From contig JAJHTX010000004.1 of NCBI GenBank assembly GCA_032164295.1, positions 372,001 to 436,000 of the forward strand: DNA of 64,000 nucleotides. The letters run 5' to 3'. Below the pieces are notes generated by a model. That model ran no database searches and was not told where the DNA came from. It saw only the letters and a list, made by a program, of their open reading frames with translations. This DNA comes from Inonotus obliquus (Eukaryota > Basidiomycota > Agaricomycetes > Hymenochaetales > Hymenochaetaceae). Each line of letters starts with the position of its first letter. The stretch's first letter is position 1. The position numbers were made by a program, and so were the translations under genes. Shown one piece after another: positions 1 to 64,000 of this stretch.

Positions 1-366
1 TGTGTCGTTATCTGACTGCTGTACCTTTACTGTAATATTGAACTGCATTTTTAGCCAAGTTTGGAAGGTTTTGTACTTAGCTAATGCTTTAGATTTCTCA
101 CACATTATGAACATCTGGTACCACCTTATTACATTATCTACAAACATGAGAGCATATCATCTATGACTAATCATCTGTACCGAAACAGAGTTGTGCTTGA
201 TCTTAGTCAGAGCACATGCAACATAGTTCTTTTCTTCTATATATTCTAGATTCAGCCTAACTCTAACTAACTTGCTATTTTGAGTGAGGTGCTTGATGTA
301 CTGATAGTTGACGTGACCTAATTGCTAATATAAATCATATCACAATACCTTTGGCCAGCCGTTTTA
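1..366. other. No recognisable feature
   Basis: AT-rich sequence left of the mariner-like element that starts at 367. I see no reading frame of protein-like composition and no repeat shared with the rest of the window. Confidence 0.5.
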
Positions 367-508
367 CAGCTGTTTGCAAAAATATTGGCAGTCGGACCTT
401 TATGTACTTTCTTTTGATGTGTGTCATGCCCTCAGCACTCAAAAATGCACTAATGCATCAATTTCTTGATCAATACTGCACATATGGACATGATACTAGC
501 ACTAAAAA

Positions 509-815
509 AATCTCCTCGAAAATGTGCTTCTGGTAATAGCAATATGTTGTGAATCGAATGCACACACACCCCGGTGGACAAGACAACATTCTTACTTGTG
601 CTAATCATCACATTGTCCCTTGTATACAGCATCCCTACAACAATAAATACAGCATGCAAATTCTTCATTCAAAAACCAAAAAAAAAAATCTTCTCAAAAA
701 GGTGCTTTTAGTGATATCAATATGTTGTAGAATGAATACACACATGCCCTGGTGGAAAAGAGAACATTCTCACTTGTTCTGATTATCACTTCACCTTGAC
801 TGTCCTGTATTCTAA
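509..815 (+). repeat. Tandem direct repeat, two units of about 180 bp
   Basis: Two diverged units, about 509-640 and 689-815. Each runs from a CTC(G/A)AAAA(A/T)GTGCTT motif through AATATGTTGT to a CACA..CCC(C/T)GGTGGA motif. The same doubled structure occurs in mariner copy 2 (about 29840-30150, reverse strand), so the duplication predates the split of the two copies. Confidence 0.65.
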
Positions 816-1297
816 GATAACCCTACAACATCTGCTTTCTTGGCCTATCTGTTACATCAACAGCTCTGTCCTAGCCTAAGATAGAAAGCTGGACCAAGCA
901 GGGTGTGCACGGTTAGCAAAATTAGGTGTGATATCCTAGGACAGTAACAACAATGAGCATTGTCTAATGTGATAATGTGAGGTTGTTAGTCAGCTTACAC
1001 ATTCTCTTTGCAGCCAGCTGTCCTGTTGCTTGCTGCTGCACAACAAAAGAGGAGCAATGGCAGGATCACATGAAAAACAACACTTGGTGGGGATTGTAGA
1101 ATAAGCAAGGGTGTTGCGCAAGTAATAGATGGGTGTGATAATCAAATGTATGCTATATAGATAGTAAAACACATTAATAGCATATCTTGCTCTTACTCCT
1201 ATCTTCCAACAACTTGTATGGTCCAACGTTGCAGCAGAATTTCTGATGACTTGAGAGAATGCATCATAAGGATCTATTAAAGTGGGACTTGTGTCGC

Positions 1298-2617
1298 TAA
1301 ATGTGCGAGATCACGTCTAGTACCGAAATACCGAGATAAGGGGTGTATGGTTTTAAGTGAGGGAGAGCTAATACATACTAGTACTTTACCAGTATGGTCA
1401 CAGTACTTGTTGTTTATAAAAAGGGGGAGTGAATGGACTGGCCAGAAGTGAAGGGTATGAGACTCTGGTATGAAAAGAGTAGGTTAGAGCATGGAAAAAA
1501 CTTTAGTACAGGTTGGTACAAGAGAGAACGTAGCAAAACAAAAGTCTAATACCATAGAAAAAACCTCGGTACAGGTCAGTATAAAAACAAAGGGGTCGAA
1601 ACGTGGAGAAATGTTGTCAAGTAAGAAGGTCAGTACAGAAACAAAAGGGTGATATGCAGAATACAAAGGATAATTAAAGGTTGGTACCATGGGAAAAATG
1701 TTGGTACAGGTCAGTACTACAAGAAAACAACTAGCACAGAGTGGTATAGCAAGAAACAGAATGGGAGAGACTGGTGGATGAAGGTGTCGACTGGACTGGG
1801 AAGCAAACCTGAGCCCTTGCACGGGAGGCTAACTCCTGAGGTTCACTTGAGATAGAGCTGAGATGGGACCGGGATAGAACTTGAGATGAGACTGAGACAG
1901 AACTGAGAAGGGGGTGAGGAAACCTGAGCCCTCATGCTAGAGGCTAGCTTCTAAGATTACCTTGAGAGCTACTACATACAGGAGGAGATATTCATACTAC
2001 TATACCATAGTTAGCTCATAAGTCCAAAAGGAGAAAGTGAAAAGGAAGATCAAAACAAAGAAAAGTCTAAAGAAAATTGTTATAAGAAGAATGAATACTG
2101 CAGAGCCATCAGGGGGGACAACAAGAAAGGGTTAGGTAGGACAAGATACCAATAAAAATGTAGCATATAGTACCCCTGGATGAAAAGTCCTCAGAACAAG
2201 AGATTTGAGCTCCTACTGATCAATACTGACATATTTCCGGTACTACTGGACCCAAAAACCTTAACAGATACTGACCCTGAGCTTCTTCAAAGAACCGGCA
2301 TGCATAATTCAACCATCAGAAATGAATACCAGAGAGGGAGACATCTGATTCATGTTATGAGAGCATGTCGAATTGTCAAATTGTCTCTGTACCGAGTTTC
2401 TTGGCACTTGATACTCTCAGCACTCTCTGTACCAGGTTTCTTGGTGCTCAGTACCGGTACTCTTGGTGTTCAGTACTTCAAGAAATGGGACTGATGATTT
2501 CTCTGGGTGTGCTAATGGATACCGGAAGGTGTAGATGGGACTGTACTGTAGCATGGAGTAAGTGTAGAATGGGATACCGGGGTCAATATTAAGCTCAGCT
2601 ACATGTAGTTCTCTTTA
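1298..2617 (+). repeat. F1 repeat, copy 1
   Basis: This is a 1320-bp unit that begins TAAATGTGCGAGA and ends GTAGTTCTCTTTA. It is flanked by TCGC (1294-1297) and TCGT (2618-2621), a slightly decayed 4-bp target duplication. It interrupts mariner copy 1: the flanks join to the uninterrupted sequence near 29350-29400 on the other strand. The interior holds repeated GGTAC motifs and no protein-like frame. The class is unknown; it could be a solo LTR with unusual ends or a non-autonomous DNA element. Confidence 0.8.
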
Positions 2618-2637
2618 TCGTGCAGCTTTCACAGTAG

Positions 2638-5600
2638 ATGGGAGTTCTGAAACGTACAATATTCAGAATTATTCAGCAGTTCAATCATAATGGAACTACA
2701 TCAACAGAGGTTCTGGTGAACTGTGGAAGACCTAGGGCTCTGGATTATGTCAACACAGAGGCAAGTCGTCACTCTGAGCAGTCAATGTGTAGCCTCTCAT
2801 ACGTAGTGCATAGTTTCTAATTAGTTTATTGGTAAACCAAAATAACGAGTGAAAGACATTTTAGACTCAACTATTTTTAGGGCATTGAGGTGCATGGGCT
2901 TCAGGCTGAAGAAAGTAATCTCTCCGTTCATTTGTTTAGGTGGTGCAGGATATGCTAACACAATGCATCTCAGATCTCAAAGATTGCTCTGGAACAAAGT
3001 AAAACACAGTGCACACATTATCAGGTGTAAATTGGAACTTGTTACACATCTGAGCAGCTGGTATTTGTGGATGAAAGCACATGTGATCGCTGGACTTATA
3101 TTCAAAATCAAGCATGGGTGCTTGAAGGCAAACAAGCTTGTCGGAAGCACTTCTTCACAAGAGGAAAGCAGTGAGTTGATGCCTTGAATTCTTCACAGAC
3201 CACTCAGTCTATCAAATAAATACAGGTATTCCTTGCTACCCGCTATCACCCTTGATGGGGTGGTTGACTGTGTAGTCATTGAAAATGTGTTTAATGTAAA
3301 TCTCTTTGCAGAGTTCATTGCTGATCTTCTGGATAAAATGAATCTATTCCCCACACCAAGGTCTGTGGTCATTATAGACAACTGTTCAATACACAAGGCT
3401 CCTGCAATTTATCAACTCATAGAGTCCAGGTCGGCTTCCTCCTTGTTGTAAGGTATAAACCTAATATAGCCTTACGATCTTGGCACCAGGAGCCAAGCAG
3501 AGTCATGTGAGGAGGTAGGACGAGGTCATGAGAGAATAACCCATACAACCCCATCCTAAGAGGTAAGAGGATCTCTAGGACAATACAAGGAGTAGCGTCA
3601 AGGAGATCAAAAGAGAGGTAAGGGATTGGTACAGTCATCAAGGAAGACAAGAGGAGAAGGACAGCAGCAGTTAAACCACTACCACTAACCTAAAGGGCTT
3701 TGGAGTTGAGAAAGGGACAGTATCTACGTAACACATTAGAGAGATGATGTCAACGGCTCTGAGGTTCCCACACCTATAGCATGCTTATCCCAGAGTATGA
3801 GGCCTAAAGGTATAACCCCTAAACCAAGAAGGTATGCCGTTGAAGGAAGATAACATGCAAGGTAAGGCACACCCTTGCTAATCTCATTTAATATCCTTGT
3901 ACAACTCAGGTATGTCTACTATACAACTACCCACTAGTCTATTCTACTAAGAGGACATCAAGGAGACACGCTAACATCCATGCATCACAACATTGTTTAT
4001 TATGCAGTGCAACTTTGCAATCTCAGGTGAGGAACTACATCCCACCATCCACAACACACTATAACGTCCTATCTCAGGCACGTTCCTCAGCCATAGGATC
4101 AGATGGTTAAACTATCCAACCACGAGACTGGCACCAACGTCGTAGATGGAGGTGTATGTGCTTTAATAAACCAGAGCACTACTGATACGTCTACTACGCA
4201 ACACTCTCCAGCAGACTACATTAAGAGCTAGCGGTAATGCTCTCACACTGACATTTGTAATGCAGTACATCTCTGCTCTCCGCGCCTGTACACCTAGCAT
4301 GTTAACACACATACTAGAGTCTCACCAACAAGCACTCCTATGATGAGTATGGTACACCTTGTCGAACCCTGTTTGTGATACAGTAACAGCTCTGTATTGG
4401 AGAATGACATCCAGTGAGATGCCAGACATCAGTATAAGGGTGATCTCAACATCATATTACCAGAGTACTGTCCGCACCTGTGAAGGATTGGCATAGTACT
4501 CTAGATCCTCTACGATATCAAGACTGGGAATAGGAAGGCAGGGGTAAAAGGAGGGAGGACTTATCAGAATACATAGTCAACATTACATCACCGAGCAAGG
4601 TAATAATCCTAATGCTGAACTACAGCTTCAATGTGAGGAGAGGCCAACATGCTCAACCATAAGGTCAAGACATTCTTCGTTTGTCATATCGACGAGACAG
4701 CACACGGGGACTCTCCATAAAGAAGGTACGCACTGTAACACCTAAGCAACTTGTAAAAGGGATTATACTCACAGTTAGCACTTGAGTACTTCTCCTATGA
4801 GGTCAATAGGAGGGACATTGTCACACTAGAAGACTAGACCAGTAGACAATTAGAGAATAATACAAAAGAGACTTTGAGACAGATAGCAGGGAGCGAGGGT
4901 CTTGCCAACCATCTCTAGCATGTCGTGAGAGTGGACTAGACCATGAGAGGTACCTGGATCCTAGAGGAGTACGTCAAAGACATAGACCATGAATGCTAAC
5001 CCATAATAGCAAACTTATACTGACCATAAAGGCCAATGCCTGGAGACAGAGGTGTACCCAGGTACAATACTCAGACCAACATGTATCTCTGAGATTCACT
5101 ATCACAAGCCAGCTGCAGTCATGTCGACAACAGAGGGGCGAGCTTGACAATTAACCTGTCCCAGCCAGTTTACTATACTTATGAAGTGCAGCGTCGAGGT
5201 AAGCTTCGCTCTCTTAGAAGGACAGCACACCAAGTTTGACTTAACACCAGAAGATAGAGGAGATACCACAGCCGAGGTGACTATGGTGGACTCCCCACTC
5301 CTTTTATACTAGATTGGACCATGGGACTATCTACAACATTAAGTGTATATGGACCAACGTTAAAGACAGTGCACAGACCAACTAGTGTCAGTCGGCAGTT
5401 CAGTCATTATCTAATCAAAAAGAAGGAGTGAGAGGTTGTGGGTTTGAATTACGATGTTGGAATATTAAAGAATGAATAACGAAAAAGGAAAAAGAAGTGA
5501 TCAGATAGTGCTTATGAAAGTGTGTTGTAACACTTGTCATCTACCTATTGTTATGCTAATGTTTGCATAGGTATGTCAGACTGGAGTTTTTGCTACCATA

Positions 5601-5780
5601 TTCACCAGACTTTAACCTCATTGAACTTGCCTTCTTACTTATAAAGGCCCGACTTAGGAGGCATTGAATGCAAGGAGATCAATTGATTGTTGAGCAATTA
5701 TATATCCAGGCTTACTGTATTACTTCTAAAGAATGTAGATCTTTCTTTTGACACTCAGGATACAATGTATTGTAATAGAA
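2638..5780 (+). pseudogene. Tc1/mariner-like DDE transposase, decayed, with an intron
   Basis: A remnant of a cut-and-paste transposase. Visible pieces are an N-terminal DNA-binding part with GRPRALDY (about 2722-2750), a first catalytic-Asp region near 3055-3100 (VFVDES in frame), the second Asp in VVIIDNCSIH (about 3365-3395), and LPYSPDFNLIE (about 5590-5625), which carries the third acidic residue. Frames change and stops intervene. The last two blocks join cleanly if an intron is removed that starts at GTCGGC (3430) and ends at GCATAG (about 5571): the reading becomes IESRYVRLEFLLPYSPDFN. The solo LTR at 3447-5532 sits inside that intron. It is not functional. Confidence 0.72.
3447..5532. 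mobile_element. Solo LTR, 2086 bp, no ORF
   Basis: It starts TGTAAGGTATAAAC and ends GTGTTGTAACA, giving the TG...CA ends of an LTR, and is flanked by a perfect 5-bp duplication CTTGT (3442-3446 and 5533-5537). Removing it restores the sequence found in mariner copy 2 (CTCCTTGTCATCTACC). No inverted repeats longer than the TG/CA ends and no frame over about 77 codons are present. An ORF-less solo LTR is the best reading; no other copy of this family is seen here and its orientation is unresolved. Confidence 0.7.
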
Positions 5781-5914
5781 ATTTTCTCATAATTTTAGAC
5801 TAAGTAGAAAAGCTTCATCTATTTGTCAAAGAACAAAGGCATAGGTTAAATTCAAAAACGAAATACATAAATAAATAACGTATAATCTAGCAAAAATCAT
5901 GTCCATACATATAC

Positions 5915-8900
5915 TTACAAACCCTTCCTCTTCTTACCTATTTTTGTGAAGAGAAAATTCTTTTTCTGCTGCTGAGGCCGATCAACTTTGGGACTACCAT
6001 TAGACTCACTAAACCCCACTTCATTATTGAGAGTAAGTAAAGCAAACCTATTCATGGAGCTTGCCAGCATAAATGGCACGGATGGTGCAGATGGACCAAC
6101 TGTGGAGAGTACATATTCCCCTCTACCGAATGTTCTCATTTCGACTTTCGGAAGGTTCTTGAGCAATTGCAATAATTTATTTTGTTTCAGGGGCAATTTA
6201 GTTATTGGTAGGCCTTCCTGATCCCACAGCAAATTATACCAAGGATAGCCTTCAGTAGGGGAAAAGAGGTTCTCATACACGTTGTTGGTCAGGTTTCAGT
6301 GAATGCAACGTACAGTGTTTCTAGACTCTTCAGAGCTTCTTGGGTATTGAAAGTGTCAATTACTGGTAGCAGTATGAAGGCTGAGAATCTCTCGTTAAGC
6401 CTTAATATAGCACTCTGAACCCTCTCACAATAATATTATGGATGAGCGACAAGATTTTCCAGAGTTCTGAAGAGACCAGCATTCCTGGAGACGTCAGAGA
6501 GTCTCTTACTCCCCATTTCCAGGAAGTATTCCAAGACAGCAGTATTGTTCAAGATTGCCGCATCCCGTTCTGCGAAGTAAGAAAGGGTTTCCATGTTTTG
6601 CATAAGTTGCTCCTTTGGTGTCTTTAAATTGAGCAAGTTCTTCTCTTCCAACACATAAAAATTGTATCTGCAAACTGCATACCATGCCTGCTTCTTCCAT
6701 TCAGCATCCAATTTCCTTTTGGTCTGTTCTTTTGCTTGTGCAAAAAGTGACTTGAATGACTTATTATAGGATCTAGCATGTTCAAAGCCACCAGAAAGTG
6801 TCTGGATCATCAATGTTGTTGATTTCGTGACTTGCAAAGTGTTGAAAACACTTTTGCTGCTCGTCTATACACTCTTGAACCTGCACGATATCTTCCTCCA
6901 GCTTCTCTAGTTCAGAACCAAGTTCTTCTAGATGTGCTCTGTATGTCCTGGCAGCATCCTAACTCATGTATTTCAGGAATTCCAAAAGCTGACGATCGGT
7001 AAATGTGCGAGATCGCATCCGGTACCGAAATACCGAGACGAGAGGTGTATGGTTTTAAGTGGGGGAGGGCTAATACGTGCCGGTACTTAACCAGTACGGT
7101 CACGGTACTTGTTGTCTATGAAAGGGGGGAGTGAATGGATGGGCCAGAAGTGAAGGACATGTGATTCTGGTACGAAAAGGACAGGTTAGAATATGGGAAA
7201 AACTTCGGTACAGGTCAGTACAAGAGAGAACGTAGCAAAATAAAAGTCTAACACCATAGGAAAAACGTCGGTACAGGTCGGTACTAAAACAAAGGGGTCA
7301 GTACGTGGAGGTATATTGTCAAGCATAAAGGTCAGTACAGAAACAAAAGGGTGATGTGCAGAATACGAAGGATAACAAAAGGTTGGTACCATGGGAAAAA
7401 GGTTGGTACAGGTCGGTACTGCAAGAAAACAGCTAGTACTGAGTGGTATAGCAAGAGACTGAATGGGGGAGACTGGTAGATGAAGGTGTCAACTGGACTG
7501 GGAAGCAAACCTGAGCTCTCACATGGGAGGCTAACGCTAAAGGTTTACTTGAGATGGAACTGGGATAGGACTGGGACGAAACTCGAGACGAGACTGAGAT
7601 GGAACTGAGAAGAGGGTGAGAAAACCTGAGCCCTCACACTAAAGGCTAGCTTCTAAGATTACCTGGAGAGCTACTATGTACAGGAGGAGATATTTATACT
7701 ACTGTACCGTAATTAGCTTATAAGTCCAAAAGGGGAAAGTAAAAAGGAAGATCAAAACAAAGAAAAGTCTGAAGAAAAATGTCATAAGAAGAATGAATAT
7801 AGTAGAGCCATCAGGGGGACAACAAGAAAGGGTTAGGTAGGACAAGATACCAATGAAAATGTAGCATCTAGTACCCCTGGATGAAAAGTCCTCAGATACC
7901 GACCCTGAGCTTCCCCAAAGAACTGGCATGCATAGTCCAACCATCAGGAATGAATACTAGAGAGAGAGATGTCCGATCCATGTCATGAGAGTATGTCGAA
8001 TTGTCAATTTGTCTCGGTACCGGGTTTCTCGGCACTTGGTACTCTCGGTATTCTTGGTACCGGGTTTCTTGGCACTTGGTACCGGTACTCTCGGCATTTG
8101 GTATCTTGAGAAATAGGACCAACAGTTTCTCTAGGTGTGCTGGTGGATACTAGAAGGTGTAGATGGGACCGCACTGTAGCATGGGGTAAGTGTAGAATGG
8201 GATACCAGGCTCGATACCGAGCTCAACTGCACGTAGTTCTCTTCATCGGATGGATTGTCTCCAGCAATCCTCTGAGCAGGTAAATAGCTCCACAGAGACT
8301 CTGTTTTCTTCTACTTCTGCTTCAATACTAGTGTGAAGCCATCTCCTGCATTTAAGGGTGCCTTCAGTCTGAAGAAGCATTGATGCAATTTTAAAAGAAA
8401 CATAGATTGGTTGAGCCTTCCTTGAGAAATTGCCCCTTGTAGTAAATTGACAGCATCTTCTGCAGGCTGTATTAGGATGAAGGATGCATATGCCGCATCG
8501 TAAAGACAGTGCACTACATGGACAGCATAGTCCCAATACAATATGTAATCAATCTGGGCTGTATCTTGCTAAAAAGGAGCTATCAGCAGATTTATATTCT
8601 TCATATTATCACATATAACTTATGTTTTTAAATATGCTCGCTTTCAGATTATCTACACTGTTCTGCAAGTTCATGTGGCGTTCTTCCATCCTCAACTCTA
8701 ATTCGTCCAACTTTTTCTTGTTCTTCCTTTGCATCTTCTTATCTTTATCCATTTTTGTGATCAGCTTGCTTACTGAACTGAGAAATTTAAATGATGCTTC
8801 TTTATTATTTATGCCCTTCTTATGTAGCATTTCCAAAGAGTCACAAACCTCTCCTTTCGTTTCCTTTATATCATCAGTTGGGATACTGTCAGAAACTGGT

Positions 8901-8980
8901 ACTTGACTAGGAAGGTGGCTGAGATACCTACAGTCTAAACTGTTTGTCTTTATTAAGTCTCTGGACTTTGTTACAGCCAT
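5915..8980 (-). pseudogene. Broken coiled-coil protein gene, split by F1
   Basis: Protein-like frames run on the minus strand: 8980-8609 (starts MAVTKSRDL, then a Lys/Glu/Leu-rich coiled coil), 8536-8246, 6995-6436 (more coiled coil, LEKLEEDIVQVQECIDEQQK) and 6280-5915. Removing F1 copy 2 and one TCGG joins the second and third blocks in a single frame (GDNPSDRQLLEFLKYM). A TAG at about 6959-6961 and frame changes elsewhere show decay or introns. I do not recognise the family. It may be a former host gene or part of a larger transposon; no function is proposed. Confidence 0.5.
7000..8245 (+). repeat. F1 repeat, copy 2
   Basis: 1246 bp, TAAATGTGCGAGATCG ... GTAGTTCTCTTCA, flanked by a perfect 4-bp duplication TCGG (6996-6999 and 8246-8249). 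It interrupts the minus-strand coiled-coil frame. It is in the same orientation as the other three F1 copies in the window. Confidence 0.88.
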
Positions 8981-9302
8981 CTAAAGACTCTGATCACTCT
9001 CTGCTAGCTCTTCTCCAGATTGTATGCCTGTTGATTGAGCAACAGCTATGCCGCTACTGGAAAAGATAGCAGTGTTCATATCTGTAATGGCTCCTTTCTA
9101 CAAATGATACTGTTCCTGTAATGTACTCACTGCACTGGCAATTAGCATTACTACTACTGTCTAGAGAAAAGGCTTATGAACTTAAAGGTGATGAGAACCG
9201 ATGTACAGTCACATGACAGAAGTTTTGTCGCATCACATTTTTCACTTTGCATCGTAAACTTTTGAATAGCATTTCTCCACAACAAAATAATAATTCATCT
9301 AA

Positions 9303-10387
9303 TTAGTATTTAGTAGATGCACCCCTGACCTCCACCAACTGTTCAACATGTCTAGGCATACTACCTATGAGCTTATTAATTACTTTAATGTCAATCTTTT
9401 TCCACTTCTTCAAAAGTGCCCTCTTCAACTTCTTCTCATTCCTAGGCCTAACTGGCCTCTTATTAATTGCAATTTTTATCAGATACTGAACATGTTTAAT
9501 AGAGTTTATGTCTGGTGACTGAGCTGGGTAGAGAACCTCTCCATTGAGTTGATATCTCTAAACTCTTGTGCTACCTTGCATCTGTGAACTGGTGCCCCAT
9601 TTTCCATCACCTTTGCAACCCCCCTCTCCTCATACAGCTTTGCATAAAAGTCCTAGAGGGGTACTGCCATAACCAAATCAACATAATCCACACCCTTCCT
9701 CCTGTCCTTGGGGATGAATATGAGTGGATTCTTCTTATTATACACAATACACTTCCAAACCATGATACTTGTCCTTTCTGACTTGAAAGTAGCTGCCAGA
9801 CACTTCTCATCAAATGCCTCTTCAGTGTAGTGTCATACCAGAGGGGCCTTTGAGTGCTTTCCAAGCTCAACTGAGGATTCATCTGTCCAGATCACCTTAT
9901 GCCACTCCTCCTTTCTATGGTCAATTGCAGCCTCCTCCTACTCCAGCCTTCTCTCCTTATGTTCGTCAGTTTGAAATAGTTTCTTACGTGTATGGCATGA
10001 GAACATCCCCAAATCACGATGTAGAGACCTCTGGATAGTCCTAAGGGCAATGGGTTTGAGTACACCAGTGTTAAGATTTTGGGTGATGTCGACAAGTGTT
10101 TGACATCTGTTGCCATCAACAGAGCACTGCAGATAACATAACCCCCTGTCACCAATCTTGTGTGGACATCTGCTTCTAGGTAGATCATCGACGTAGCCTT
10201 ATTCAGTATAATTCTTGAAAATGCGCTGTATGGTACAAATGGTGCAATTGAAGGCTTTTGCAATTTTCTCACGAGGGAGTTGAGTTTGGCAAAGATTACA
10301 GAGAAATGCAGAATAATTTGGACATATGATTTTTTTCCATTTTCGGCCTCTCCAGTACCTTAGAACACAAAATAAATTGTATTTCAC
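9303..10387 (-). pseudogene. Tc1-like transposase, decayed
   Basis: The N-terminus shows a helix-turn-helix (REKIAKAFNCTICTIQRIF, about 10220-10280). Further on come an ESSVELGKHSK-like block with the first acidic region (about 9860-9890), a MVWKCIVYNKKNPL stretch (about 9720-9765), MENGAPVHRCK (about 9575-9610) carrying the second Asp position as Asn, and a C-terminal block ending VEVRGASTKY at the stop at 9303. The order and spacing fit Tc1 transposases. Several stops and frameshifts separate the blocks and the second catalytic Asp appears lost, so the protein is inactive. Confidence 0.7.
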
Positions 10388-11390
10388 TCAAGTCTTAGTC
10401 GTTTCACGTCATCTAAGTTGCTAAATTCATGCCTCAATTGTGCTGTCCAAACTGTGATAAACCCGAGCAAAATTGATCAAGAATTGACCCTGAAATGGTG
10501 CAAAATGTTATTTTTTCATGTATTCCTCATGTACATTTTTCCCTACACTCAATTCTGGGTCTGCAGCACCCACAAGTGTCTCAGAATGCTCAGATAGAAT
10601 AACTGTGAATTTAGGAACTGTATTTGAGATGTATATTGAGCTATAAGTGCCAGTCTGAGACATGCCTGAAAAGCAGAAATGCTCCCTCATCCCTCAAGCT
10701 CCCCATGCCCCAAGAAGAAATATCTAAGGCCAATTTCATACATGTAAATTTATTCCAGGCCTATTAAAAGTGATTTGAGCACTTCTCATGTCTTCTATAA
10801 GGATTGGTGCATTGTTTGAGGTGGAGGAGTCAGGCCATATGCACCATGCTTCTCTGCTTTTCTCTAGCTTCTCAACATATCCATTTGCTCTGAGAAAGGC
10901 TTAGATACATTTGAATATACTCTAAACAAGTTTCCATGCATGAATTTGGCTTCAGATACTTTTTTCAGGACATAGGGAGCTTGGAGGATGAGAGGGCATT
11001 TCTGCTTTTCAGGCATGTCTCAGACTGGCACTTATAGCTCAATAAACATCTCAAATACAGTCCCTAAATTCACAGTTATTCCATCTGAGCATTCTGAGAC
11101 ACTTGTGGGTGCTGCAGACTTAGAATTGAGTGTAGGGAAAAATGTACATGAGAAATATATGAAAAAACAACATTTTGCACCATTTCAGGGTCAATTCTTG
11201 AGAAGATTTGCTCGGGTTTGTTACAGTTTGGACAGTACGATTGAGGCATAAATTTAGCAATTTAGATAACATAAAACGGTCAAGATGTGGTGGAGATATA
11301 GGGTGGTTTGTCTTGGAAGTTGCTGAAAATGCTGAAAATAGAAAAAATCACATGTCCGAATTATTCTGCATTTCTCTATAAGTATAGCAG
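10293..11390. repeat. Long inverted repeat inside the Tc1-like element
   Basis: The arms are about 10293-10730 and 10960-11390, separated by a spacer of about 230 bp. The arms include the 5' end and upstream region of the transposase, so two transposase 5' ends face each other. The translated arms (MRxHFCFSGMSQTGTYSS on opposite strands) show the similarity. It may record one Tc1 copy inserting next to another or an inverted duplication. Confidence 0.7.
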
Positions 11391-11522
11391 CACATTGAGC
11401 AGTAGTAGTATTAGAGGATTCAATTTGTTTAAGCATGATTGAGTCAGTGGTTGTTGTGGTATAAGGTAAAGAGTAGTTGTGTTGTGACGTGAACACGACA
11501 AAACTTTTGTCATATGACTGTA

Positions 11523-11972
11523 CTCTTGACTTGTAATGATGGATGAAGAATGGGTCAATACAGGGCGGCTTATCTCCTGTTTGTATTGTACTATTGTAGA
11601 AATATTTTTCCCATCTCGTGAGCCTCTTGTGCTTAGCACAGAGCACATCTTGGTTTTTACCAGAAAGTACTCTTAAATAGTGTATTACAGAAAGGTGGGT
11701 GCACACAAAAATCGAGTAATATATGAAGGGTACCTTATCAAAGAGGTGCACGCAGAAATTGAGAAATATGTAAGAGATGCCTTATTTATAAGTATGGAAC
11801 ATTTACTCATTTTGTCATTCAATTTTTAAGATGGAAGAAGAAAAAACCACCTTTGTTTTCAACCATTGTGATGCCCTATGGTAGGAAAAAATTGATGACA
11901 GAGGCCCCTGTGACCTGCTAGTGCAGGTAATAAGGACACCTCCAACCAAGTCTATGTCAGTGAAAGAAAAGG
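11523..11972. other. No recognisable feature
   Basis: AT-rich sequence between the Tc1-like element and the first block of the next broken gene. No repeat or convincing frame. Confidence 0.4.
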
Positions 11973-13058
11973 GTGCTGAGGCTCAATGTAAGTATATGCT
12001 CAAGCCTCAATACGGTCGTCCTTGAAGACCCATTGAAAAGCCTACAGAAGAGGTGTAGATATCTATTAGTTTGTAAATGTATTTTTATACATTTTATTTT
12101 GCAGGCTGAACCACAGGTAAAAATGTCTTGTTGTGATCTTACTCTCATCTATGAAGAAGATGAAGAGCAAGAGAAACTATTACAGCAAGATATTGCAAAT
12201 ATAGTTGAAGAAATAGATCCTACTTATTAAGATAGATTAGTGGTCTCCTCTGATTCAGAACTTCTACCTAGTATGTGCAAGCCAGTTTAGAGGTGTGTCC
12301 TGATAATTTAGCAATTTTACAGGTGATGAGAATGATATTGTGATGTCCACACCTATCTAAGCTAGTTGCTAGCCTGCCAATAAAGTCTTGAAGTAGTGTG
12401 CTCCTTTTATAGCACTTGTCAACGATGGTCCTAGTTTACAAAGATTGAACATTAGTTTATTTGATACACTGTATGATGTTCGCAGGAACATTACAGAAAT
12501 CTCTCAATACCACTATGCTTCCATTTCACTTAGTTACACCGCTCCATGGCTCAAAAAAACTGCTGTCCAGAAGGTAACACCATGTTATCTCAACTCAAAG
12601 GAAGAGCTCAATGAACTGGCTAGAGGAATAGAGGAGTATATTGCAGATCAGAAAAAGAAGCCAAATGTTATATGTGAGGTTGTGTTTCATAACATGAATG
12701 ATGAAATAGTGATTTTCCACATTATATGAAGCCACTTTGCATGTCTGATACATTATCCATTACTTAGGATGGTCCAAAATGTTCCAATGTCTTAGCAAAT
12801 ACAATCAAGCCAACTTCGACTGCTCTGAGTACAAATCAGCAAAAGAAGATGAGTTTGGAGGAGGTCCTTGGCTCTACCATACAGGAAATCAGAAGAAACC
12901 TTGCATGTAATGAGCACCTGCAGGATGTTTGCTTGGTCCACAATGATGACAGGCATATTTGCTATAACATAACACATTATACTGATTATGCTCAAATGAT
13001 TGTAAGTCCAAAAGTTCAACACTTTATCCAATGGCATGCTGACAACATACGAAGTTGG
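11973..13058 (+). pseudogene. Broken gene of unknown function, 5' part
   Basis: Protein-like plus-strand blocks: 12100-12230 (acidic, IYEEDEEQEKLLQQDI), 12427-12729 (SLFDTLYDVRRNITEISQ..., ending in a short hydrophobic run) and about 12790-13058 (...ICYNITHYTDYAQMIVSPK.., with paired Cys/His). The last block is cut by the Ty3-A insertion at 13059; continuations lie at 24323-24428 and 27803-28152. Intervening stops may be introns or decay. The family is not recognised. Confidence 0.45.
13054..13058. repeat. Target-site duplication of Ty3-A copy 1, left
   Basis: GTTGG immediately before the 5' LTR is repeated immediately after the 3' LTR at 24323-24327. A perfect 5-bp duplication is typical for Ty3 integrases. 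Confidence 0.92.
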
Positions 13059-13101
13059 TGTTAGAAAGGTAGTATTATCCATCATTAATAAGCCAATAAC
13101 T

Positions 13102-13863
13102 ATGAGCGTCCTACGTTGGATACAAGAGCGGTTAGCGGCAGTAATACAAGTACTAGAACAGCCCATCGTTCCACCGACACCACGAAGCAATATACTACGA
13201 TGTTGCAACACGTGCCGCCCGGCTAAAGAACTAGCTGGAGGACTAATGCGAGAATTAATCAGAGAGATCACGTATGGAGACATAATGAACGGACAAGCCG
13301 ATATAATGATACGACGTCGATTTGTAGAACTAACCTACGACCCTAACCAACAAATACAAAAAGCTTATGAAAGGGAGATACGAGTATTATCCTACGACGC
13401 CGGACACTTTGTAATGATGATCGGAATACGAAACGTAGCACAGGAAGGAAGACACGAACGATGCGACGCAGCTATAGTAGATGTCGACATTGCCTACAAG
13501 CGAGACCAAGCCGGAACGAATGAGAGAACTGCATATGCTTGGGGGCATTGGATAATGAATTACATAAGTCGAGGATTACCTTATGGATATACCATAATGG
13601 AAATAAAGGTAGAACAGTACGGCGGAGTAATACACCTACAAGGAGTACAAGGGGTAAACCTACAACATGCCAGGACAACGCCAGGATATACACGAGTGCA
13701 AACTATTCGGAACTGGCTGACTGTACCACGACCGATACCAACGAGACCCGAAATACAAGGACAGATGACTCAGCAATTACCTAGAATAGCTGAATTAGAT
13801 CAAGTGCCGTTACCTATACAAGAATCAAACCTATCTGCGAGATGGTACCGCCCACTGCACTAA
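13102..13863 (+). CDS. U3-encoded CxxC protein, 5' LTR copy
   Basis: 253 codons starting MSVLRWIQERL, 43 nt inside the LTR. Residues 31-36 or so hold CCNTCR, a CxxC pair that could bind metal. A central block reads HFVMMIGIRNVAQ followed by AIVDVDIAY, and the C-terminal part has PGYTRVQ. A frame in the same place exists in LTR-D (24491-25195) and in the Ty3-C LTR (52904-53680), with shared CxxCR, GI(R/H)(N/D), VDI-like and W/Y positions. Lying in U3, this 5' copy is upstream of the LTR TATA box; the 3' LTR copy would be on the genomic RNA. The position recalls the mouse mammary tumour virus sag gene, but I see no sequence relation and propose no function. Confidence 0.72.
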   Translation: MSVLRWIQERLAAVIQVLEQPIVPPTPRSNILRCCNTCRPAKELAGGLMRELIREITYGDIMNGQADIMIRRRFVELTYDPNQQIQKAYEREIRVLSYDAGHFVMMIGIRNVAQEGRHERCDAAIVDVDIAYKRDQAGTNERTAYAWGHWIMNYISRGLPYGYTIMEIKVEQYGGVIHLQGVQGVNLQHARTTPGYTRVQTIRNWLTVPRPIPTRPEIQGQMTQQLPRIAELDQVPLPIQESNLSARWYRPLH

Positions 13864-14010
13864 ACTAATCAAAGAGAGGCTAGTAATACAGAGGTAGTGA
13901 AATGAGGAAGGAAGTAAAGAGAAAGCACGGACCAGGTATCATGGAGGAAGAAACAGATAAATACCATAAACAGTAAGTAACAAGGTAGTAACGTCACACA
14001 TGTAAATTAG

Positions 14011-14054
14011 TATATAAGGAGGCCATCGTAGAGCCGACCTAGCAGTTTAATCCA
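14011..14054 (+). promoter_or_regulatory. LTR core promoter and predicted 11-nt self-primer
   Basis: TATATAA lies at 14011-14017, followed about 30 nt on by AGTTTAATCCA (14044-14054). This 11-mer is the exact reverse complement of the primer-binding site at 14515-14525. In Tf1 of fission yeast the first 11 nt of the RNA pair with the primer-binding site and are cleaved to prime reverse transcription; the distance from TATA places the transcription start at about 14044, so the match fits that model. LTR-D keeps the same TATA-to-primer block (27271-27314). Confidence 0.75.
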
Positions 14055-14514
14055 AGTCAAGGGACCCTACCATAAGTCCCTAAGTTAAATCGTAACATCA
14101 ATTACTTGCGAGCCAGTAAATTACCAGTAGCGACACGGCTGAACTGAACCGATTGTGTGAAATCGAAGTGAAGCTAAAATACGGATTGCAACTAAATTGT
14201 TCTCCCTATTGTCTGCACGGTACGAGCTACTCACAACGTAGTGCGATTCCCGATATTCCCTTATCGTGAATAACAATCAGTATAACAATCGCGTATTCCC
14301 GCCGACTTAATACTGTACGATTATAGTATCAGGTTCAACTGCAATATTAGTTAGTTGCTAGTTGTTTCAGATCGGATCAGCTACACAGTCCACTAAGGTG
14401 ATTAGCAATTCCATAACCAGTATTGTAGAATTTGGATTAACCCCTCAAACAGAGGAATTAGCCAGATTGGTCCGTCGATCAAGAATCAACGAACCCTCCA
14501 CGGAGATAAACATC

Positions 14515-14525
14515 TGGATTAAACT
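14515..14525 (+). promoter_or_regulatory. Primer-binding site of Ty3-A
   Basis: TGGATTAAACT begins 2 nt after the 5' LTR. It pairs over exactly 11 nt with 14044-14054 in R, and the pairing stops on both sides. TGG could also fit a tRNA 3' CCA end, but the internal match to the predicted RNA start favours self-priming. Confidence 0.75.
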
Positions 14526-14574
14526 CCCTTCTTGGCAAGCTTAAAGGAACAAGCGCAGACTATTGCCAATAAAG

Positions 14575-14639
14575 GTAATTGTGATAGCACGAACTAGTCA
14601 TTCAAATAGACTGATTGAATAATTCCCTTATCCAATCAG
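14575..14639 (+). other. Candidate intron in the Ty3-A leader (65 nt)
   Basis: AAAG|GTAATT ... CCAATCAG|TAGG. Removing it joins an open frame from 14523 (SLKEQAQTIANK) to the 129-codon frame (VGHLERQIDISNN), giving a continuous coiled-coil-like reading. No ATG is present on either side. Supported only by splice-site shape and frame. Confidence 0.35.
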
Positions 14640-14993
14640 TAGGCCACCTGGAACGGCAAATAGACATCAGTAACAACCACCGAAACCTAGAACCACAGGT
14701 CGGGTTAACATTGGAGCGTGCAAAACAAACGCAGGAACGAGAACAAGGAGCGCCGAAGGATATAGACGCGTGGAAGCTAATAGCGAGGCAACCAATTTGG
14801 CAAGATCTCTACTGGGATCATTTCAAGACAGGAAGGGTTATAGGCAAAGTATCACCTACACCGCACGAAAGTGTATTTAAGAGAGCACTAGAAAACGGAG
14901 GAGGAACGTTGTACTCCGCGCAAGCACACGCCAACCTATTACACCGAATACTACTAGCCCTACTCAACGGAAAGAAAGAGAAAGCAAAAGCAA
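14640..14993 (+). CDS. Leader ORF of Ty3-A without ATG
   Basis: The frame is open from 14615 to the TAA at 15002-15004 and has no Met codon. The product would be charged, with DAWKLIARQPIWQDLYWD and a Lys-rich end (KKEKAKASKV). It is in the same frame as the pre-gag ORF and would fuse to it if the intron at 14994-15041 is removed. Whether it is translated, by non-AUG initiation or after an upstream splice, cannot be told; it may be only a 5' UTR exon. Confidence 0.35.
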
Positions 14994-15041
14994 GTAAAGT
15001 ATAAGCGCAAAAACCGAATATATAATTAAATATAACTATAG
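14994..15041 (+). other. Candidate intron whose removal creates a start codon (48 nt)
   Basis: The donor is CAA|GTAAAGT and the acceptor AACTATAG|TGGC, with TATAAC or TTAAAT as possible branch points. The exon ends in A and the next exon starts TG, so splicing makes ATG GCT TAC, in frame with the 530-codon pre-gag ORF. It would be the first ATG of the mRNA, because the leader has none. The intron length is typical for fungi. Evidence is splice-site shape, frame and the created ATG; no transcript data. Confidence 0.6.
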
Positions 15042-16633
15042 TGGCTTACGAAGGAATATACGCGGGGCTGGTTACAGTATTCATATTTGGTACGATCTAC
15101 TATAGGACAGCGATCGCAAGTGCGCTCAGACGAGGAACAAGACTACTTCAATACCTGTCTATTTACGAACCCTACGCAACGCAGTGGGGGATATATCACT
15201 ACTCAACTGCCATTGGAACGCAAGTGGACCGATTGGCCGGAAGGATCGAACTAATCCTCAACACACAGGCTGAAAAGGATCAAGCGTTGGGAGTGTACCT
15301 AGACCATCAGTTCAATCAACATATCGAGAAACATAGCCGCTGGCACAGGAGTAACGACGAGGCACACCATATCACCAGAACGTTAGTAAGGTACAACCAG
15401 ACAGAGCTAGGCATCCTCAGGACAATAACGAGAGAAGTACAACACACCTTCGAGACGCTACAGCGAAGACAAGAAGAGCACATAGAACGGTGGACTGCCC
15501 GAGAACACCGAGACGCCGAATTTCAGCGCGAATTATTAGATAAAGTAAGCCGCATCGAGACAAACTTCCTACGCCTAAGGAATCAAGTATCGGATATCAG
15601 AGTCGCACTCGCCGCGTGGGAAGGAGAAGAAAGACAGCGAGAGGAAGCGGAAATCCAACAAGACTGGAACACCGTCGGATCGTTATTAGGAGACGATCAA
15701 GATCAACCAACGCCGGAACTAACTCAGTCCGAAGCCAGTTGGGAATCACCGAACGAATCGGAGCATAACGGAGGAGAGTGGGGAACAGGAAGCCGTTGGG
15801 CAAATTCAGAGCCAAACGGGTTTAGGGACTTCAACGGAGACGAAAGTTACAGGCACCCAGACTCGCCAATTCCCACTATTCCAGACGAGGAACCGGAAGA
15901 AGGAGAGATACAATTACACGTAGTCGACTTCAGGGCCCAGAACGAAAGTGAGAACCTAACTACCATCACGGAAGAAGAAGAAGGCATTAACCAAGAAAGT
16001 AGTACCTCCGGGATTACATTTGATAACGGGAGAAGACTACCAAGCGGCATTAACGTTACTCGAGATCAGGCAGGGAACGTCCGCATAGACCTGCGAGGAT
16101 TGGCTAGGTTAAACATAAACGAGATAGTCGAGGAAGTAATTACAGAGCTACAAGAAGAACTAAAACCGACAAACGAACAAATCCCAACAATAACCATTAG
16201 TCGCAAATATCATCGAAAAGCAGATCAGGACAGAATAGCTAAAGGAATCATAGGTCGAATCCGAGAACAAAGGGAAGCAAACAATAGGAAAGAAGAAACC
16301 AGAGAAGTCCAGAAAACCGAACGAGAACAGGGGATCATTGAAGAGGTAGAAACAAGAGGAAGGTTGGTATTGTACTATTCCCCAGGATCCACGACCAGTG
16401 GTAATTCAGAAGAATTCTCCAGCCCATTCAGCGACGTTAGTCAAGCCCACAGTAGCAATACCACAGAAGACGAATATCTAGAAGACAATTATCGAAGGCA
16501 TTTAGCGTTACTAGAATTCGACCCGGCAGAACTCGAAATCTCGGAACAAGAACTGAGAGACCGATTGACTTGGGATTCAAGCGAAGATGACGAGCCTACA
16601 AATGAGTATGTCGCAGAAACCACCGAAGTTTAG
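15042..16633 (+). CDS. Pre-gag membrane/coiled-coil protein of Ty3-A
   Basis: About 530 codons without a single ATG; unspliced, the frame would begin at GTG (15041). Residues 6-22 (IYAGLVTVFIFGTIYY) are hydrophobic and followed by Arg residues, like a signal anchor. About residues 60-200 are charged and coiled-coil-like (REVQHTFETLQRRQEEH...). A Glu/Asp/Asn-rich region follows at about 210-300, then a basic stretch near 385-430. The last 47 nt overlap the start of gag in another frame. Ty3-C has a coiled-coil ORF in the same place, also lacking internal Met codons. The likely start is the ATG made by removing 14994-15041. No domain is recognised; the length and position are unlike any standard Ty3 gene. 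Confidence 0.7.
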
Positions 16634-17525
16634 AGGAAGAGATAAGGAGAACGTGGATGTATTTATAAATAAAATGATTAGTAATTTTGCATGGATGGAT
16701 GCGCAAAATCAGAGTAACAAACAAGCGGCACTAACAGATAGTAACAAAGCCTATATCATGTGCCAATGCATGGAAGAGAAGGCTGCCACGTGGGTAAGCA
16801 CAGCGTTAAAAACAAATCCGCTAGATATGATAGGAAAAGGGCAAGTATGGGAAACGTTTGAAGAATTCTTAACCTACATAAGGAGTAACCACAAACAATA
16901 CTATGACCCTGTAGAAGACGCAACGAATAAATTAGTAAATATTGTACAAGAAGGCTCCATATTGCAGTACAATAGTGATTTCGGAAAGATAGTATCAGAA
17001 TTAGATAAGGCAGTATGGCCGGATAAGGCACTTACAGTATTATACAGAAGAGGGATGAAAGATTATATTTATGCGCAGTTAGCAGGACAAACGGAAAGCG
17101 CGAAATGGACGCTAGCAAACTGGATGAGCCGAGCAGTAGCACTAGAAGGCGCAAGATATGGCGCCAAGGCAAGAACTAAGACCTTCACGAGCAACTGGGA
17201 AAAACCCCAGAGGAGAAAAGACGATGTAGTCCCAATGGACGTAGACGTACGAAAATTCAGGAAGAGGACTAATAAAGGAAAACCCAGGTACCGGAGTAAC
17301 CAAAAACCGAAGAATACGACGGGTTGTTACAGATGTGGTAAACCAGGTCACATTGCCAGAGAATGCAGAGTGAAACCACGAGAAGGAAAACCTCCGAGTA
17401 GACCGGGCTATCAAAAATTCAAGAGAAGATTGATAGGAGAAGAATCGGAATATGAAGGCTCCAACGAGGCTAGCGATAACGAGAAAGAAAGAGAACCTAA
17501 AGAGGATTTTCAAGAAAGCGACTGA
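16587..17525 (+). CDS. gag: Gag polyprotein of Ty3-A
   Basis: 312 residues. It forms the retrotransposon particle and binds RNA. The start is the first ATG downstream of the promoter and has A at -3; further in-frame ATGs follow at 16602 and 16608. After the N-terminal PPKFRGRDKENVDVF comes a capsid-like helical region with conserved Trp residues (ATWVST, WETFEEFL), then a basic segment and one CCHC zinc knuckle, CYRCGKPGHIAREC (residues about 247-260). The C-terminus is acidic. pol follows in the -1 frame, its open frame overlapping the last 25 nt of gag. Confidence 0.93.
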   Translation: MTSLQMSMSQKPPKFRGRDKENVDVFINKMISNFAWMDAQNQSNKQAALTDSNKAYIMCQCMEEKAATWVSTALKTNPLDMIGKGQVWETFEEFLTYIRSNHKQYYDPVEDATNKLVNIVQEGSILQYNSDFGKIVSELDKAVWPDKALTVLYRRGMKDYIYAQLAGQTESAKWTLANWMSRAVALEGARYGAKARTKTFTSNWEKPQRRKDDVVPMDVDVRKFRKRTNKGKPRYRSNQKPKNTTGCYRCGKPGHIARECRVKPREGKPPSRPGYQKFKRRLIGEESEYEGSNEASDNEKEREPKEDFQESD

Positions 17526-20500
17526 TCGAATCGGCTGATCAGCGCGCAAGAAAAGGGACCATAACGAAACCAGAAGGAAGATGGTCGCGGGTAAAAGCGA
17601 AATGGAAACGCCGATGGACGACCCCGGTAAAACCAAATACCGATCATCCAAAACTGAGGATATACCTCAGTCAGGGGGGAAAGAGAAACCTGCCAATAAC
17701 AGCAATGATCGACTCAGGATCAGTATTAACAACGATTAGTCCTAATACCGTCAAACGATATGGACTAGATACAATAAAGAAACAGAATCCTGCCCAAATT
17801 AGAAATGCAGATGGAACACTAACGAATAACGGGTGGAAGGAAAGCGTTAGAGCATGGGTGGATACCGGAGCATCAAAAGGAAATATGGAACTCGCAGTAG
17901 TAGAAACTACAGGAGACAAATTTTTATTAGGAAATGATTGGATAGCTAACTATAAGCCAGTCATAAACTGGGAAACGGGTAAGGTAACAACTAGATTTGG
18001 GGAAGCCAAATTGTTAGGAACTCGGAATATGATAACGATGGAAAGAATGGCTCGATATCAACAAAAAAGAAGAAGAAAATCCCGTAGGATTAGATCTCCA
18101 CTGCGAAGAGACTCCGAAGAAGGGTCCGAATCCGAAGGAGACACGGGATTAACAATAAGGTGGAATACCATGGGAAAGGCAAGCTTAGGGAATTTACCGA
18201 CACCACCACCAAGGTCCGTACAAACCGCGGTGATTGTGGTGCCTCCAGAAGGAATACGGCCAACCACACTAACGCCTAAGGATGTCACAGTATTGCCAGC
18301 ACCAGTAATGCAGTATAGGGAGTCGCAAGAAGGAATCGAATCCGACCCAGAGGAAGTCGAAGAAATAGAAGAAACTACGGAAGAAAGGGACGAATTCCAA
18401 GAACAAATCTTGAGAAACTTTGGGAAATTAGCTGAAGAACTGCAAAGACTAGAGGAAACAAATCTCGAAGACCCGCCGAGATCACCAGAAAGAACGGAAA
18501 TAGCACTCCCAAGCATAGAACAAATAATATCCGGGGAAACACCGAGTAAAAGATTACCACCGCAACCACCGCCAAAGATGCACCAAGTAGGGCAAGGCGG
18601 AAGTAGAATAACTAGAGAGAGGAAAACGAGTTACCAAAAGGCCCGGGAAAACAAAACTAAACCAGAAGAAGTGGTATACGACCGAAACATGAGAATAACT
18701 GTACAGGTAAACGATCAAAAACCCCAAAACCGAGACTATAGCCGAAACAGCAGGATGAAAAAGGAAAGGACCGAGCAGGAAACAACCGCAATTAAGAAAT
18801 TAAATAAGTATAGCAGTATGGCACAAAAGTACTCCCAAGAAAAAGCAAGGGAACAAGGACGATCACAAATAGGAACGACTAAGCATTGGAAATCCTTGGT
18901 GCCTAAGGAGCTATGGGATTTCGGGGAAATATTTAGCGAGAACAATTCAAAACGATTACCAAAGCACAATCAATGGGATATGAAAATAGTGTTTAAAGAA
19001 GGACAGGAACCGACAGCGAAACGAACCATTTATCCGCTAACGCCACTAGAACAAAAAGCAGTGGAAGAATTCATAGAAGACAATTTGGCAAAAGGATGGA
19101 TCAGGAGATCCACTTCAAAGTACGCAATGCCGGTATTCTTCGTCGGAAAGAAGGATGCAGGGGCAAGAATGGTAATAGATTACCGACCAGTAAATGCAGT
19201 TTGTGAAGTAGATCAATACCCGATACCCATTATGCACACGCTACCCGACAATTTGGGAAAGGCCAAATGGTTCACCACGCTAGACCTTCGGTCAGGATAC
19301 AATAATATACGAATCCAAGAAGGAGACGAACATAAGGCCGCATTCCGAACACATAAAGGAGTATTTGAACCATTGGTAATGCAATTCGGAATGATGAATT
19401 CGCCAGCAGTCTTTCAACGAGCTATGAACGAACTATTTGGAGACATGTTGAACCATGGGGTGATGATTTATCTAGATGACATCATTATCTATGCTGAAAC
19501 AAAGGAAGAACTGTTACAAAAGACGAGGAAGGTACTAGCTCGAATACGAAGAGCAGACTTCTATCTGAAACCGGAAAAATGCTTCTTTAACAAGCAAGAA
19601 TTAGACTACCTGGGATTCATAGTAAACAAGGACGGATTAAAAATGGACCCGTACAAACTCAAAGCAATAGAAGAATGGCCGGTACCACAAAACAAACGAG
19701 ATATAAAGAAATTTACAGGATTTTGTAATTTCTATAGGAAATTTGTCAAGGACTATGCAGCAATAGCAAGGCCGATGAAGAAACTAGAATCCAAGAAACA
19801 AGCCTTTGTATGGGGAGAAGAGCAACAAAGGTCGTTTGAAGCCCTGAAAAAGGCCGTAATCACAGGACCAATACTAAGAAGACCAGACTATGACAAAGCC
19901 TTCGTAGTAGAAACAGATGCGTCGGACTATGGCATGGGAGCAGTATTATCACAAGAACACGAAGGAAAACTACATCCTATTGCCTATCTCACGAGATCCT
20001 TTACAACAACTGAAAGGAACTGGCCAGTATCCGAAAAGGAACTGTACGCAATTGTAATCGCCCTAACTACTTGGAGACACCATTTAGAAGGAGCGAAACA
20101 TACTATCTTGGTACTATGCGACGCGTTGAACCTGAAGACCTTCATGAAAGCGCAACGAGTCGGACGAAAACAGGCCCGATGGGTCACGGACGTACTAAGT
20201 AGATATCAATTCAAAATCGATTATCGACCAGGAAGCAAGAACACGAGAGCCGATGCGCTATCCAGAAGATCAGGATATGACGAAGGAAAGAATGATAACA
20301 AGGACGTGATCGTATTACCAAGCGAGAGATTCGTCAACCCAAAAATCTTTGATCGACAAGCTAGAAACAGCACAAGCGAGGGAATGGTACCACCAAACGA
20401 TAAATTAATACCCGGACAGGACCGGAAAAGAGATGTATTATATACCTTCCACGACTCACCAATGAGCGGGCATCCAGGAACAGACAAGACGATAGCGGCA

Positions 20501-22066
20501 ATAGAAGAAATCTATTGGTGGCCGAGTATGAAAGAAGAAATTAGGGAATACGTTGCCTCATGCCACATTTGTCAAAAGAACAAACCTAGGAGGGGACGAA
20601 CACAACCACCGCTGAAACCATTGGAAATACCAACGGGACCATGGAAACATATCACCATGGATTTCATTACAGGACTTCCAGAAAGTGAGGGCTGTGATGC
20701 GGTACTAGTGGTAGTAGACCGGTTTTCAAAAATAGCAACGTTTATTCCCTGTACTAAAGAAACAGACAGTAAGAAAACAGCGAAGATGCTATTGGACCAC
20801 GTATTCACGAAACACGGACTACCAGAAAGAATTACTAGCGACAGAGGCCCACAGTTTACAAGCAACTTTACACAAGAAGTATATAAAGCCATGAATATTG
20901 ACAATGCGCTTAGCACGGCACATCACCCACAAACAGATGGGCAAAGCGAAAGAGTAAACCAGGAACTAGAACAATACCTAAGGCATTACGTAAACACAGC
21001 GCAAGATAACTGGGCGCAGTACATCCACATGGCAGAGTTTGCTTATAATAATAGAGTACACGCAGCAATAAAGAAGTCACCATTTGAACTCCTTTATGGA
21101 AGAAAATTGGAAATATTGCCCATGGGGCAAGCGAACGCACCAGACGCACAAGAATATATTAAAAAGGTATGGGAGATACAGAAACAAGCAGAACAAGCGC
21201 TGATGGCGTCAAACGAACAAATGAAGAGATACACCGATAAACATAGGAGAGCAGAATTAGAATTCAAGGTAGGAGATAAGGTAATGATAGATGCTAGAAA
21301 CTACAATATAGTAGTACCCAGCCGAAAGATAGGGCCGAAGAATTTAGGACCATATAGAATAATCAAACAACATGGGCCATTGAATTACGAACTAGAATTA
21401 CCAAAGAAGATGCGCATACATCCAGTATTATATGCAGGCAATCTTATTAAATATCAAGATAGAATAGTAGATAACACCACGGAAGACCAAGAAGTACCTT
21501 CGAATCCAGTCATTGTAGAGGACGACGAATACGAAGTAGAAAGAGTACTAAATTCAAGGAAAACAGGACGGAAATATTACTTCTTAATAAATTGGAAGGG
21601 ATACGGGGCAGAACACGATTCATGGGAGCCATTAGGGAACCTAGGAAACGCCACGGAAAAGATCGAGGAATACTATCAGAAACACCCACAAGCGGAGAAA
21701 CCAAATTACATCGACGGATGGATTAGAAGGAATAACGAAAACGAAGAGAAAGGAAAACGAACAGCCAAGAGAAGGATGATAAATACCAGGAACCCGATAA
21801 AAATAAAGGATTTCGCGTATAACGAAAATAACCCATTACACACCAATCCTAGTGGTTCATCGAGAACGGATAATCTAGAAGAAACATACCAGAGAGTCCA
21901 AAGTCCACTATCCAAGGAACAACATTGGGAGGAAGACGACGACAACATCAGGAGGAATCCTGATCATGCCATAAAAGGAAATAAGAACGGAGGCCGCATC
22001 CGGCAAAGAAGTAGACGGTTAACGAAGCGGAAACCTACGGGTTCACACGAGGAACAGGGTATATAA
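17501..22066 (+). CDS. pol: Pol polyprotein of Ty3-A: protease, RT, RNase H, integrase, chromodomain
   Basis: The frame is open from 17501 (TAA at 17498-17500) in -1 relative to gag, whose stop is at 17523; the first ATG is at 17705. Counting from that ATG (1453 residues): protease active site IDSG at 2-5; a Glu/Pro-rich linker; reverse transcriptase with YLDD at 589-592; RNase H with ETD at 736-738; integrase HHCC near 916-950 and catalytic D986, D1046 and E1082 (D,D35E); chromodomain about 1275-1325 (YEVERVLNSRKTGRKYYF, WKGY..WEP); and a basic C-terminal tail. Expression is expected by -1 frameshifting as Gag-Pol, but the overlap holds no canonical X XXY YYZ heptamer. All catalytic residues examined are present. 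Confidence 0.93.
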   Translation, partial: RGFSRKRLIESADQRARKGTITKPEGRWSRVKAKWKRRWTTPVKPNTDHPKLRIYLSQGGKRNLPITAMIDSGSVLTTISPNTVKRYGLDTIKKQNPAQIRNADGTLTNNGWKESVRAWVDTGASKGNMELAVVETTGDKFLLGNDWIANYKPVINWETGKVTTRFGEAKLLGTRNMITMERMARYQQKRRRKSRRIRSPLRRDSEEGSESEGDTGLTIRWNTMGKASLGNLPTPPPRSVQTAVIVVPPEGIRPTTLTPKDVTVLPAPVMQYRESQEGIESDPEEVEEIEETTEERDEFQEQILRNFGKLAEELQRLEETNLEDPPRSPERTEIALPSIEQIISGETPSKRLPPQPPPKMHQVGQGGSRITRERKTSYQKARENKTKPEEVVYDRNMRITVQVNDQKPQNRDYSRNSRMKKERTEQETTAIKKLNKYSSMAQKYSQEKAREQGRSQIGTTKHWKSLVPKELWDFGEIFSENNSKRLPKHNQWDMKIVFKEGQEPTAKRTIYPLTPLEQKAVEEFIEDNLAKGWIRRSTSKYAMPVFFVGKKDAGARMVIDYRPVNAVCEVDQYPIPIMHTLPDNLGKAKWFTTLDLRSGYNNIRIQEGDEHKAAFRTHKGVFEPLVMQFGMMNSPAVFQRAMNELFGDMLNHGVMIYLDDIIIYAETKEELLQKTRKVLARIRRADFYLKPEKCFFNKQELDYLGFIVNKDGLKMDPYKLKAIEEWPVPQNKRDIKKFTGFCNFYRKFVKDYAAIARPMKKLESKKQAFVWGEEQQRSFEALKKAVITGPILRRPDYDKAFVVETDASDYGMGAVLSQEHEGKLHPIAYLTRSFTTTERNWPVSEKELYAIVIALTTWRHHLEGAKHTILVLCDALNLKTFMKAQRVGRKQARWVTDVLSRYQFKIDYRPGSKNTRADALSRRSGYDEGKNDNKDVIVLPSERFVNPKIFDRQARNSTSEGMVPPNDKLIPGQDRKRDVLYTFHDSPMSGHPGTDKTIAAIEEIYWWPSMKEEIREYVASCHICQKNKPRRGRTQPPLKPLEIPTGPWKHITMDFITGLPESEGCDAVLVVVDRFSKIATFIPCTKETDSKKTAKMLLDHVFTKHGLPERITSDRGPQFTSNFTQEVYKAMNIDNALSTAHHPQTDGQSERVNQELEQYLRHYVNTAQDNWAQYIHMAEFAYNNRVHAAIKKSPFELLYGRKLEILPMGQANAPDAQEYIKKVWEIQKQAEQALMASNEQMKRYTDKHRRAELEFKVGDKVMIDARNYNIVVPSRKIGPKNLGPYRIIKQHGPLNYELELPKKMRIHPVLYAGNLIKYQDRIVDNTTEDQEVPSNPVIVEDDEYEVERVLNSRKTGRKYYFLINWKGYGAEHDSWEPLGNLGNATEKIEEYYQKHPQAEKPNYIDGWIRRNNENEEKGKRTAKRRMINTRNPIKIKDFAYNENNPLHTNPSGSSRTDNLEETYQRVQSPLSKEQHWEEDDDNIRRNPDHAIKGNKNGGRIRQRSRRLTKRKPTGSHEEQGI

Positions 22067-22160
22067 AGAAAAGAGTCGCCGACGAGATACCAGTATCCTT
22101 ATCAATTCCTTGCACCACCGCCATCAAAACCCTAAACACGAATACCAACGCCGAACGAAA

Positions 22161-22782
22161 ATGTCGAAAACCGTAGAACTCGTACTCGCGATAGTAGCGT
22201 TTGGATTGGTAATCATGATAAGTCTGATAATACAATGGAGAATGCAATTTTGGATATGGAGACAGGTGCGCAGTCATTACAATAGAGAGGTAGCAACCGT
22301 TAACCAGCTATCAGGAATTAAATCACCCGCCTGAAGAAGGCGTAGACCAAAACCCGATAGCGTTTGCGCACGGAAATGAAGATGAAGATGAAGAGGAAGA
22401 TGAAGATGACGATTACATCCCGATGCCGTTCATCCCCTGGCCAACCGAGCAACAAATGGCGCAAGAAGAAGAACTATGGGCAAACGTAACAGCGCCCTCA
22501 AATGAAGATTGGGGAGACATCTCTACGTGGGGAGCAAGCTGGTCAGCAGCGAACGACCCAGATCACGAAACGTTCTGGACGGACGACGAGTTTATTTGGG
22601 ACAACTGGACGCCGGAACAATTAAACGAAATCTACGAGATAAGAAGGACCGCGAGAGAACAAATGAGAAACGAGTTAGTAAATCGAGCAGCGCTGGAGAG
22701 AGCGCTAGAAGAAGAACAGAACGCAGACGACGAAATATGGGTGGACATTCAGTTATGGTCGTCAAATGTAGAGGAATTTTAG
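22161..22782 (+). CDS. Env-position membrane-anchored acidic protein of Ty3-A (two exons)
   Basis: Exons are 22161-22265 and 22315-22782, about 190 residues. MSKTVELVLAI begins a hydrophobic segment of about 20 residues (6-26), followed by aromatic and basic residues (QWRMQFWIWRQ). Exon 2 supplies a Glu/Asp run encoded by GAA/GAT repeats (22378-22412) and a Trp/Glu-rich tail ending VEEF. Without splicing the first frame stops at 22334 and the second has no ATG upstream of its acidic run. Lying between pol and the 3' LTR, it occupies the env position, but it is far too small for a fusion glycoprotein and lacks a visible secretory cleavage site. Ty3-C has a larger protein of the same plan (54112-54876). 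Confidence 0.65.
22266..22314 (+). other. Candidate 49-nt intron in the env-position gene
   Basis: CAG|GTGCGC ... GTTAACCAGCTATCAG|GAA. TTAAC, 12 nt from the acceptor, is a good fungal branch point. Its removal joins the membrane segment in frame to the acidic tail. Confidence 0.6.
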
Positions 22783-22857
22783 CTCAAAATGGGCTTAAGA
22801 ATTATGAATAAAGAATATGTGTCATGCATTCCTTATGATTATGTCAGATGCATTCCT

Positions 22858-22868
22858 AGAAGGGGGAG
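22858..22868 (+). promoter_or_regulatory. Polypurine tract of Ty3-A
   Basis: AGAAGGGGGAG directly before the 3' LTR, the expected plus-strand primer. Confidence 0.88.
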
Positions 22869-24322
22869 TGTTAGAAAGGTAGTATTATCCATCATTAATA
22901 AGCCAATAACTATGAGCGTCCTACGTTGGATACAAGAGCGGTTAGCGGCAGTAATACAAGTACTAGAACAGCCCATCGTTCCACCGACACCACGAAGCAA
23001 TATACTACGATGTTGCAACACGTGCCGCCCGGCTAAAGAACTAGCTGGAGGACTAATGCGAGAATTAATCAGAGAGATCACGTATGGAGACATAATGAAC
23101 GGACAAGCCGATATAATGATACGACGTCGATTTGTAGAACTAACCTACGACCCTAACCAACAAATACAAAAAGCTTATGAAAGGGAGATACGAGTATTAT
23201 CCTACGACGCCGGACACTTTGTAATGATGATCGGAATACGAAACGTAGCACAGGAAGGAAGACACGAACGATGCGACGCAGCTATAGTAGATGTCGACAT
23301 TGCCTACAAGCGAGACCAAGCCGGAACGAATGAGAGAACTGCATATGCTTGGGGGCATTGGATAATGAATTACATAAGTCGAGGATTACCTTATGGATAT
23401 ACCATAATGGAAATAAAGGTAGAACAGTACGGCGGAGTAATACACCTACAAGGAGTACAAGGGGTAAACCTACAACATGCCAGGACAACGCCAGGATATA
23501 CACGAGTGCAAACTATTCGGAACTGGCTGACTGTACCACGACCGATACCAACGAGACCCGAAATACAAGGACAGATGACTCAGCAATTACCTAGAATAGC
23601 TGAATTAGATCAAGTGCCGTTACCTATACAAGAATCAAACCTATCTGCGAGATGGTACCGCCCACTGCACTAAACTAATCAAAGAGAGGCTAGTAATACA
23701 GAGGTAGTGAAATGAGGAAGGAAGTAAAGAGAAAGCACGGACCAGGTATCATGGAGGAAGAAACAGATAAATACCATAAACAGTAAGTAACAAGGTAGTA
23801 ACGTCACACATGTAAATTAGTATATAAGGAGGCCATCGTAGAGCCGACCTAGCAGTTTAATCCAAGTCAAGGGACCCTACCATAAGTCCCTAAGTTAAAT
23901 CGTAACATCAATTACTTGCGAGCCAGTAAATTACCAGTAGCGACACGGCTGAACTGAACCGATTGTGTGAAATCGAAGTGAAGCTAAAATACGGATTGCA
24001 ACTAAATTGTTCTCCCTATTGTCTGCACGGTACGAGCTACTCACAACGTAGTGCGATTCCCGATATTCCCTTATCGTGAATAACAATCAGTATAACAATC
24101 GCGTATTCCCGCCGACTTAATACTGTACGATTATAGTATCAGGTTCAACTGCAATATTAGTTAGTTGCTAGTTGTTTCAGATCGGATCAGCTACACAGTC
24201 CACTAAGGTGATTAGCAATTCCATAACCAGTATTGTAGAATTTGGATTAACCCCTCAAACAGAGGAATTAGCCAGATTGGTCCGTCGATCAAGAATCAAC
24301 GAACCCTCCACGGAGATAAACA
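22869..24322 (+). repeat. 3' LTR of Ty3-A copy 1
   Basis: 1454 bp, offset 9810 from the 5' LTR. I found no substitution between the two by eye, and the encoded U3 proteins are identical. The TATA box is at 23821-23827. Followed by the target duplication GTTGG (24323-24327). Confidence 0.93.
22912..23673 (+). CDS. U3-encoded CxxC protein, 3' LTR copy
   Basis: Identical to the 5' LTR copy (253 residues, MSVLRWIQERL start). This is the copy that genomic RNA started in the 5' LTR would carry as its last ORF. The frame also stays open upstream into the polypurine tract region (from 22789), so a longer form is possible; the ATG at 22912 is preferred because it lies in the LTR and matches the position in LTR-D. 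Confidence 0.72.
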   Translation: MSVLRWIQERLAAVIQVLEQPIVPPTPRSNILRCCNTCRPAKELAGGLMRELIREITYGDIMNGQADIMIRRRFVELTYDPNQQIQKAYEREIRVLSYDAGHFVMMIGIRNVAQEGRHERCDAAIVDVDIAYKRDQAGTNERTAYAWGHWIMNYISRGLPYGYTIMEIKVEQYGGVIHLQGVQGVNLQHARTTPGYTRVQTIRNWLTVPRPIPTRPEIQGQMTQQLPRIAELDQVPLPIQESNLSARWYRPLH

Positions 24323-24428
24323 GTTGGCAGGTACACCAGGTGTGATGTTCAGAGAGGTCCCTAGTCAACTCAAGTTACTCAACTATTTAAAACTGACAAG
24401 AAGGGAAATACTACGTACCTCTAGTAAT
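24323..24428 (+). pseudogene. Middle fragment of the broken gene, between two LTR insertions
   Basis: 106 bases between the 3' LTR of Ty3-A and LTR-D. One frame reads GTPGVMFREVPSQLKLLNYL, continuing to SSN. It is not in phase with the end of the block at 13058, so an intron or a frameshift lies there; it continues in phase into 27803, after a TAG. Confidence 0.45.
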
Positions 24429-24490
24429 TGTTAGAAAGGCAATACAATTTACTATTACTAAGTCTGATTAATAACCAAAGTGATCCCAAT

Positions 24491-25195
24491 ATGAATTGGA
24501 TACAGGAAAGGTTGAATGCGGTTACACAAGTACTACAATAGCCTTTAATACCAGCAACACCGAGATCAGGAGTGTTACAGTATTGTAGTACATGTAGACC
24601 AGCACACAAGATAGCAGAGAAGCTACTCCGAGAGATACTGAAGAAATTAACATACTCAGCAATCATTAAAGGACAATCAGACATTATGATTAAGAGACAA
24701 TTCATTGTAATGAACTATGAACCAAATACAACTGTACAGAAGGCTTATGAACAAGAAGTCAGATTACTCTCATTCAATAATCATTACTTCCTAATGGCAA
24801 TAGGAATATGGAACATTGCTTCAGAACAAGACAATCACCAATGTAATGTAGCAGTACTGGACATCGACATTCCATACAGAAGTGAACCTGAAGGTATAGC
24901 AAGAGAGTCAGCCTATAAGTGGACTGAATACCTAGTCCGAAGGCTTAAACAATTACTGACAGGAGGAAGAACAGTTGTAGAAGTAAAGGAAGATCAACAT
25001 GGAGGAATAATAAGGATCAAAGAAATCCGAGGCAGATCACTAGCAGATATAGCAGTAGCACCAGGATACACTAGAGTGCAGCAGGTGATTAATAATATTG
25101 ACACACCTAAAGCAATAACATTACCAAGATGGCGAAATGTAGAAACACAGACAGAGCCAATGCAAGCATCAGTATTGCACATGATCCAAGTATAG
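24491..25195 (+). pseudogene. U3-encoded CxxC protein of LTR-D, one nonsense codon
   Basis: The start MNWIQERLNAVTQVL lies 62 nt inside the LTR and matches the Ty3-A protein start. Codon 17 is TAG (24539-24541) where Ty3-A has CAG, a single C-to-T change. After it the frame is open for 218 codons with YCSTCRPAHKIAEKLLREI, an ALGIW-type block (AIGIWNIA), VLDIDIPY and PGYTRVQ, all aligned with Ty3-A. Many changes are conservative, so the protein was probably maintained before this copy died. Confidence 0.72.
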
Positions 25196-25377
25196 TATAA
25201 GATCGACAGCTTCGATGCTGATCATATGTTATGGATCTTGACAGCACAATACACCACTAACATCAAGCAAGTGGTACAGAGCTAGGTAGAAGGAGATAGA
25301 ATACTAAGGAAAGGGCTGGAAGGTAATAGGAATATAACATAAGGTATTTAGAGTTGTGAGGAAACAGATATAACCGG

Positions 25378-27135
25378 TAAAGGGAAATACTGGAGGCTAT
25401 GATCGATATGGGCTTGATTCTGCAATTCTACCACTTTCTCCAATTAACAATACTTCTGCAATTCTACCGCTTCTTACTTCTCTTCAAACTACGGTACTTC
25501 TGCTGTTCTATCTATGCCTGCGGTTCAGATGAAGTACAAGGCTTCTGCGATTTGACAAGGCTAAGATCGATTGAGAACTGGTCCTGCATGCTTTAAGCCA
25601 GACATTTGCACCAATACCAAATCATCAATTCTTATGCCCATCTTCCATCACAGTACCGAACCACCAAGCTTCATTACTGATGATACTGATACTGTACCGT
25701 CCAACTATCCTGATACCGACATTTAATAGTCCACCATTAGTTGATACTACACTCTTGATGGTCCATACCGAGAGAAAGGTCACAAGTTACAATCGGTCTG
25801 TCATACGTTGCTGTGAAGAGTTGGATCATCAAAAGTGTTGAAGCTCCAAGTCCGACGGTCTGCCCTTCCAAACTGCCATGCATCGATACCGACGATACCG
25901 GTGTTAATACCGGTGGCCCACTCCAGTATTAAAGTTCGTGACGTGTGCTAGGTCGATACTGTGCACTCGAAGATCTATGTTAAGAGAAAGGTTGGGAAAT
26001 GAATCAGATCCGCCATATGCTGCTTCAATCTTAGAGGAGACCATCAATCTGACTCGGAAGCAAAGTCAAGCAATGCCCAGTCAAGCCAGGCAACACATAC
26101 CGATAGGTATTGAGGGGCACGAGCTATCTTATCAATGCCCAGAGATGATCCCAGCATACTGATTAGTACCGAGCGATAGAGTACTCCAATGCCAAGGTTG
26201 GGTTATACCGACATGTCAACATCGGCGCACACTGTCCGATTGCTTGGTAAACGCCCAGACTGACACCGCACAGATCATAATACTGGAACAAAGGTAAATC
26301 TGGATGACGTGCTTCTCTAGAGAAGAAGACAACAGGGCCATCGTCAGGAGCGCCCTTGTGGTAGCTTGAAACACGTCCTTACTTTAGTGCTGGTTGATGT
26401 CGGTACCACCACCCTACCTCAGTATCACTCATTGTGAGTTTTCATTGGATTCTTGTCTTGTCCCACCCTATTCTTAGCTACCCCCTGATAAAACTTCTTA
26501 TTCATTTGTCATCTTATGTTTCTCCTGGTTATATTTTTACATTCATTTTGACCTTATGTTCTCCTTCTTGTACCGAATTGTGGTACAATTTGACTTGTAA
26601 AATTCCTCATTTGGTATCTTGAATAGCTAAGGTACTATAGTATTTATAGCCTGTATGTTCTACTGTAGCAAACCAGCTAATCTGAGAGGAGCTTCCAGAG
26701 TGAAGATCCAGGTTTTGCTCATCTTGTTCAAGTCCCCGTTTGTTTGTCTCGTCTCGCAGTCGCCGGTATCGATACTAGTAGTTGTCAACATCATCTTCAT
26801 AGTACTCATCCCTCGTCTTGCAACTAGTCTCATCAAGAACTCCTCCTCTACTCATCTTCTCCTCTGCCTCGTTCTTACTGCTACGATACCGAATAACAAA
26901 CAACTCAGTATTGACAGATTCATCTTGGTATCGACTGCCGTCTGATACTTCACCTCTTGAGTGGTCACCTAGAGCCCCCCTGTACTTCTCTATCTCGCCA
27001 GGCCCTACTATCTCTCTTGACTACCTGTCTGTGACAGTACGACTTAGTATCGCTACGTACCAGCCCTCCTAACGCACCTAAATTGTACCCCCCTCGTCCG
27101 GTACTTCTGATACTGGCTGCATTCTCGCACATTCA
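25378..27135 (-). repeat. F2 repeat inside LTR-D
   Basis: 1758 bp. Read on the minus strand it begins TGAATGTGCGAGAATGCAG and ends CCCTTTA. It is flanked by CCGG (25374-25377) and CCAG (27136-27139), read as a 4-bp duplication with one change. Its interior matches the plus-strand F2 copies at 44195-46221. The shared terminus links F2 with F1. Confidence 0.78.
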
Positions 27136-27270
27136 CCAGAACCGATATGAACAAGTCATAGAGCAATGCAATGCAGCTAGCATCGAGTATGACTAGGTCT
27201 TAAAGTAGATACAATGTTGCAAACAGACCAACAGCCCATAATTTCTATATTAGGCAAGCATGTATAATAG

Positions 27271-27314
27271 TATAAATAGGAGGCCATTATAGGGCTGACC
27301 TAGCAGTTTAATCC
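27271..27314 (+). promoter_or_regulatory. TATA box and primer-like block of LTR-D
   Basis: TATAAATAGGAGGCC at 27271, then AGTTTAATCCA about 33 nt on, the same arrangement as in Ty3-A. It lies outside the F2 insertion. Confidence 0.7.
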
Positions 27315-27802
27315 AAGTCTAGAGACACAGGGTAAACCCTACAGAACGTCTCCAGTTGATCAATTAATAACCTCCATACTAAGAACCCAATAAATGCTTG
27401 AGAGCGACATTCCTTAGCTAATTAACAGTGTAAGTTGAAGCTTAGGTAAAATACAGATTGCAGCTAGACTGTCTCTCCCTATCATCAGCCTGAGTGCTAA
27501 TTGATCGAAGTGTGGTAAACATCAACTCCTCATACCTCTCTTATTGTGACAACAGTGTTAGTACAGATAGGTAAGACGACACTGTTTAGTTATTTTGTTA
27601 AGCTAACATTACAATAATAGTATTAGGCAGTAGATTACTGAAGTTGGTCAATAGTTGTTTTGGATTGGATCCAACACAGTCCCTCAAGATAGCTATTGAT
27701 TCTACAGCTATAGTAATATAAGAGATTTGGATTAACCTCTCTTTTGAGGTAACAACCAGATCTAGACACTGATCCTACCAGATCAGCACCTCCAAATTAA
27801 CA

Positions 27803-28152
27803 GTAATTAGGATTTCGATGATGCGTCAGAACATGAACAGAAATTCTACAAATTAGAAAAGAGTCAGAAAAGGTCTGGATCATTCTCTGGCAGCGGCAAT
27901 GAATCAACCTGCAAAAGGAGATGGGGGAGAAGCAGATCTTGGAAGAGTCACCAACATCAAAACTATCATTCACCTGAGTCCTATAGACATTGCTGTCACA
28001 GTCACCGCTAATCATACTTGACATATCACTGCTACTGGAATGAGCACAACTATCATTTGTCTTTAAGGGAACTGCATGACCCACCCAAGAAGTACAAACA
28101 ACCATCAGCATCACCAATACCCAAGTTTCAAAGCTACTCTCTGATTGATGTC
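27803..28152 (+). pseudogene. 3' part of the broken gene
   Basis: In phase with the fragment ending at 24428, the frame gives DFDDASEHEQKFYKLEKSQ, then a Ser/Arg/His-rich tail (RSRSWKSHQHQNYHSPES) and ends SYSLIDV with TAA near 28150. Stops at the junction and near 28008 show decay. A basic Ser/Arg tail is compatible with a nucleic-acid-binding protein, but the family is not recognised. Confidence 0.4.
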
Positions 28153-28497
28153 TAATTGAAAACTTGCAAGGATGATACAGAATGAGACTGAGATAAGTGC
28201 AATTATACAGAACTTTCAGATGTGCTGAAGAAGAACGGTTATATATAGGTTGATCCAGTGTTTGTGCAATTATCTACGTCAGATATACTTACAATGGCAG
28301 AACAGGATGGTGTACAGGTCAGACATGAGCTAGCCACTTCTGTCCTCTACTTTACAAAGGAAGATGTTGGTAGGATTCAGAGAAAAGGTAGATACTAGAC
28401 TAGTTAAAGAATCAAGTGCCCCATTACAAGGGTGGAATAGAGTAAATGATGACAATACAAACCCCTGGTCTTCTTCAATAACAAATGCTGCAAAGGC
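28153..28497. other. No recognisable feature
   Basis: Unassigned sequence between the broken gene and mariner copy 2. The 3' end of mariner copy 2 may lie here but no terminal repeat was found. Confidence 0.35.
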
Positions 28498-29380
28498 TCA
28501 CACCAAATGCATATTTGATGACCACACAGTCAAGTTAGCATGACAATAGGTAGATGACAAGGAGAAAGCCAACCTGGACTCTATAAGTTGACGAATTGCA
28601 GAAGCCTTGTGTATTGAACAGTTGTCTATAACAACCACAGACCTTGGTGCAGAGAATGAGTTTATTTTATCTAGAAGACTAGTGATGAACTCTGCAAAGA
28701 GATTTGCATTAAACATATTTTCAATAACCACACAGACAACCACCCCATCAAGAGTGATAGCAGGTAGCAAGGAATACCTGTATACATTTGATAGACCAGG
28801 TGGTCTTTGAAGAATTCAAAATATCGACTCACCGCTTTTCTCTTGTAAAGAAGTGCTTCTGACAAGCTTGTTTGCCTTTATAAGTTCGGTGATCACATGT
28901 GCTTTTATCTACAAACACTAGCTGCTCAGATGTATAATGAGTTCCAATTTACACCTGATAACGTGTGCACTGTGTTTTACTCTGTTCCAGAGCAACCTTT
29001 GAGATCTGAGACACATTGTGTTAGCATATCCTGCACCACCTAAACAAGTGGATGGAGAGATTACTTTCTTCAGCCTAAAGCCTATGCGTCTCAATGTCCT
29101 GTATATAGTTGAGTCTGAAATGTCTTTTACTCGTCATTTTAGTTTACCAATAAACTAATTAGGAACTATGCACTACGTATGAGAGGCTACACATTGACTG
29201 CTCAGAGTGATGGCTTGCCTCTGTATCGATGTAATCCAGAACCCTAGGCCTTTCGCAGTTCACCAGAACCTCTGTTAATGTAGTCCTGTTATGATTAAAC
29301 TGCTAAATAATTCTGAAACATTGTACATTACAGAATTCCCATCTACTGCGAAAGCTGCGCAATACAAATTCCACTTTAAT
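28498..29380 (-). pseudogene. Mariner-like transposase of copy 2, decayed
   Basis: The best block is 28770-28550, LPAITLDGVVVCVVIENMF followed by SVVVIDNCSIHKASAI, the second-Asp region. Upstream pieces (HFFTRGKR, FVDKSTCDH) are frame-shifted. After LIESR the sequence enters the putative intron (GTTGGC...) and the last exon is missing. Confidence 0.65.
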
Positions 29381-30286
29381 AGATCCTTATAATGCATTCT
29401 CTCAAGTCATCGGAAATTCTGCAGCAATGTTGAGCCATACAAGTTGTTGGAAGATGAGAGTAAGAGCAAGATGTGCTGTTGACACGTCTTGCTATCTATC
29501 TGGCACACATTTGATTATTACACCCATCCATCACTTGCACAACACCCTCACTTACTCTACAATCCCTGCCGAGTGTCATTCTTCATGTGGTCCTACTATT
29601 GCCCCTCTTTTATTGTACAACAGTAAGCAACAGGACAGCTAGCTGCAAAGAAAATGTGTAAGCCAACTAACAACTTTACATTATCACATTAGACAATGCC
29701 TGTCGTTGTTGCTGTCCTAGAGTATCACACCTAATTTTGCCAACCGCACGTACCCTGCTTGGTCCAGCTTTCTATCTTAGGCTAGAGCAGAGCTATTGAT
29801 ATAACAGATAGGCTGAGAAAGCAGATATTGTAGGGTTATGTTAGAATATAGGATGGTCAAGATAAAGTGATGATTGGAACAAGTGAGAATATTCTCTTTT
29901 CCATCAGGGCATGTGTATGTTCATTCTACAACATATTGGTATTACTAAAAGCACCTTTTTGAGGAGATTTTGTTTTGATTTTTGAATCAAGAATTTGCGT
30001 ACTGTATTTATTGTTGTAGAGATACTGTGTGCAAGGGACAATGTGACGATCAGTACAAGTAGGAATGTTGTCTTATCCACCGAGATATGTGTGCATTCGT
30101 TCTATAACATATTACTATCACCAGAAGCACATTTTCAAGGAGATTTTTTTGGTACTAGTATCATGTTTATACGTGCAGTATTGACTGAGAAATTAATGCA
30201 TTAGTGCATTTTTAAGTACTAAGAGCACAACGCATGTCAAAAAAAGCACGTGAAGGCCCAACTGCCAATATTTTTGCAAACAGCTG
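28498..30286 (-). mobile_element. Tc1/mariner-like element, copy 2, decayed
   Basis: This is the reverse-strand counterpart of copy 1. It ends with the inverse of CAGCTGTTTGCAAAAATATT at 30286 followed by TA. It lacks the F1 and solo LTR insertions and so shows the empty sites for both. The transposase occupies about 28498-29380 and the tandem repeat about 29840-30150. Confidence 0.72.
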
Positions 30287-30420
30287 TAAGTGATTCTCAG
30301 AGAAAAAATAGTAGTTTTCAAATCTCTCAGATCAAATGATTTAGCTCATCCAAGCTATCAGATACTCAATCCTTCTGGATATTATATCGAATATAATCAT
30401 TCAATTTATGATTGTAGAGA

Positions 30421-30680
30421 GGTCCTTTAATGTAGTATCTTTTTTTAATTTTATAGACAATCTGTTGAATCATATACGAGCATGATCAGCACCAAACTCT
30501 GTCATAGTTATAGACAACTGTCCAATTCATAAAAGGTTAGAAATCCATGAGCTTATTGAATTTAGGTATAGTTTTTGCTTGATCACTCCTCAAATTCTAA
30601 TAGCTTTAGGGGAATGAGATTCTTGCCTAGTTCTCAGATTTTAATTCTACTAAGCTCAACTGTGTAGTATCTATCTGAAA
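30421..30680 (+). pseudogene. Third mariner-like transposase fragment
   Basis: SVIVIDNCPIHKRLEIHELI followed by EFR. A 45-nt intron-like stretch then runs from GTATAG to GCTTTAG with TTCTAAT as branch point. After it comes GMRFLP and a decayed YSPDFN block. The intron position matches copy 1. Confidence 0.6.
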
Positions 30681-30689
30681 GATAAAGAT

Positions 30690-32189
30690 AATTAACTTGT
30701 GGCATACCAGCAGTTATATGAGAAGGTCATGCTAATTAGCACAGCTAACTGTTATACTTTCTTCAGGCACTGTGGTTATATTTAATAGTAAGCCTAGTTT
30801 ATCAAATTGTAAAAAGACACAACCAAAAACAATTGATTTTTACATACATACAGAGACTTTATAAAAGAGTTGAATCCGTAAATATAAATTTGTATATATA
30901 TATATTGAACTACTTATACTTCTGGCCTACTCTACTGTTGCTCTTCTTATTTATTTTTTCATGTTCTCTGTAGTGTAATATGTGATTTGGTTGATAAGTC
31001 CGATTAGTAGTTTTATTGTTGCTTTCTGTCTGAGTTTTTTCTAATTGTTTGGTGTAAGTGTTGCAATATTATCAGGTCTGACAATGCTCAAATAGGGGGA
31101 TGAGTGATAAATAGTCTAGCATGTCATTACCTCTTTCAAGATCATTTGGCAAAGATCAAAGCCAATTTGACACAAGTGGGAAGTTTTTTACTATATGGAT
31201 AGTCTTGGGACATAGCTGAGTGGGTTTTTATACTGTAGTTCGTAGGGCACCTGGTGCAATTTCTGAAGTGATAAGAGACATACCTCCAGCTTTATTCTCT
31301 ATCTATCAGCTTGAGTGTTTCTAGTAGTATGTACTTGTTGGAATTGTGATCCTAACACATTCTTCTTATTTATTAACACATATGCACACTTGTGCATCTT
31401 ATAGTTATTTGTGTTTTATTTTGTTTCTCCTTTATTTCTGCAGTGTGATGACTTTTGGTCACATTCTGATTATATAATTTAGCCCTCAAAGCGGCCTGAT
31501 GCAGTAGATGTCACTTCCTACATTTTGTGCTTATCTACTACATACTGTGTGTTTAGGTTGCTACTGCTCACAGTACTTGATAACATCTAGAAGTTCTTTG
31601 TACTAAGTGAGATATCAGCATTGTATAACTTAGCACTGAACCATCTAGACAAAAAGGACTCACAATTGTTTTGGCATGCTTAAAAAGGTACTGATGTTAT
31701 ATGATAACTATTGAAGTAGTCTGAAAACTGTATTTCTCACTCCTAATGTTAGTGTTACAAACTGTAAGAATTGAGTTTGTATCTTGGAAAAAAGACTTTG
31801 AGCTGTAAGATTCATGCTTCTATATGCAAGGATACAAAGGTTCTGAGCTTGAGATGGAGGTGTTTATTACATCTAACTTATAGTAGTATTTGTATATGTT
31901 AGATACAAATAGTCTTTGAGGAAGAGAGGAGATCAACTGACTTTTGAGAAGTTATGTTGTATTGAAGAGATATAGAGTAGTAGTTGTCATGTTAACTGCC
32001 ATGAAGAGATATATTGAAGGATTGTTGTATACTGTGATATCACAATTGAAGGTATTGTAGAATATATATAGAGAGAAGATATGTAATAATTATATATGAA
32101 TGTAAGTAGAGAGAGTAGGATGTAAAGAGTATTTGAAGAAAATCTATAGGACCAGAGACAAGTACTTGCTGATGTTACCATTTTACATG
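30690..32189. other. No recognisable feature
   Basis: About 1.5 kb of AT-rich sequence with short T/A runs. No protein-like frame and no similarity to other parts of the window was seen. Confidence 0.4.
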
Positions 32190-32520
32190 TTGCAGTTCTT
32201 GGGTCTACCTCTGGTACTAGACAGTTTGTAGCTTATGTATGATGGTACAAGTCAAAACTACATATGTCTCATCTATGAGTGTTCGGTGAAGAAGGATCAG
32301 CAAAGGTCATTGCAGTCCTATATATAAAAATGTGTCTTTCTTGATTATTCTTTCAACTTCAAGGGCCAGCTATTCTGGAATCCACTCACCAGGAAGGATT
32401 ATCAGTGACTTTGCTCAGTTTGATGAGAGAGTGATCTGTTACATCTAGAACCTCTGTTAACTTGAGAGTGCAACCTCAAGGCAATAGACCTGCTAGAGCA
32501 GAGAGGAGTAGATGATGAGT
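32190..32520 (+). pseudogene. Copia integrase fragment
   Basis: Clearly similar to 35380-35690 of the Copia element just downstream (same order: TGGTACAAGTC.., TTTCTTG.., GGAATCCACTCAC.., GAACCTCTGTTAACTTGAG), but more decayed. It is the C-terminal end of an integrase domain from a second Copia copy. Confidence 0.7.
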
Positions 32521-33273
32521 TGTGAGTTTATTGGATTATTTTTGGCTTTTAGAGATCACTTTTGAGCTTCTCTGTTACATTTTAGGGCTATTTTGAAGCT
32601 TCCTGATGCTTCTGAGATGCTGGGAATCAATTGTGCCCCTCCAGATGTCTCTGCAGCTTCCCAAGCTGAATTGCGATATTTCTGCATTCAGCCATCCTAT
32701 CTCACTCCAATTCTGCACATATACCCACTCTATTGCCATCTACTATTGTGCAAAAGGGCAGCCCTATCGGCCTCGAGTTCGTTGAGTTACAGTGAATTTT
32801 GCATTCTGTGCTGTTTAGCCCCTATTGCACCTACGCCATTTTGCTTACTGCAGCCAAACCGCTAGTCCAATCGACATCCTGCTTGGTATACTGACTCATG
32901 TCACTGCACCAACTCTCACATTGCTCTGTCCATCCGTGCTGTCGCTACATCGATTTTCGTCATTTTTCACTGTTCTTTGCATTTAATTGTTGTTGTTGGA
33001 TTAGGAAATTCTACAGACTCGGCCTTAGTTTGCCCTCTCTGCGTCAGTGGTGCTGTGGGACTTAGCAGTCCAACAGACCAGCACTGTCTTGCAGTGAACT
33101 TGTGTTTACTTTACAATACAGAGTGCTCTGTAGCTACCACTGACTGTATCTGAATTAGTGCCCAATCCATCCCTACTTCGATTTTGCTCATATCTCACCT
33201 CCCTCTTATCCGATCGCATTCCTGCTTTGCACACTAGCTCTTGCACACGCCAATTACCTTTCTACCAAGCACC
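32521..33273. other. Unassigned sequence before the Copia gag
   Basis: Probably includes the leader or 5' LTR of the Copia element, but no TG...CA repeat pair could be defined because the 3' LTR is not in the window. Confidence 0.3.
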
Positions 33274-36200
33274 ATGTCCGATCCTGCAGGTGCTGACTCA
33301 CAATCAGCATTACCCAACTATGCAACTTGGAAGTTTGACATGCAGGCCCTCCTGCAGACCAAGATGCTATGGTGGCTTGTCAGTGGTTAAGAGAAGCAAC
33401 CTGATGAGAAGCAGAAGCCTGAACTAGCCACATGGCAGGTGAAGGCTGAACGTACAGCCGGTCTCATCTATTAGAATATAGACCAGAGCATGCAGATCCT
33501 TGTTAGGGAGAACATCTCAGACCCTGTCAAGATGTGGAGTGCACTCAAGAAGCTGCATGAGCAGGACAACCCTACTGCACACTTTCTGGCCTACCACTCC
33601 TTCCTGTCCATTCAGAAGAAAGAGAATGAGTCACTCAAGCAGCTCACCTCTAGAGTTGAAAGAGCATTGCATGATATCAGAAAGACTCGCAAAGCAGATC
33701 TTACTTTAGAGAAGTTTGAGAAAGAGCTTGCATGTGCTGTTCTGTGTTGTTCTCTGCCTGAGGAGTTCTCTTCCTTCAGATCTACTGTCCTCCTCAAGCC
33801 TGACTTTGGCTGGAAGGCACTCAAGTCATCTTTCATCCTTGAAGATGACAACAGGAGGGGTGATTCCAGTCAGACTTGCAGGCAACCACGTTATTTATTC
33901 AGTTGGTATAGGGACAGTGTGCTTTCAACCTTCACTAGGTGGAAAACCTGGACAGTTGCTTGAATTCTATTGTGTACTCCATGTTTCAGATCTCAGAAGC
34001 AACCTCCTCTCAGTCTTGTACTTACACCTGTTTGAATATATAATGGCAGCTCCAGGCAAGATCTGAACGAAATATAAACAGATATGATCTTGTGATGAGT
34101 GGGACTTCATGAAAATTCCTTGTGTGCCCGAGGTCGACAGCATCATACAACAATCAGCAGACAGTTCTCACTCTTGAAACTCAGAATCTATGCATAATAC
34201 AGGGAAAATAAGTTGTCTTAATTTATCCAGTCTCAATCCATAATGCAGAAACCTCTGGAATGGCTAATGAATGCGTGCTGCTTTGAAATCAGTTGCTATT
34301 TATTTTTATTTTCCATAGCAAAACATAAGTTTTGAAATTTACTGGACAACAGATAGTATGTGGTTAGCTTTGGAGCCGATTTTGTCAAATTTTATTCAGA
34401 TTTGAGCTGTGAAGAAAATAAACTGTTTGCAAGGGAGTGTGGAAGGTAGCTGGGATGGTAGGATTTATGATGAAGTCCATTTTCCCATCTGCTTTCTAAA
34501 ACAAATTGTTTACATTCTTGACATGACACAGGTGCCATTATTCATTCAAACAGGTGTAACTAGAACCCAATCCTATGTTGTCACCATTCTCCATAATTAA
34601 AGCCTCTTCAAACAACACAACACACACCTCTTCACTTCAACCATTGCTTCCAACAATGCTGCAACACTCAATGGGCAAATTGTACCAATGTGTGCATACT
34701 CTGCATTCATAAGCACATGTCCACTTGACTTTACCCTGTGGTACAGGAGGTTTGCACATCTCAACCACAGTGATATGAAGCTGTTGCACAAGGAGCAGAT
34801 GGTGAAGGAAATGGTGATCAAGTCCACAACTGCTCCAGATCAAATTTGTGAGCTATGCATTGCAGGCAAGCAGCATAGAGCCAATGTCTCCAGACTTGCA
34901 TCTTATAGGGCAACCGCTCAACTTCAACTAGTCTACTCTGACCTCCATGATCCACTCCTTGTCCAGTCCAGAGCAGTCACAAGTACTGGATTACCTTCAT
35001 TGATGACTCCAGCTGCTTCTGGACTGTCCTTCTACTCAGGAAGAAGAGTGATGCATTTGCTGCATTCAAACAATTTAAAGTATTTGCTGAGAATCAGCTT
35101 GGTGCAAAGATCAAAGTCACTGGAGATGACAAGGGAGGAGAGTACATGTCTACAGAGTGGGAGCAGTTCTGCCAGAGAGCAGTCATTCACAGGCAGCACA
35201 CTATCAGAGATGAACCTCACCAGAATGGAGTTGCAGAGAGGGCCAACAGGACACTTGCAAAGGGAATTACAACAATGCTCAATGAGGCATGCCTACCTCC
35301 CAGCTTCTGGTGGGATGCAGTGGCAGCATTTGTGCATGTGCACAACTGCTCTCCCACCTCAGTTGTAGATAGCAAGACCCCCTATGACACCTGGTACAAG
35401 TCTAAACCAGATGTGTCTCATTTGAGAGTATCTGGGTGCTTCTCCTATGTGCATGTGAAGAAGAACCAGAGAAGGCCATTGCAGTCTCATGCTCAGAAGT
35501 TTGTCTTTCTTGGTTATCCTTCTTACTACAAGGGCTGGCTATCTGGAATCCACTCACTAGGAAGGAGATCATCAGAGACTCTGCTCAGGTTGATGAGAGA
35601 GTGTTTCCTGGTACATCCAGAACCTCTGTTGACTTGAGAGTGCAACCTACTCCTGAGGCAAAAGACCTGCCAGAGCAGGGGGAGTAGATGATGATTTGGA
35701 TGTCCTGCCACCTCTTTTGCCAACTGCACCTGATCTATCTGCATCTGTACCTCTATCTCCTGTACATTCACCTTCTCCACCACCTGCTGCACAATCACCT
35801 CCACCACCCACCAGACCACAGCCTGCTCAGCACACTCAACAGCCTTACAATGCAGCTGCATCATCAAGTTCTACACAGAGTCATTCACGGTCCAATTCAC
35901 CATCACCTGAGAAGAGAGCCAGAACTGCTCCTCAGTCCAAACCTTGGCCTGACCCTAACTAAAGACCCAAACCAAGACCATTCACTGGTGATTGGGACAG
36001 GTACATCAATCCTCTCATGCACTATCCTAGGAGGAGACTATCTAGACCATCTGTGCCAGTTACACAGCCAGTGCCAACTCCAGAGCCAGAGCCTGAGGTG
36101 GTGCATCAGCCAGATAAAGATGTGCACATGGACAGTGATTCTTCTGATGAACTGGATGTGATGTCTGAGGAGGAGCTGCAAGCTGAAGCACTCATGTTCT

Positions 36201-38060
36201 CTGCCCTAATGGACTTTAGAGCCAATGCAGGCCTAGAGGATGTGTACATTCCACTTGAGGATGCCTGACTATATCTTCCAATCCACCAACAAGTTTGAGC
36301 AAGTGTTCTCTGCACAAGCCAGACAGCAGTATGGATCTGAGCCATATCAGTGGAAGGACATCAAGGGCAGACCTGATGCACATCTCTGGGAAGAAGCTGC
36401 AATGCAGGAGTTTGTCAGTCTCATTGAGAATGGCACAATTCAGCCTGTAAGACTTTCTGCTGGTAGAAAGCCAATTGGCTGCAGATAGGTGTTCAAGCTG
36501 AAGAGAAAGGCAGATGGCTTAGTGGACAAGATATAAGGCCAGACTGGTTGCAAAGGGCTAAGTATCCTGGATTGGAGTTCTCTCAAGTGTTTGCCCTTAC
36601 AGCCAAGTGGGCAGCATTGAGAGTCATCCTTGTACTTGCTGCACTTGAGGACCTGGAGCTCTACAGTGTGGACATCTCCACTGCCTTCCTCAATAGTGAC
36701 ATGGAGCATGATGTGTACATGCAGCAGCCTGAGGGGTTTGAAGAGTACTTTGGTCCTGGCTTTGTTCTCAAGCTTGTCATTCTATCTATGGACTGTAACA
36801 AGCTGGCAGACAGTGGCACAAGAAGCTTGACACTGTTCTGCAGGATATGAGCCTCACACTAGTGCACTGTGACTACAGCATATGGGTCTACAGAAAGGAG
36901 GATGTTAGAATCATCATTCCTGTCTATGTTGATGACATGACCATTGCTGCAAAGTCAAGGCAGCAGTACCAGTTTGTGAGAGATAAGCTGGCCAAGCACT
37001 TCAAACTGCATGATCTGGGTCCTACATCCTTCCTACTTGGTGTGCACATTGAGAGTGACAGAAGCAAGCATTCCTTATCCCTCTCACAGAGACAGTACAT
37101 TGTAGATGTGCTTGAGAGATTTGGGATGTCTGACTGCAGTCCTGTGAAGACCCCCATTGATGAGCATCACAAGCTAGCAAGGCAATGACTCCTCAGACAG
37201 AGCAGGAGACAGCCTACATGTGAACTGTGCCATACAAGCAACTGAATGGTGCACTCATGTATCTGGCTGTGGCCACTGGACCAGACATTGCTTGCACTGT
37301 AGAAGTTCTGGCAAGATTCTCCTCCAATCCTGGTGTTGCACACTGGAAGGCTGCAAAGCACCTGTGCAGATATCTGCAAGGGACAAAGGACTTAAAGCTC
37401 ACCTATGTCTCAGATCCCTCCTCCTCTGAGCTGTTCACCACTTACTGTGATGCAGACGGACAACAAGATATCCACTAGTGGGATGGTGATTACAGTGAAT
37501 CTGGAAAACCTTGTCTAGGGTGTCTTTTTTCTTTTTTTATGCATGTGACCAAAAAGAAAGAGCTGTCCTAATTCAGTTACATTTATCCCCATATGGTAAG
37601 GTATGATCGGCGCTTCTGTCCCCATCCTCATACCTCCTTCCCTTTCCCTCCTCAGCTCCTACCATTTTCTTGCACCTGCACACACTGAGATAAATGAAAA
37701 TGACTTTGGAGGTGACTTGGGGAGACCTTTTGTGCTTATAGGTGGGAAAACAGATGGTGTGAGCAACCCTGCAGCATGCATATCAATCACACTATACCAA
37801 ATTAGGATGGCTAAAAAAAAAAAGAAAAAAGACACCCTCTGGATAAGGTTTTCCAGATTCACTGTAAGATGGGAACTGGTGCAATCAGCTGGGCTAGCAA
37901 GTTGCAGCCTTTTGTGACTCTGTCCACCAGTGAAGCAAAATATATTGCTGCAATCAGTGCAGGTCAGGAGATCATGTGGCTAAGGAATCTGTTCATAGAG
38001 TTTAGGTATAGCTTTAATGCATCCTCCTCCTTGTGAATGAATAACCAGTCTGCCCTGTCT
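33274..38060 (+). pseudogene. Ty1/Copia gag-pol, decayed
   Basis: Domains in Copia order are gag (33274-33870, MSDPAGADSQS start, TAA and TAG inside), the end of a protease (33880-34065, VLHVSDLRSNLLSV) with the active site deleted, a GAG-pre-integrase zinc region (WYRRFAHLNH ... ICELCIAGKQH, 34738-34885), an integrase core (to about 35560; HQNGVAERANRTL), a Pro/Ser-rich spacer (35700-35960), reverse transcriptase with VYVDDM (about 36920-36940) and RNase H (37430-38050). Frameshifts and stops are frequent. A MITE splits the RNase H. The 34070-34640 stretch is unrelated sequence. The 3' end is abutted by Ty3-E without an LTR. Confidence 0.88.
37493..37864. mobile_element. MITE, Tc1/mariner type (372 bp)
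   Basis: The ends CAGTGAATCTGGAAAACC and the inverse are near perfect over about 40 bp, including a T-rich / A-rich run, and are flanked by TA (37491-37492 and 37865-37866). Removing it with one TA restores the Copia RNase H frame from TSGMVIK into GAISWASKLQ. No coding capacity. Confidence 0.9.
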
Positions 38061-38070
38061 CTTCATCCTT

Positions 38071-41000
38071 TTGTATATGAGAGGAGGAGCAGCTAGCACA
38101 TGGGCACAGAACTATGTTGATGTGAACCAAACAAATGGTATTTCCAATGACTGGGCCATCTTCCAAACAGCCCTAGACAAGTCGTTCGATGATCCAAACA
38201 AGAAGGAGAAGGTGCTAGAGGATCTTAGGCATCTGACCCAAGGAAAGATGACAGCCAATGAATTCTTTGTCAAGCTCAACATCAAGCGACAGACAGCTGG
38301 TCTTACAGATGCATTGCACGATGGTATCCTTATTGATCACTTGAAGTATGCACTGAATCTGAAGGTTGTCAAGGGAGTCAAGTGCTCAGCCACTGTTTCA
38401 ATCACCTATGACAGCTGAAAGGCCAAAGCGATAGATGTCGATAGGATCGAGCAACAGTTGCGTCACATCTCGACAACTAGGACGGGTCCTCTACGCTTGA
38501 ACTGGCCAAACCAAACCCAGACAAGGAATTCACCCCAAGTCCAACAGCCACAGCAACGTCAGCAGCAGGCACCTCCTGTTCAGCACAATCATCAGGGAGT
38601 AGGACCAGGAACTCATCCAGGGATGGGCATACCTATGAACATTGTTGTCGAACGTGCAAAGAGGAGCTTTAACTGCTGGGCCTGTGGAACGCCAGGACAC
38701 ATCGCAGCCAAATGCTCTAGGAAGGAGCAGATTGTTTGGGCAACAATAATGACATGAGAACCAGAAATGCATCAGCTCTTTGCAGATGAACTGGGAAGGA
38801 TAAGAGAGAGCACCTTCTAATTAGTTGACCAAGGTCCTGAGGAGCTGCAAGTGATGCAAGCTAATGCAGAGAATACTGATGAAGAAAGGGGTGTGGAGGA
38901 TTTTATCAAGGACCAGGAGTAGTCGTCGGGATGACTGGTCGAACTTCACAAGATTTCGTTTTATCGTGCATATTCCATGACTCATCGTCTGTATACTACG
39001 TTAGAGAATTGAAGCACAATGACACTGCACCTTACCACGAAATCTTGACCGATGTGATACCCACAAAAGAAGAGGAAGAGCTCACAGATGATGATGTAGA
39101 GGTCTTTGAAGAGGCCTATTTTCAGAAGCACCTACAATTTACACGAGAATCGAATGGGCGGCAGTTGGAAATAGAAGTGATCCTCTGCATGGTTAGCCTG
39201 TCTAAATCCCCTGAGGACTTCTTAGAGAAGGCACGAGCCCTAGTTGACTCTAGCTGTACTGGCTCCTATATCGACGAGGAATTCGTACTCAAGCATGACC
39301 TTCCTAGGAACAGGTATATACGCCCTATAATGGTCTTCAATGCAGATGGTACTCTCAATACAGGAGGGATGATGACACACTACGTTGAGCTGGAAATGGT
39401 TTTTGGACAACATACCAAAGCGATTTGTCTAGCCGTTACCCGCTTGGCTCACTGCGACGTCTTCCTAGGACATGACTGGCTTATGAAGCACAATCCAAAA
39501 ATAGACTGGACTACAGGGAAGATCGAGTTCACACGTTGCCCCCTTTATTGTAGTCAGAATCAGATTCCAGAAGCAACTGCAATAGTGCATAACCGAGAAG
39601 CCAGGACAGCTCGAGATTGGCTGACATACCTTAAGGACTTCGAAGATGTGTTCAGTGAAGAGAGCTTTAAAAAGCTTCCTGAACATTGCCCTTGGGACCA
39701 TGCGATTGACCTAAAGCCGGATTTCAAACCTAACAACTGCAAGGTATATCCGTTGAACTATAGGAGTAGGAGGCATTGAAGGACTTCATCGAGGAAAACT
39801 TAGCATCTGAACAGATCTGCAAATCAAAATCACCAATGGCATCCTTCTTCTTCATCCAGAAGGAAGACGGCTCACTTTGCACAATCCAAGACTACCGAAA
39901 GCTTAATGAGGGAACGGTTAAAAACAAATACCCTCTTCCACTTATCTAAGAACTAGTCGATAAAGTCAAGGAGGCAAGAATCTTCACCAAGTTAGACGTA
40001 TGTTGGGGGTACTACAACATATGTATTTGGGAAGGAGATGAGTGGAAGGCTGTCTTTAGGACAAACCTAGGCTTATTTGAACCTACAGTTATGTTCTTCG
40101 GATTAACCAACACACCAGCTACATTTCAAGAATTCATGAACAACATCTTCAGAGACTTAATACATGAAGGGAGGATCATTATCTACCTTGACGACATCCT
40201 TATATTCTCCACCAATAATGCCGAACATCATCAGCTGGTACGTGAAGTGTTCAAAAGACTTTGTGATGATCGCTTGTTCCTTAAGCCTCAGAAATGCGAG
40301 TTCGAGGTCGATTGAGTCAAATATCTGGGACATATTATTGGCTGTGGGGAGCTTAAGGTAGATCTGAAGAAGAGTGATGCAGTTAGAAATTGGCCAGTAC
40401 TGAGGAATGTTACAGAGTTACAGAGGGTTTTAGGCTTCGGAAATTAGTTACGACAATTCATCAAGGACTATAGTCAAGTCGTCAAGCCCCTAACGTTATT
40501 GATAGGCAAGGCTGAGTGGAAGTGGGGAAAGGAACAGCAGGAGACCTTGGAAGGATTAAAGAAATGCTTATGCAGCCCACCTGTGCTTGCTATCCCAAGT
40601 CATGATCAACCTGAAGCCGACTCATCAAACTACGCGACAGGAGCAGTCTTGCTACAGCAACAAGAAGATGGCAAGTGGAAACCAGTGGTCTATCAATCCT
40701 CAGTGCTTAATGATGCCAAATAAAACTACGAGATCTATGACAAAGAGATGTTAGCAATTGTAGAAGCACTTCGAGATTGGCGGCAGTATCTTCTAGGCAT
40801 AAAACATTGCTTTGAAGTCTGGTCAGATCACCTGAACCTCATGTACTTCAAGAAGGCACATAAGCTTAACTACCGACAAGCGTGCTGGAGGACAGAGTTA
40901 GCCAAGTTTGACTTTATATTAGTACACAAACCAGGAACGTCGATGGGAAAGGCTGATCTGTTATCATGAAGGGCAGGGTTTGATGAAGGAAAAGAGGACA

Positions 41001-43763
41001 ACAAGGACATTGTCTTCATCAAGGATGAATGGCTAGTTCGGGCCCTTACTACTGGTGATCTGACAACACTGAGGAAAAAGATTAAAGAAGCATAGGAGGG
41101 TCTGATGAGAGAGGAAGTACCTAAAGAAGTAACAACAGAAGGCGAGATGCTACAGAAGGATGGAAGGATCTTTGTGCCAGATGAGATGCGAGACAAGGTC
41201 TTCCAGGTTTGTCATGACTCACCATGGGCAGAACATCCGGGTTCATCAAAGACAGTCAAACTGGTCAGACGTGACTTCTGGTGGCCAACAATGTTTACAG
41301 ATGTCAGAAGCTACATGCGAGGATGCGACAAGTGCCAATGGACAAAAGCAGTCAGAACAGCAAAATGATGGGTCTTACACTCAAACGAGATACCTGAGGC
41401 ACCTTGGCAAGTGGTTATGGTAGATCTGATTAGAGAACTTCTGGAGTTGAGCAGGTATAATGCAATCTGCATCATAATGGACAGGTTCAGTAAACAGATG
41501 CATGTGATTCCAACAACAATGAAGTTAACCTCGGAAGAGATGACAAGGATCTATCAGGATTACGTCTTTAGACTTCATGAGCTACCGTGGAAGATCATCC
41601 ATGATCAAGGAACTCAGTTCAAGGCAAAAATGATGAAGGAATTGTACAAGTTACTACGCATCTAAGGAAATCTGTCGACAGTGTATCACCTCCAGATGGA
41701 TGGACAGACAGAGCGAGTGAACCAGGAGCTTGAACAATACCTTTGCCTGTATGTCAACCACAGACAATTGGATTGGGTCGACTGGCTTCCTCTTGCAGAG
41801 TTTGCATATAATAATAGGGAACACTCTGCGACAAAACTCTCCCCATTCTTTGTTAATATGGGCATGCATCCTACGGGCTTCACAGATGTTGTGACATCAT
41901 CTTCCAACTTCTCTGCAGAAGACTTTACTAAACATATTAAGGAAGTACATGAGATAGCTCAGAAGAATCTCAAGCGAGCGGCAGAAGATATGAAGAGGTT
42001 CCATGACAGATATGTGGGCACATCTATGAAGTATAAGCAGGGCGACAAGGTTTTCTTAGATGGATGCAACCTTAAAACATCTAGGCCAATAGCTAAACTT
42101 GAGGATAAGTGGTTTAGACCATACGAGGTTGTCGAAAAGGTTGGAGCTAATGCCTATTGCCTTAAACTCCCTCATACATGGAAGAAGGTACACCCCGTGT
42201 TCAACGAAGCATTCCTTAAACCTGCAGTTGAACCGACCTTCAAGTCTCAGAAACATCTGCCACCGAAATCTCCTGTGATCGTTGACAATGAAGAAGAATA
42301 TGAAGTCAAAGAGATACTGGACTCACGTTAAATGTGCGAGATCGCGTCCGGTACTGAAATACCGAGACGAGGGGTGTATGGTTTTAAGTGGGGGAGGGCC
42401 AAATGAGGCAGTACTTATCCAGTACGCTCACGGTACTTGTTGTCTGTAGAAGGGGGATGTAAAGGGAGTCAAAGGAATAATAGAAAGAAGTGCTGGACCA
42501 GCTAGACGTGGGGGGGAATGTGTTCTTGTCCGGAATCGAGAGGGTCGGTACCGTGGGAAAAATGTCGGTACAGGTCGGTACTTGAACGAATGGGATCGGT
42601 ATGTGCAGAAACGTTGTAAAACAAAAGCTCAGTACAGTAACGAAAGGTGGATGTGCAGAATACAAAGGATAACAAAATGTCGGTACCGTGGGAAAAACGT
42701 CGGTACACGTCGGTACTGCAAGAAAACAACTGGCACGGGATGGTATAGCAAGAAACTGAATGGGAGAGACTGGTGGATGAAGGTGTCGACTGGACTGGGA
42801 AGCAAACCTGAGCCCTCACACGGGAGGCTAACTCTGAAGGTTCACTTGAGACGGAACTAGGATGGGACTGAGACGAAGCTTGAGAGGAGACTGAGATGGA
42901 ACTGAGAAGGGGGTGAGGAAACCTGAGCCCTCACGCTAGAGGCTAGCTCCTAAGATTACCTGGAGAGCTACTACGTACAGGAGGAGATATTTATACTACT
43001 GTACCGTAGTTAGCTCATAAGTCCAAAAGGGGAAAGTAAAAAGGAAGATCAAAACAAAGAAAAGTCTGAAGAAAAATATAACAAGGAAAGTGAATATTGC
43101 AGCACCATCAGGGGGACAACAAGAAAGGGTTAGGGAGGACAAGATACCAATGAAAACGTAGCATATAGTATCCCTGGATGAAAAGTCCTCAGGACAAGAG
43201 AACTGCACCCCTGCTGATTGATACCGACACGTTCCTGGTGGTACCGGACCTGAAAACCTTAACGGATACTGACCCTGAGCTTTCCCAAAGAACCAGCATA
43301 CATAGTCCAACCATCAGGAATGAATACCAGAGAGGGAGACGTCTGATCCATGTCATGAGAGCATGTCGAATAGTCAATTTGTCTCGGTACCGGGTTTCTC
43401 GGCACTCGGTACTCTCGGTATTCTTGGTACCAGGTTTCTTGGCGCTCGGTACCGGTACTCTCAGCATTCGGTACTTCGAGAAATGGGACCGACGGTTTCT
43501 CTGGGTGTGCTGGTGGATACTGGAAGGTGTAGATGGGACTGTACCGCAGCATGGGGTAAGCATAGAATAGGATACCGGGCTTGATACCGAGCTCAGCTGC
43601 ACGTAGTTCTCTTCAACGTATCCATCGACGGAAGCTTCAGTTCTTGGTCAAATGGGAAGGATATAAGGACCCGACATGGCAGCCTGAAGGAGACCTGACG
43701 AATGCTGAAGAAGCAATTGAGGAGTTTTATAAGAAACATCCTAAAGCACCTCAAAAATCCTGA
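38071..43763 (+). pseudogene. Ty3-E gag-pol, decayed chromovirus
   Basis: The gag part is 38071-38757 with a CCHC knuckle CWACGTPGHIAAKC. The protease motif reads LVDSSCTGS (about 39240-39265), so the invariant Gly of Asp-Ser-Gly is Ser. Reverse transcriptase (39770-40320) keeps YLDD; RNase H (40600-40970) and integrase (41100-42000; HDQGTQF, DGQTERVNQ) follow. The chromodomain is split by F1 copy 3: DSR at 42328 continues as IHRRKLQFLVKWEGY at 43620. At least eight stops or frameshifts. The 5' LTR and the start of gag are missing; the left end abuts the Copia element. Confidence 0.88.
42329..43615 (+). repeat. F1 repeat, copy 3
   Basis: 1287 bp, TAAATGTGCGAGATCG ... GTTCTCTTCA, with a perfect 4-bp duplication ACGT (42325-42328 and 43616-43619). 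It interrupts the Ty3-E chromodomain; excision leaves an intact reading across the site. Confidence 0.92.
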
Positions 43764-43812
43764 ACATGCTTCCTACGTTGATCGGGACGATCAAGCCTTG
43801 AAGAGGGGGTAA

Positions 43813-44194
43813 TGTCAGGACTTGAACTTTTCCTTCTTGTTCTGCTTACTTAATTCCTTATTTGTCATCTTCCTTTTCTATATATGCTTACTCATCCTTA
43901 TTATTCATCATGCTTAGTCACTCTTTACCGGAACGTTCCATAATATTCTATTTCCTCCCTTACTAATATTCTTCTTAGAGTAACACCTTCCCACAACTGG
44001 TGTGTATATAAGTAGATAGTCTGACTTGTTTGTACCCCGTCTCACTATTCTTCTTACCACCACCATCCCTTAGCCTGCATGATCATCTCTGTTGTTGTCT
44101 AAGTCTTCAACATTTGAGACAGCATACTCTAAGCTCTAGTGTGAGAGACCCCAACTCCGTTTGAGTACCCTCGAACCTGTTGTTTCGCATAACA
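43813..44194 (+). repeat. 3' LTR of Ty3-E
   Basis: TGTCAGGACTTG ... TTTCGCATAACA, 382 bp, preceded by a purine tract (GAAGAGGGGGTAA). A TATA box (TATATAAG) lies near 44007. Unlike the Ty3-A and Ty3-C LTRs it has no U3 ORF. It is followed directly by F2 sequence, so Ty3-E inserted about 20 bp inside that F2 copy. Confidence 0.82.
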
Positions 44195-45297
44195 CCGGTA
44201 TCAGAAGTACTGGACAAGAGGGATACAATTTAGGTGTGTTGGGAGGGCCGGTACATGACAGTACTAAGTTGTACTGTCACAGACAGGTAGTTGAGAGAGG
44301 TAGTAGGGCCTGGCTAGATAGAGGAATACAGAGAGGCTTTAGGTGACCGCTCAAGAGAGGAAAATAGCGGGTGGCGGTTGATACCGAGATGAATCCGTCG
44401 ATACTGAGACGTTTGTCATTTGGTATTGAGGTAATAAGAACAAAGCAGAGAAGGAGACAAAGTAGAGGAAGAGTTCTTGAGGAGACTAGTCGCGAGATGA
44501 GGGGTGAGTACTATAAAGACGATGTCGATGACTACCAGTATCAATATCAGCGACTACGAGACGAGACGAACGAACAGGGACTTGAACAAGATGAGCAAAA
44601 CCCGGATCTTCACTCTGGAAGCTCCTCTCAGATTAGCTGGTTTGCTACAGTAGAACATGCAGGCTATAAATATCATAATACCGTAGCCATTCAAGATACT
44701 AAATGGGGAATTTTTACAAGTCGAATTATACCACAATCCGGTACAAGAAGGGGAACATAAGGTCGAAATGAATGTAAAAATATAATCAGGGGAAACATAA
44801 GATGATGAATGAATAAGATGTTTTATCAGGGGGTAGCTAAGAATAGGGTGGGACGAGACAAGAATCCAATAAAAACTCACGACGAGTGATACTGAGGTAG
44901 GGTGGTGGTACTGATGTCGACCAGCGCTAAAGTAAGGACGTGTTTCAAGCTACTGCATGGGCACTCCTGATGATGGCCCTGTCGTCTTCTTCTCCAGAGA
45001 AGCACGTCATCCAAATTTACCTTTGTTCCGGTATCATGATCCGTGCGGCATCAGTCTGGGCGTCTACCGAGCGATCGGACAGTGTGCCCCGATGTTGACA
45101 TGTCGGTACAACCTAACCTTGGCATTGGGGTACTCTATCGCTCGGTGCCAATCAGTACTCTGGGATCGTCCCTGGGCATCAATAAGATCGCTTGTGCCTC
45201 TCGATATCTATCAGTATGCATTGCCTGGCTCGACTGGGCATTGCTTGGCTTGGCTTCCGAGTCAGATCGATGGTCTCCTCCAAGATCAAAGCAGCGT
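44195..45297 (+). repeat. F2 repeat X, interrupted
   Basis: It begins CCGGTATCAGAAGTAC, which corresponds to about base 20 of F2, and matches the reverse of LTR-D's F2 throughout. It stops at AGCAGCGT where copy Y begins. The remainder must lie beyond Y and its insertions, outside the window. Frames such as 44371-44760 are not protein-like and are not conserved in the other copies. Confidence 0.78.
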
Positions 45298-46221
45298 TAA
45301 ATGTGCGAGAACGCAGCTGGTATTAGAAGTACCGGATGAGAGGGGTACAATTTAGGTGTGTTGGGAGGGCCAGTATGTGGTGGTACTAAGTCGTACTGTC
45401 ACAGACAGGTCGTCAAGAGAGATAGTAGGGCCTGGCTGGATTGATGAGTACAGGGGGGCTCTAGGTGACCGCTCAAGAGACGAAGTATCAGGAGACAATC
45501 AATACTGAGATGAACCCGTCGATACCGAGTCGTTCATTGTTCGGTATTGCGGTAGTGAGAACGAAGCAGTAGAGAAGACGAGTAGAGGGTGAGTTTCTGA
45601 TGGGACTAGTTGTGAGACGAGGGACAAGGACGACAAAGATGATATCGACGACTACTGGTATCGATGCCGGCGACTACAAGGCAAGACGAACGAACGGGGA
45701 CTTGAACAAGATGAGCAAAACCCGGATCTTCACTCTGGAAGCTCCTCTCAGATTAGCTGGTTTGCTACAGTAGAACATGCAGGCTATAAATACCATAATA
45801 CCGTAGTCATTCAAGATACCAAATGGGGAACTTTACAAGTCGAATTGTACCACAATCCGGTACAAGAAGGGGAACATAAGGTCGAAATGAATGTAAAAAT
45901 ATAATCAGGGGAAACATAAGATGACAAATGAATAAGAAGTTTTATCAGGGGGTAGCTAAGAATAGGGTGGGACAAGACAAGAACCCAATAAAAACTCACA
46001 ACGAGTGATACCAAGGTAGGGTGGCGGTACTGACATCGACCAGTGTTAAAGTAAGGACGTGTTTCAAGCTACCGCATGGGTGCTCCTGATGATGGCCCTG
46101 TCGTCTTCTTCTCCAGAGAAGCACATCATCCAGATTTACCTTTGTTCCGGTATCATGATCCGTGCAGCATCAGTCTGGGTGTCTACCGAGCAATTGGACA
46201 GTGTGCTCCGATGTTGACATG
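45298..46221 (+). repeat. F2 repeat Y, inserted in X and cut by Ty3-A copy 2
   Basis: It begins TAAATGTGCGAGAACGCAG after GCGT (45294-45297), again an NCGN site. It ends at GTTGACATG where the LTR of Ty3-A copy 2 starts. Confidence 0.8.
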
Positions 46222-47675
46222 TGTTTATCTCCGTGGAGGGTTCGTTGATTCTTGATCGACGGACCAATCTGGCTAATTCCTCTGTTTGAGGGGTTAATCC
46301 AAATTCTACAATACTGGTTATGGAATTGCTAATCACCTTAGTGGACTGTGTAGCTGATCCGATCTGAAACAACTAGCAACTAACTAATATTGCAGTTGAA
46401 CCTGATACTATAATCGTACAGTATTAAGTCGGCGGGAATACGCGATTGTTATACTGATTGTTATTCACGATAAGGGAATATCGGGAATCGCACTACGTTG
46501 TGAGTAGCTCGTACCGTGCAGACAATAGGGAGAACAATCTAGTTGCAATCCGTATTTTAGCTTCACTTCGATTTCACACAATCGGTTCAGTTCAGCCGTG
46601 TCGCTACTGGTAATTTACTGGCTCGCAAGTAATTGATGTTACGATTTAACTTAGGGACTTATGGTAGGGTCCCTTGACTTGGATTAAACTGCTAGGTCGG
46701 CTCTACGATGGCCTCCTTATATACTAATTTACATGTGTGACGTTACTACCTTGTTACTTACTGTTTATGGTATTTATCTGTTTCTTCCTCCATGATACCT
46801 GGTCCGTGCTTTCTCTTTACTTCCTTCCTCATTTCACTACCTCTGTATTACTAGCCTCTCTTTGATTAGTTTAGTGCAGTGGGCGGTACCATCTCGCAGA
46901 TAGGTTTGATTCTTGTATAGGTAACGGCACTTGATCTAATTCAGCTATTCTAGGTAATTGCTGAGTCATCTGTCCTTGTATTTCGGGTCTCGTTGGTATC
47001 GGTCGTGGTACAGTCAGCCAGTTCCGAATAGTTTGCACTCGTGTATATCCTGGCGTTGTCCTGGCACGTTGTAGGTTTACCCCTTGTACTCCTTGTAGGT
47101 GTATTACTCCGCCGTACTGTTCTACCTTTATTTCCATTATGGTATATCCATAAGGTAATCCTCGACTTATGTAATTCATTATCCAATGCCCCCAAGCATA
47201 TGCAGTTCTCTCATTCGTTCCGGCTTGGTCTCGCTTGTAGGCAATGTCGACATCTACTATAGCTGCGTCGCATCGTTCGTGTCTTCCTTCCTGTGCTACG
47301 TTTCGTATTCCGATCATCATTACAAAGTGTCCGGCGTCGTAGGATAATACTCGTATCTCCCTTTCATAAGCTTTTTGTATTTGTTGGTTAGGGTCGTAGG
47401 TTAGTTCTACAAATCGACGTCGTATCATTATATCGGCTTGTCCGTTCATTATGTCTCCATACGTGATCTCTCTGATTAATTCTCGCATTAGTCCTCCAGC
47501 TAGTTCTTTAGCCGGGCGGCACGTGTTGCAACATCGTAGTATATTGCTTCGTGGTGTCGGTGGAACGATGGGCTGTTCTAGTACTTGTATTACTGCCGCT
47601 AACCGCTCTTGTATCCAACGTAGGACGCTCATAGTTATTGGCTTATTAATGATGGATAATACTACCTTTCTAACA
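46222..47675 (-). repeat. 3' LTR of Ty3-A copy 2
   Basis: 1454 bp, same ends as in copy 1. At least two substitutions separate it from copy 1, one giving QRARTT instead of QHARTT in the U3 protein and one in U5. The TATA box is at 46717-46723 on the minus strand. Confidence 0.92.
46871..47632 (-). CDS. U3-encoded CxxC protein, Ty3-A copy 2
   Basis: 253 residues, one His-to-Arg change from copy 1, otherwise the same. The frame is intact in this insertion although the rest of the element is broken. Confidence 0.7.
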   Translation of the reverse strand: MSVLRWIQERLAAVIQVLEQPIVPPTPRSNILRCCNTCRPAKELAGGLMRELIREITYGDIMNGQADIMIRRRFVELTYDPNQQIQKAYEREIRVLSYDAGHFVMMIGIRNVAQEGRHERCDAAIVDVDIAYKRDQAGTNERTAYAWGHWIMNYISRGLPYGYTIMEIKVEQYGGVIHLQGVQGVNLQRARTTPGYTRVQTIRNWLTVPRPIPTRPEIQGQMTQQLPRIAELDQVPLPIQESNLSARWYRPLH

Positions 47676-47761
47676 CTCCCCCTTCTAGGAATGCATCTGA
47701 CATAATCATAAGGAATGCATGACACATATTCTTTATTCATAATTCTTAAGCCCATTTTGAG

Positions 47762-49745
47762 CTAAAATTCCTCTACATTTGACGACCATAACTGAATGTC
47801 CACCCATATTTCGTCGTCTGCGTTCTGTTCTTCTTCTAGCGCTCTCTCCAGCGCTGCTCGATTTACTAACTCGTTTCTCATTTGTTCTCTCGCGGTCCTT
47901 CTTATCTCGTAGATTTCGTTTAATTGTTCCGGCGTCCAGTTGTCCCAAATAAACTCGTCGTCCGTCCAGAACGTTTCGTGATCTGGGTCGTTCGCTGCTG
48001 ACCAGCTTGCTCCCCACGTAGAGATGTCTCCCCAATCTTCATTTGAGGGCGCTGTTACGTTAATTGTGCGAGATCGCGTCCGGTACCGAAATACCGAGAC
48101 GAGGGGTGTATGGTTTTAAGTGGGGGAGGGCTAATACGTGCCGGTACTTAACCAGTACGGTCACGGTACTTGTTGTCTATGAAAAGGGGGAGTTAATGGA
48201 TGGGCCGGAAGTGAAGGGTATGTGATTCTGGTATGAAAAGGACAGGTTAGAATGTGGGAAAAACTTCGGTACAGGTCGGTATGGGAGAGAACGTAGCAAA
48301 ACAAGAGTCTAATACCGTGGGAAAAACCTCGGTACAGGTCGGTACAGGAAGAAAGGGGTCGGTACCGTGGGAAAAATGTCGGTACAGGTCGGTACTTGAA
48401 CGAACGGGTTCGGTATGTGCAGAAACGTTGTAAAACAAAAGCTCAGTACAGAAACGAAAGGTGGATGTGCAAAATACGAAGAATAACAAAACGTCGGTAC
48501 CGTGGGAAAAACGTCGGTACAGGTCGGTACTGCAAGGAAACAGCTAGCACGGGGTGGTATAGCGAGAAACAGAATGAGGGAGACTGGTAGATGAAGGTGT
48601 CGACTGGACTGGGAAGCAAACCTGAGCCCTCGCACGGGAGGCTAACTCCTGAGGTTCACTTGAGACGAAACTGGGACAGAACTTGAGACGAAGCTGAGAT
48701 GAGACTGAGAAGGGGGTGAGGAAACCTGAGCCCTCACGCTAGAGGCTAGCTCCTAAGATTACCTGGAGAGCTACTACGTACAGGAGGAGATATTTATACT
48801 ACTGTACCGTAGTTAGCTCATAAATCCAAAAGGAGAAAGTAGAAAGAAAGATCAAAACAAAGAAAAGTCTGAAGAAAATTGTAACAAGGAAAGCGAACAT
48901 TGCAGCGCCATCAGAGGGACAACAAGAAAGGGTTAGGGAGGACAAGATACCAATGAAAACGTAGCATATAGTACCCCTGGATGAAAAGTCCTCAGGACAA
49001 GAGATTTGAACCCCTGCCAAACGATACCGACGCGTTCCTGGTGGTACCGGACCTGAAAACCTTAATGGATACTGACCCTGAGCTTCCCCAAAGAACCGGC
49101 ATGCATACTCCAACCATCAGGAATGAATACCAGAGAGGGAGACGTTCGATCCATGTCATGAGAGCATGTTGAATTGTCAGTTTGTCTCGGTACCGGGTTT
49201 CTCGGCACTCGGTACTCTCGGTATTCTCGGTACCGGGTTTCTTGGCGCTCGGTATCGGTACTCTCGGCGTTCGGTATCTTGAGAAATGTGACCGACAGTT
49301 TCTCTAGGTGTGCTGGTGAATACTGGAAGGTGTAGATGGGACTGTACCGTAGCATGGGGTAAGCGTAGAATGGGATACCGGGGTTGATACCGAGCTCAGC
49401 TGCACGTAGTTCTCTTCAACGTTTGCCCATAGTTCTTCTTCTTGCGCCATTTGTTGCTCGGTTGGCCAGGGGATGAACGGCATCGGGATGTAATCGTCAT
49501 CTTCATCTTCCTCTTCATCTTCATCTTCATTTCCGTGCGCAAACGCTATCGGGTTTTGGTCTACGCCTTCTTCAGGCGGGTGATTTAATTCCTGATAGCT
49601 GGTTAACGGTTGCTACCTCTCTATTGTAATGACTGCGCACCTGTCTCCATATCCAAAATTGCATTCTCCATTGTATTATCAGACTTATCATGATTACCAA
49701 TCCAAACGCTACTATCGCGAGTACGAGTTCTACGGTTTTCGACAT
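47762..49745 (-). pseudogene. Env-position membrane protein gene of Ty3-A copy 2, split by F1
   Basis: It has the same two exons as copy 1 (intron at 49592-49640), with F1 copy 4 inserted in exon 2 at codons for NVT. The membrane segment and acidic run are unchanged upstream of the insertion. Confidence 0.75.
48061..49418 (+). repeat. F1 repeat, copy 4
   Basis: 1358 bp, TAATTGTGCGAGATCG ... GTTCTCTTCA, with a perfect duplication ACGT (48057-48060 and 49419-49422). The host sequence is known from Ty3-A copy 1 (22484-22487), which confirms a 4-bp duplication and no other change. It is the longest copy; four GTGGGAAAAA(C/T) ... TCGGTACAGGTCGGTA units are seen in its first 500 bp. Confidence 0.94.
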
Positions 49746-49839
49746 TTTCGTTCGGCGTTGGTATTCGTGTTTAGGGTTTTGATGGCGGTGGTGCAAGGAA
49801 TTGATAAGGATACTGGTATCTCGTCGGCGACTCTTTTCT

Positions 49840-52154
49840 TTATATACCCTGTTCCTCGTGTGAACCCGTAGGTTTCCGCTTCGTTAACCGTCTACTTCTT
49901 TGCCGGATGCGGCCTCCGTTCTTATTTCCTTTTATGGCATGATCAGGATTCCTCCTGATGTTGTCGTCGTCTTCCTCCCAATGTTGTTCCTTGGATAGTG
50001 GACTTTGGACTCTCTGGTATGTTTCTTCTAGATTATCCGTTCTCGATGAACCACTAGGATTGGTGTGTAATGGGTTATTTTCGTTATACGCGAAATCCTT
50101 TATTTTTATCGGGTTCCTGGTATTTATCATCCTTCTCTTGGCTGTTCGTTTTCCTTTCTCTTCGTTTTCGTTATTCCTTCTAATCCATCCGTCGATGTAA
50201 TTTGGTTTCTCCGCTTGTGGGTGTTTCTGATAGTATTCCTCGATCTTTTCCGTGGCGTTTCCTAGGTTCCCTAATGGCTCCCATGAATCGTGTTCTGCCC
50301 CGTATCCCTTCCAATTTATTAAGAAGTAATATTTCCGTCCTGTTTTCCTTGAATTTAGTACTCTTTCTACTTCGTATTCGTCGTCCTCTACAATGACTGG
50401 ATTCGAAGGTACTTCTTGGTCTTCCGTGGTGTTATCTACTATTCTATCTTGATATTTAATAAGATTGCCTGCATATAATACTGGATGTATGCGCATCTTC
50501 TTTGGTAATTCTAGTTCGTAATTCAATGGCCCATGTTGTTTGATTATTCTATATGGTCCTAAATTCTTCGGCCCTATCTTTCGGCTGGGTACTACTATAT
50601 TGTAGTTTCTAGCATCTATCATTACCTTATCTCCTACCTTGAATTCTAATTCTGCTCTCCTATGTTTATCGGTGTATCTCTTCATTTGTTCGTTTGACGC
50701 CATCAGCGCTTGTTCTGCTTGTTTCTGTATCTCCCATACCTTTTTAATATATTCTTGTGCGTCTGGTGCGTTCGCTTGCCCCATGGGCAATATTTCCAAT
50801 TTTCTTCCATAAAGGAGTTCAAATGGTGACTTCTTTATTGCTGCGTGTACTCTATTATTATAAGCAAACTCTGCCATGTGGATGTACTGCGCCCAGTTAT
50901 CTTGCGCTGTGTTTACGTAATGCCTTAGGTATTGTTCTAGTTCCTGGTTTACTCTTTCGCTTTGCCCATCTGTTTGTGGGTGATGTGCCGTGCTAAGCGC
51001 ATTGTCAATATTCATGGCTTTATATACTTCTTGTGTAAAGTTGCTTGTAAACTGTGGGCCTCTGTCGCTAGTAATTCTTTCTGGTAGTCCGTGTTTCGTG
51101 AATACGTGGTCCAATAGCATCTTCGCTGTTTTCTTACTGTCTGTTTCTTTAGTACAGGGAATAAACGTTGCTATTTTTGAAAACCGGTCTACTACCACTA
51201 GTACCGCATCACAGCCCTCACTTTCTGGAAGTCCTGTAATGAAATCCATGGTGATATGTTTCCATGGTCCCGTTGGTATTTCCAATGGTTTCAGCGGTGG
51301 TTGTGTTCGTCCCCTCCTAGGTTTGTTCTTTTGACAAATGTGGCATGAGGCAACGTATTCCCTAATTTCTTCTTTCATACTCGGCCACCAATAGATTTCT
51401 TCTATTGCCGCTATCGTCTTGTCTGTTCCTGGATGCCCGCTCATTGGTGAGTCGTGGAAGGTATATAATACATCTCTTTTCCGGTCCTGTCCGGGTATTA
51501 ATTTATCGTTTGGTGGTACCATTCCCTCGCTTGTGCTGTTTCTAGCTTGTCGATCAAAGATTTTTGGGTTGACGAATCTCTCGCTTGGTAATACGATCAC
51601 GTCCTTGTTATCATTCTTTCCTTCGTCATATCCTGATCTTCTGGATAGCGCATCGGCTCTCGTGTTCTTGCTTCCTGGTCGATAATCGATTTTGAATTGA
51701 TATCTACTTAGTACGTCCGTGACCCATCGGGCCTGTTTTCGTCCGACTCGTTGCGCTTTCATGAAGGTCTTCAGGTTCAACGCGTCGCATAGTACCAAGA
51801 TAGTATGTTTCGCTCCTTCTAAATGGTGTCTCCAAGTAGTTAGGGCGATTACAATTGCGTACAGTTCCTTTTCGGATACTGGCCAGTTCCTTTCAGTTGT
51901 TGTAAAGGATCTCGTGAGATAGGCAATAGGATGTAGTTTTCCTTCGTGTTCTTGTGATAATACTGCTCCCATGCCATAGTCCGACGCATCTGTTTCTACT
52001 ACGAAGGCTTTGTCATAGTCTGGTCTTCTTAGTATTGGTCCTGTGATTACGGCCTTTTTCAGGGCTTCAAACGACCTTTGTTGCTCTTCTCCCCATACAA
52101 AGGCTTGTTTCTTGGATTCTAGTTTCTTCATCGGCCTTGCTATTGCTGCATAGT
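49840..52154 (-). pseudogene. Pol of Ty3-A copy 2, 3' part
   Basis: Encodes the end of the reverse transcriptase connection, RNase H, integrase and chromodomain, with no residue difference from copy 1 that I could see. The 5' end is lost to the Ty3-C insertion at codons for DYAAIA. Confidence 0.9.
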
Positions 52155-52564
52155 TGTTAGAAAACGCTCGCCCTACAGGGACTATACAGTAACCACAGTA
52201 GGACAGGTCTCTTCAGTGTTACGGGTTCGGCGATGCTTTTCTAAGAGTTTCCGGAGCCTACTCGGTTTTCACAAGCAGGGCAGATTCCCAAGTATCTAAG
52301 CGTTGCCTCAGACGTTTTCGTTTATCTGATCAAGTCGGGCCTTAACCTCGTTGACAGGCTAGTAGGACAAGTACCCAGCTAAACAGGTAGGTTGCCGTTC
52401 GCAAGCTTCTCTAGTCGGTGGACGACTAATCAATCGTTCCACGCCGTAGAGTAAGAGAGGTTAAGCAGATTAGGTGGTCTTCAGATTAGAAGCTAGATGC
52501 CTAAGAGGACTCGATGTACAAGACGATCGAAAGAAAGATGGGGAGCTACGGTCTAAGTCTACAA

Positions 52565-52573
52565 CTATTTATA
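52565..52573 (-). promoter_or_regulatory. TATA box of the Ty3-C LTR
   Basis: TATAAATAG on the minus strand, about 1165 bp into the LTR, with the last ATG of the LTR 8 nt upstream (52584-52582), as in Ty3-A. Confidence 0.65.
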
Positions 52574-52903
52574 CCTTTTCCTCATGTTGTGGACGGACCA
52601 CTTCCTACGCTCCGTAGTTCCTACTCTCGATCTGATTCGTTATTCTAGCTTCCAAACTCGTCTGGTAATTCCATTGTTCTGCTGCGGATTGACTCATCGA
52701 CTGCGCCCTGTGCAGGATGATGACTCGGCGTTGACTCATCTTGACTTGAACTGAATTGAAACCTATGCTCGGGGTCGGCCTTGTGCTGCGCCCTGTGCAT
52801 GGAGTGAGTCAGTGAGTGAGTCATTGAATGCGTGTTCGTATGCCATTGGTTTTGCATGGCTGCGCCGTAGTTAGAGTTCGCTCGTCCGCAGTTGCTCGTG
52901 CAT

Positions 52904-53680
52904 TTAAGGAATTCCGTCGGGGTTCCGTTGTATAGCATCTGGGGCTATGAAGGCTGTGATTTGCTTGTCGCCTCGGGACTCTTGTTCGGGGCCGTCAAGT
53001 GTGATTCGACATCGGATATCATCGTGGGGAAACCAAGGTGGTTTAACGTATGTACCTATGGCGATGAGTAGTCGTACGCTTCGTCGAGTATCGTTCGAAG
53101 GTATTCTCCAGCCTAGGTATAGGTCTCCTTGTAGTCGAATAGCTTTGCAGTATGCCCATAGTTCCCTGAGTGTGTTTGCAACCCATGCCGCTGTTATCGG
53201 TGAGCGGCGGTTCGTAACATAGTCTGCACTGATCTCCACGAATGTGCTTGGGCACTCGAGTGCTAATATGTCGTGGATTCCTACTATTGTCCAGTGCGTC
53301 TTTGGTTGCATGCCTATTGCCGTATCCATTGCTATTGTTGACCTCGTGCGATTTCGAACGACCTCCGGGGGATTGTGATATTCTCGATAAGCTGTTGCTC
53401 GTTCGCTGGACACATGATATGTCAACATGCCCGTTGCCTCCCGTAGTATTATCTTGTGTAGGTCTTCGATGATCTGTCGCACTCTTCTGCATTTATAGCA
53501 AGCTGTTGGAGGTTGCTGTACTTGCTGCATCGTTTGCGAAGGTTTAGTGTGATCGTCGGGATTAGCATTGCTAGCCGATGCTTCTTGATCGTCGGCTTCA
53601 GATTGTATTGGATTCGCGTGTTCTCCGCTTCTCGCTGTCGATCCTGATCGTCTCCGGCCAGTGAAATTAACCGGTCCCAT
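52904..53680 (-). CDS. U3-encoded CxxC protein of Ty3-C
   Basis: 258 residues. The start MGPVNFTGRRR lies 58 nt inside the presumed LTR. After a Ser/Asp/Asn-rich N-terminal stretch comes ACYKCRRVRQIIEDLHKII, matching the CxxCR and helix of the Ty3-A protein, then HWTIVGIHDILA and FVEISADYV, matching HFVMMIGIRNVA and IVDVDIAY. Overall identity is low, so the relation rests on motif order, size and LTR position. Confidence 0.6.
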   Translation of the reverse strand: MGPVNFTGRRRSGSTARSGEHANPIQSEADDQEASASNANPDDHTKPSQTMQQVQQPPTACYKCRRVRQIIEDLHKIILREATGMLTYHVSSERATAYREYHNPPEVVRNRTRSTIAMDTAIGMQPKTHWTIVGIHDILALECPSTFVEISADYVTNRRSPITAAWVANTLRELWAYCKAIRLQGDLYLGWRIPSNDTRRSVRLLIAIGTYVKPPWFPHDDIRCRITLDGPEQESRGDKQITAFIAPDAIQRNPDGIP

Positions 53681-53740
53681 CCGGGGTAGTTTCGATCGAC
53701 GTTCCTAATCGAATCAAAATTTCAGCACAATCCTTTCACT

Positions 53741-53752
53741 CGCCCCCCTCCA
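53741..53752 (-). promoter_or_regulatory. Polypurine tract of Ty3-C
   Basis: GGAGGGGGGCG on the minus strand directly before the presumed 3' LTR. The 53739-54111 interval is otherwise noncoding, with a few A/T runs. Confidence 0.65.
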
Positions 53753-54111
53753 AGATCTTTACTCGATAGGGAAAAGATCTCAATTGGGTTGAAATTGCGA
53801 TGAGATCGTAGGGTCGTGTGCGAAATTAGTGACGATGTTGCTTCGTATTTCCTTCGAAATTTGTGTGCTTGATGCAGTTGAAAGACTTATTGAAGTCTGA
53901 AATCGTATCCTGAGCTCGATTTGAGAGCGTGCTTCGAGGGTAATTTGAAGAAAGTAAAGGGAAATAGCTTGACTCCCAGTCGAATTGTTGTTTCTTCTTG
54001 CAAATTTCCTTTAAGTTTTACTTTAGTGGACTTAGACTTGTCACACCAAAAGCAAAATAAGAAAATTTTCTTTATTATTTTTCCTCCCTCTGCACCTCTT
54101 GCCCTGCCGGT

Positions 54112-54876
54112 TCAGTCCTCCCAATGGGTCTGACCGTCGTTCCATCCGCGCGCTGTCCACTCGCGATCTCGGCTCTCACCGGGGCTTACTGAGCCTTCGC
54201 CTGACTCTGGCGATTCGGCTGCCCGGTTGTGCAGGCCTGACCTTTCCGACACCCGCTGTCTACCTCGCATCGGCCACCACGGGGCATCAGCCGGCGGTTG
54301 CGGACCCTGTAGTATGTACGGGCCGCCCCACGCATTTGCTTCTGCTTCTGCCGCGTCTGCTTCTGGCCATGCTTCTGGTTCGGGTTGTACGTAGCCGGGT
54401 AGGTCGACGTATAGGTCGTCGGGCGTTGCCGGTGGTGCGTCTACCGGTGCCTGTGCCTGTTGTGCTTCTGCCGTGTTCCTGATCGCTTCGAGTTCTTCTA
54501 CTGCCGCCCGCATCCTTGCGACGTCATCGACCAGCTGATCGAGTCTTGCTGCGCTCGATGTTGCTAGGTCTTCGATTGCTCGGTCGGGGATGCTCTGTAG
54601 TATTTCTTGAAGGCGGTCTTCCATGCGTCCGAAGGACGTTGCGCTTAGGTGGTGGAGTGCCTCGACCGTGAGGTTACGGCCTTGGGCTCGTGCTCGTCTC
54701 ACTTCTTGGGTCCTTCGTGACTCCTCTATCCTCATCTCGTGCTGCTCTCTGTTTATTCCCTCTAGCCTCACTACTAACTGCTCCCAGCGTTCCAGCGCTC
54801 GTCGTACGACGTCCACGATCACTACGGCTGTGGTACAGACCGTGATGATGAGGAGTGCGGTGTAGTAGGCGTTCAT
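54112..54876 (-). CDS. Env-position membrane-anchored acidic protein of Ty3-C
   Basis: 254 residues. Residues 4-24 (YYTALLIITVCTTAVVIVDV) form one membrane segment followed by Arg residues. About residues 25-120 are Glu/Arg/Leu-rich and coiled-coil-like. The C-terminal half is rich in Pro, Ala and Glu (EAWPEADAAEAEANAW). It is the second ORF after pol and lies just before the polypurine tract, the place of the shorter spliced protein in Ty3-A. No signal-peptide cleavage site, fusion peptide or glycosylation pattern points to a viral envelope. Function unknown. Confidence 0.68.
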   Translation of the reverse strand: MNAYYTALLIITVCTTAVVIVDVVRRALERWEQLVVRLEGINREQHEMRIEESRRTQEVRRARAQGRNLTVEALHHLSATSFGRMEDRLQEILQSIPDRAIEDLATSSAARLDQLVDDVARMRAAVEELEAIRNTAEAQQAQAPVDAPPATPDDLYVDLPGYVQPEPEAWPEADAAEAEANAWGGPYILQGPQPPADAPWWPMRGRQRVSERSGLHNRAAESPESGEGSVSPGESRDREWTARGWNDGQTHWED

Positions 54877-55300
54877 GGTGTTCGAGATGTCGTTGGTGGT
54901 TCTAGACTACTTGTGCTTTTCCAGCTGAGGCTCTCCTGTTGGATTCCTGCCTCTATTTATGCTTTTCCAACTCGTACCCTTCGTGACTCTGTTCTAGTCT
55001 TCCCCGGGTTCACCGTGCTGCGGTTGCTGCGGTTTTCAATTGTCTTGCTGCGATTTGTGCTTCGCTGTCGCACTCTATTATTGTCGTGCTGCGGATTTCC
55101 CATATCCTGTCATTCGTGTACGAATTATCTTGCCCGTAGTCGCTTCGTAATAGTCCCGTGATTCTTCGATGTATGTGCGCAGTTGACTTGGCATTCATAA
55201 ATACCATAGGGGATTTCGGGTTGCATAATGTTGAATAGATACCATAGGGTGCGCATGTGTTGTCCTGTCAATAAATACCATAGAAGAATGAGTTGCATAG
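54877..55300. other. Noncoding spacer in Ty3-C
   Basis: Between the 338-codon and 254-codon ORFs; it contains short repeats of ATACCATAG (about 55202, 55232, 55268). No protein-like frame. Confidence 0.45.
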
Positions 55301-56317
55301 TTATGCTTCGTCATCTGTCGGCGCTAGATCGAATTCTTCTGTGTCATCGTGGGATCTCTTGCGACTATTGGATGTGTCGTCCTCGGGTTTCCGGGATCGT
55401 AGCTTCTGCGGATATTGATATACGTCCGTGAACCAGCTACTATCTTTAGGATGTAGTACCGCGCCTAGGGTGTATCTAAGGCGGTATTCCGCACTATTGA
55501 GTGCCTGGAGGTAGTCCTCGTCGTAAGGCCAACAAATAGATTGGTCTAGTTTGTCCGGAGGGTTCTCCCATAATCCTTCCGCTGCTTCTTTCGCTTTGTT
55601 GCGGCGTTCCGTTTCTTCGTTCTCGATCAGTTTCCACGCCTCCAAGTATGGTAAGTCTCGATGAGGTGTGTCCCATGGGATAGATCTTCCTGGTGCCTTT
55701 GTTCGTTCCCATGTTTGTCTAAGAATGTTGATCGTAGAGTAGAAACGTCTCTTGAGTCGTGCATATTGCATTTGCTGCTGCGCGATGTACTCGATGTAGT
55801 CGCGTTCTTTGGCTGTGATACAGTGGATAAGCGACCATCGCATGACCTTGTGTTCGAATGCTTCTGTGAGCTCGACTCGATATGCGCAGATCCTTGTTGC
55901 TGCATAGAGTAATGCGACGCAATTGTTGGCTGTTTCCGTTTGTGACAACAGCAACGGTTGATACGATAGAATCGCTGTGCTGAGATCTAGAGCATATGCG
56001 ATGTAAGCGTCGTCATTGAGTCTTCTCACTGAATTGTAAGCTTCAGTAGTCATGGCAAACCAAGATCCAAAGAATATCGGTGGCATTAGCAGCATATTGT
56101 ATCCCATGCTGCGTTGATGTGCCATGCTGATCTTGTCCATGAAATCGTCGAAATATCTGCCGACGTTCGAGGGTATGATGTCATCCCATAACATCTCGGT
56201 GTTCTCCCTGTCGTCTAGCTGTGGCCATTGATATTTGTCGGGTCGTGACTGTATGTCGACTTCTGTGACATTGAGTTGCGCATGCTGTACTTCTGCAAGT
56301 GTCTCGAGTAGTGGCAT
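55301..56317 (-). CDS. Orphan ORF of Ty3-C downstream of pol (338 residues)
   Basis: Starts MPLLETLAEVQ. The middle (MLLMPPIFFGSWFAM, AYIAYALDLSTAILSY) is moderately hydrophobic, followed by a long helical charged part and a C-terminal SRKRSHDD that resembles a nuclear localisation signal, ending TDDEA. I recognise no domain. Ty3-A has no equivalent after pol. The frame is open over a full kilobase, so it was probably under selection. Confidence 0.6.
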   Translation of the reverse strand: MPLLETLAEVQHAQLNVTEVDIQSRPDKYQWPQLDDRENTEMLWDDIIPSNVGRYFDDFMDKISMAHQRSMGYNMLLMPPIFFGSWFAMTTEAYNSVRRLNDDAYIAYALDLSTAILSYQPLLLSQTETANNCVALLYAATRICAYRVELTEAFEHKVMRWSLIHCITAKERDYIEYIAQQQMQYARLKRRFYSTINILRQTWERTKAPGRSIPWDTPHRDLPYLEAWKLIENEETERRNKAKEAAEGLWENPPDKLDQSICWPYDEDYLQALNSAEYRLRYTLGAVLHPKDSSWFTDVYQYPQKLRSRKPEDDTSNSRKRSHDDTEEFDLAPTDDEA

Positions 56318-56629
56318 TTCGAAATGTAGACTTGTTTCTTGTCGAATGAGAGTTGTTTCTGGCGTTGGTGCCGTTCATAGGTCGTTACTGCTCGTTCTTA
56401 TAGCTTTGTGTCGTTACTGCGTATGACTGGGTGATCGGTCCAGTTGTTTTCGATATGACTTGACCTCTACTGCGTATACTGTGCCGCAGTGTCTCTCGTT
56501 CGTTCGTGACTGTTCATGACTTGTCGTGACTTCGTAAATTCTCAAGCATTGCTGCGAGAATGTCATCATCTGCTGCGATCTGCTGTGATCAGCTGCGGAT
56601 GAGTACTACTTGCTGTGCCGCAGTTATGC
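56318..56629. other. Noncoding spacer in Ty3-C
   Basis: 312 bp between pol and the 338-codon ORF. It could hold splice acceptors for a subgenomic RNA, but no clear one was identified. Confidence 0.35.
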
Positions 56630-59600
56630 CTACTGCGGGCGTAGTCGTCTGCTGCTGCGCGTAGTCCTTCCTCGACTGCGCATGCTGCGTTGACTGTCTT
56701 CTGATACTGTGCTTTCGGTATCAGTATTACCTTCTGAGTCTGACGTCGATCCTTCTGATCCGTCGGAGGATTCTTCCGTGTCCTCGTGACTCGTTTGTTT
56801 CCTATTCCGGCGCCTCGCGGTTAACCATTGCGTAAGGTTCCGTGGCTTCTGCGCCTGAGGGTACTTCTTGTGGAAGTCCTCAACTAGCTTGTACGTGTGC
56901 TTCAGGTTCTCCAGCGGTTCCCATGTTGTTTCTGCATAGCCTTTCCATCTGACTAGGTATTGCACCTTGCTGCGCCGCAGTCTGGTATCTTGAACTGCTT
57001 CGACTTCGTATTCGGCTGCGCCTTCCACTTCTACTGGTGGTGGTTCCGTAAGTTGCTTACGTCCTGGGAATTCTTTCCGCTTGTATGGCTTCAATAGACT
57101 CGCATGAAATACTGGGTGGATTGCCATTGTTTCAGGAAGTTTCAGTCGAAATGAAACCTTCCCCACGGCCTTGTCGACTTTATAAGGCCCTGCCCATTTC
57201 ATGGCTAGTTTCTTCGTCGGTTCGAGTCTTGCTAAGTTCTTCATATCCAACATCACTTCGTCTCCAGGTCGATAATCTGGTAGCTTCCCTCGATGTAAGT
57301 CTGCATATAACTTCATCGCTTCGTTAGCCTGCTTAATGCTCGCATAGGCTTGTCGCTGCGCTTGTTGAAGCTCCTCTCGGTAATCTTGTGCTTCTGGGAC
57401 GTTGCTTTCGTCGTGACTGGCAAAGTCAGTTGTTGGATTCCATCCGTACAACGTGTAGAATGGTGATTGACGTGTCGCTGAATGCTGTCTGTTGTTATAG
57501 GCGAATTCTGCGAGATCCAAGTAATGTGCCCAATCTGTCTGTCGGTAGGACACATAGCAGCGTAAGTACTGTTCCATCGTTTGGTTCAGTCGCTCTGTTT
57601 GACCATCGGTTTGTGGGTGATACGCGGTGCTAGTTTTCCAATCGATTTCGAGGAGTCGGCAGAACTCCTTCAAAAACTGCGCCGTGAAGTTGCTTCCTCT
57701 GTCGGAGAGTACAACCTTTGGGGTCCCATAATGCTTGAAGATGTTTTGGATGAACATCTGTGCAATGCGTTTGGCATTCGGTACACCCGTCGTAGGGATG
57801 AACCTCCCCATCTTGGTAAGTCTATCCACAACAACCAATATGGTGTCATATCCCTCGGTACTGACTGGTAGGTCTGTAACCAGGTCACAGGAAATGGCTT
57901 CCCATGGCCTTTCAGGTGGGGATATCGGTTGAATCGGTGGCTCGCGATTTTGCCGAAGAGGCTTTGATCGCTGACATGCGTCGCAAGTTGTTACGTAGTC
58001 TCGGACGTCCGATCGAAGGTTTGGCCAATAGTATCGTCTCTCCAGAAGCTCAGTGGTTTTGGCTACTCCGGGATGGCCTGCAGTTGTGTGGTCATGGTGC
58101 CTTCGCATTAGTAGACTTCGTAGGTTGGCGTTCGGCGGGATCCATAACTTTCCATCTACATAACGAGTTCCATCCGTGTAGGTGTGGCTTCTGTCTTTCG
58201 TATTCCGTATGACGTTCCATTCGGTTTGTGCCTCCTTCGTCGCATAGTCCTTTCAAATAGTTCGAAGTATCGGGTCCGTGATCCTGACTGACGTAGTTTT
58301 CAACTCGTATAGTCCTGCGACTTCCGTTCGTTTCAACGTTTGCTGCTGTATGCGGTCTGCTGGTAGCATAGTGATCTTTTCTGTGTCTTTGCCGATTTCG
58401 TAATCGGTTCGCCTTGATAGTGCGTCGGCTTTGTTCTCCTTGCCTGGCCAATGTATCATCTTGAAGTTAAACTGGGATAGCTTTAGCATCCATCGTTTCA
58501 GCTTCTCAGATAGGTTCTGTCCTGTCATGAACCATTGCAGGTTCTTATGATCCGTTCGAATGATAAAAGGATGTTTCGTTCCTTCGAGCAAGTGTCTCCA
58601 TTCGTTGAGTGAATGAACAATTGCGAACATCTCTTTTTCGTGAACTGGCCAGTTGAGTTGTGCTCCTGACAACTGCTTCGACATCGTGGCTAACGGTCGT
58701 AGTTCGCCCTTGTCGTCTTCTTGTTGGAGTAAAGCTCCGATCGCAAATTTTGATGCATCTGTCTCGAGGATAAATGGTTTATCGTGGTTTGGATAACCTA
58801 GCGTTATTTCCGTTTGAAACGCTTGCTTGATGTCCTCGAATGCTTGCTGACATTCAGTTGTCCATACGAACTTCCTATCCTTCTTGGTGAGTTCGTTAAT
58901 TGGGTGTATGCGCTCTGCATAATTCTTCACAAATCTTCGATAGAAGTTGCAAAATCCTTGGAACTTCCTGATTTCCCGTTTCGTCGTTGGTGTAGGCCAT
59001 TCTGCGATTGCTTTGAGTTTGTACGGGTCCATTTGTACTCCCTTGTCGCCCACTATGAAGCCTGGGTAGTCTAGCTTCTTCTGTAGGAAATGGCACTTCT
59101 CGATCTTCAAGTAGATATCGAGTTCTCGGCATTTCTTCAAGACTGCTCGTAGGAGTTTCCAGTGTTCCTCCTCAGTCTTTGCCTTTCCGATGATGTCGTC
59201 CAGGTAGATAAGTATCTCCTGACTTCGTAGCCATTGCTCAAAGTTGTCGTTCATGAATCGTTGGAATATTGCGGGTGAGTTCTTCATTCCGAACATCATA
59301 ACGAGTGGCTTGTAGATTGCGTTGCCGACTCGGAATGCCGCTTTCCATTCATCTCCTTCCTTGATACGCAAGTTGTGGTATCCGGATCGCATGTCCAATG
59401 TGAAGAAGTAATTGTTGCCTGCCAACTTGTCTGGTAACCCATTCATGATTGGAATCGGGTACGGGTCTGGTATCGTGATTTGGTTTATCGCTCGATAGTC
59501 CGTTACAACTCTTGCCCCTCCGTCCTTCTTTCCGACAAAGAATACGGGTGATGCTACTGGGCATGGTTCGTGTGGTTCGACCTTGGTAATCCATCCTTTC

Positions 59601-62040
59601 TTCATCAGCTCATCTACGTGGTTGTCCAGTGCTTCCTGTTCGACTGGCGTGAGCTTGATAATAGGTCGTGGTTTCGGTAACGGTTCCTTCTCATCGAGGT
59701 GTATGACCATGTCATACTTCGTATGTCTTGGTAGTCGTCTTGCCCTGTCTGGATCGAATACGTCCGCATAGTCTGCTATCTGCCTTGGTAGCAGTTTGCG
59801 CCAATCTCGTTTCTGCGTGTCTAGCAATCCCTCTGCTGCTGCTTTCTGCTGCGAGTATTGCTGCGCTACTGAGCTAACCTTGTTCAATGGTTGCTTCTCT
59901 TGGCGATGCTGTCGATTCGTATTTGGTGACCAATTTCGTTTGATCTCAAACATTTCTGCGAGATCCTCCTTTTGCAGTAAGGGTTTTGATTTACCTCGAG
60001 CCTCGGTGGCGAGATACGCTATTCGTTGCTGAATAGGTGATGGTTCGTTGGTTACCATACGTTCGATATGCATTTCTTCTTGAGGTTGGGTTCCTCCTGG
60101 TTCTTGCAGTTCGTCCATAACTTCGTCTTGATCCGTGTGCTCCCACCTTGTTCTTTTCGGTGCGGGGCTTCGTGTTCGTGTACTTCCTGTACTATCGATA
60201 GACTGTCTTCGCCGATGTCCTAGTATCGGTTTGTCTTCGAATCGTTCCTTTCGTGGCATAATCCATGTGCCTTTCGGATCAAAGTTTCCTACGGCTTCTT
60301 CTCCTTCTCGAAGATAACCTTTCCAGTACTTGAATGTAGGGTCTTCCTTGACTACTCGTGGTTTCGTTGTCTTCCGTTCGACTGACGGTGACTCTTGTCT
60401 TCGCTTTCCTAGCGATGTCGTACTCGGTTGCAAGGGCTTATTGCGACTGCCTTGACTCTGTACTCGTGTATCAGGTCTTTCTGCCTGTTCATTCCCGAAT
60501 CTTGATATAGGCGATCTTGATTCGTCTTCGGGCCTTATTGGTACTGCCCAGTCTTGTCGAGTCTTATTGCCAATGCTCTGACTAGACTGCAAAGTCTTAT
60601 TGGCGCTGCTTTGTCTTGGTGCGTTCGACGTTCGTTCACCTTCTGGCGTCCGTGCTCTCTTCCTTGGAGCATTGCTGAATTGACTTCCTGATCGTGGTCT
60701 AATTCTCGGTGGTGAAACGTTCCTTGTTTCGTTTCTCGTCGATCGGCTTTCGCTTCGGTTTCTGCCTTCTCTAGGGTGGTCGTCCTTTTGCCTTTCCTTC
60801 GTGTTGAGGTCTGGCCTAATCCATATTCCACTATCGTTGTCGCTATCGCTGTCGGTTTCTGAGTTGTCAGATGAGCCGGATCCAGGGCTCTTCGTAGCTT
60901 TAGCTTTCGTCTTCCTGCCATAGGCTGTCTTGCGCGTAACAGGTGATTTACTATCCAACGGCAACGTCTTATTGGTACTGCGTTGACTGTTCAAGGGCTT
61001 ATTGCCAATGCCTTGTGGTTTCGGTCGTTGATCGTCTCGACTCTTCAAGGTCTTATTGCGACTGCCTTGTGCCTGCTTGGTCTTATTGCCACTGCCATGC
61101 TGCGATCGTTGATCTACTTGTGGAACCTTTCGTTTCTCTGTCTTGTATAGAGCTTTCGATGTCTTCGTGCCTTCGTCTTGGGTAATGGCTCCTTCATTCC
61201 CGTACCAGGATGGTCGCTCCTGACTAGTCGCCTCTCCTATTCGATTGGGCCTAGCTTTCCTTCGTTGTTCGCGATTACAACTGTTATCCTGATCGTCCAC
61301 CGATTTGCGCTTGTCGGTTACCAGATTTCCCTTTGGTCCGTTGACGCTTGGGTCGTTTCGTGTAGCCTTATTGCCATTGCTACTCTGGTTCGATCGTAAG
61401 GTCTTATTGACTCTGCCTTTCGTAGCCTTATTGCCATTGCTACCCCGCCGTTCGGTCTTATTGGTGCTGCCTGAACGCGGTGAGGGCTTATTGGTTCTGC
61501 CTCTACGATTACGGTTTGTACTTTTCCGTTTTCGTTTCCGTTTCTTGCTTGTCGACTCTGCTCGAACGATACTGAGCTCGAATGGTATCGTTTGTCCATT
61601 TCCTTCCATGACTTGTTCCTTCCAATCGATGATCGGGTTGGCCTTGCCCAAATAATCGATGCCTAGTATGATCTGATCGGTTCCCGTATGTGCGACTGCC
61701 AGAGTTTGACCGATGGGCTTGATTCCGTCAAATATAAGTGCGTCCACTTCGTACTTGATTGCTCCTTTTCGGTTTGCTGTTCCATCTGCATTTCGCAACG
61801 GTCTAGGTTGTGATAGCGTTCGTCGTGGTAAGTCGTGTTTCCGTACTAACTCCGGATGAATAGTACTGCATGTTGCTCCTGAGTCGATAAGTGCTTTGAC
61901 TGCTAAGGTTTGCGTTCCCACAAGAATCTTGATAGGCAATCTTGGGTGTAATGCATATGTCGGTAATCCTTTACTGTACATTTCTTCGCAATCCTTCTTA
62001 CCCTCTCGCTTCGCAGTCTTGAGCGGAGGTGCTAGTCTTT
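56630..62040 (-). CDS. pol: Pol polyprotein of Ty3-C with one in-frame TGA
   Basis: The frame enters from gag by -1 shift near 62040; the first ATG is at 61981. Counting from it: protease ALIDSGAT (D33); a long Ser/Asn/Lys/Arg-rich linker (about 150-600) with many NKT and NKP repeats; reverse transcriptase with YLDD near 925; RNase H (ETDASKFAIG). At 58255-58253 a TGA follows PILRTI. The same frame then continues KDYATKEAQTEW into integrase (HHCC; DLVTD, LSDRGSNF, DGQTERLNQ) and chromodomain (YLVRWKGYAETTWEP). The TGA may be a CGA-to-TGA mutation or a readthrough point. Without readthrough this copy makes no integrase. Confidence 0.85.
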
Positions 62041-63147
62041 TCCCTGACCTTGTGCCTTAGCCTTTCCTTTGTTAGGCTTCTGGTCGCGTGGTTTGGGATT
62101 GACGTTTCGCTTGTTCGTATGATCGTCGTCTTCTTCTTCCTCGGATTCGGCTTCTTGAATTCTCGCGTGCATGGTTCTTCTATTCTTCTTGTGATGCTTC
62201 GACGATCTTCCACGTGCTCCTTTAGACGTGTTTGGTCGACGATGTTGGCGGTGATTACCTAGTGCTCCTTTAGACGTAGGTGATCTTCTCGGTTCGGGGC
62301 ATTTGCTTGCATAGTGACCCTGTCTTCCGCAATTGTAACATCCTGATGATCCCTTCTTCGGCAAGCCTCGGATTGCATCGATGTCCATTGCGTTCGGATC
62401 CCTTTCTAGTCTTGTAGGCTGCTCGTACCTCGGTTGTCCATGAAATGAATACCGCGGTTGATATGTTCCTTGCGTGAGCTGAGCCTTTGTCTTGTTCATG
62501 ACTGCATATTGCTCCGTTATTGCCATCCATTCTTCGTATCCGAATTTCGTGAATGCTTCCATGTCGTGTGCGAGTACGCGATTGATAAGCCATTGATCCA
62601 ATCCTTTGATGTAGCAGTGCTTGATCGTATTCTCGTCCACTGTGCTTGCAATCTTCGTTCGTAGTTGCCTGAACGCGTGATTGTAACTCTCGATAGGTTT
62701 GCTGGCCTGTTTGATATTGAATATCTTGTTCAGGGCCTCGAGTTCTTGTGGAACGGTTTTGCCTGCTTTGGTACGGATGAATTGAATCATATCCCTGAGT
62801 GATGCGAACATAGCGGTAGGAGGTTTCGCAACCGCTCCTGCTGCATCTACGACGGTAGGTAAGCTCTTGAGTGCTCCGGTGGTAGCGTCGAATGATACGG
62901 TGAGTTGCTTTTCGAGGAACCAATTGAATGCATCTCCCTCGATAGCTAGGAATAGCGCGTTCGCAATTTCCTTCTCGTCCTTAATTCCGTTTGACACTAA
63001 TTTCGCCACACTCCTGTCTACCCATTGATCGATACTTTCGTCTCGTGCGCCTAGAAACTTTGGTAGTTTGATCGACAATCTTGCCATTCGACTAGTAAGC
63101 TCATTGATCCGAGCTTGTAGTTGATCTGGTGTTGGAGGTGTTGCCAT
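62032..63147 (-). CDS. gag: Gag polyprotein of Ty3-C
   Basis: 371 residues. The start ATG has A at -3 and G at +4. A helical N-terminus precedes LSIKLPKFLGARDESID, which matches PPKFRGRDKENVD of Ty3-A gag. One CCHC knuckle, CYNCGRQGHYASKC (about residue 270). The C-terminus is acidic, then basic. The first 47 nt overlap the pre-gag ORF, the same overlap length as in Ty3-A. Confidence 0.9.
   Translation of the reverse strand: MATPPTPDQLQARINELTSRMARLSIKLPKFLGARDESIDQWVDRSVAKLVSNGIKDEKEIANALFLAIEGDAFNWFLEKQLTVSFDATTGALKSLPTVVDAAGAVAKPPTAMFASLRDMIQFIRTKAGKTVPQELEALNKIFNIKQASKPIESYNHAFRQLRTKIASTVDENTIKHCYIKGLDQWLINRVLAHDMEAFTKFGYEEWMAITEQYAVMNKTKAQLTQGTYQPRYSFHGQPRYEQPTRLERDPNAMDIDAIRGLPKKGSSGCYNCGRQGHYASKCPEPRRSPTSKGALGNHRQHRRPNTSKGARGRSSKHHKKNRRTMHARIQEAESEEEEDDDHTNKRNVNPKPRDQKPNKGKAKAQGQGKD
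62038..62044 (-). promoter_or_regulatory. Candidate -1 frameshift heptamer in Ty3-C
   Basis: GGGAAAA in phase as G GGA AAA, followed by GAC and the gag stop TAG (62034-62032). It fits X XXY YYZ. The -1 frame is open from here into protease (KRLAPPLKTAKRE). Any downstream stimulatory structure was not assessed. Confidence 0.65.
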
Positions 63148-64000
63148 TGTCGGTAAATGCTACTACGCGAGGTGGTCTGATCGGTAATAGAGTTGTCTCG
63201 AATGTCTCAACGATTGGTACGCTTGTCTGTACGCCGCTTGATACTGTCGCGGGTTCTTCTTCCAATGTCAAGTTACGGATCCTTGTCAAGACTTCTTCGA
63301 TCTGTTCACGTGGAATGAAGGTGAACTGTTCGATGTGCGTTTCGCCTGAGTCTATCGATTCGTTACTTTCCAATGACCTTTGGATTTCGTTGCGTGTCTC
63401 TTGAATGCGTTGAGTTGTTTCGATGTGTTCTCTCTGGATGTTTCCGATTAACTCTGTGAGTTGCTGGTACTGGTCGTCGAGCTTCTTGTTCTGCTCTTCT
63501 AGCTGATTTGTTCTATCAACGAGTCCGTTGATTAACGTTCGTTCGACGAAGAAACGATGTCTTGTCGATTGCTCGAATTCCTCGAGATCCTTGGCTAGTC
63601 CAGATACTGTAACTCCTTCTCCTGTAGCGGTTTGCTCTGCCTGGAGATTAGACCTCTGTAAGTTTGCTGGCGTGCTTCCTGCGATAACGTTGTCTTGGAG
63701 TCCTTCGACGGCTGCTATAATTCTTCTCGTTAAGAATTTGATTTCGTCGATTTCGATTTGACGTTGTTCCTCGTGGATCTCCAATAACTCTTGTCTGTTG
63801 TGTTGTGCGATCACTTGTCTTTCGAGTGTCGCGATCCTTGCTAGGGTTTCGTATTCCCTTGTCAACTCTCGTGCTTGTCTTGCATTTCGATTGCTGCCTC
63901 GACGTTCTGGCTGTTCTTGTGTGTCGTTGCGTGGACCTCTTGGTAGGTTGCTTCGACCGTTACTACGTCGTTGATGTTGCATATATCGATAAGCGAATTG
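63101..64000 (-). CDS. Pre-gag coiled-coil protein of Ty3-C (partial)
   Basis: Open from the window edge to the stop at 63101. The first visible ATG is at 63982 (MQHQRRSNG), with a weak context (T at -3), and the frame stays open upstream of it. After that there is no Met codon in 292 residues, and only one out-of-frame ATG (63885) in the region down to gag. The protein is Glu/Gln/Arg-rich with heptad-like stretches (NRQELLEIHEEQRQIEIDE). Position, composition, Met absence and the 47-nt gag overlap parallel the Ty3-A pre-gag ORF. The N-terminus lies outside the window. Confidence 0.68.
   Translation of the reverse strand, partial: QFAYRYMQHQRRSNGRSNLPRGPRNDTQEQPERRGSNRNARQARELTREYETLARIATLERQVIAQHNRQELLEIHEEQRQIEIDEIKFLTRRIIAAVEGLQDNVIAGSTPANLQRSNLQAEQTATGEGVTVSGLAKDLEEFEQSTRHRFFVERTLINGLVDRTNQLEEQNKKLDDQYQQLTELIGNIQREHIETTQRIQETRNEIQRSLESNESIDSGETHIEQFTFIPREQIEEVLTRIRNLTLEEEPATVSSGVQTSVPIVETFETTLLPIRPPRVVAFTDNGNTSNTRSTTSSDQ

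Follow-up and report, generated by a model that had tools for sequence, protein, structure and literature searches.

Several described reverse-transcribing elements bear on the arrangement analysed here. Rice tungro bacilliform virus has no long terminal repeats (LTRs) and its ORF II has an AUG, and in leaky scanning of the type it represents an introduced AUG lowers expression of the downstream gene. GUG is usually a weak start codon. Murine leukaemia virus produces glyco-Gag, a leader product with a membrane segment, from a CUG upstream of the gag AUG, and the Ogre elements of plants carry an ORF1 upstream of gag. In the self-priming Tf1/sushi elements, an RNase H cut after the 11th base of the RNA yields the primer; to our knowledge, no coding AUG-free leader is known in Tf1.

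The long leader ORFs of rice tungro bacilliform virus and the badnaviruses lack internal AUGs and ORF I starts at AUU; leaky scanning takes place over about 900 nt comprising ORFs I and II, and most ribosomes scan on (PMC5902531). Conserved ORFs, sORF1 and sORF2, of about 110 codons each and searched for with canonical starts, lie upstream of gag in the MDG1-group Ty3 elements of Drosophila (412, mdg1 and blood), and sORF2 is described as a membrane protein (PMC11952523, a preprint). For the plant elements Retrosat2, RIRE3 and RIRE8, an extra ORF upstream of gag, termed ORF0, is reported in PMC3485330, the main text of which contains neither "ATG" nor "start codon", and a figure legend in PMC2864245 mentions an additional ORF of unknown function in fungal and plant chromoviruses, its place not being stated in the legend. 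In Tf1, the 5' end of the RNA shows 11-nt complementarity to the primer site (PMC7175516).

The element considered here is a chromovirus (Ty3/gypsy with a chromodomain) at positions 13059-24322 on the + strand of a 64-kb stretch of Inonotus obliquus DNA (the window); two open frames, A and B, lie between its promoter and gag (Table 1). Its Ty3-type Gag, the domain order of pol, its LTRs and the GTTGG on both sides are those of a chromovirus of the Ty3/gypsy group (Metaviridae). The LTRs are identical: BLAST matches 13058-14512 to 22868-24322 at 100%, including one chance G beyond the LTR edge. Separate frames encode gag and pol. Among the 120 matches listed in a protein search with pol, the named one of highest identity was that of Sanghuangporus sanghuang (52%), which would suit a hymenochaetoid basidiomycete host, and a search with Gag found two relatives at E 0.001 among 421 candidates. 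Searches of gag against viral contigs and of Rfam gave nothing useful; an ORF in U3 has a predicted fold with a pLDDT of 49.4, for which a PDB search returned 0 matches at E 0.001.

Table 1. Features of the chromovirus and of the family 3 element in the window (positions are those of the window).
Feature	Position	Strand	Basis or remark
Target-site duplication GTTGG	5' copy 13054..13058, 3' copy 24323-24327	.	read from sequence
5' LTR, 1,454 bp, TGTTAG...AACA	13059..14512	+	identical to 22869-24322
TATA box TATATAA	14011..14017	+	surroundings kept in family 2
Putative RNA 5' end and self-primer AGTTTAATCCA	14044..14054	+	perfectly complementary to the primer-binding site over 11 nt
ATG-free leader, 2,543 nt	14044..16586	+	0 ATG vs. 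23.9 expected
Primer-binding site TGGATTAAACT, self-priming	14515..14525	+	complement of the 11-mer at 14044
Splice-donor-like site AAAG/GTAATT, kept as AAG/GTAACT in family 2	14575..14580	+	alignment; putative role
Leader ORF A, 129 codons, no Met	14615..15004	+	dN/dS about 0.18; family 2 homologue, 31% identity
Candidate 48-nt intron A/GTAAAG...ATAG/TG, removal of which would give AUG-GCU opening B	14994..15041	+	sequence reading
Proposed GTG start of B, A at -3, G at +4	15041..15043	+	ATAGTGGCTTAC identical in family 2
Leader ORF B of 530 codons without internal Met	15041..16633	+	dN/dS about 0.16; family 2 homologue, 34% identity
gag, opened by the first ATG of the putative RNA, context GAAG-ATG-A	16587..17525	+	Pfam Ty3_capsid 1.1e-9 and zinc knuckle
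pol: protease, RT, RNase H, integrase, chromodomain (in that order)	17501..22066	+	Pfam
Polypurine tract AGAAGGGGGAG	22858..22868	+	read from sequence
3' LTR	22869..24322	+	identical to 5' LTR
Family 3 leader ORF, runs past the window edge, overlaps gag	63101..64000	-	weak-context ATG at 63982
Family 3 gag, ATG 63147, strong context ACA-ATG-G	62032..63147	-	start-codon context

No ATG occurs in any frame from 14001 to 16586: those at 13842, 13902, 13941 and 14000 on the + strand are followed next by the gag start at 16587, leaving a gap of 2,587 nt, the longest between the 1,193 + strand ATGs of the window (the second longest, 535 nt at 23810-24345, is mostly R-U5 of the 3' LTR). The ATG-free zone from TATA box to gag described in the initial annotation is thus exact, and its boundaries do fall at the promoter, with its TATA box and putative RNA 5' end, and at the gag ATG. 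The figure of about 40 expected ATGs given there holds for base composition alone (A 35.9%, T 18.8% and G 23.1%, multiplied together and by the length), but with dinucleotide content 24 are expected. Under this first-order model ATG is the most depleted of the 64 trinucleotides in the zone (0 vs. 24.3, z -4.9), which rules out chance or composition as the cause of its absence; CAT is not clearly depleted (31 vs. 37.8 expected), and the near-cognate codons CTG, GTG, TTG and ACG stand at or above expectation. Zero ATGs are found against 6.8 expected in R-U5, 2.8 in A and 11.5 in B, whereas U3, directly upstream, holds 21 against 17.8, so that ATG density changes at the promoter. When the 520 codons of B that precede gag are shuffled synonymously, the mean is 11.3 ATGs and the minimum in 2,000 shuffles is 4; for A the mean is 2.5, and 3% of shuffles reach zero. 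Low structure as an aid to scanning is ruled out, the leader (-15.9 kcal/mol per 100 nt) being no more weakly folded than gag (-15.6) or pol (-14.6).

We think it likely that selection keeps the leader free of AUG so that scanning ribosomes reach gag, and that A and B are started at non-AUG codons. The zone from 14044 to 16586 would be the transcribed leader of a self-priming chromovirus: AGTTTAATCCA at 14044, about 30 nt past the TATA box, is the exact complement of a site just after the LTR (14515), and shuffled primer sites reach an 11-nt match in 6 of 5,000 trials. The identical 11-nt pair is present in a related family, family 2 (13 nt in its second copy), and another, family 3, has a different, 16-nt self-priming pair (0 of 5,000 shuffles). 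By this complementarity and by analogy with Tf1, the RNA probably starts at 14044, with self-priming of the Tf1 type and a leader of 2,543 nt. Such a leader would have two jobs, coding for A and B and serving as the scanning track from cap to gag. An AUG anywhere along this track, whatever its frame, would divert scanning ribosomes and leave gag short of them, so that AUGs would be purged by selection, the in-frame Met codons of A and B included. A minority of ribosomes would start at non-AUG codons, in A at a near-cognate codon and in B most likely at the GUG at 15041 (A at -3, G at +4), and the remainder would arrive at the gag AUG at 16587. Linear scanning from cap to gag is suggested by the avoidance of ATG in all frames, also past the start of B, where in our view only scanning to gag can explain it. 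The amounts of each product and the roles of A and B are, like linear scanning and the GUG start, proposals drawn from the sequence.

Both A and B are constrained as proteins. Approximate dN/dS, computed over the 14 full copies, comes to 0.18 for A, 0.16 for B and 0.19 for gag, against 1.2-1.7 in the other frames of A and 0.93-2.12 in the other frames of A and B together; the values are rough, as distinct differences relative to the window copy were divided by site counts, uncorrected for multiple hits. Family 2 encodes both frames, with identities of 31% (A) and 34% (B) in the copy L039; the second copy, L040, was omitted from the B protein alignment because it has a stop. The frame of B is open from 15026 to 16633, and 15 of 16 long matches, counting that of the window itself, show no stop within it; the length of 530 codons first reported is correct when counted from the GTG, and stop to stop it is 535. 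The exclusion of ATG from the coding frame, also noted then, is borne out, but a second conserved ATG-less frame, A, had been overlooked. A is conserved from about codon 15 (14657), and its predicted fold has a mean pLDDT of 43.7. Conservation of B begins at the codons GTG GCT TAC, its proposed start, where the 12 nt ATAGTGGCTTAC are identical between families 1 and 2, and the GUG at 15041 is probably the start of B. The A-tract between the A stop and B varies in length by non-multiples of three, so this spacer is probably not read as protein. B has a hydrophobic N-terminus (best 19-residue mean 1.60 in family 1, which is borderline, and 2.15 in family 2) and an acidic C-terminal part, and may be a membrane-anchored accessory protein.

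The start of B might instead be made by splicing: with an intron at 14994-15041 removed, the RNA would read AUG-GCU-UAC, unspliced RNA giving Gag and spliced RNA giving B. A/GTAAAG...TAG/TG, spanning 47-54 nt, is found in 14 of 14 full family 1 copies, and A/GTAAGG...TAG/TG, spanning 48 nt, in both family 2 copies (L039 and L040), where CTAAT/CTGAT offer possible branch sites; moreover, the ATAG before TG is conserved beyond the need of a GUG start, and the candidate intron holds both the stop of A and the A-tract of variable length. We nevertheless regard this reading as possible but unlikely, as no CTRAY branch site was seen in family 1 (the motif at that place, CGAAT, reads CAAAT in 2 of the 14 copies), the candidate donors of family 1 and family 2 fail to align, and the intron was found post hoc. 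It would leave A unexplained and would not replace scanning as the reason for the lack of AUG in B downstream of its start. For A itself a splice-made AUG was rejected, no in-frame GTG preceded by A being seen by eye in the first 60 codons of the window copy and of L039. Doubtful, too, is a reading in which a single capped RNA, free of AUG ahead of gag, would be scanned linearly over 2.5 kb to yield three or more proteins, B and Gag being switched by the start made on removal of the 48-nt intron.

For the scanning leader that we prefer, the copies of the element amount to a natural mutation experiment, in which new ATGs are private at the expected rate and none is shared. The search, which gives a lower bound, yielded 14 full leaders, the window copy (L001) and L002-L014; nine are free of ATG, and the other five carry one private ATG each, all at different places. 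Outside these counts, the partial copies have one ATG (L036, in two pieces) or none (L037 and L038). Several ATGs in other copies had been named at the outset as grounds against the idea; no full family copy has more than one. Private substitutions in the leader created an ATG in 5 of 89 cases (4.7 expected) and shared ones in 0 of 77 (4.2 expected, P 0.0145), with no deficit among the shared substitutions of U3 (3 of 45, 2.5 expected) or gag (1 of 16, 0.9 expected). Private substitutions presumably arose mostly after insertion, and shared ones have presumably passed through replication. As evidence of filtering against shared new ATGs this test is modest: no shared change creates TAG or GAT either (P 0.013 and 0.024), similar deficits that weaken it, and private and shared ATG creation compared by Fisher's test give P 0.062.

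The related families avoid ATG in the same way. Family 2, whose Gag shows 55% amino-acid identity (L039), has 2 ATGs in the leader of L039 against 24.0 expected, and 8 against 26.9 in L040, a decayed copy with more T and A where the copies differ. Seven of the eight are private; the one common to both copies is out of frame, opens in L039 a 30-codon ORF that ends before gag, and corresponds to ACG in the window copy. In the distant family 3, represented in the window by the minus-strand element whose gag starts at 63147, two leaders were compared. That of the window element, 1,780 nt long, contains 2 ATGs where 14.5 are expected, and that of a second copy contains 2 where 15.8 are; a single ATG is common to both, and each has one more of its own. 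The shared ATG, in a weak context (T at -3, C at +4), opens a 293-codon ORF overlapping gag by 47 nt, while the gag ATG is in a strong context, with A at -3 and G at +4. A search for the 25 nt surrounding this weak start, tolerant of up to 3 mismatches, found 17 places, and in all 17 the 25-mer is unchanged; the ORF lacks stops in 15 of the 17, and two copies of it differ by 13 synonymous and 2 non-synonymous changes. A weak start followed by a strong one is the layout expected of leaky scanning. One further gag match, at 31% (C12:688110, L065), had no usable leader and was excluded. The ATG-poor copies and the same avoidance in relatives support the proposal in the initial annotation that a long coding leader is under selection for scanning through to gag, and the observation is real, common to family copies and relatives, and bears the marks of selection.

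That gag is instead reached by internal entry, shunting or a spliced mRNA, with the lack of ATG a by-product of composition or protein content, seems improbable to us. The leader is T-poor and A-rich, the conserved donor-like site after the primer site would suit a spliced gag mRNA, and related pararetroviruses shunt across part of the leader (PMC5902531). Yet the dinucleotide model, as noted, still expects 24 ATGs while CAT stays close to its expectation, synonymous shuffles of B never fall below 4, out-of-frame ATGs are missing as well, and ATG is avoided by shared substitutions but not by private ones. Very improbable is a B-Gag fusion made by frameshifting, like a displaced glyco-Gag: in family 1 B, lying in another frame, overlaps gag by 47 nt, and the leader ORF of family 3 has an overlap of equal length with its gag, but the B of family 2 stops at 3748, short of the gag ATG at 3772, so that the overlap is not conserved and the fusion is ruled out as a conserved feature. 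Hardly any credence can be given to a non-coding leader with open frames arising by chance in stop-poor, A-rich sequence, for although neither A nor B has an ATG or a Pfam match, and a protein search with B found no match at E 0.01 (7,991 candidates scored), the substitution pattern contradicts it, with gag-like dN/dS and homologous frames in family 2, B being conserved from its proposed first codon.

We appear to be dealing with a variation on a known translation strategy, in elements of a kind for which no description of it was found. An AUG-free coding leader in an LTR retrotransposon was not found among the matches listed in a search of titles and abstract openings of the open-licence literature; this negative covers open-licence work only and is therefore weak evidence of novelty. 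The suggestion that the arrangement is unfamiliar from Ty3 elements is too strong for the parts, which are known elsewhere (PMC5902531, PMC11952523); it stands for their combination, and for so long a leader, in LTR retrotransposons. If the preferred reading is true, polycistronic scanning of the rice tungro bacilliform virus type extends to LTR retrotransposons over an almost threefold greater length, 2.5 kb, and the leader offers a test bed for the scanning distance of fungal ribosomes and the initiation yield of a well-placed GUG. Gene finders that demand an ATG would miss A and B, and similar leader proteins may therefore be overlooked in other elements.

Among the known systems, the Tf1/sushi chromoviruses resemble this element in their chromodomain-bearing pol and in the 11-nt complementarity of the RNA 5' end to the primer site, if that end is indeed at 14044 here, and differ from it in that gag and pol here occupy separate frames. 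Retrosat2, RIRE3, RIRE8 and Ogre are likewise Ty3-type elements with an additional ORF ahead of gag. Glyco-Gag of murine leukaemia virus is in frame with gag, whereas B lies in another frame and is no in-frame extension. By gene order the nearest elements are those of the MDG1 group, which have two ORFs between promoter and gag, as A then B here; their second ORF has a membrane segment, to which B may be compared by hydropathy only, but their ORFs are short (about 110 aa), whereas B has 530 codons and no AUG. By mechanism the nearest appears to be the leaky scanning of rice tungro bacilliform virus: this virus and the badnaviruses (Caulimoviridae) are also reverse-transcribing and also have long upstream ORFs free of internal AUGs, as are found here, where dN/dS of about 0.18 and 0.16 marks both ORFs as real genes. 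About 900 nt are scanned there, and 2,543 nt would be scanned here; ribosomes of the virus first shunt over a structured leader, whereas we propose linear scanning; and, unlike ORF II of the virus, both leader ORFs here lack an AUG, B having in its place a conserved GTG in strong context as its candidate non-AUG start, with a splice-made AUG as the alternative.

Between pol and the 3' LTR of the described element lie two ORFs at the position expected for env, the first of which encodes a strong hydrophobic segment; their expression probably requires splicing. Within the LTRs, U3 contains a further ORF, of 285-296 codons in family 1, with a dN/dS of about 0.17, and likely homologues sharing a CxxC motif occur in families 2 and 3. 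The fold predicted for the U3 ORF product has low confidence, and a structural search with it returned no match.

Coordinates of ORFs and of the second copy of the described element
Feature	Position	Strand	Remarks
Two ORFs	22023-22782		overlapping each other; between pol and 3' LTR
U3 ORF	13006-13863
U3 ORF	22783-23673
U3 ORF	24542-25195
U3 ORF	52904-53704	minus
Second copy	46222-52154	minus	resumes at C4:441253 (contig C4, same genome)

The second copy has itself been interrupted: the family 3 element sits inside its pol gene (junction 52154/52155), and at about 48061-49419 this second copy also holds a repeat belonging to a different family. Two more runs without ATG, of 779 nt (48042-48821) and 762 nt (42256-43018), are found on the minus strand, both within copies of another repeat family. 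In one family 3 copy (G000 C6:2507452-2508345, on a further contig of the same genome), the open frame holding the leader ORF extends to 1,700 codons, as against 301.

When families 1 and 2 are aligned, the stretch 14515-14600 downstream of the primer site, which contains AAAG|GTAATTGTG, appears more similar than much of the leader, and may represent a packaging signal or a major splice donor. In lying at the RNA's 3' end, the U3 ORF is reminiscent of nef or sag.
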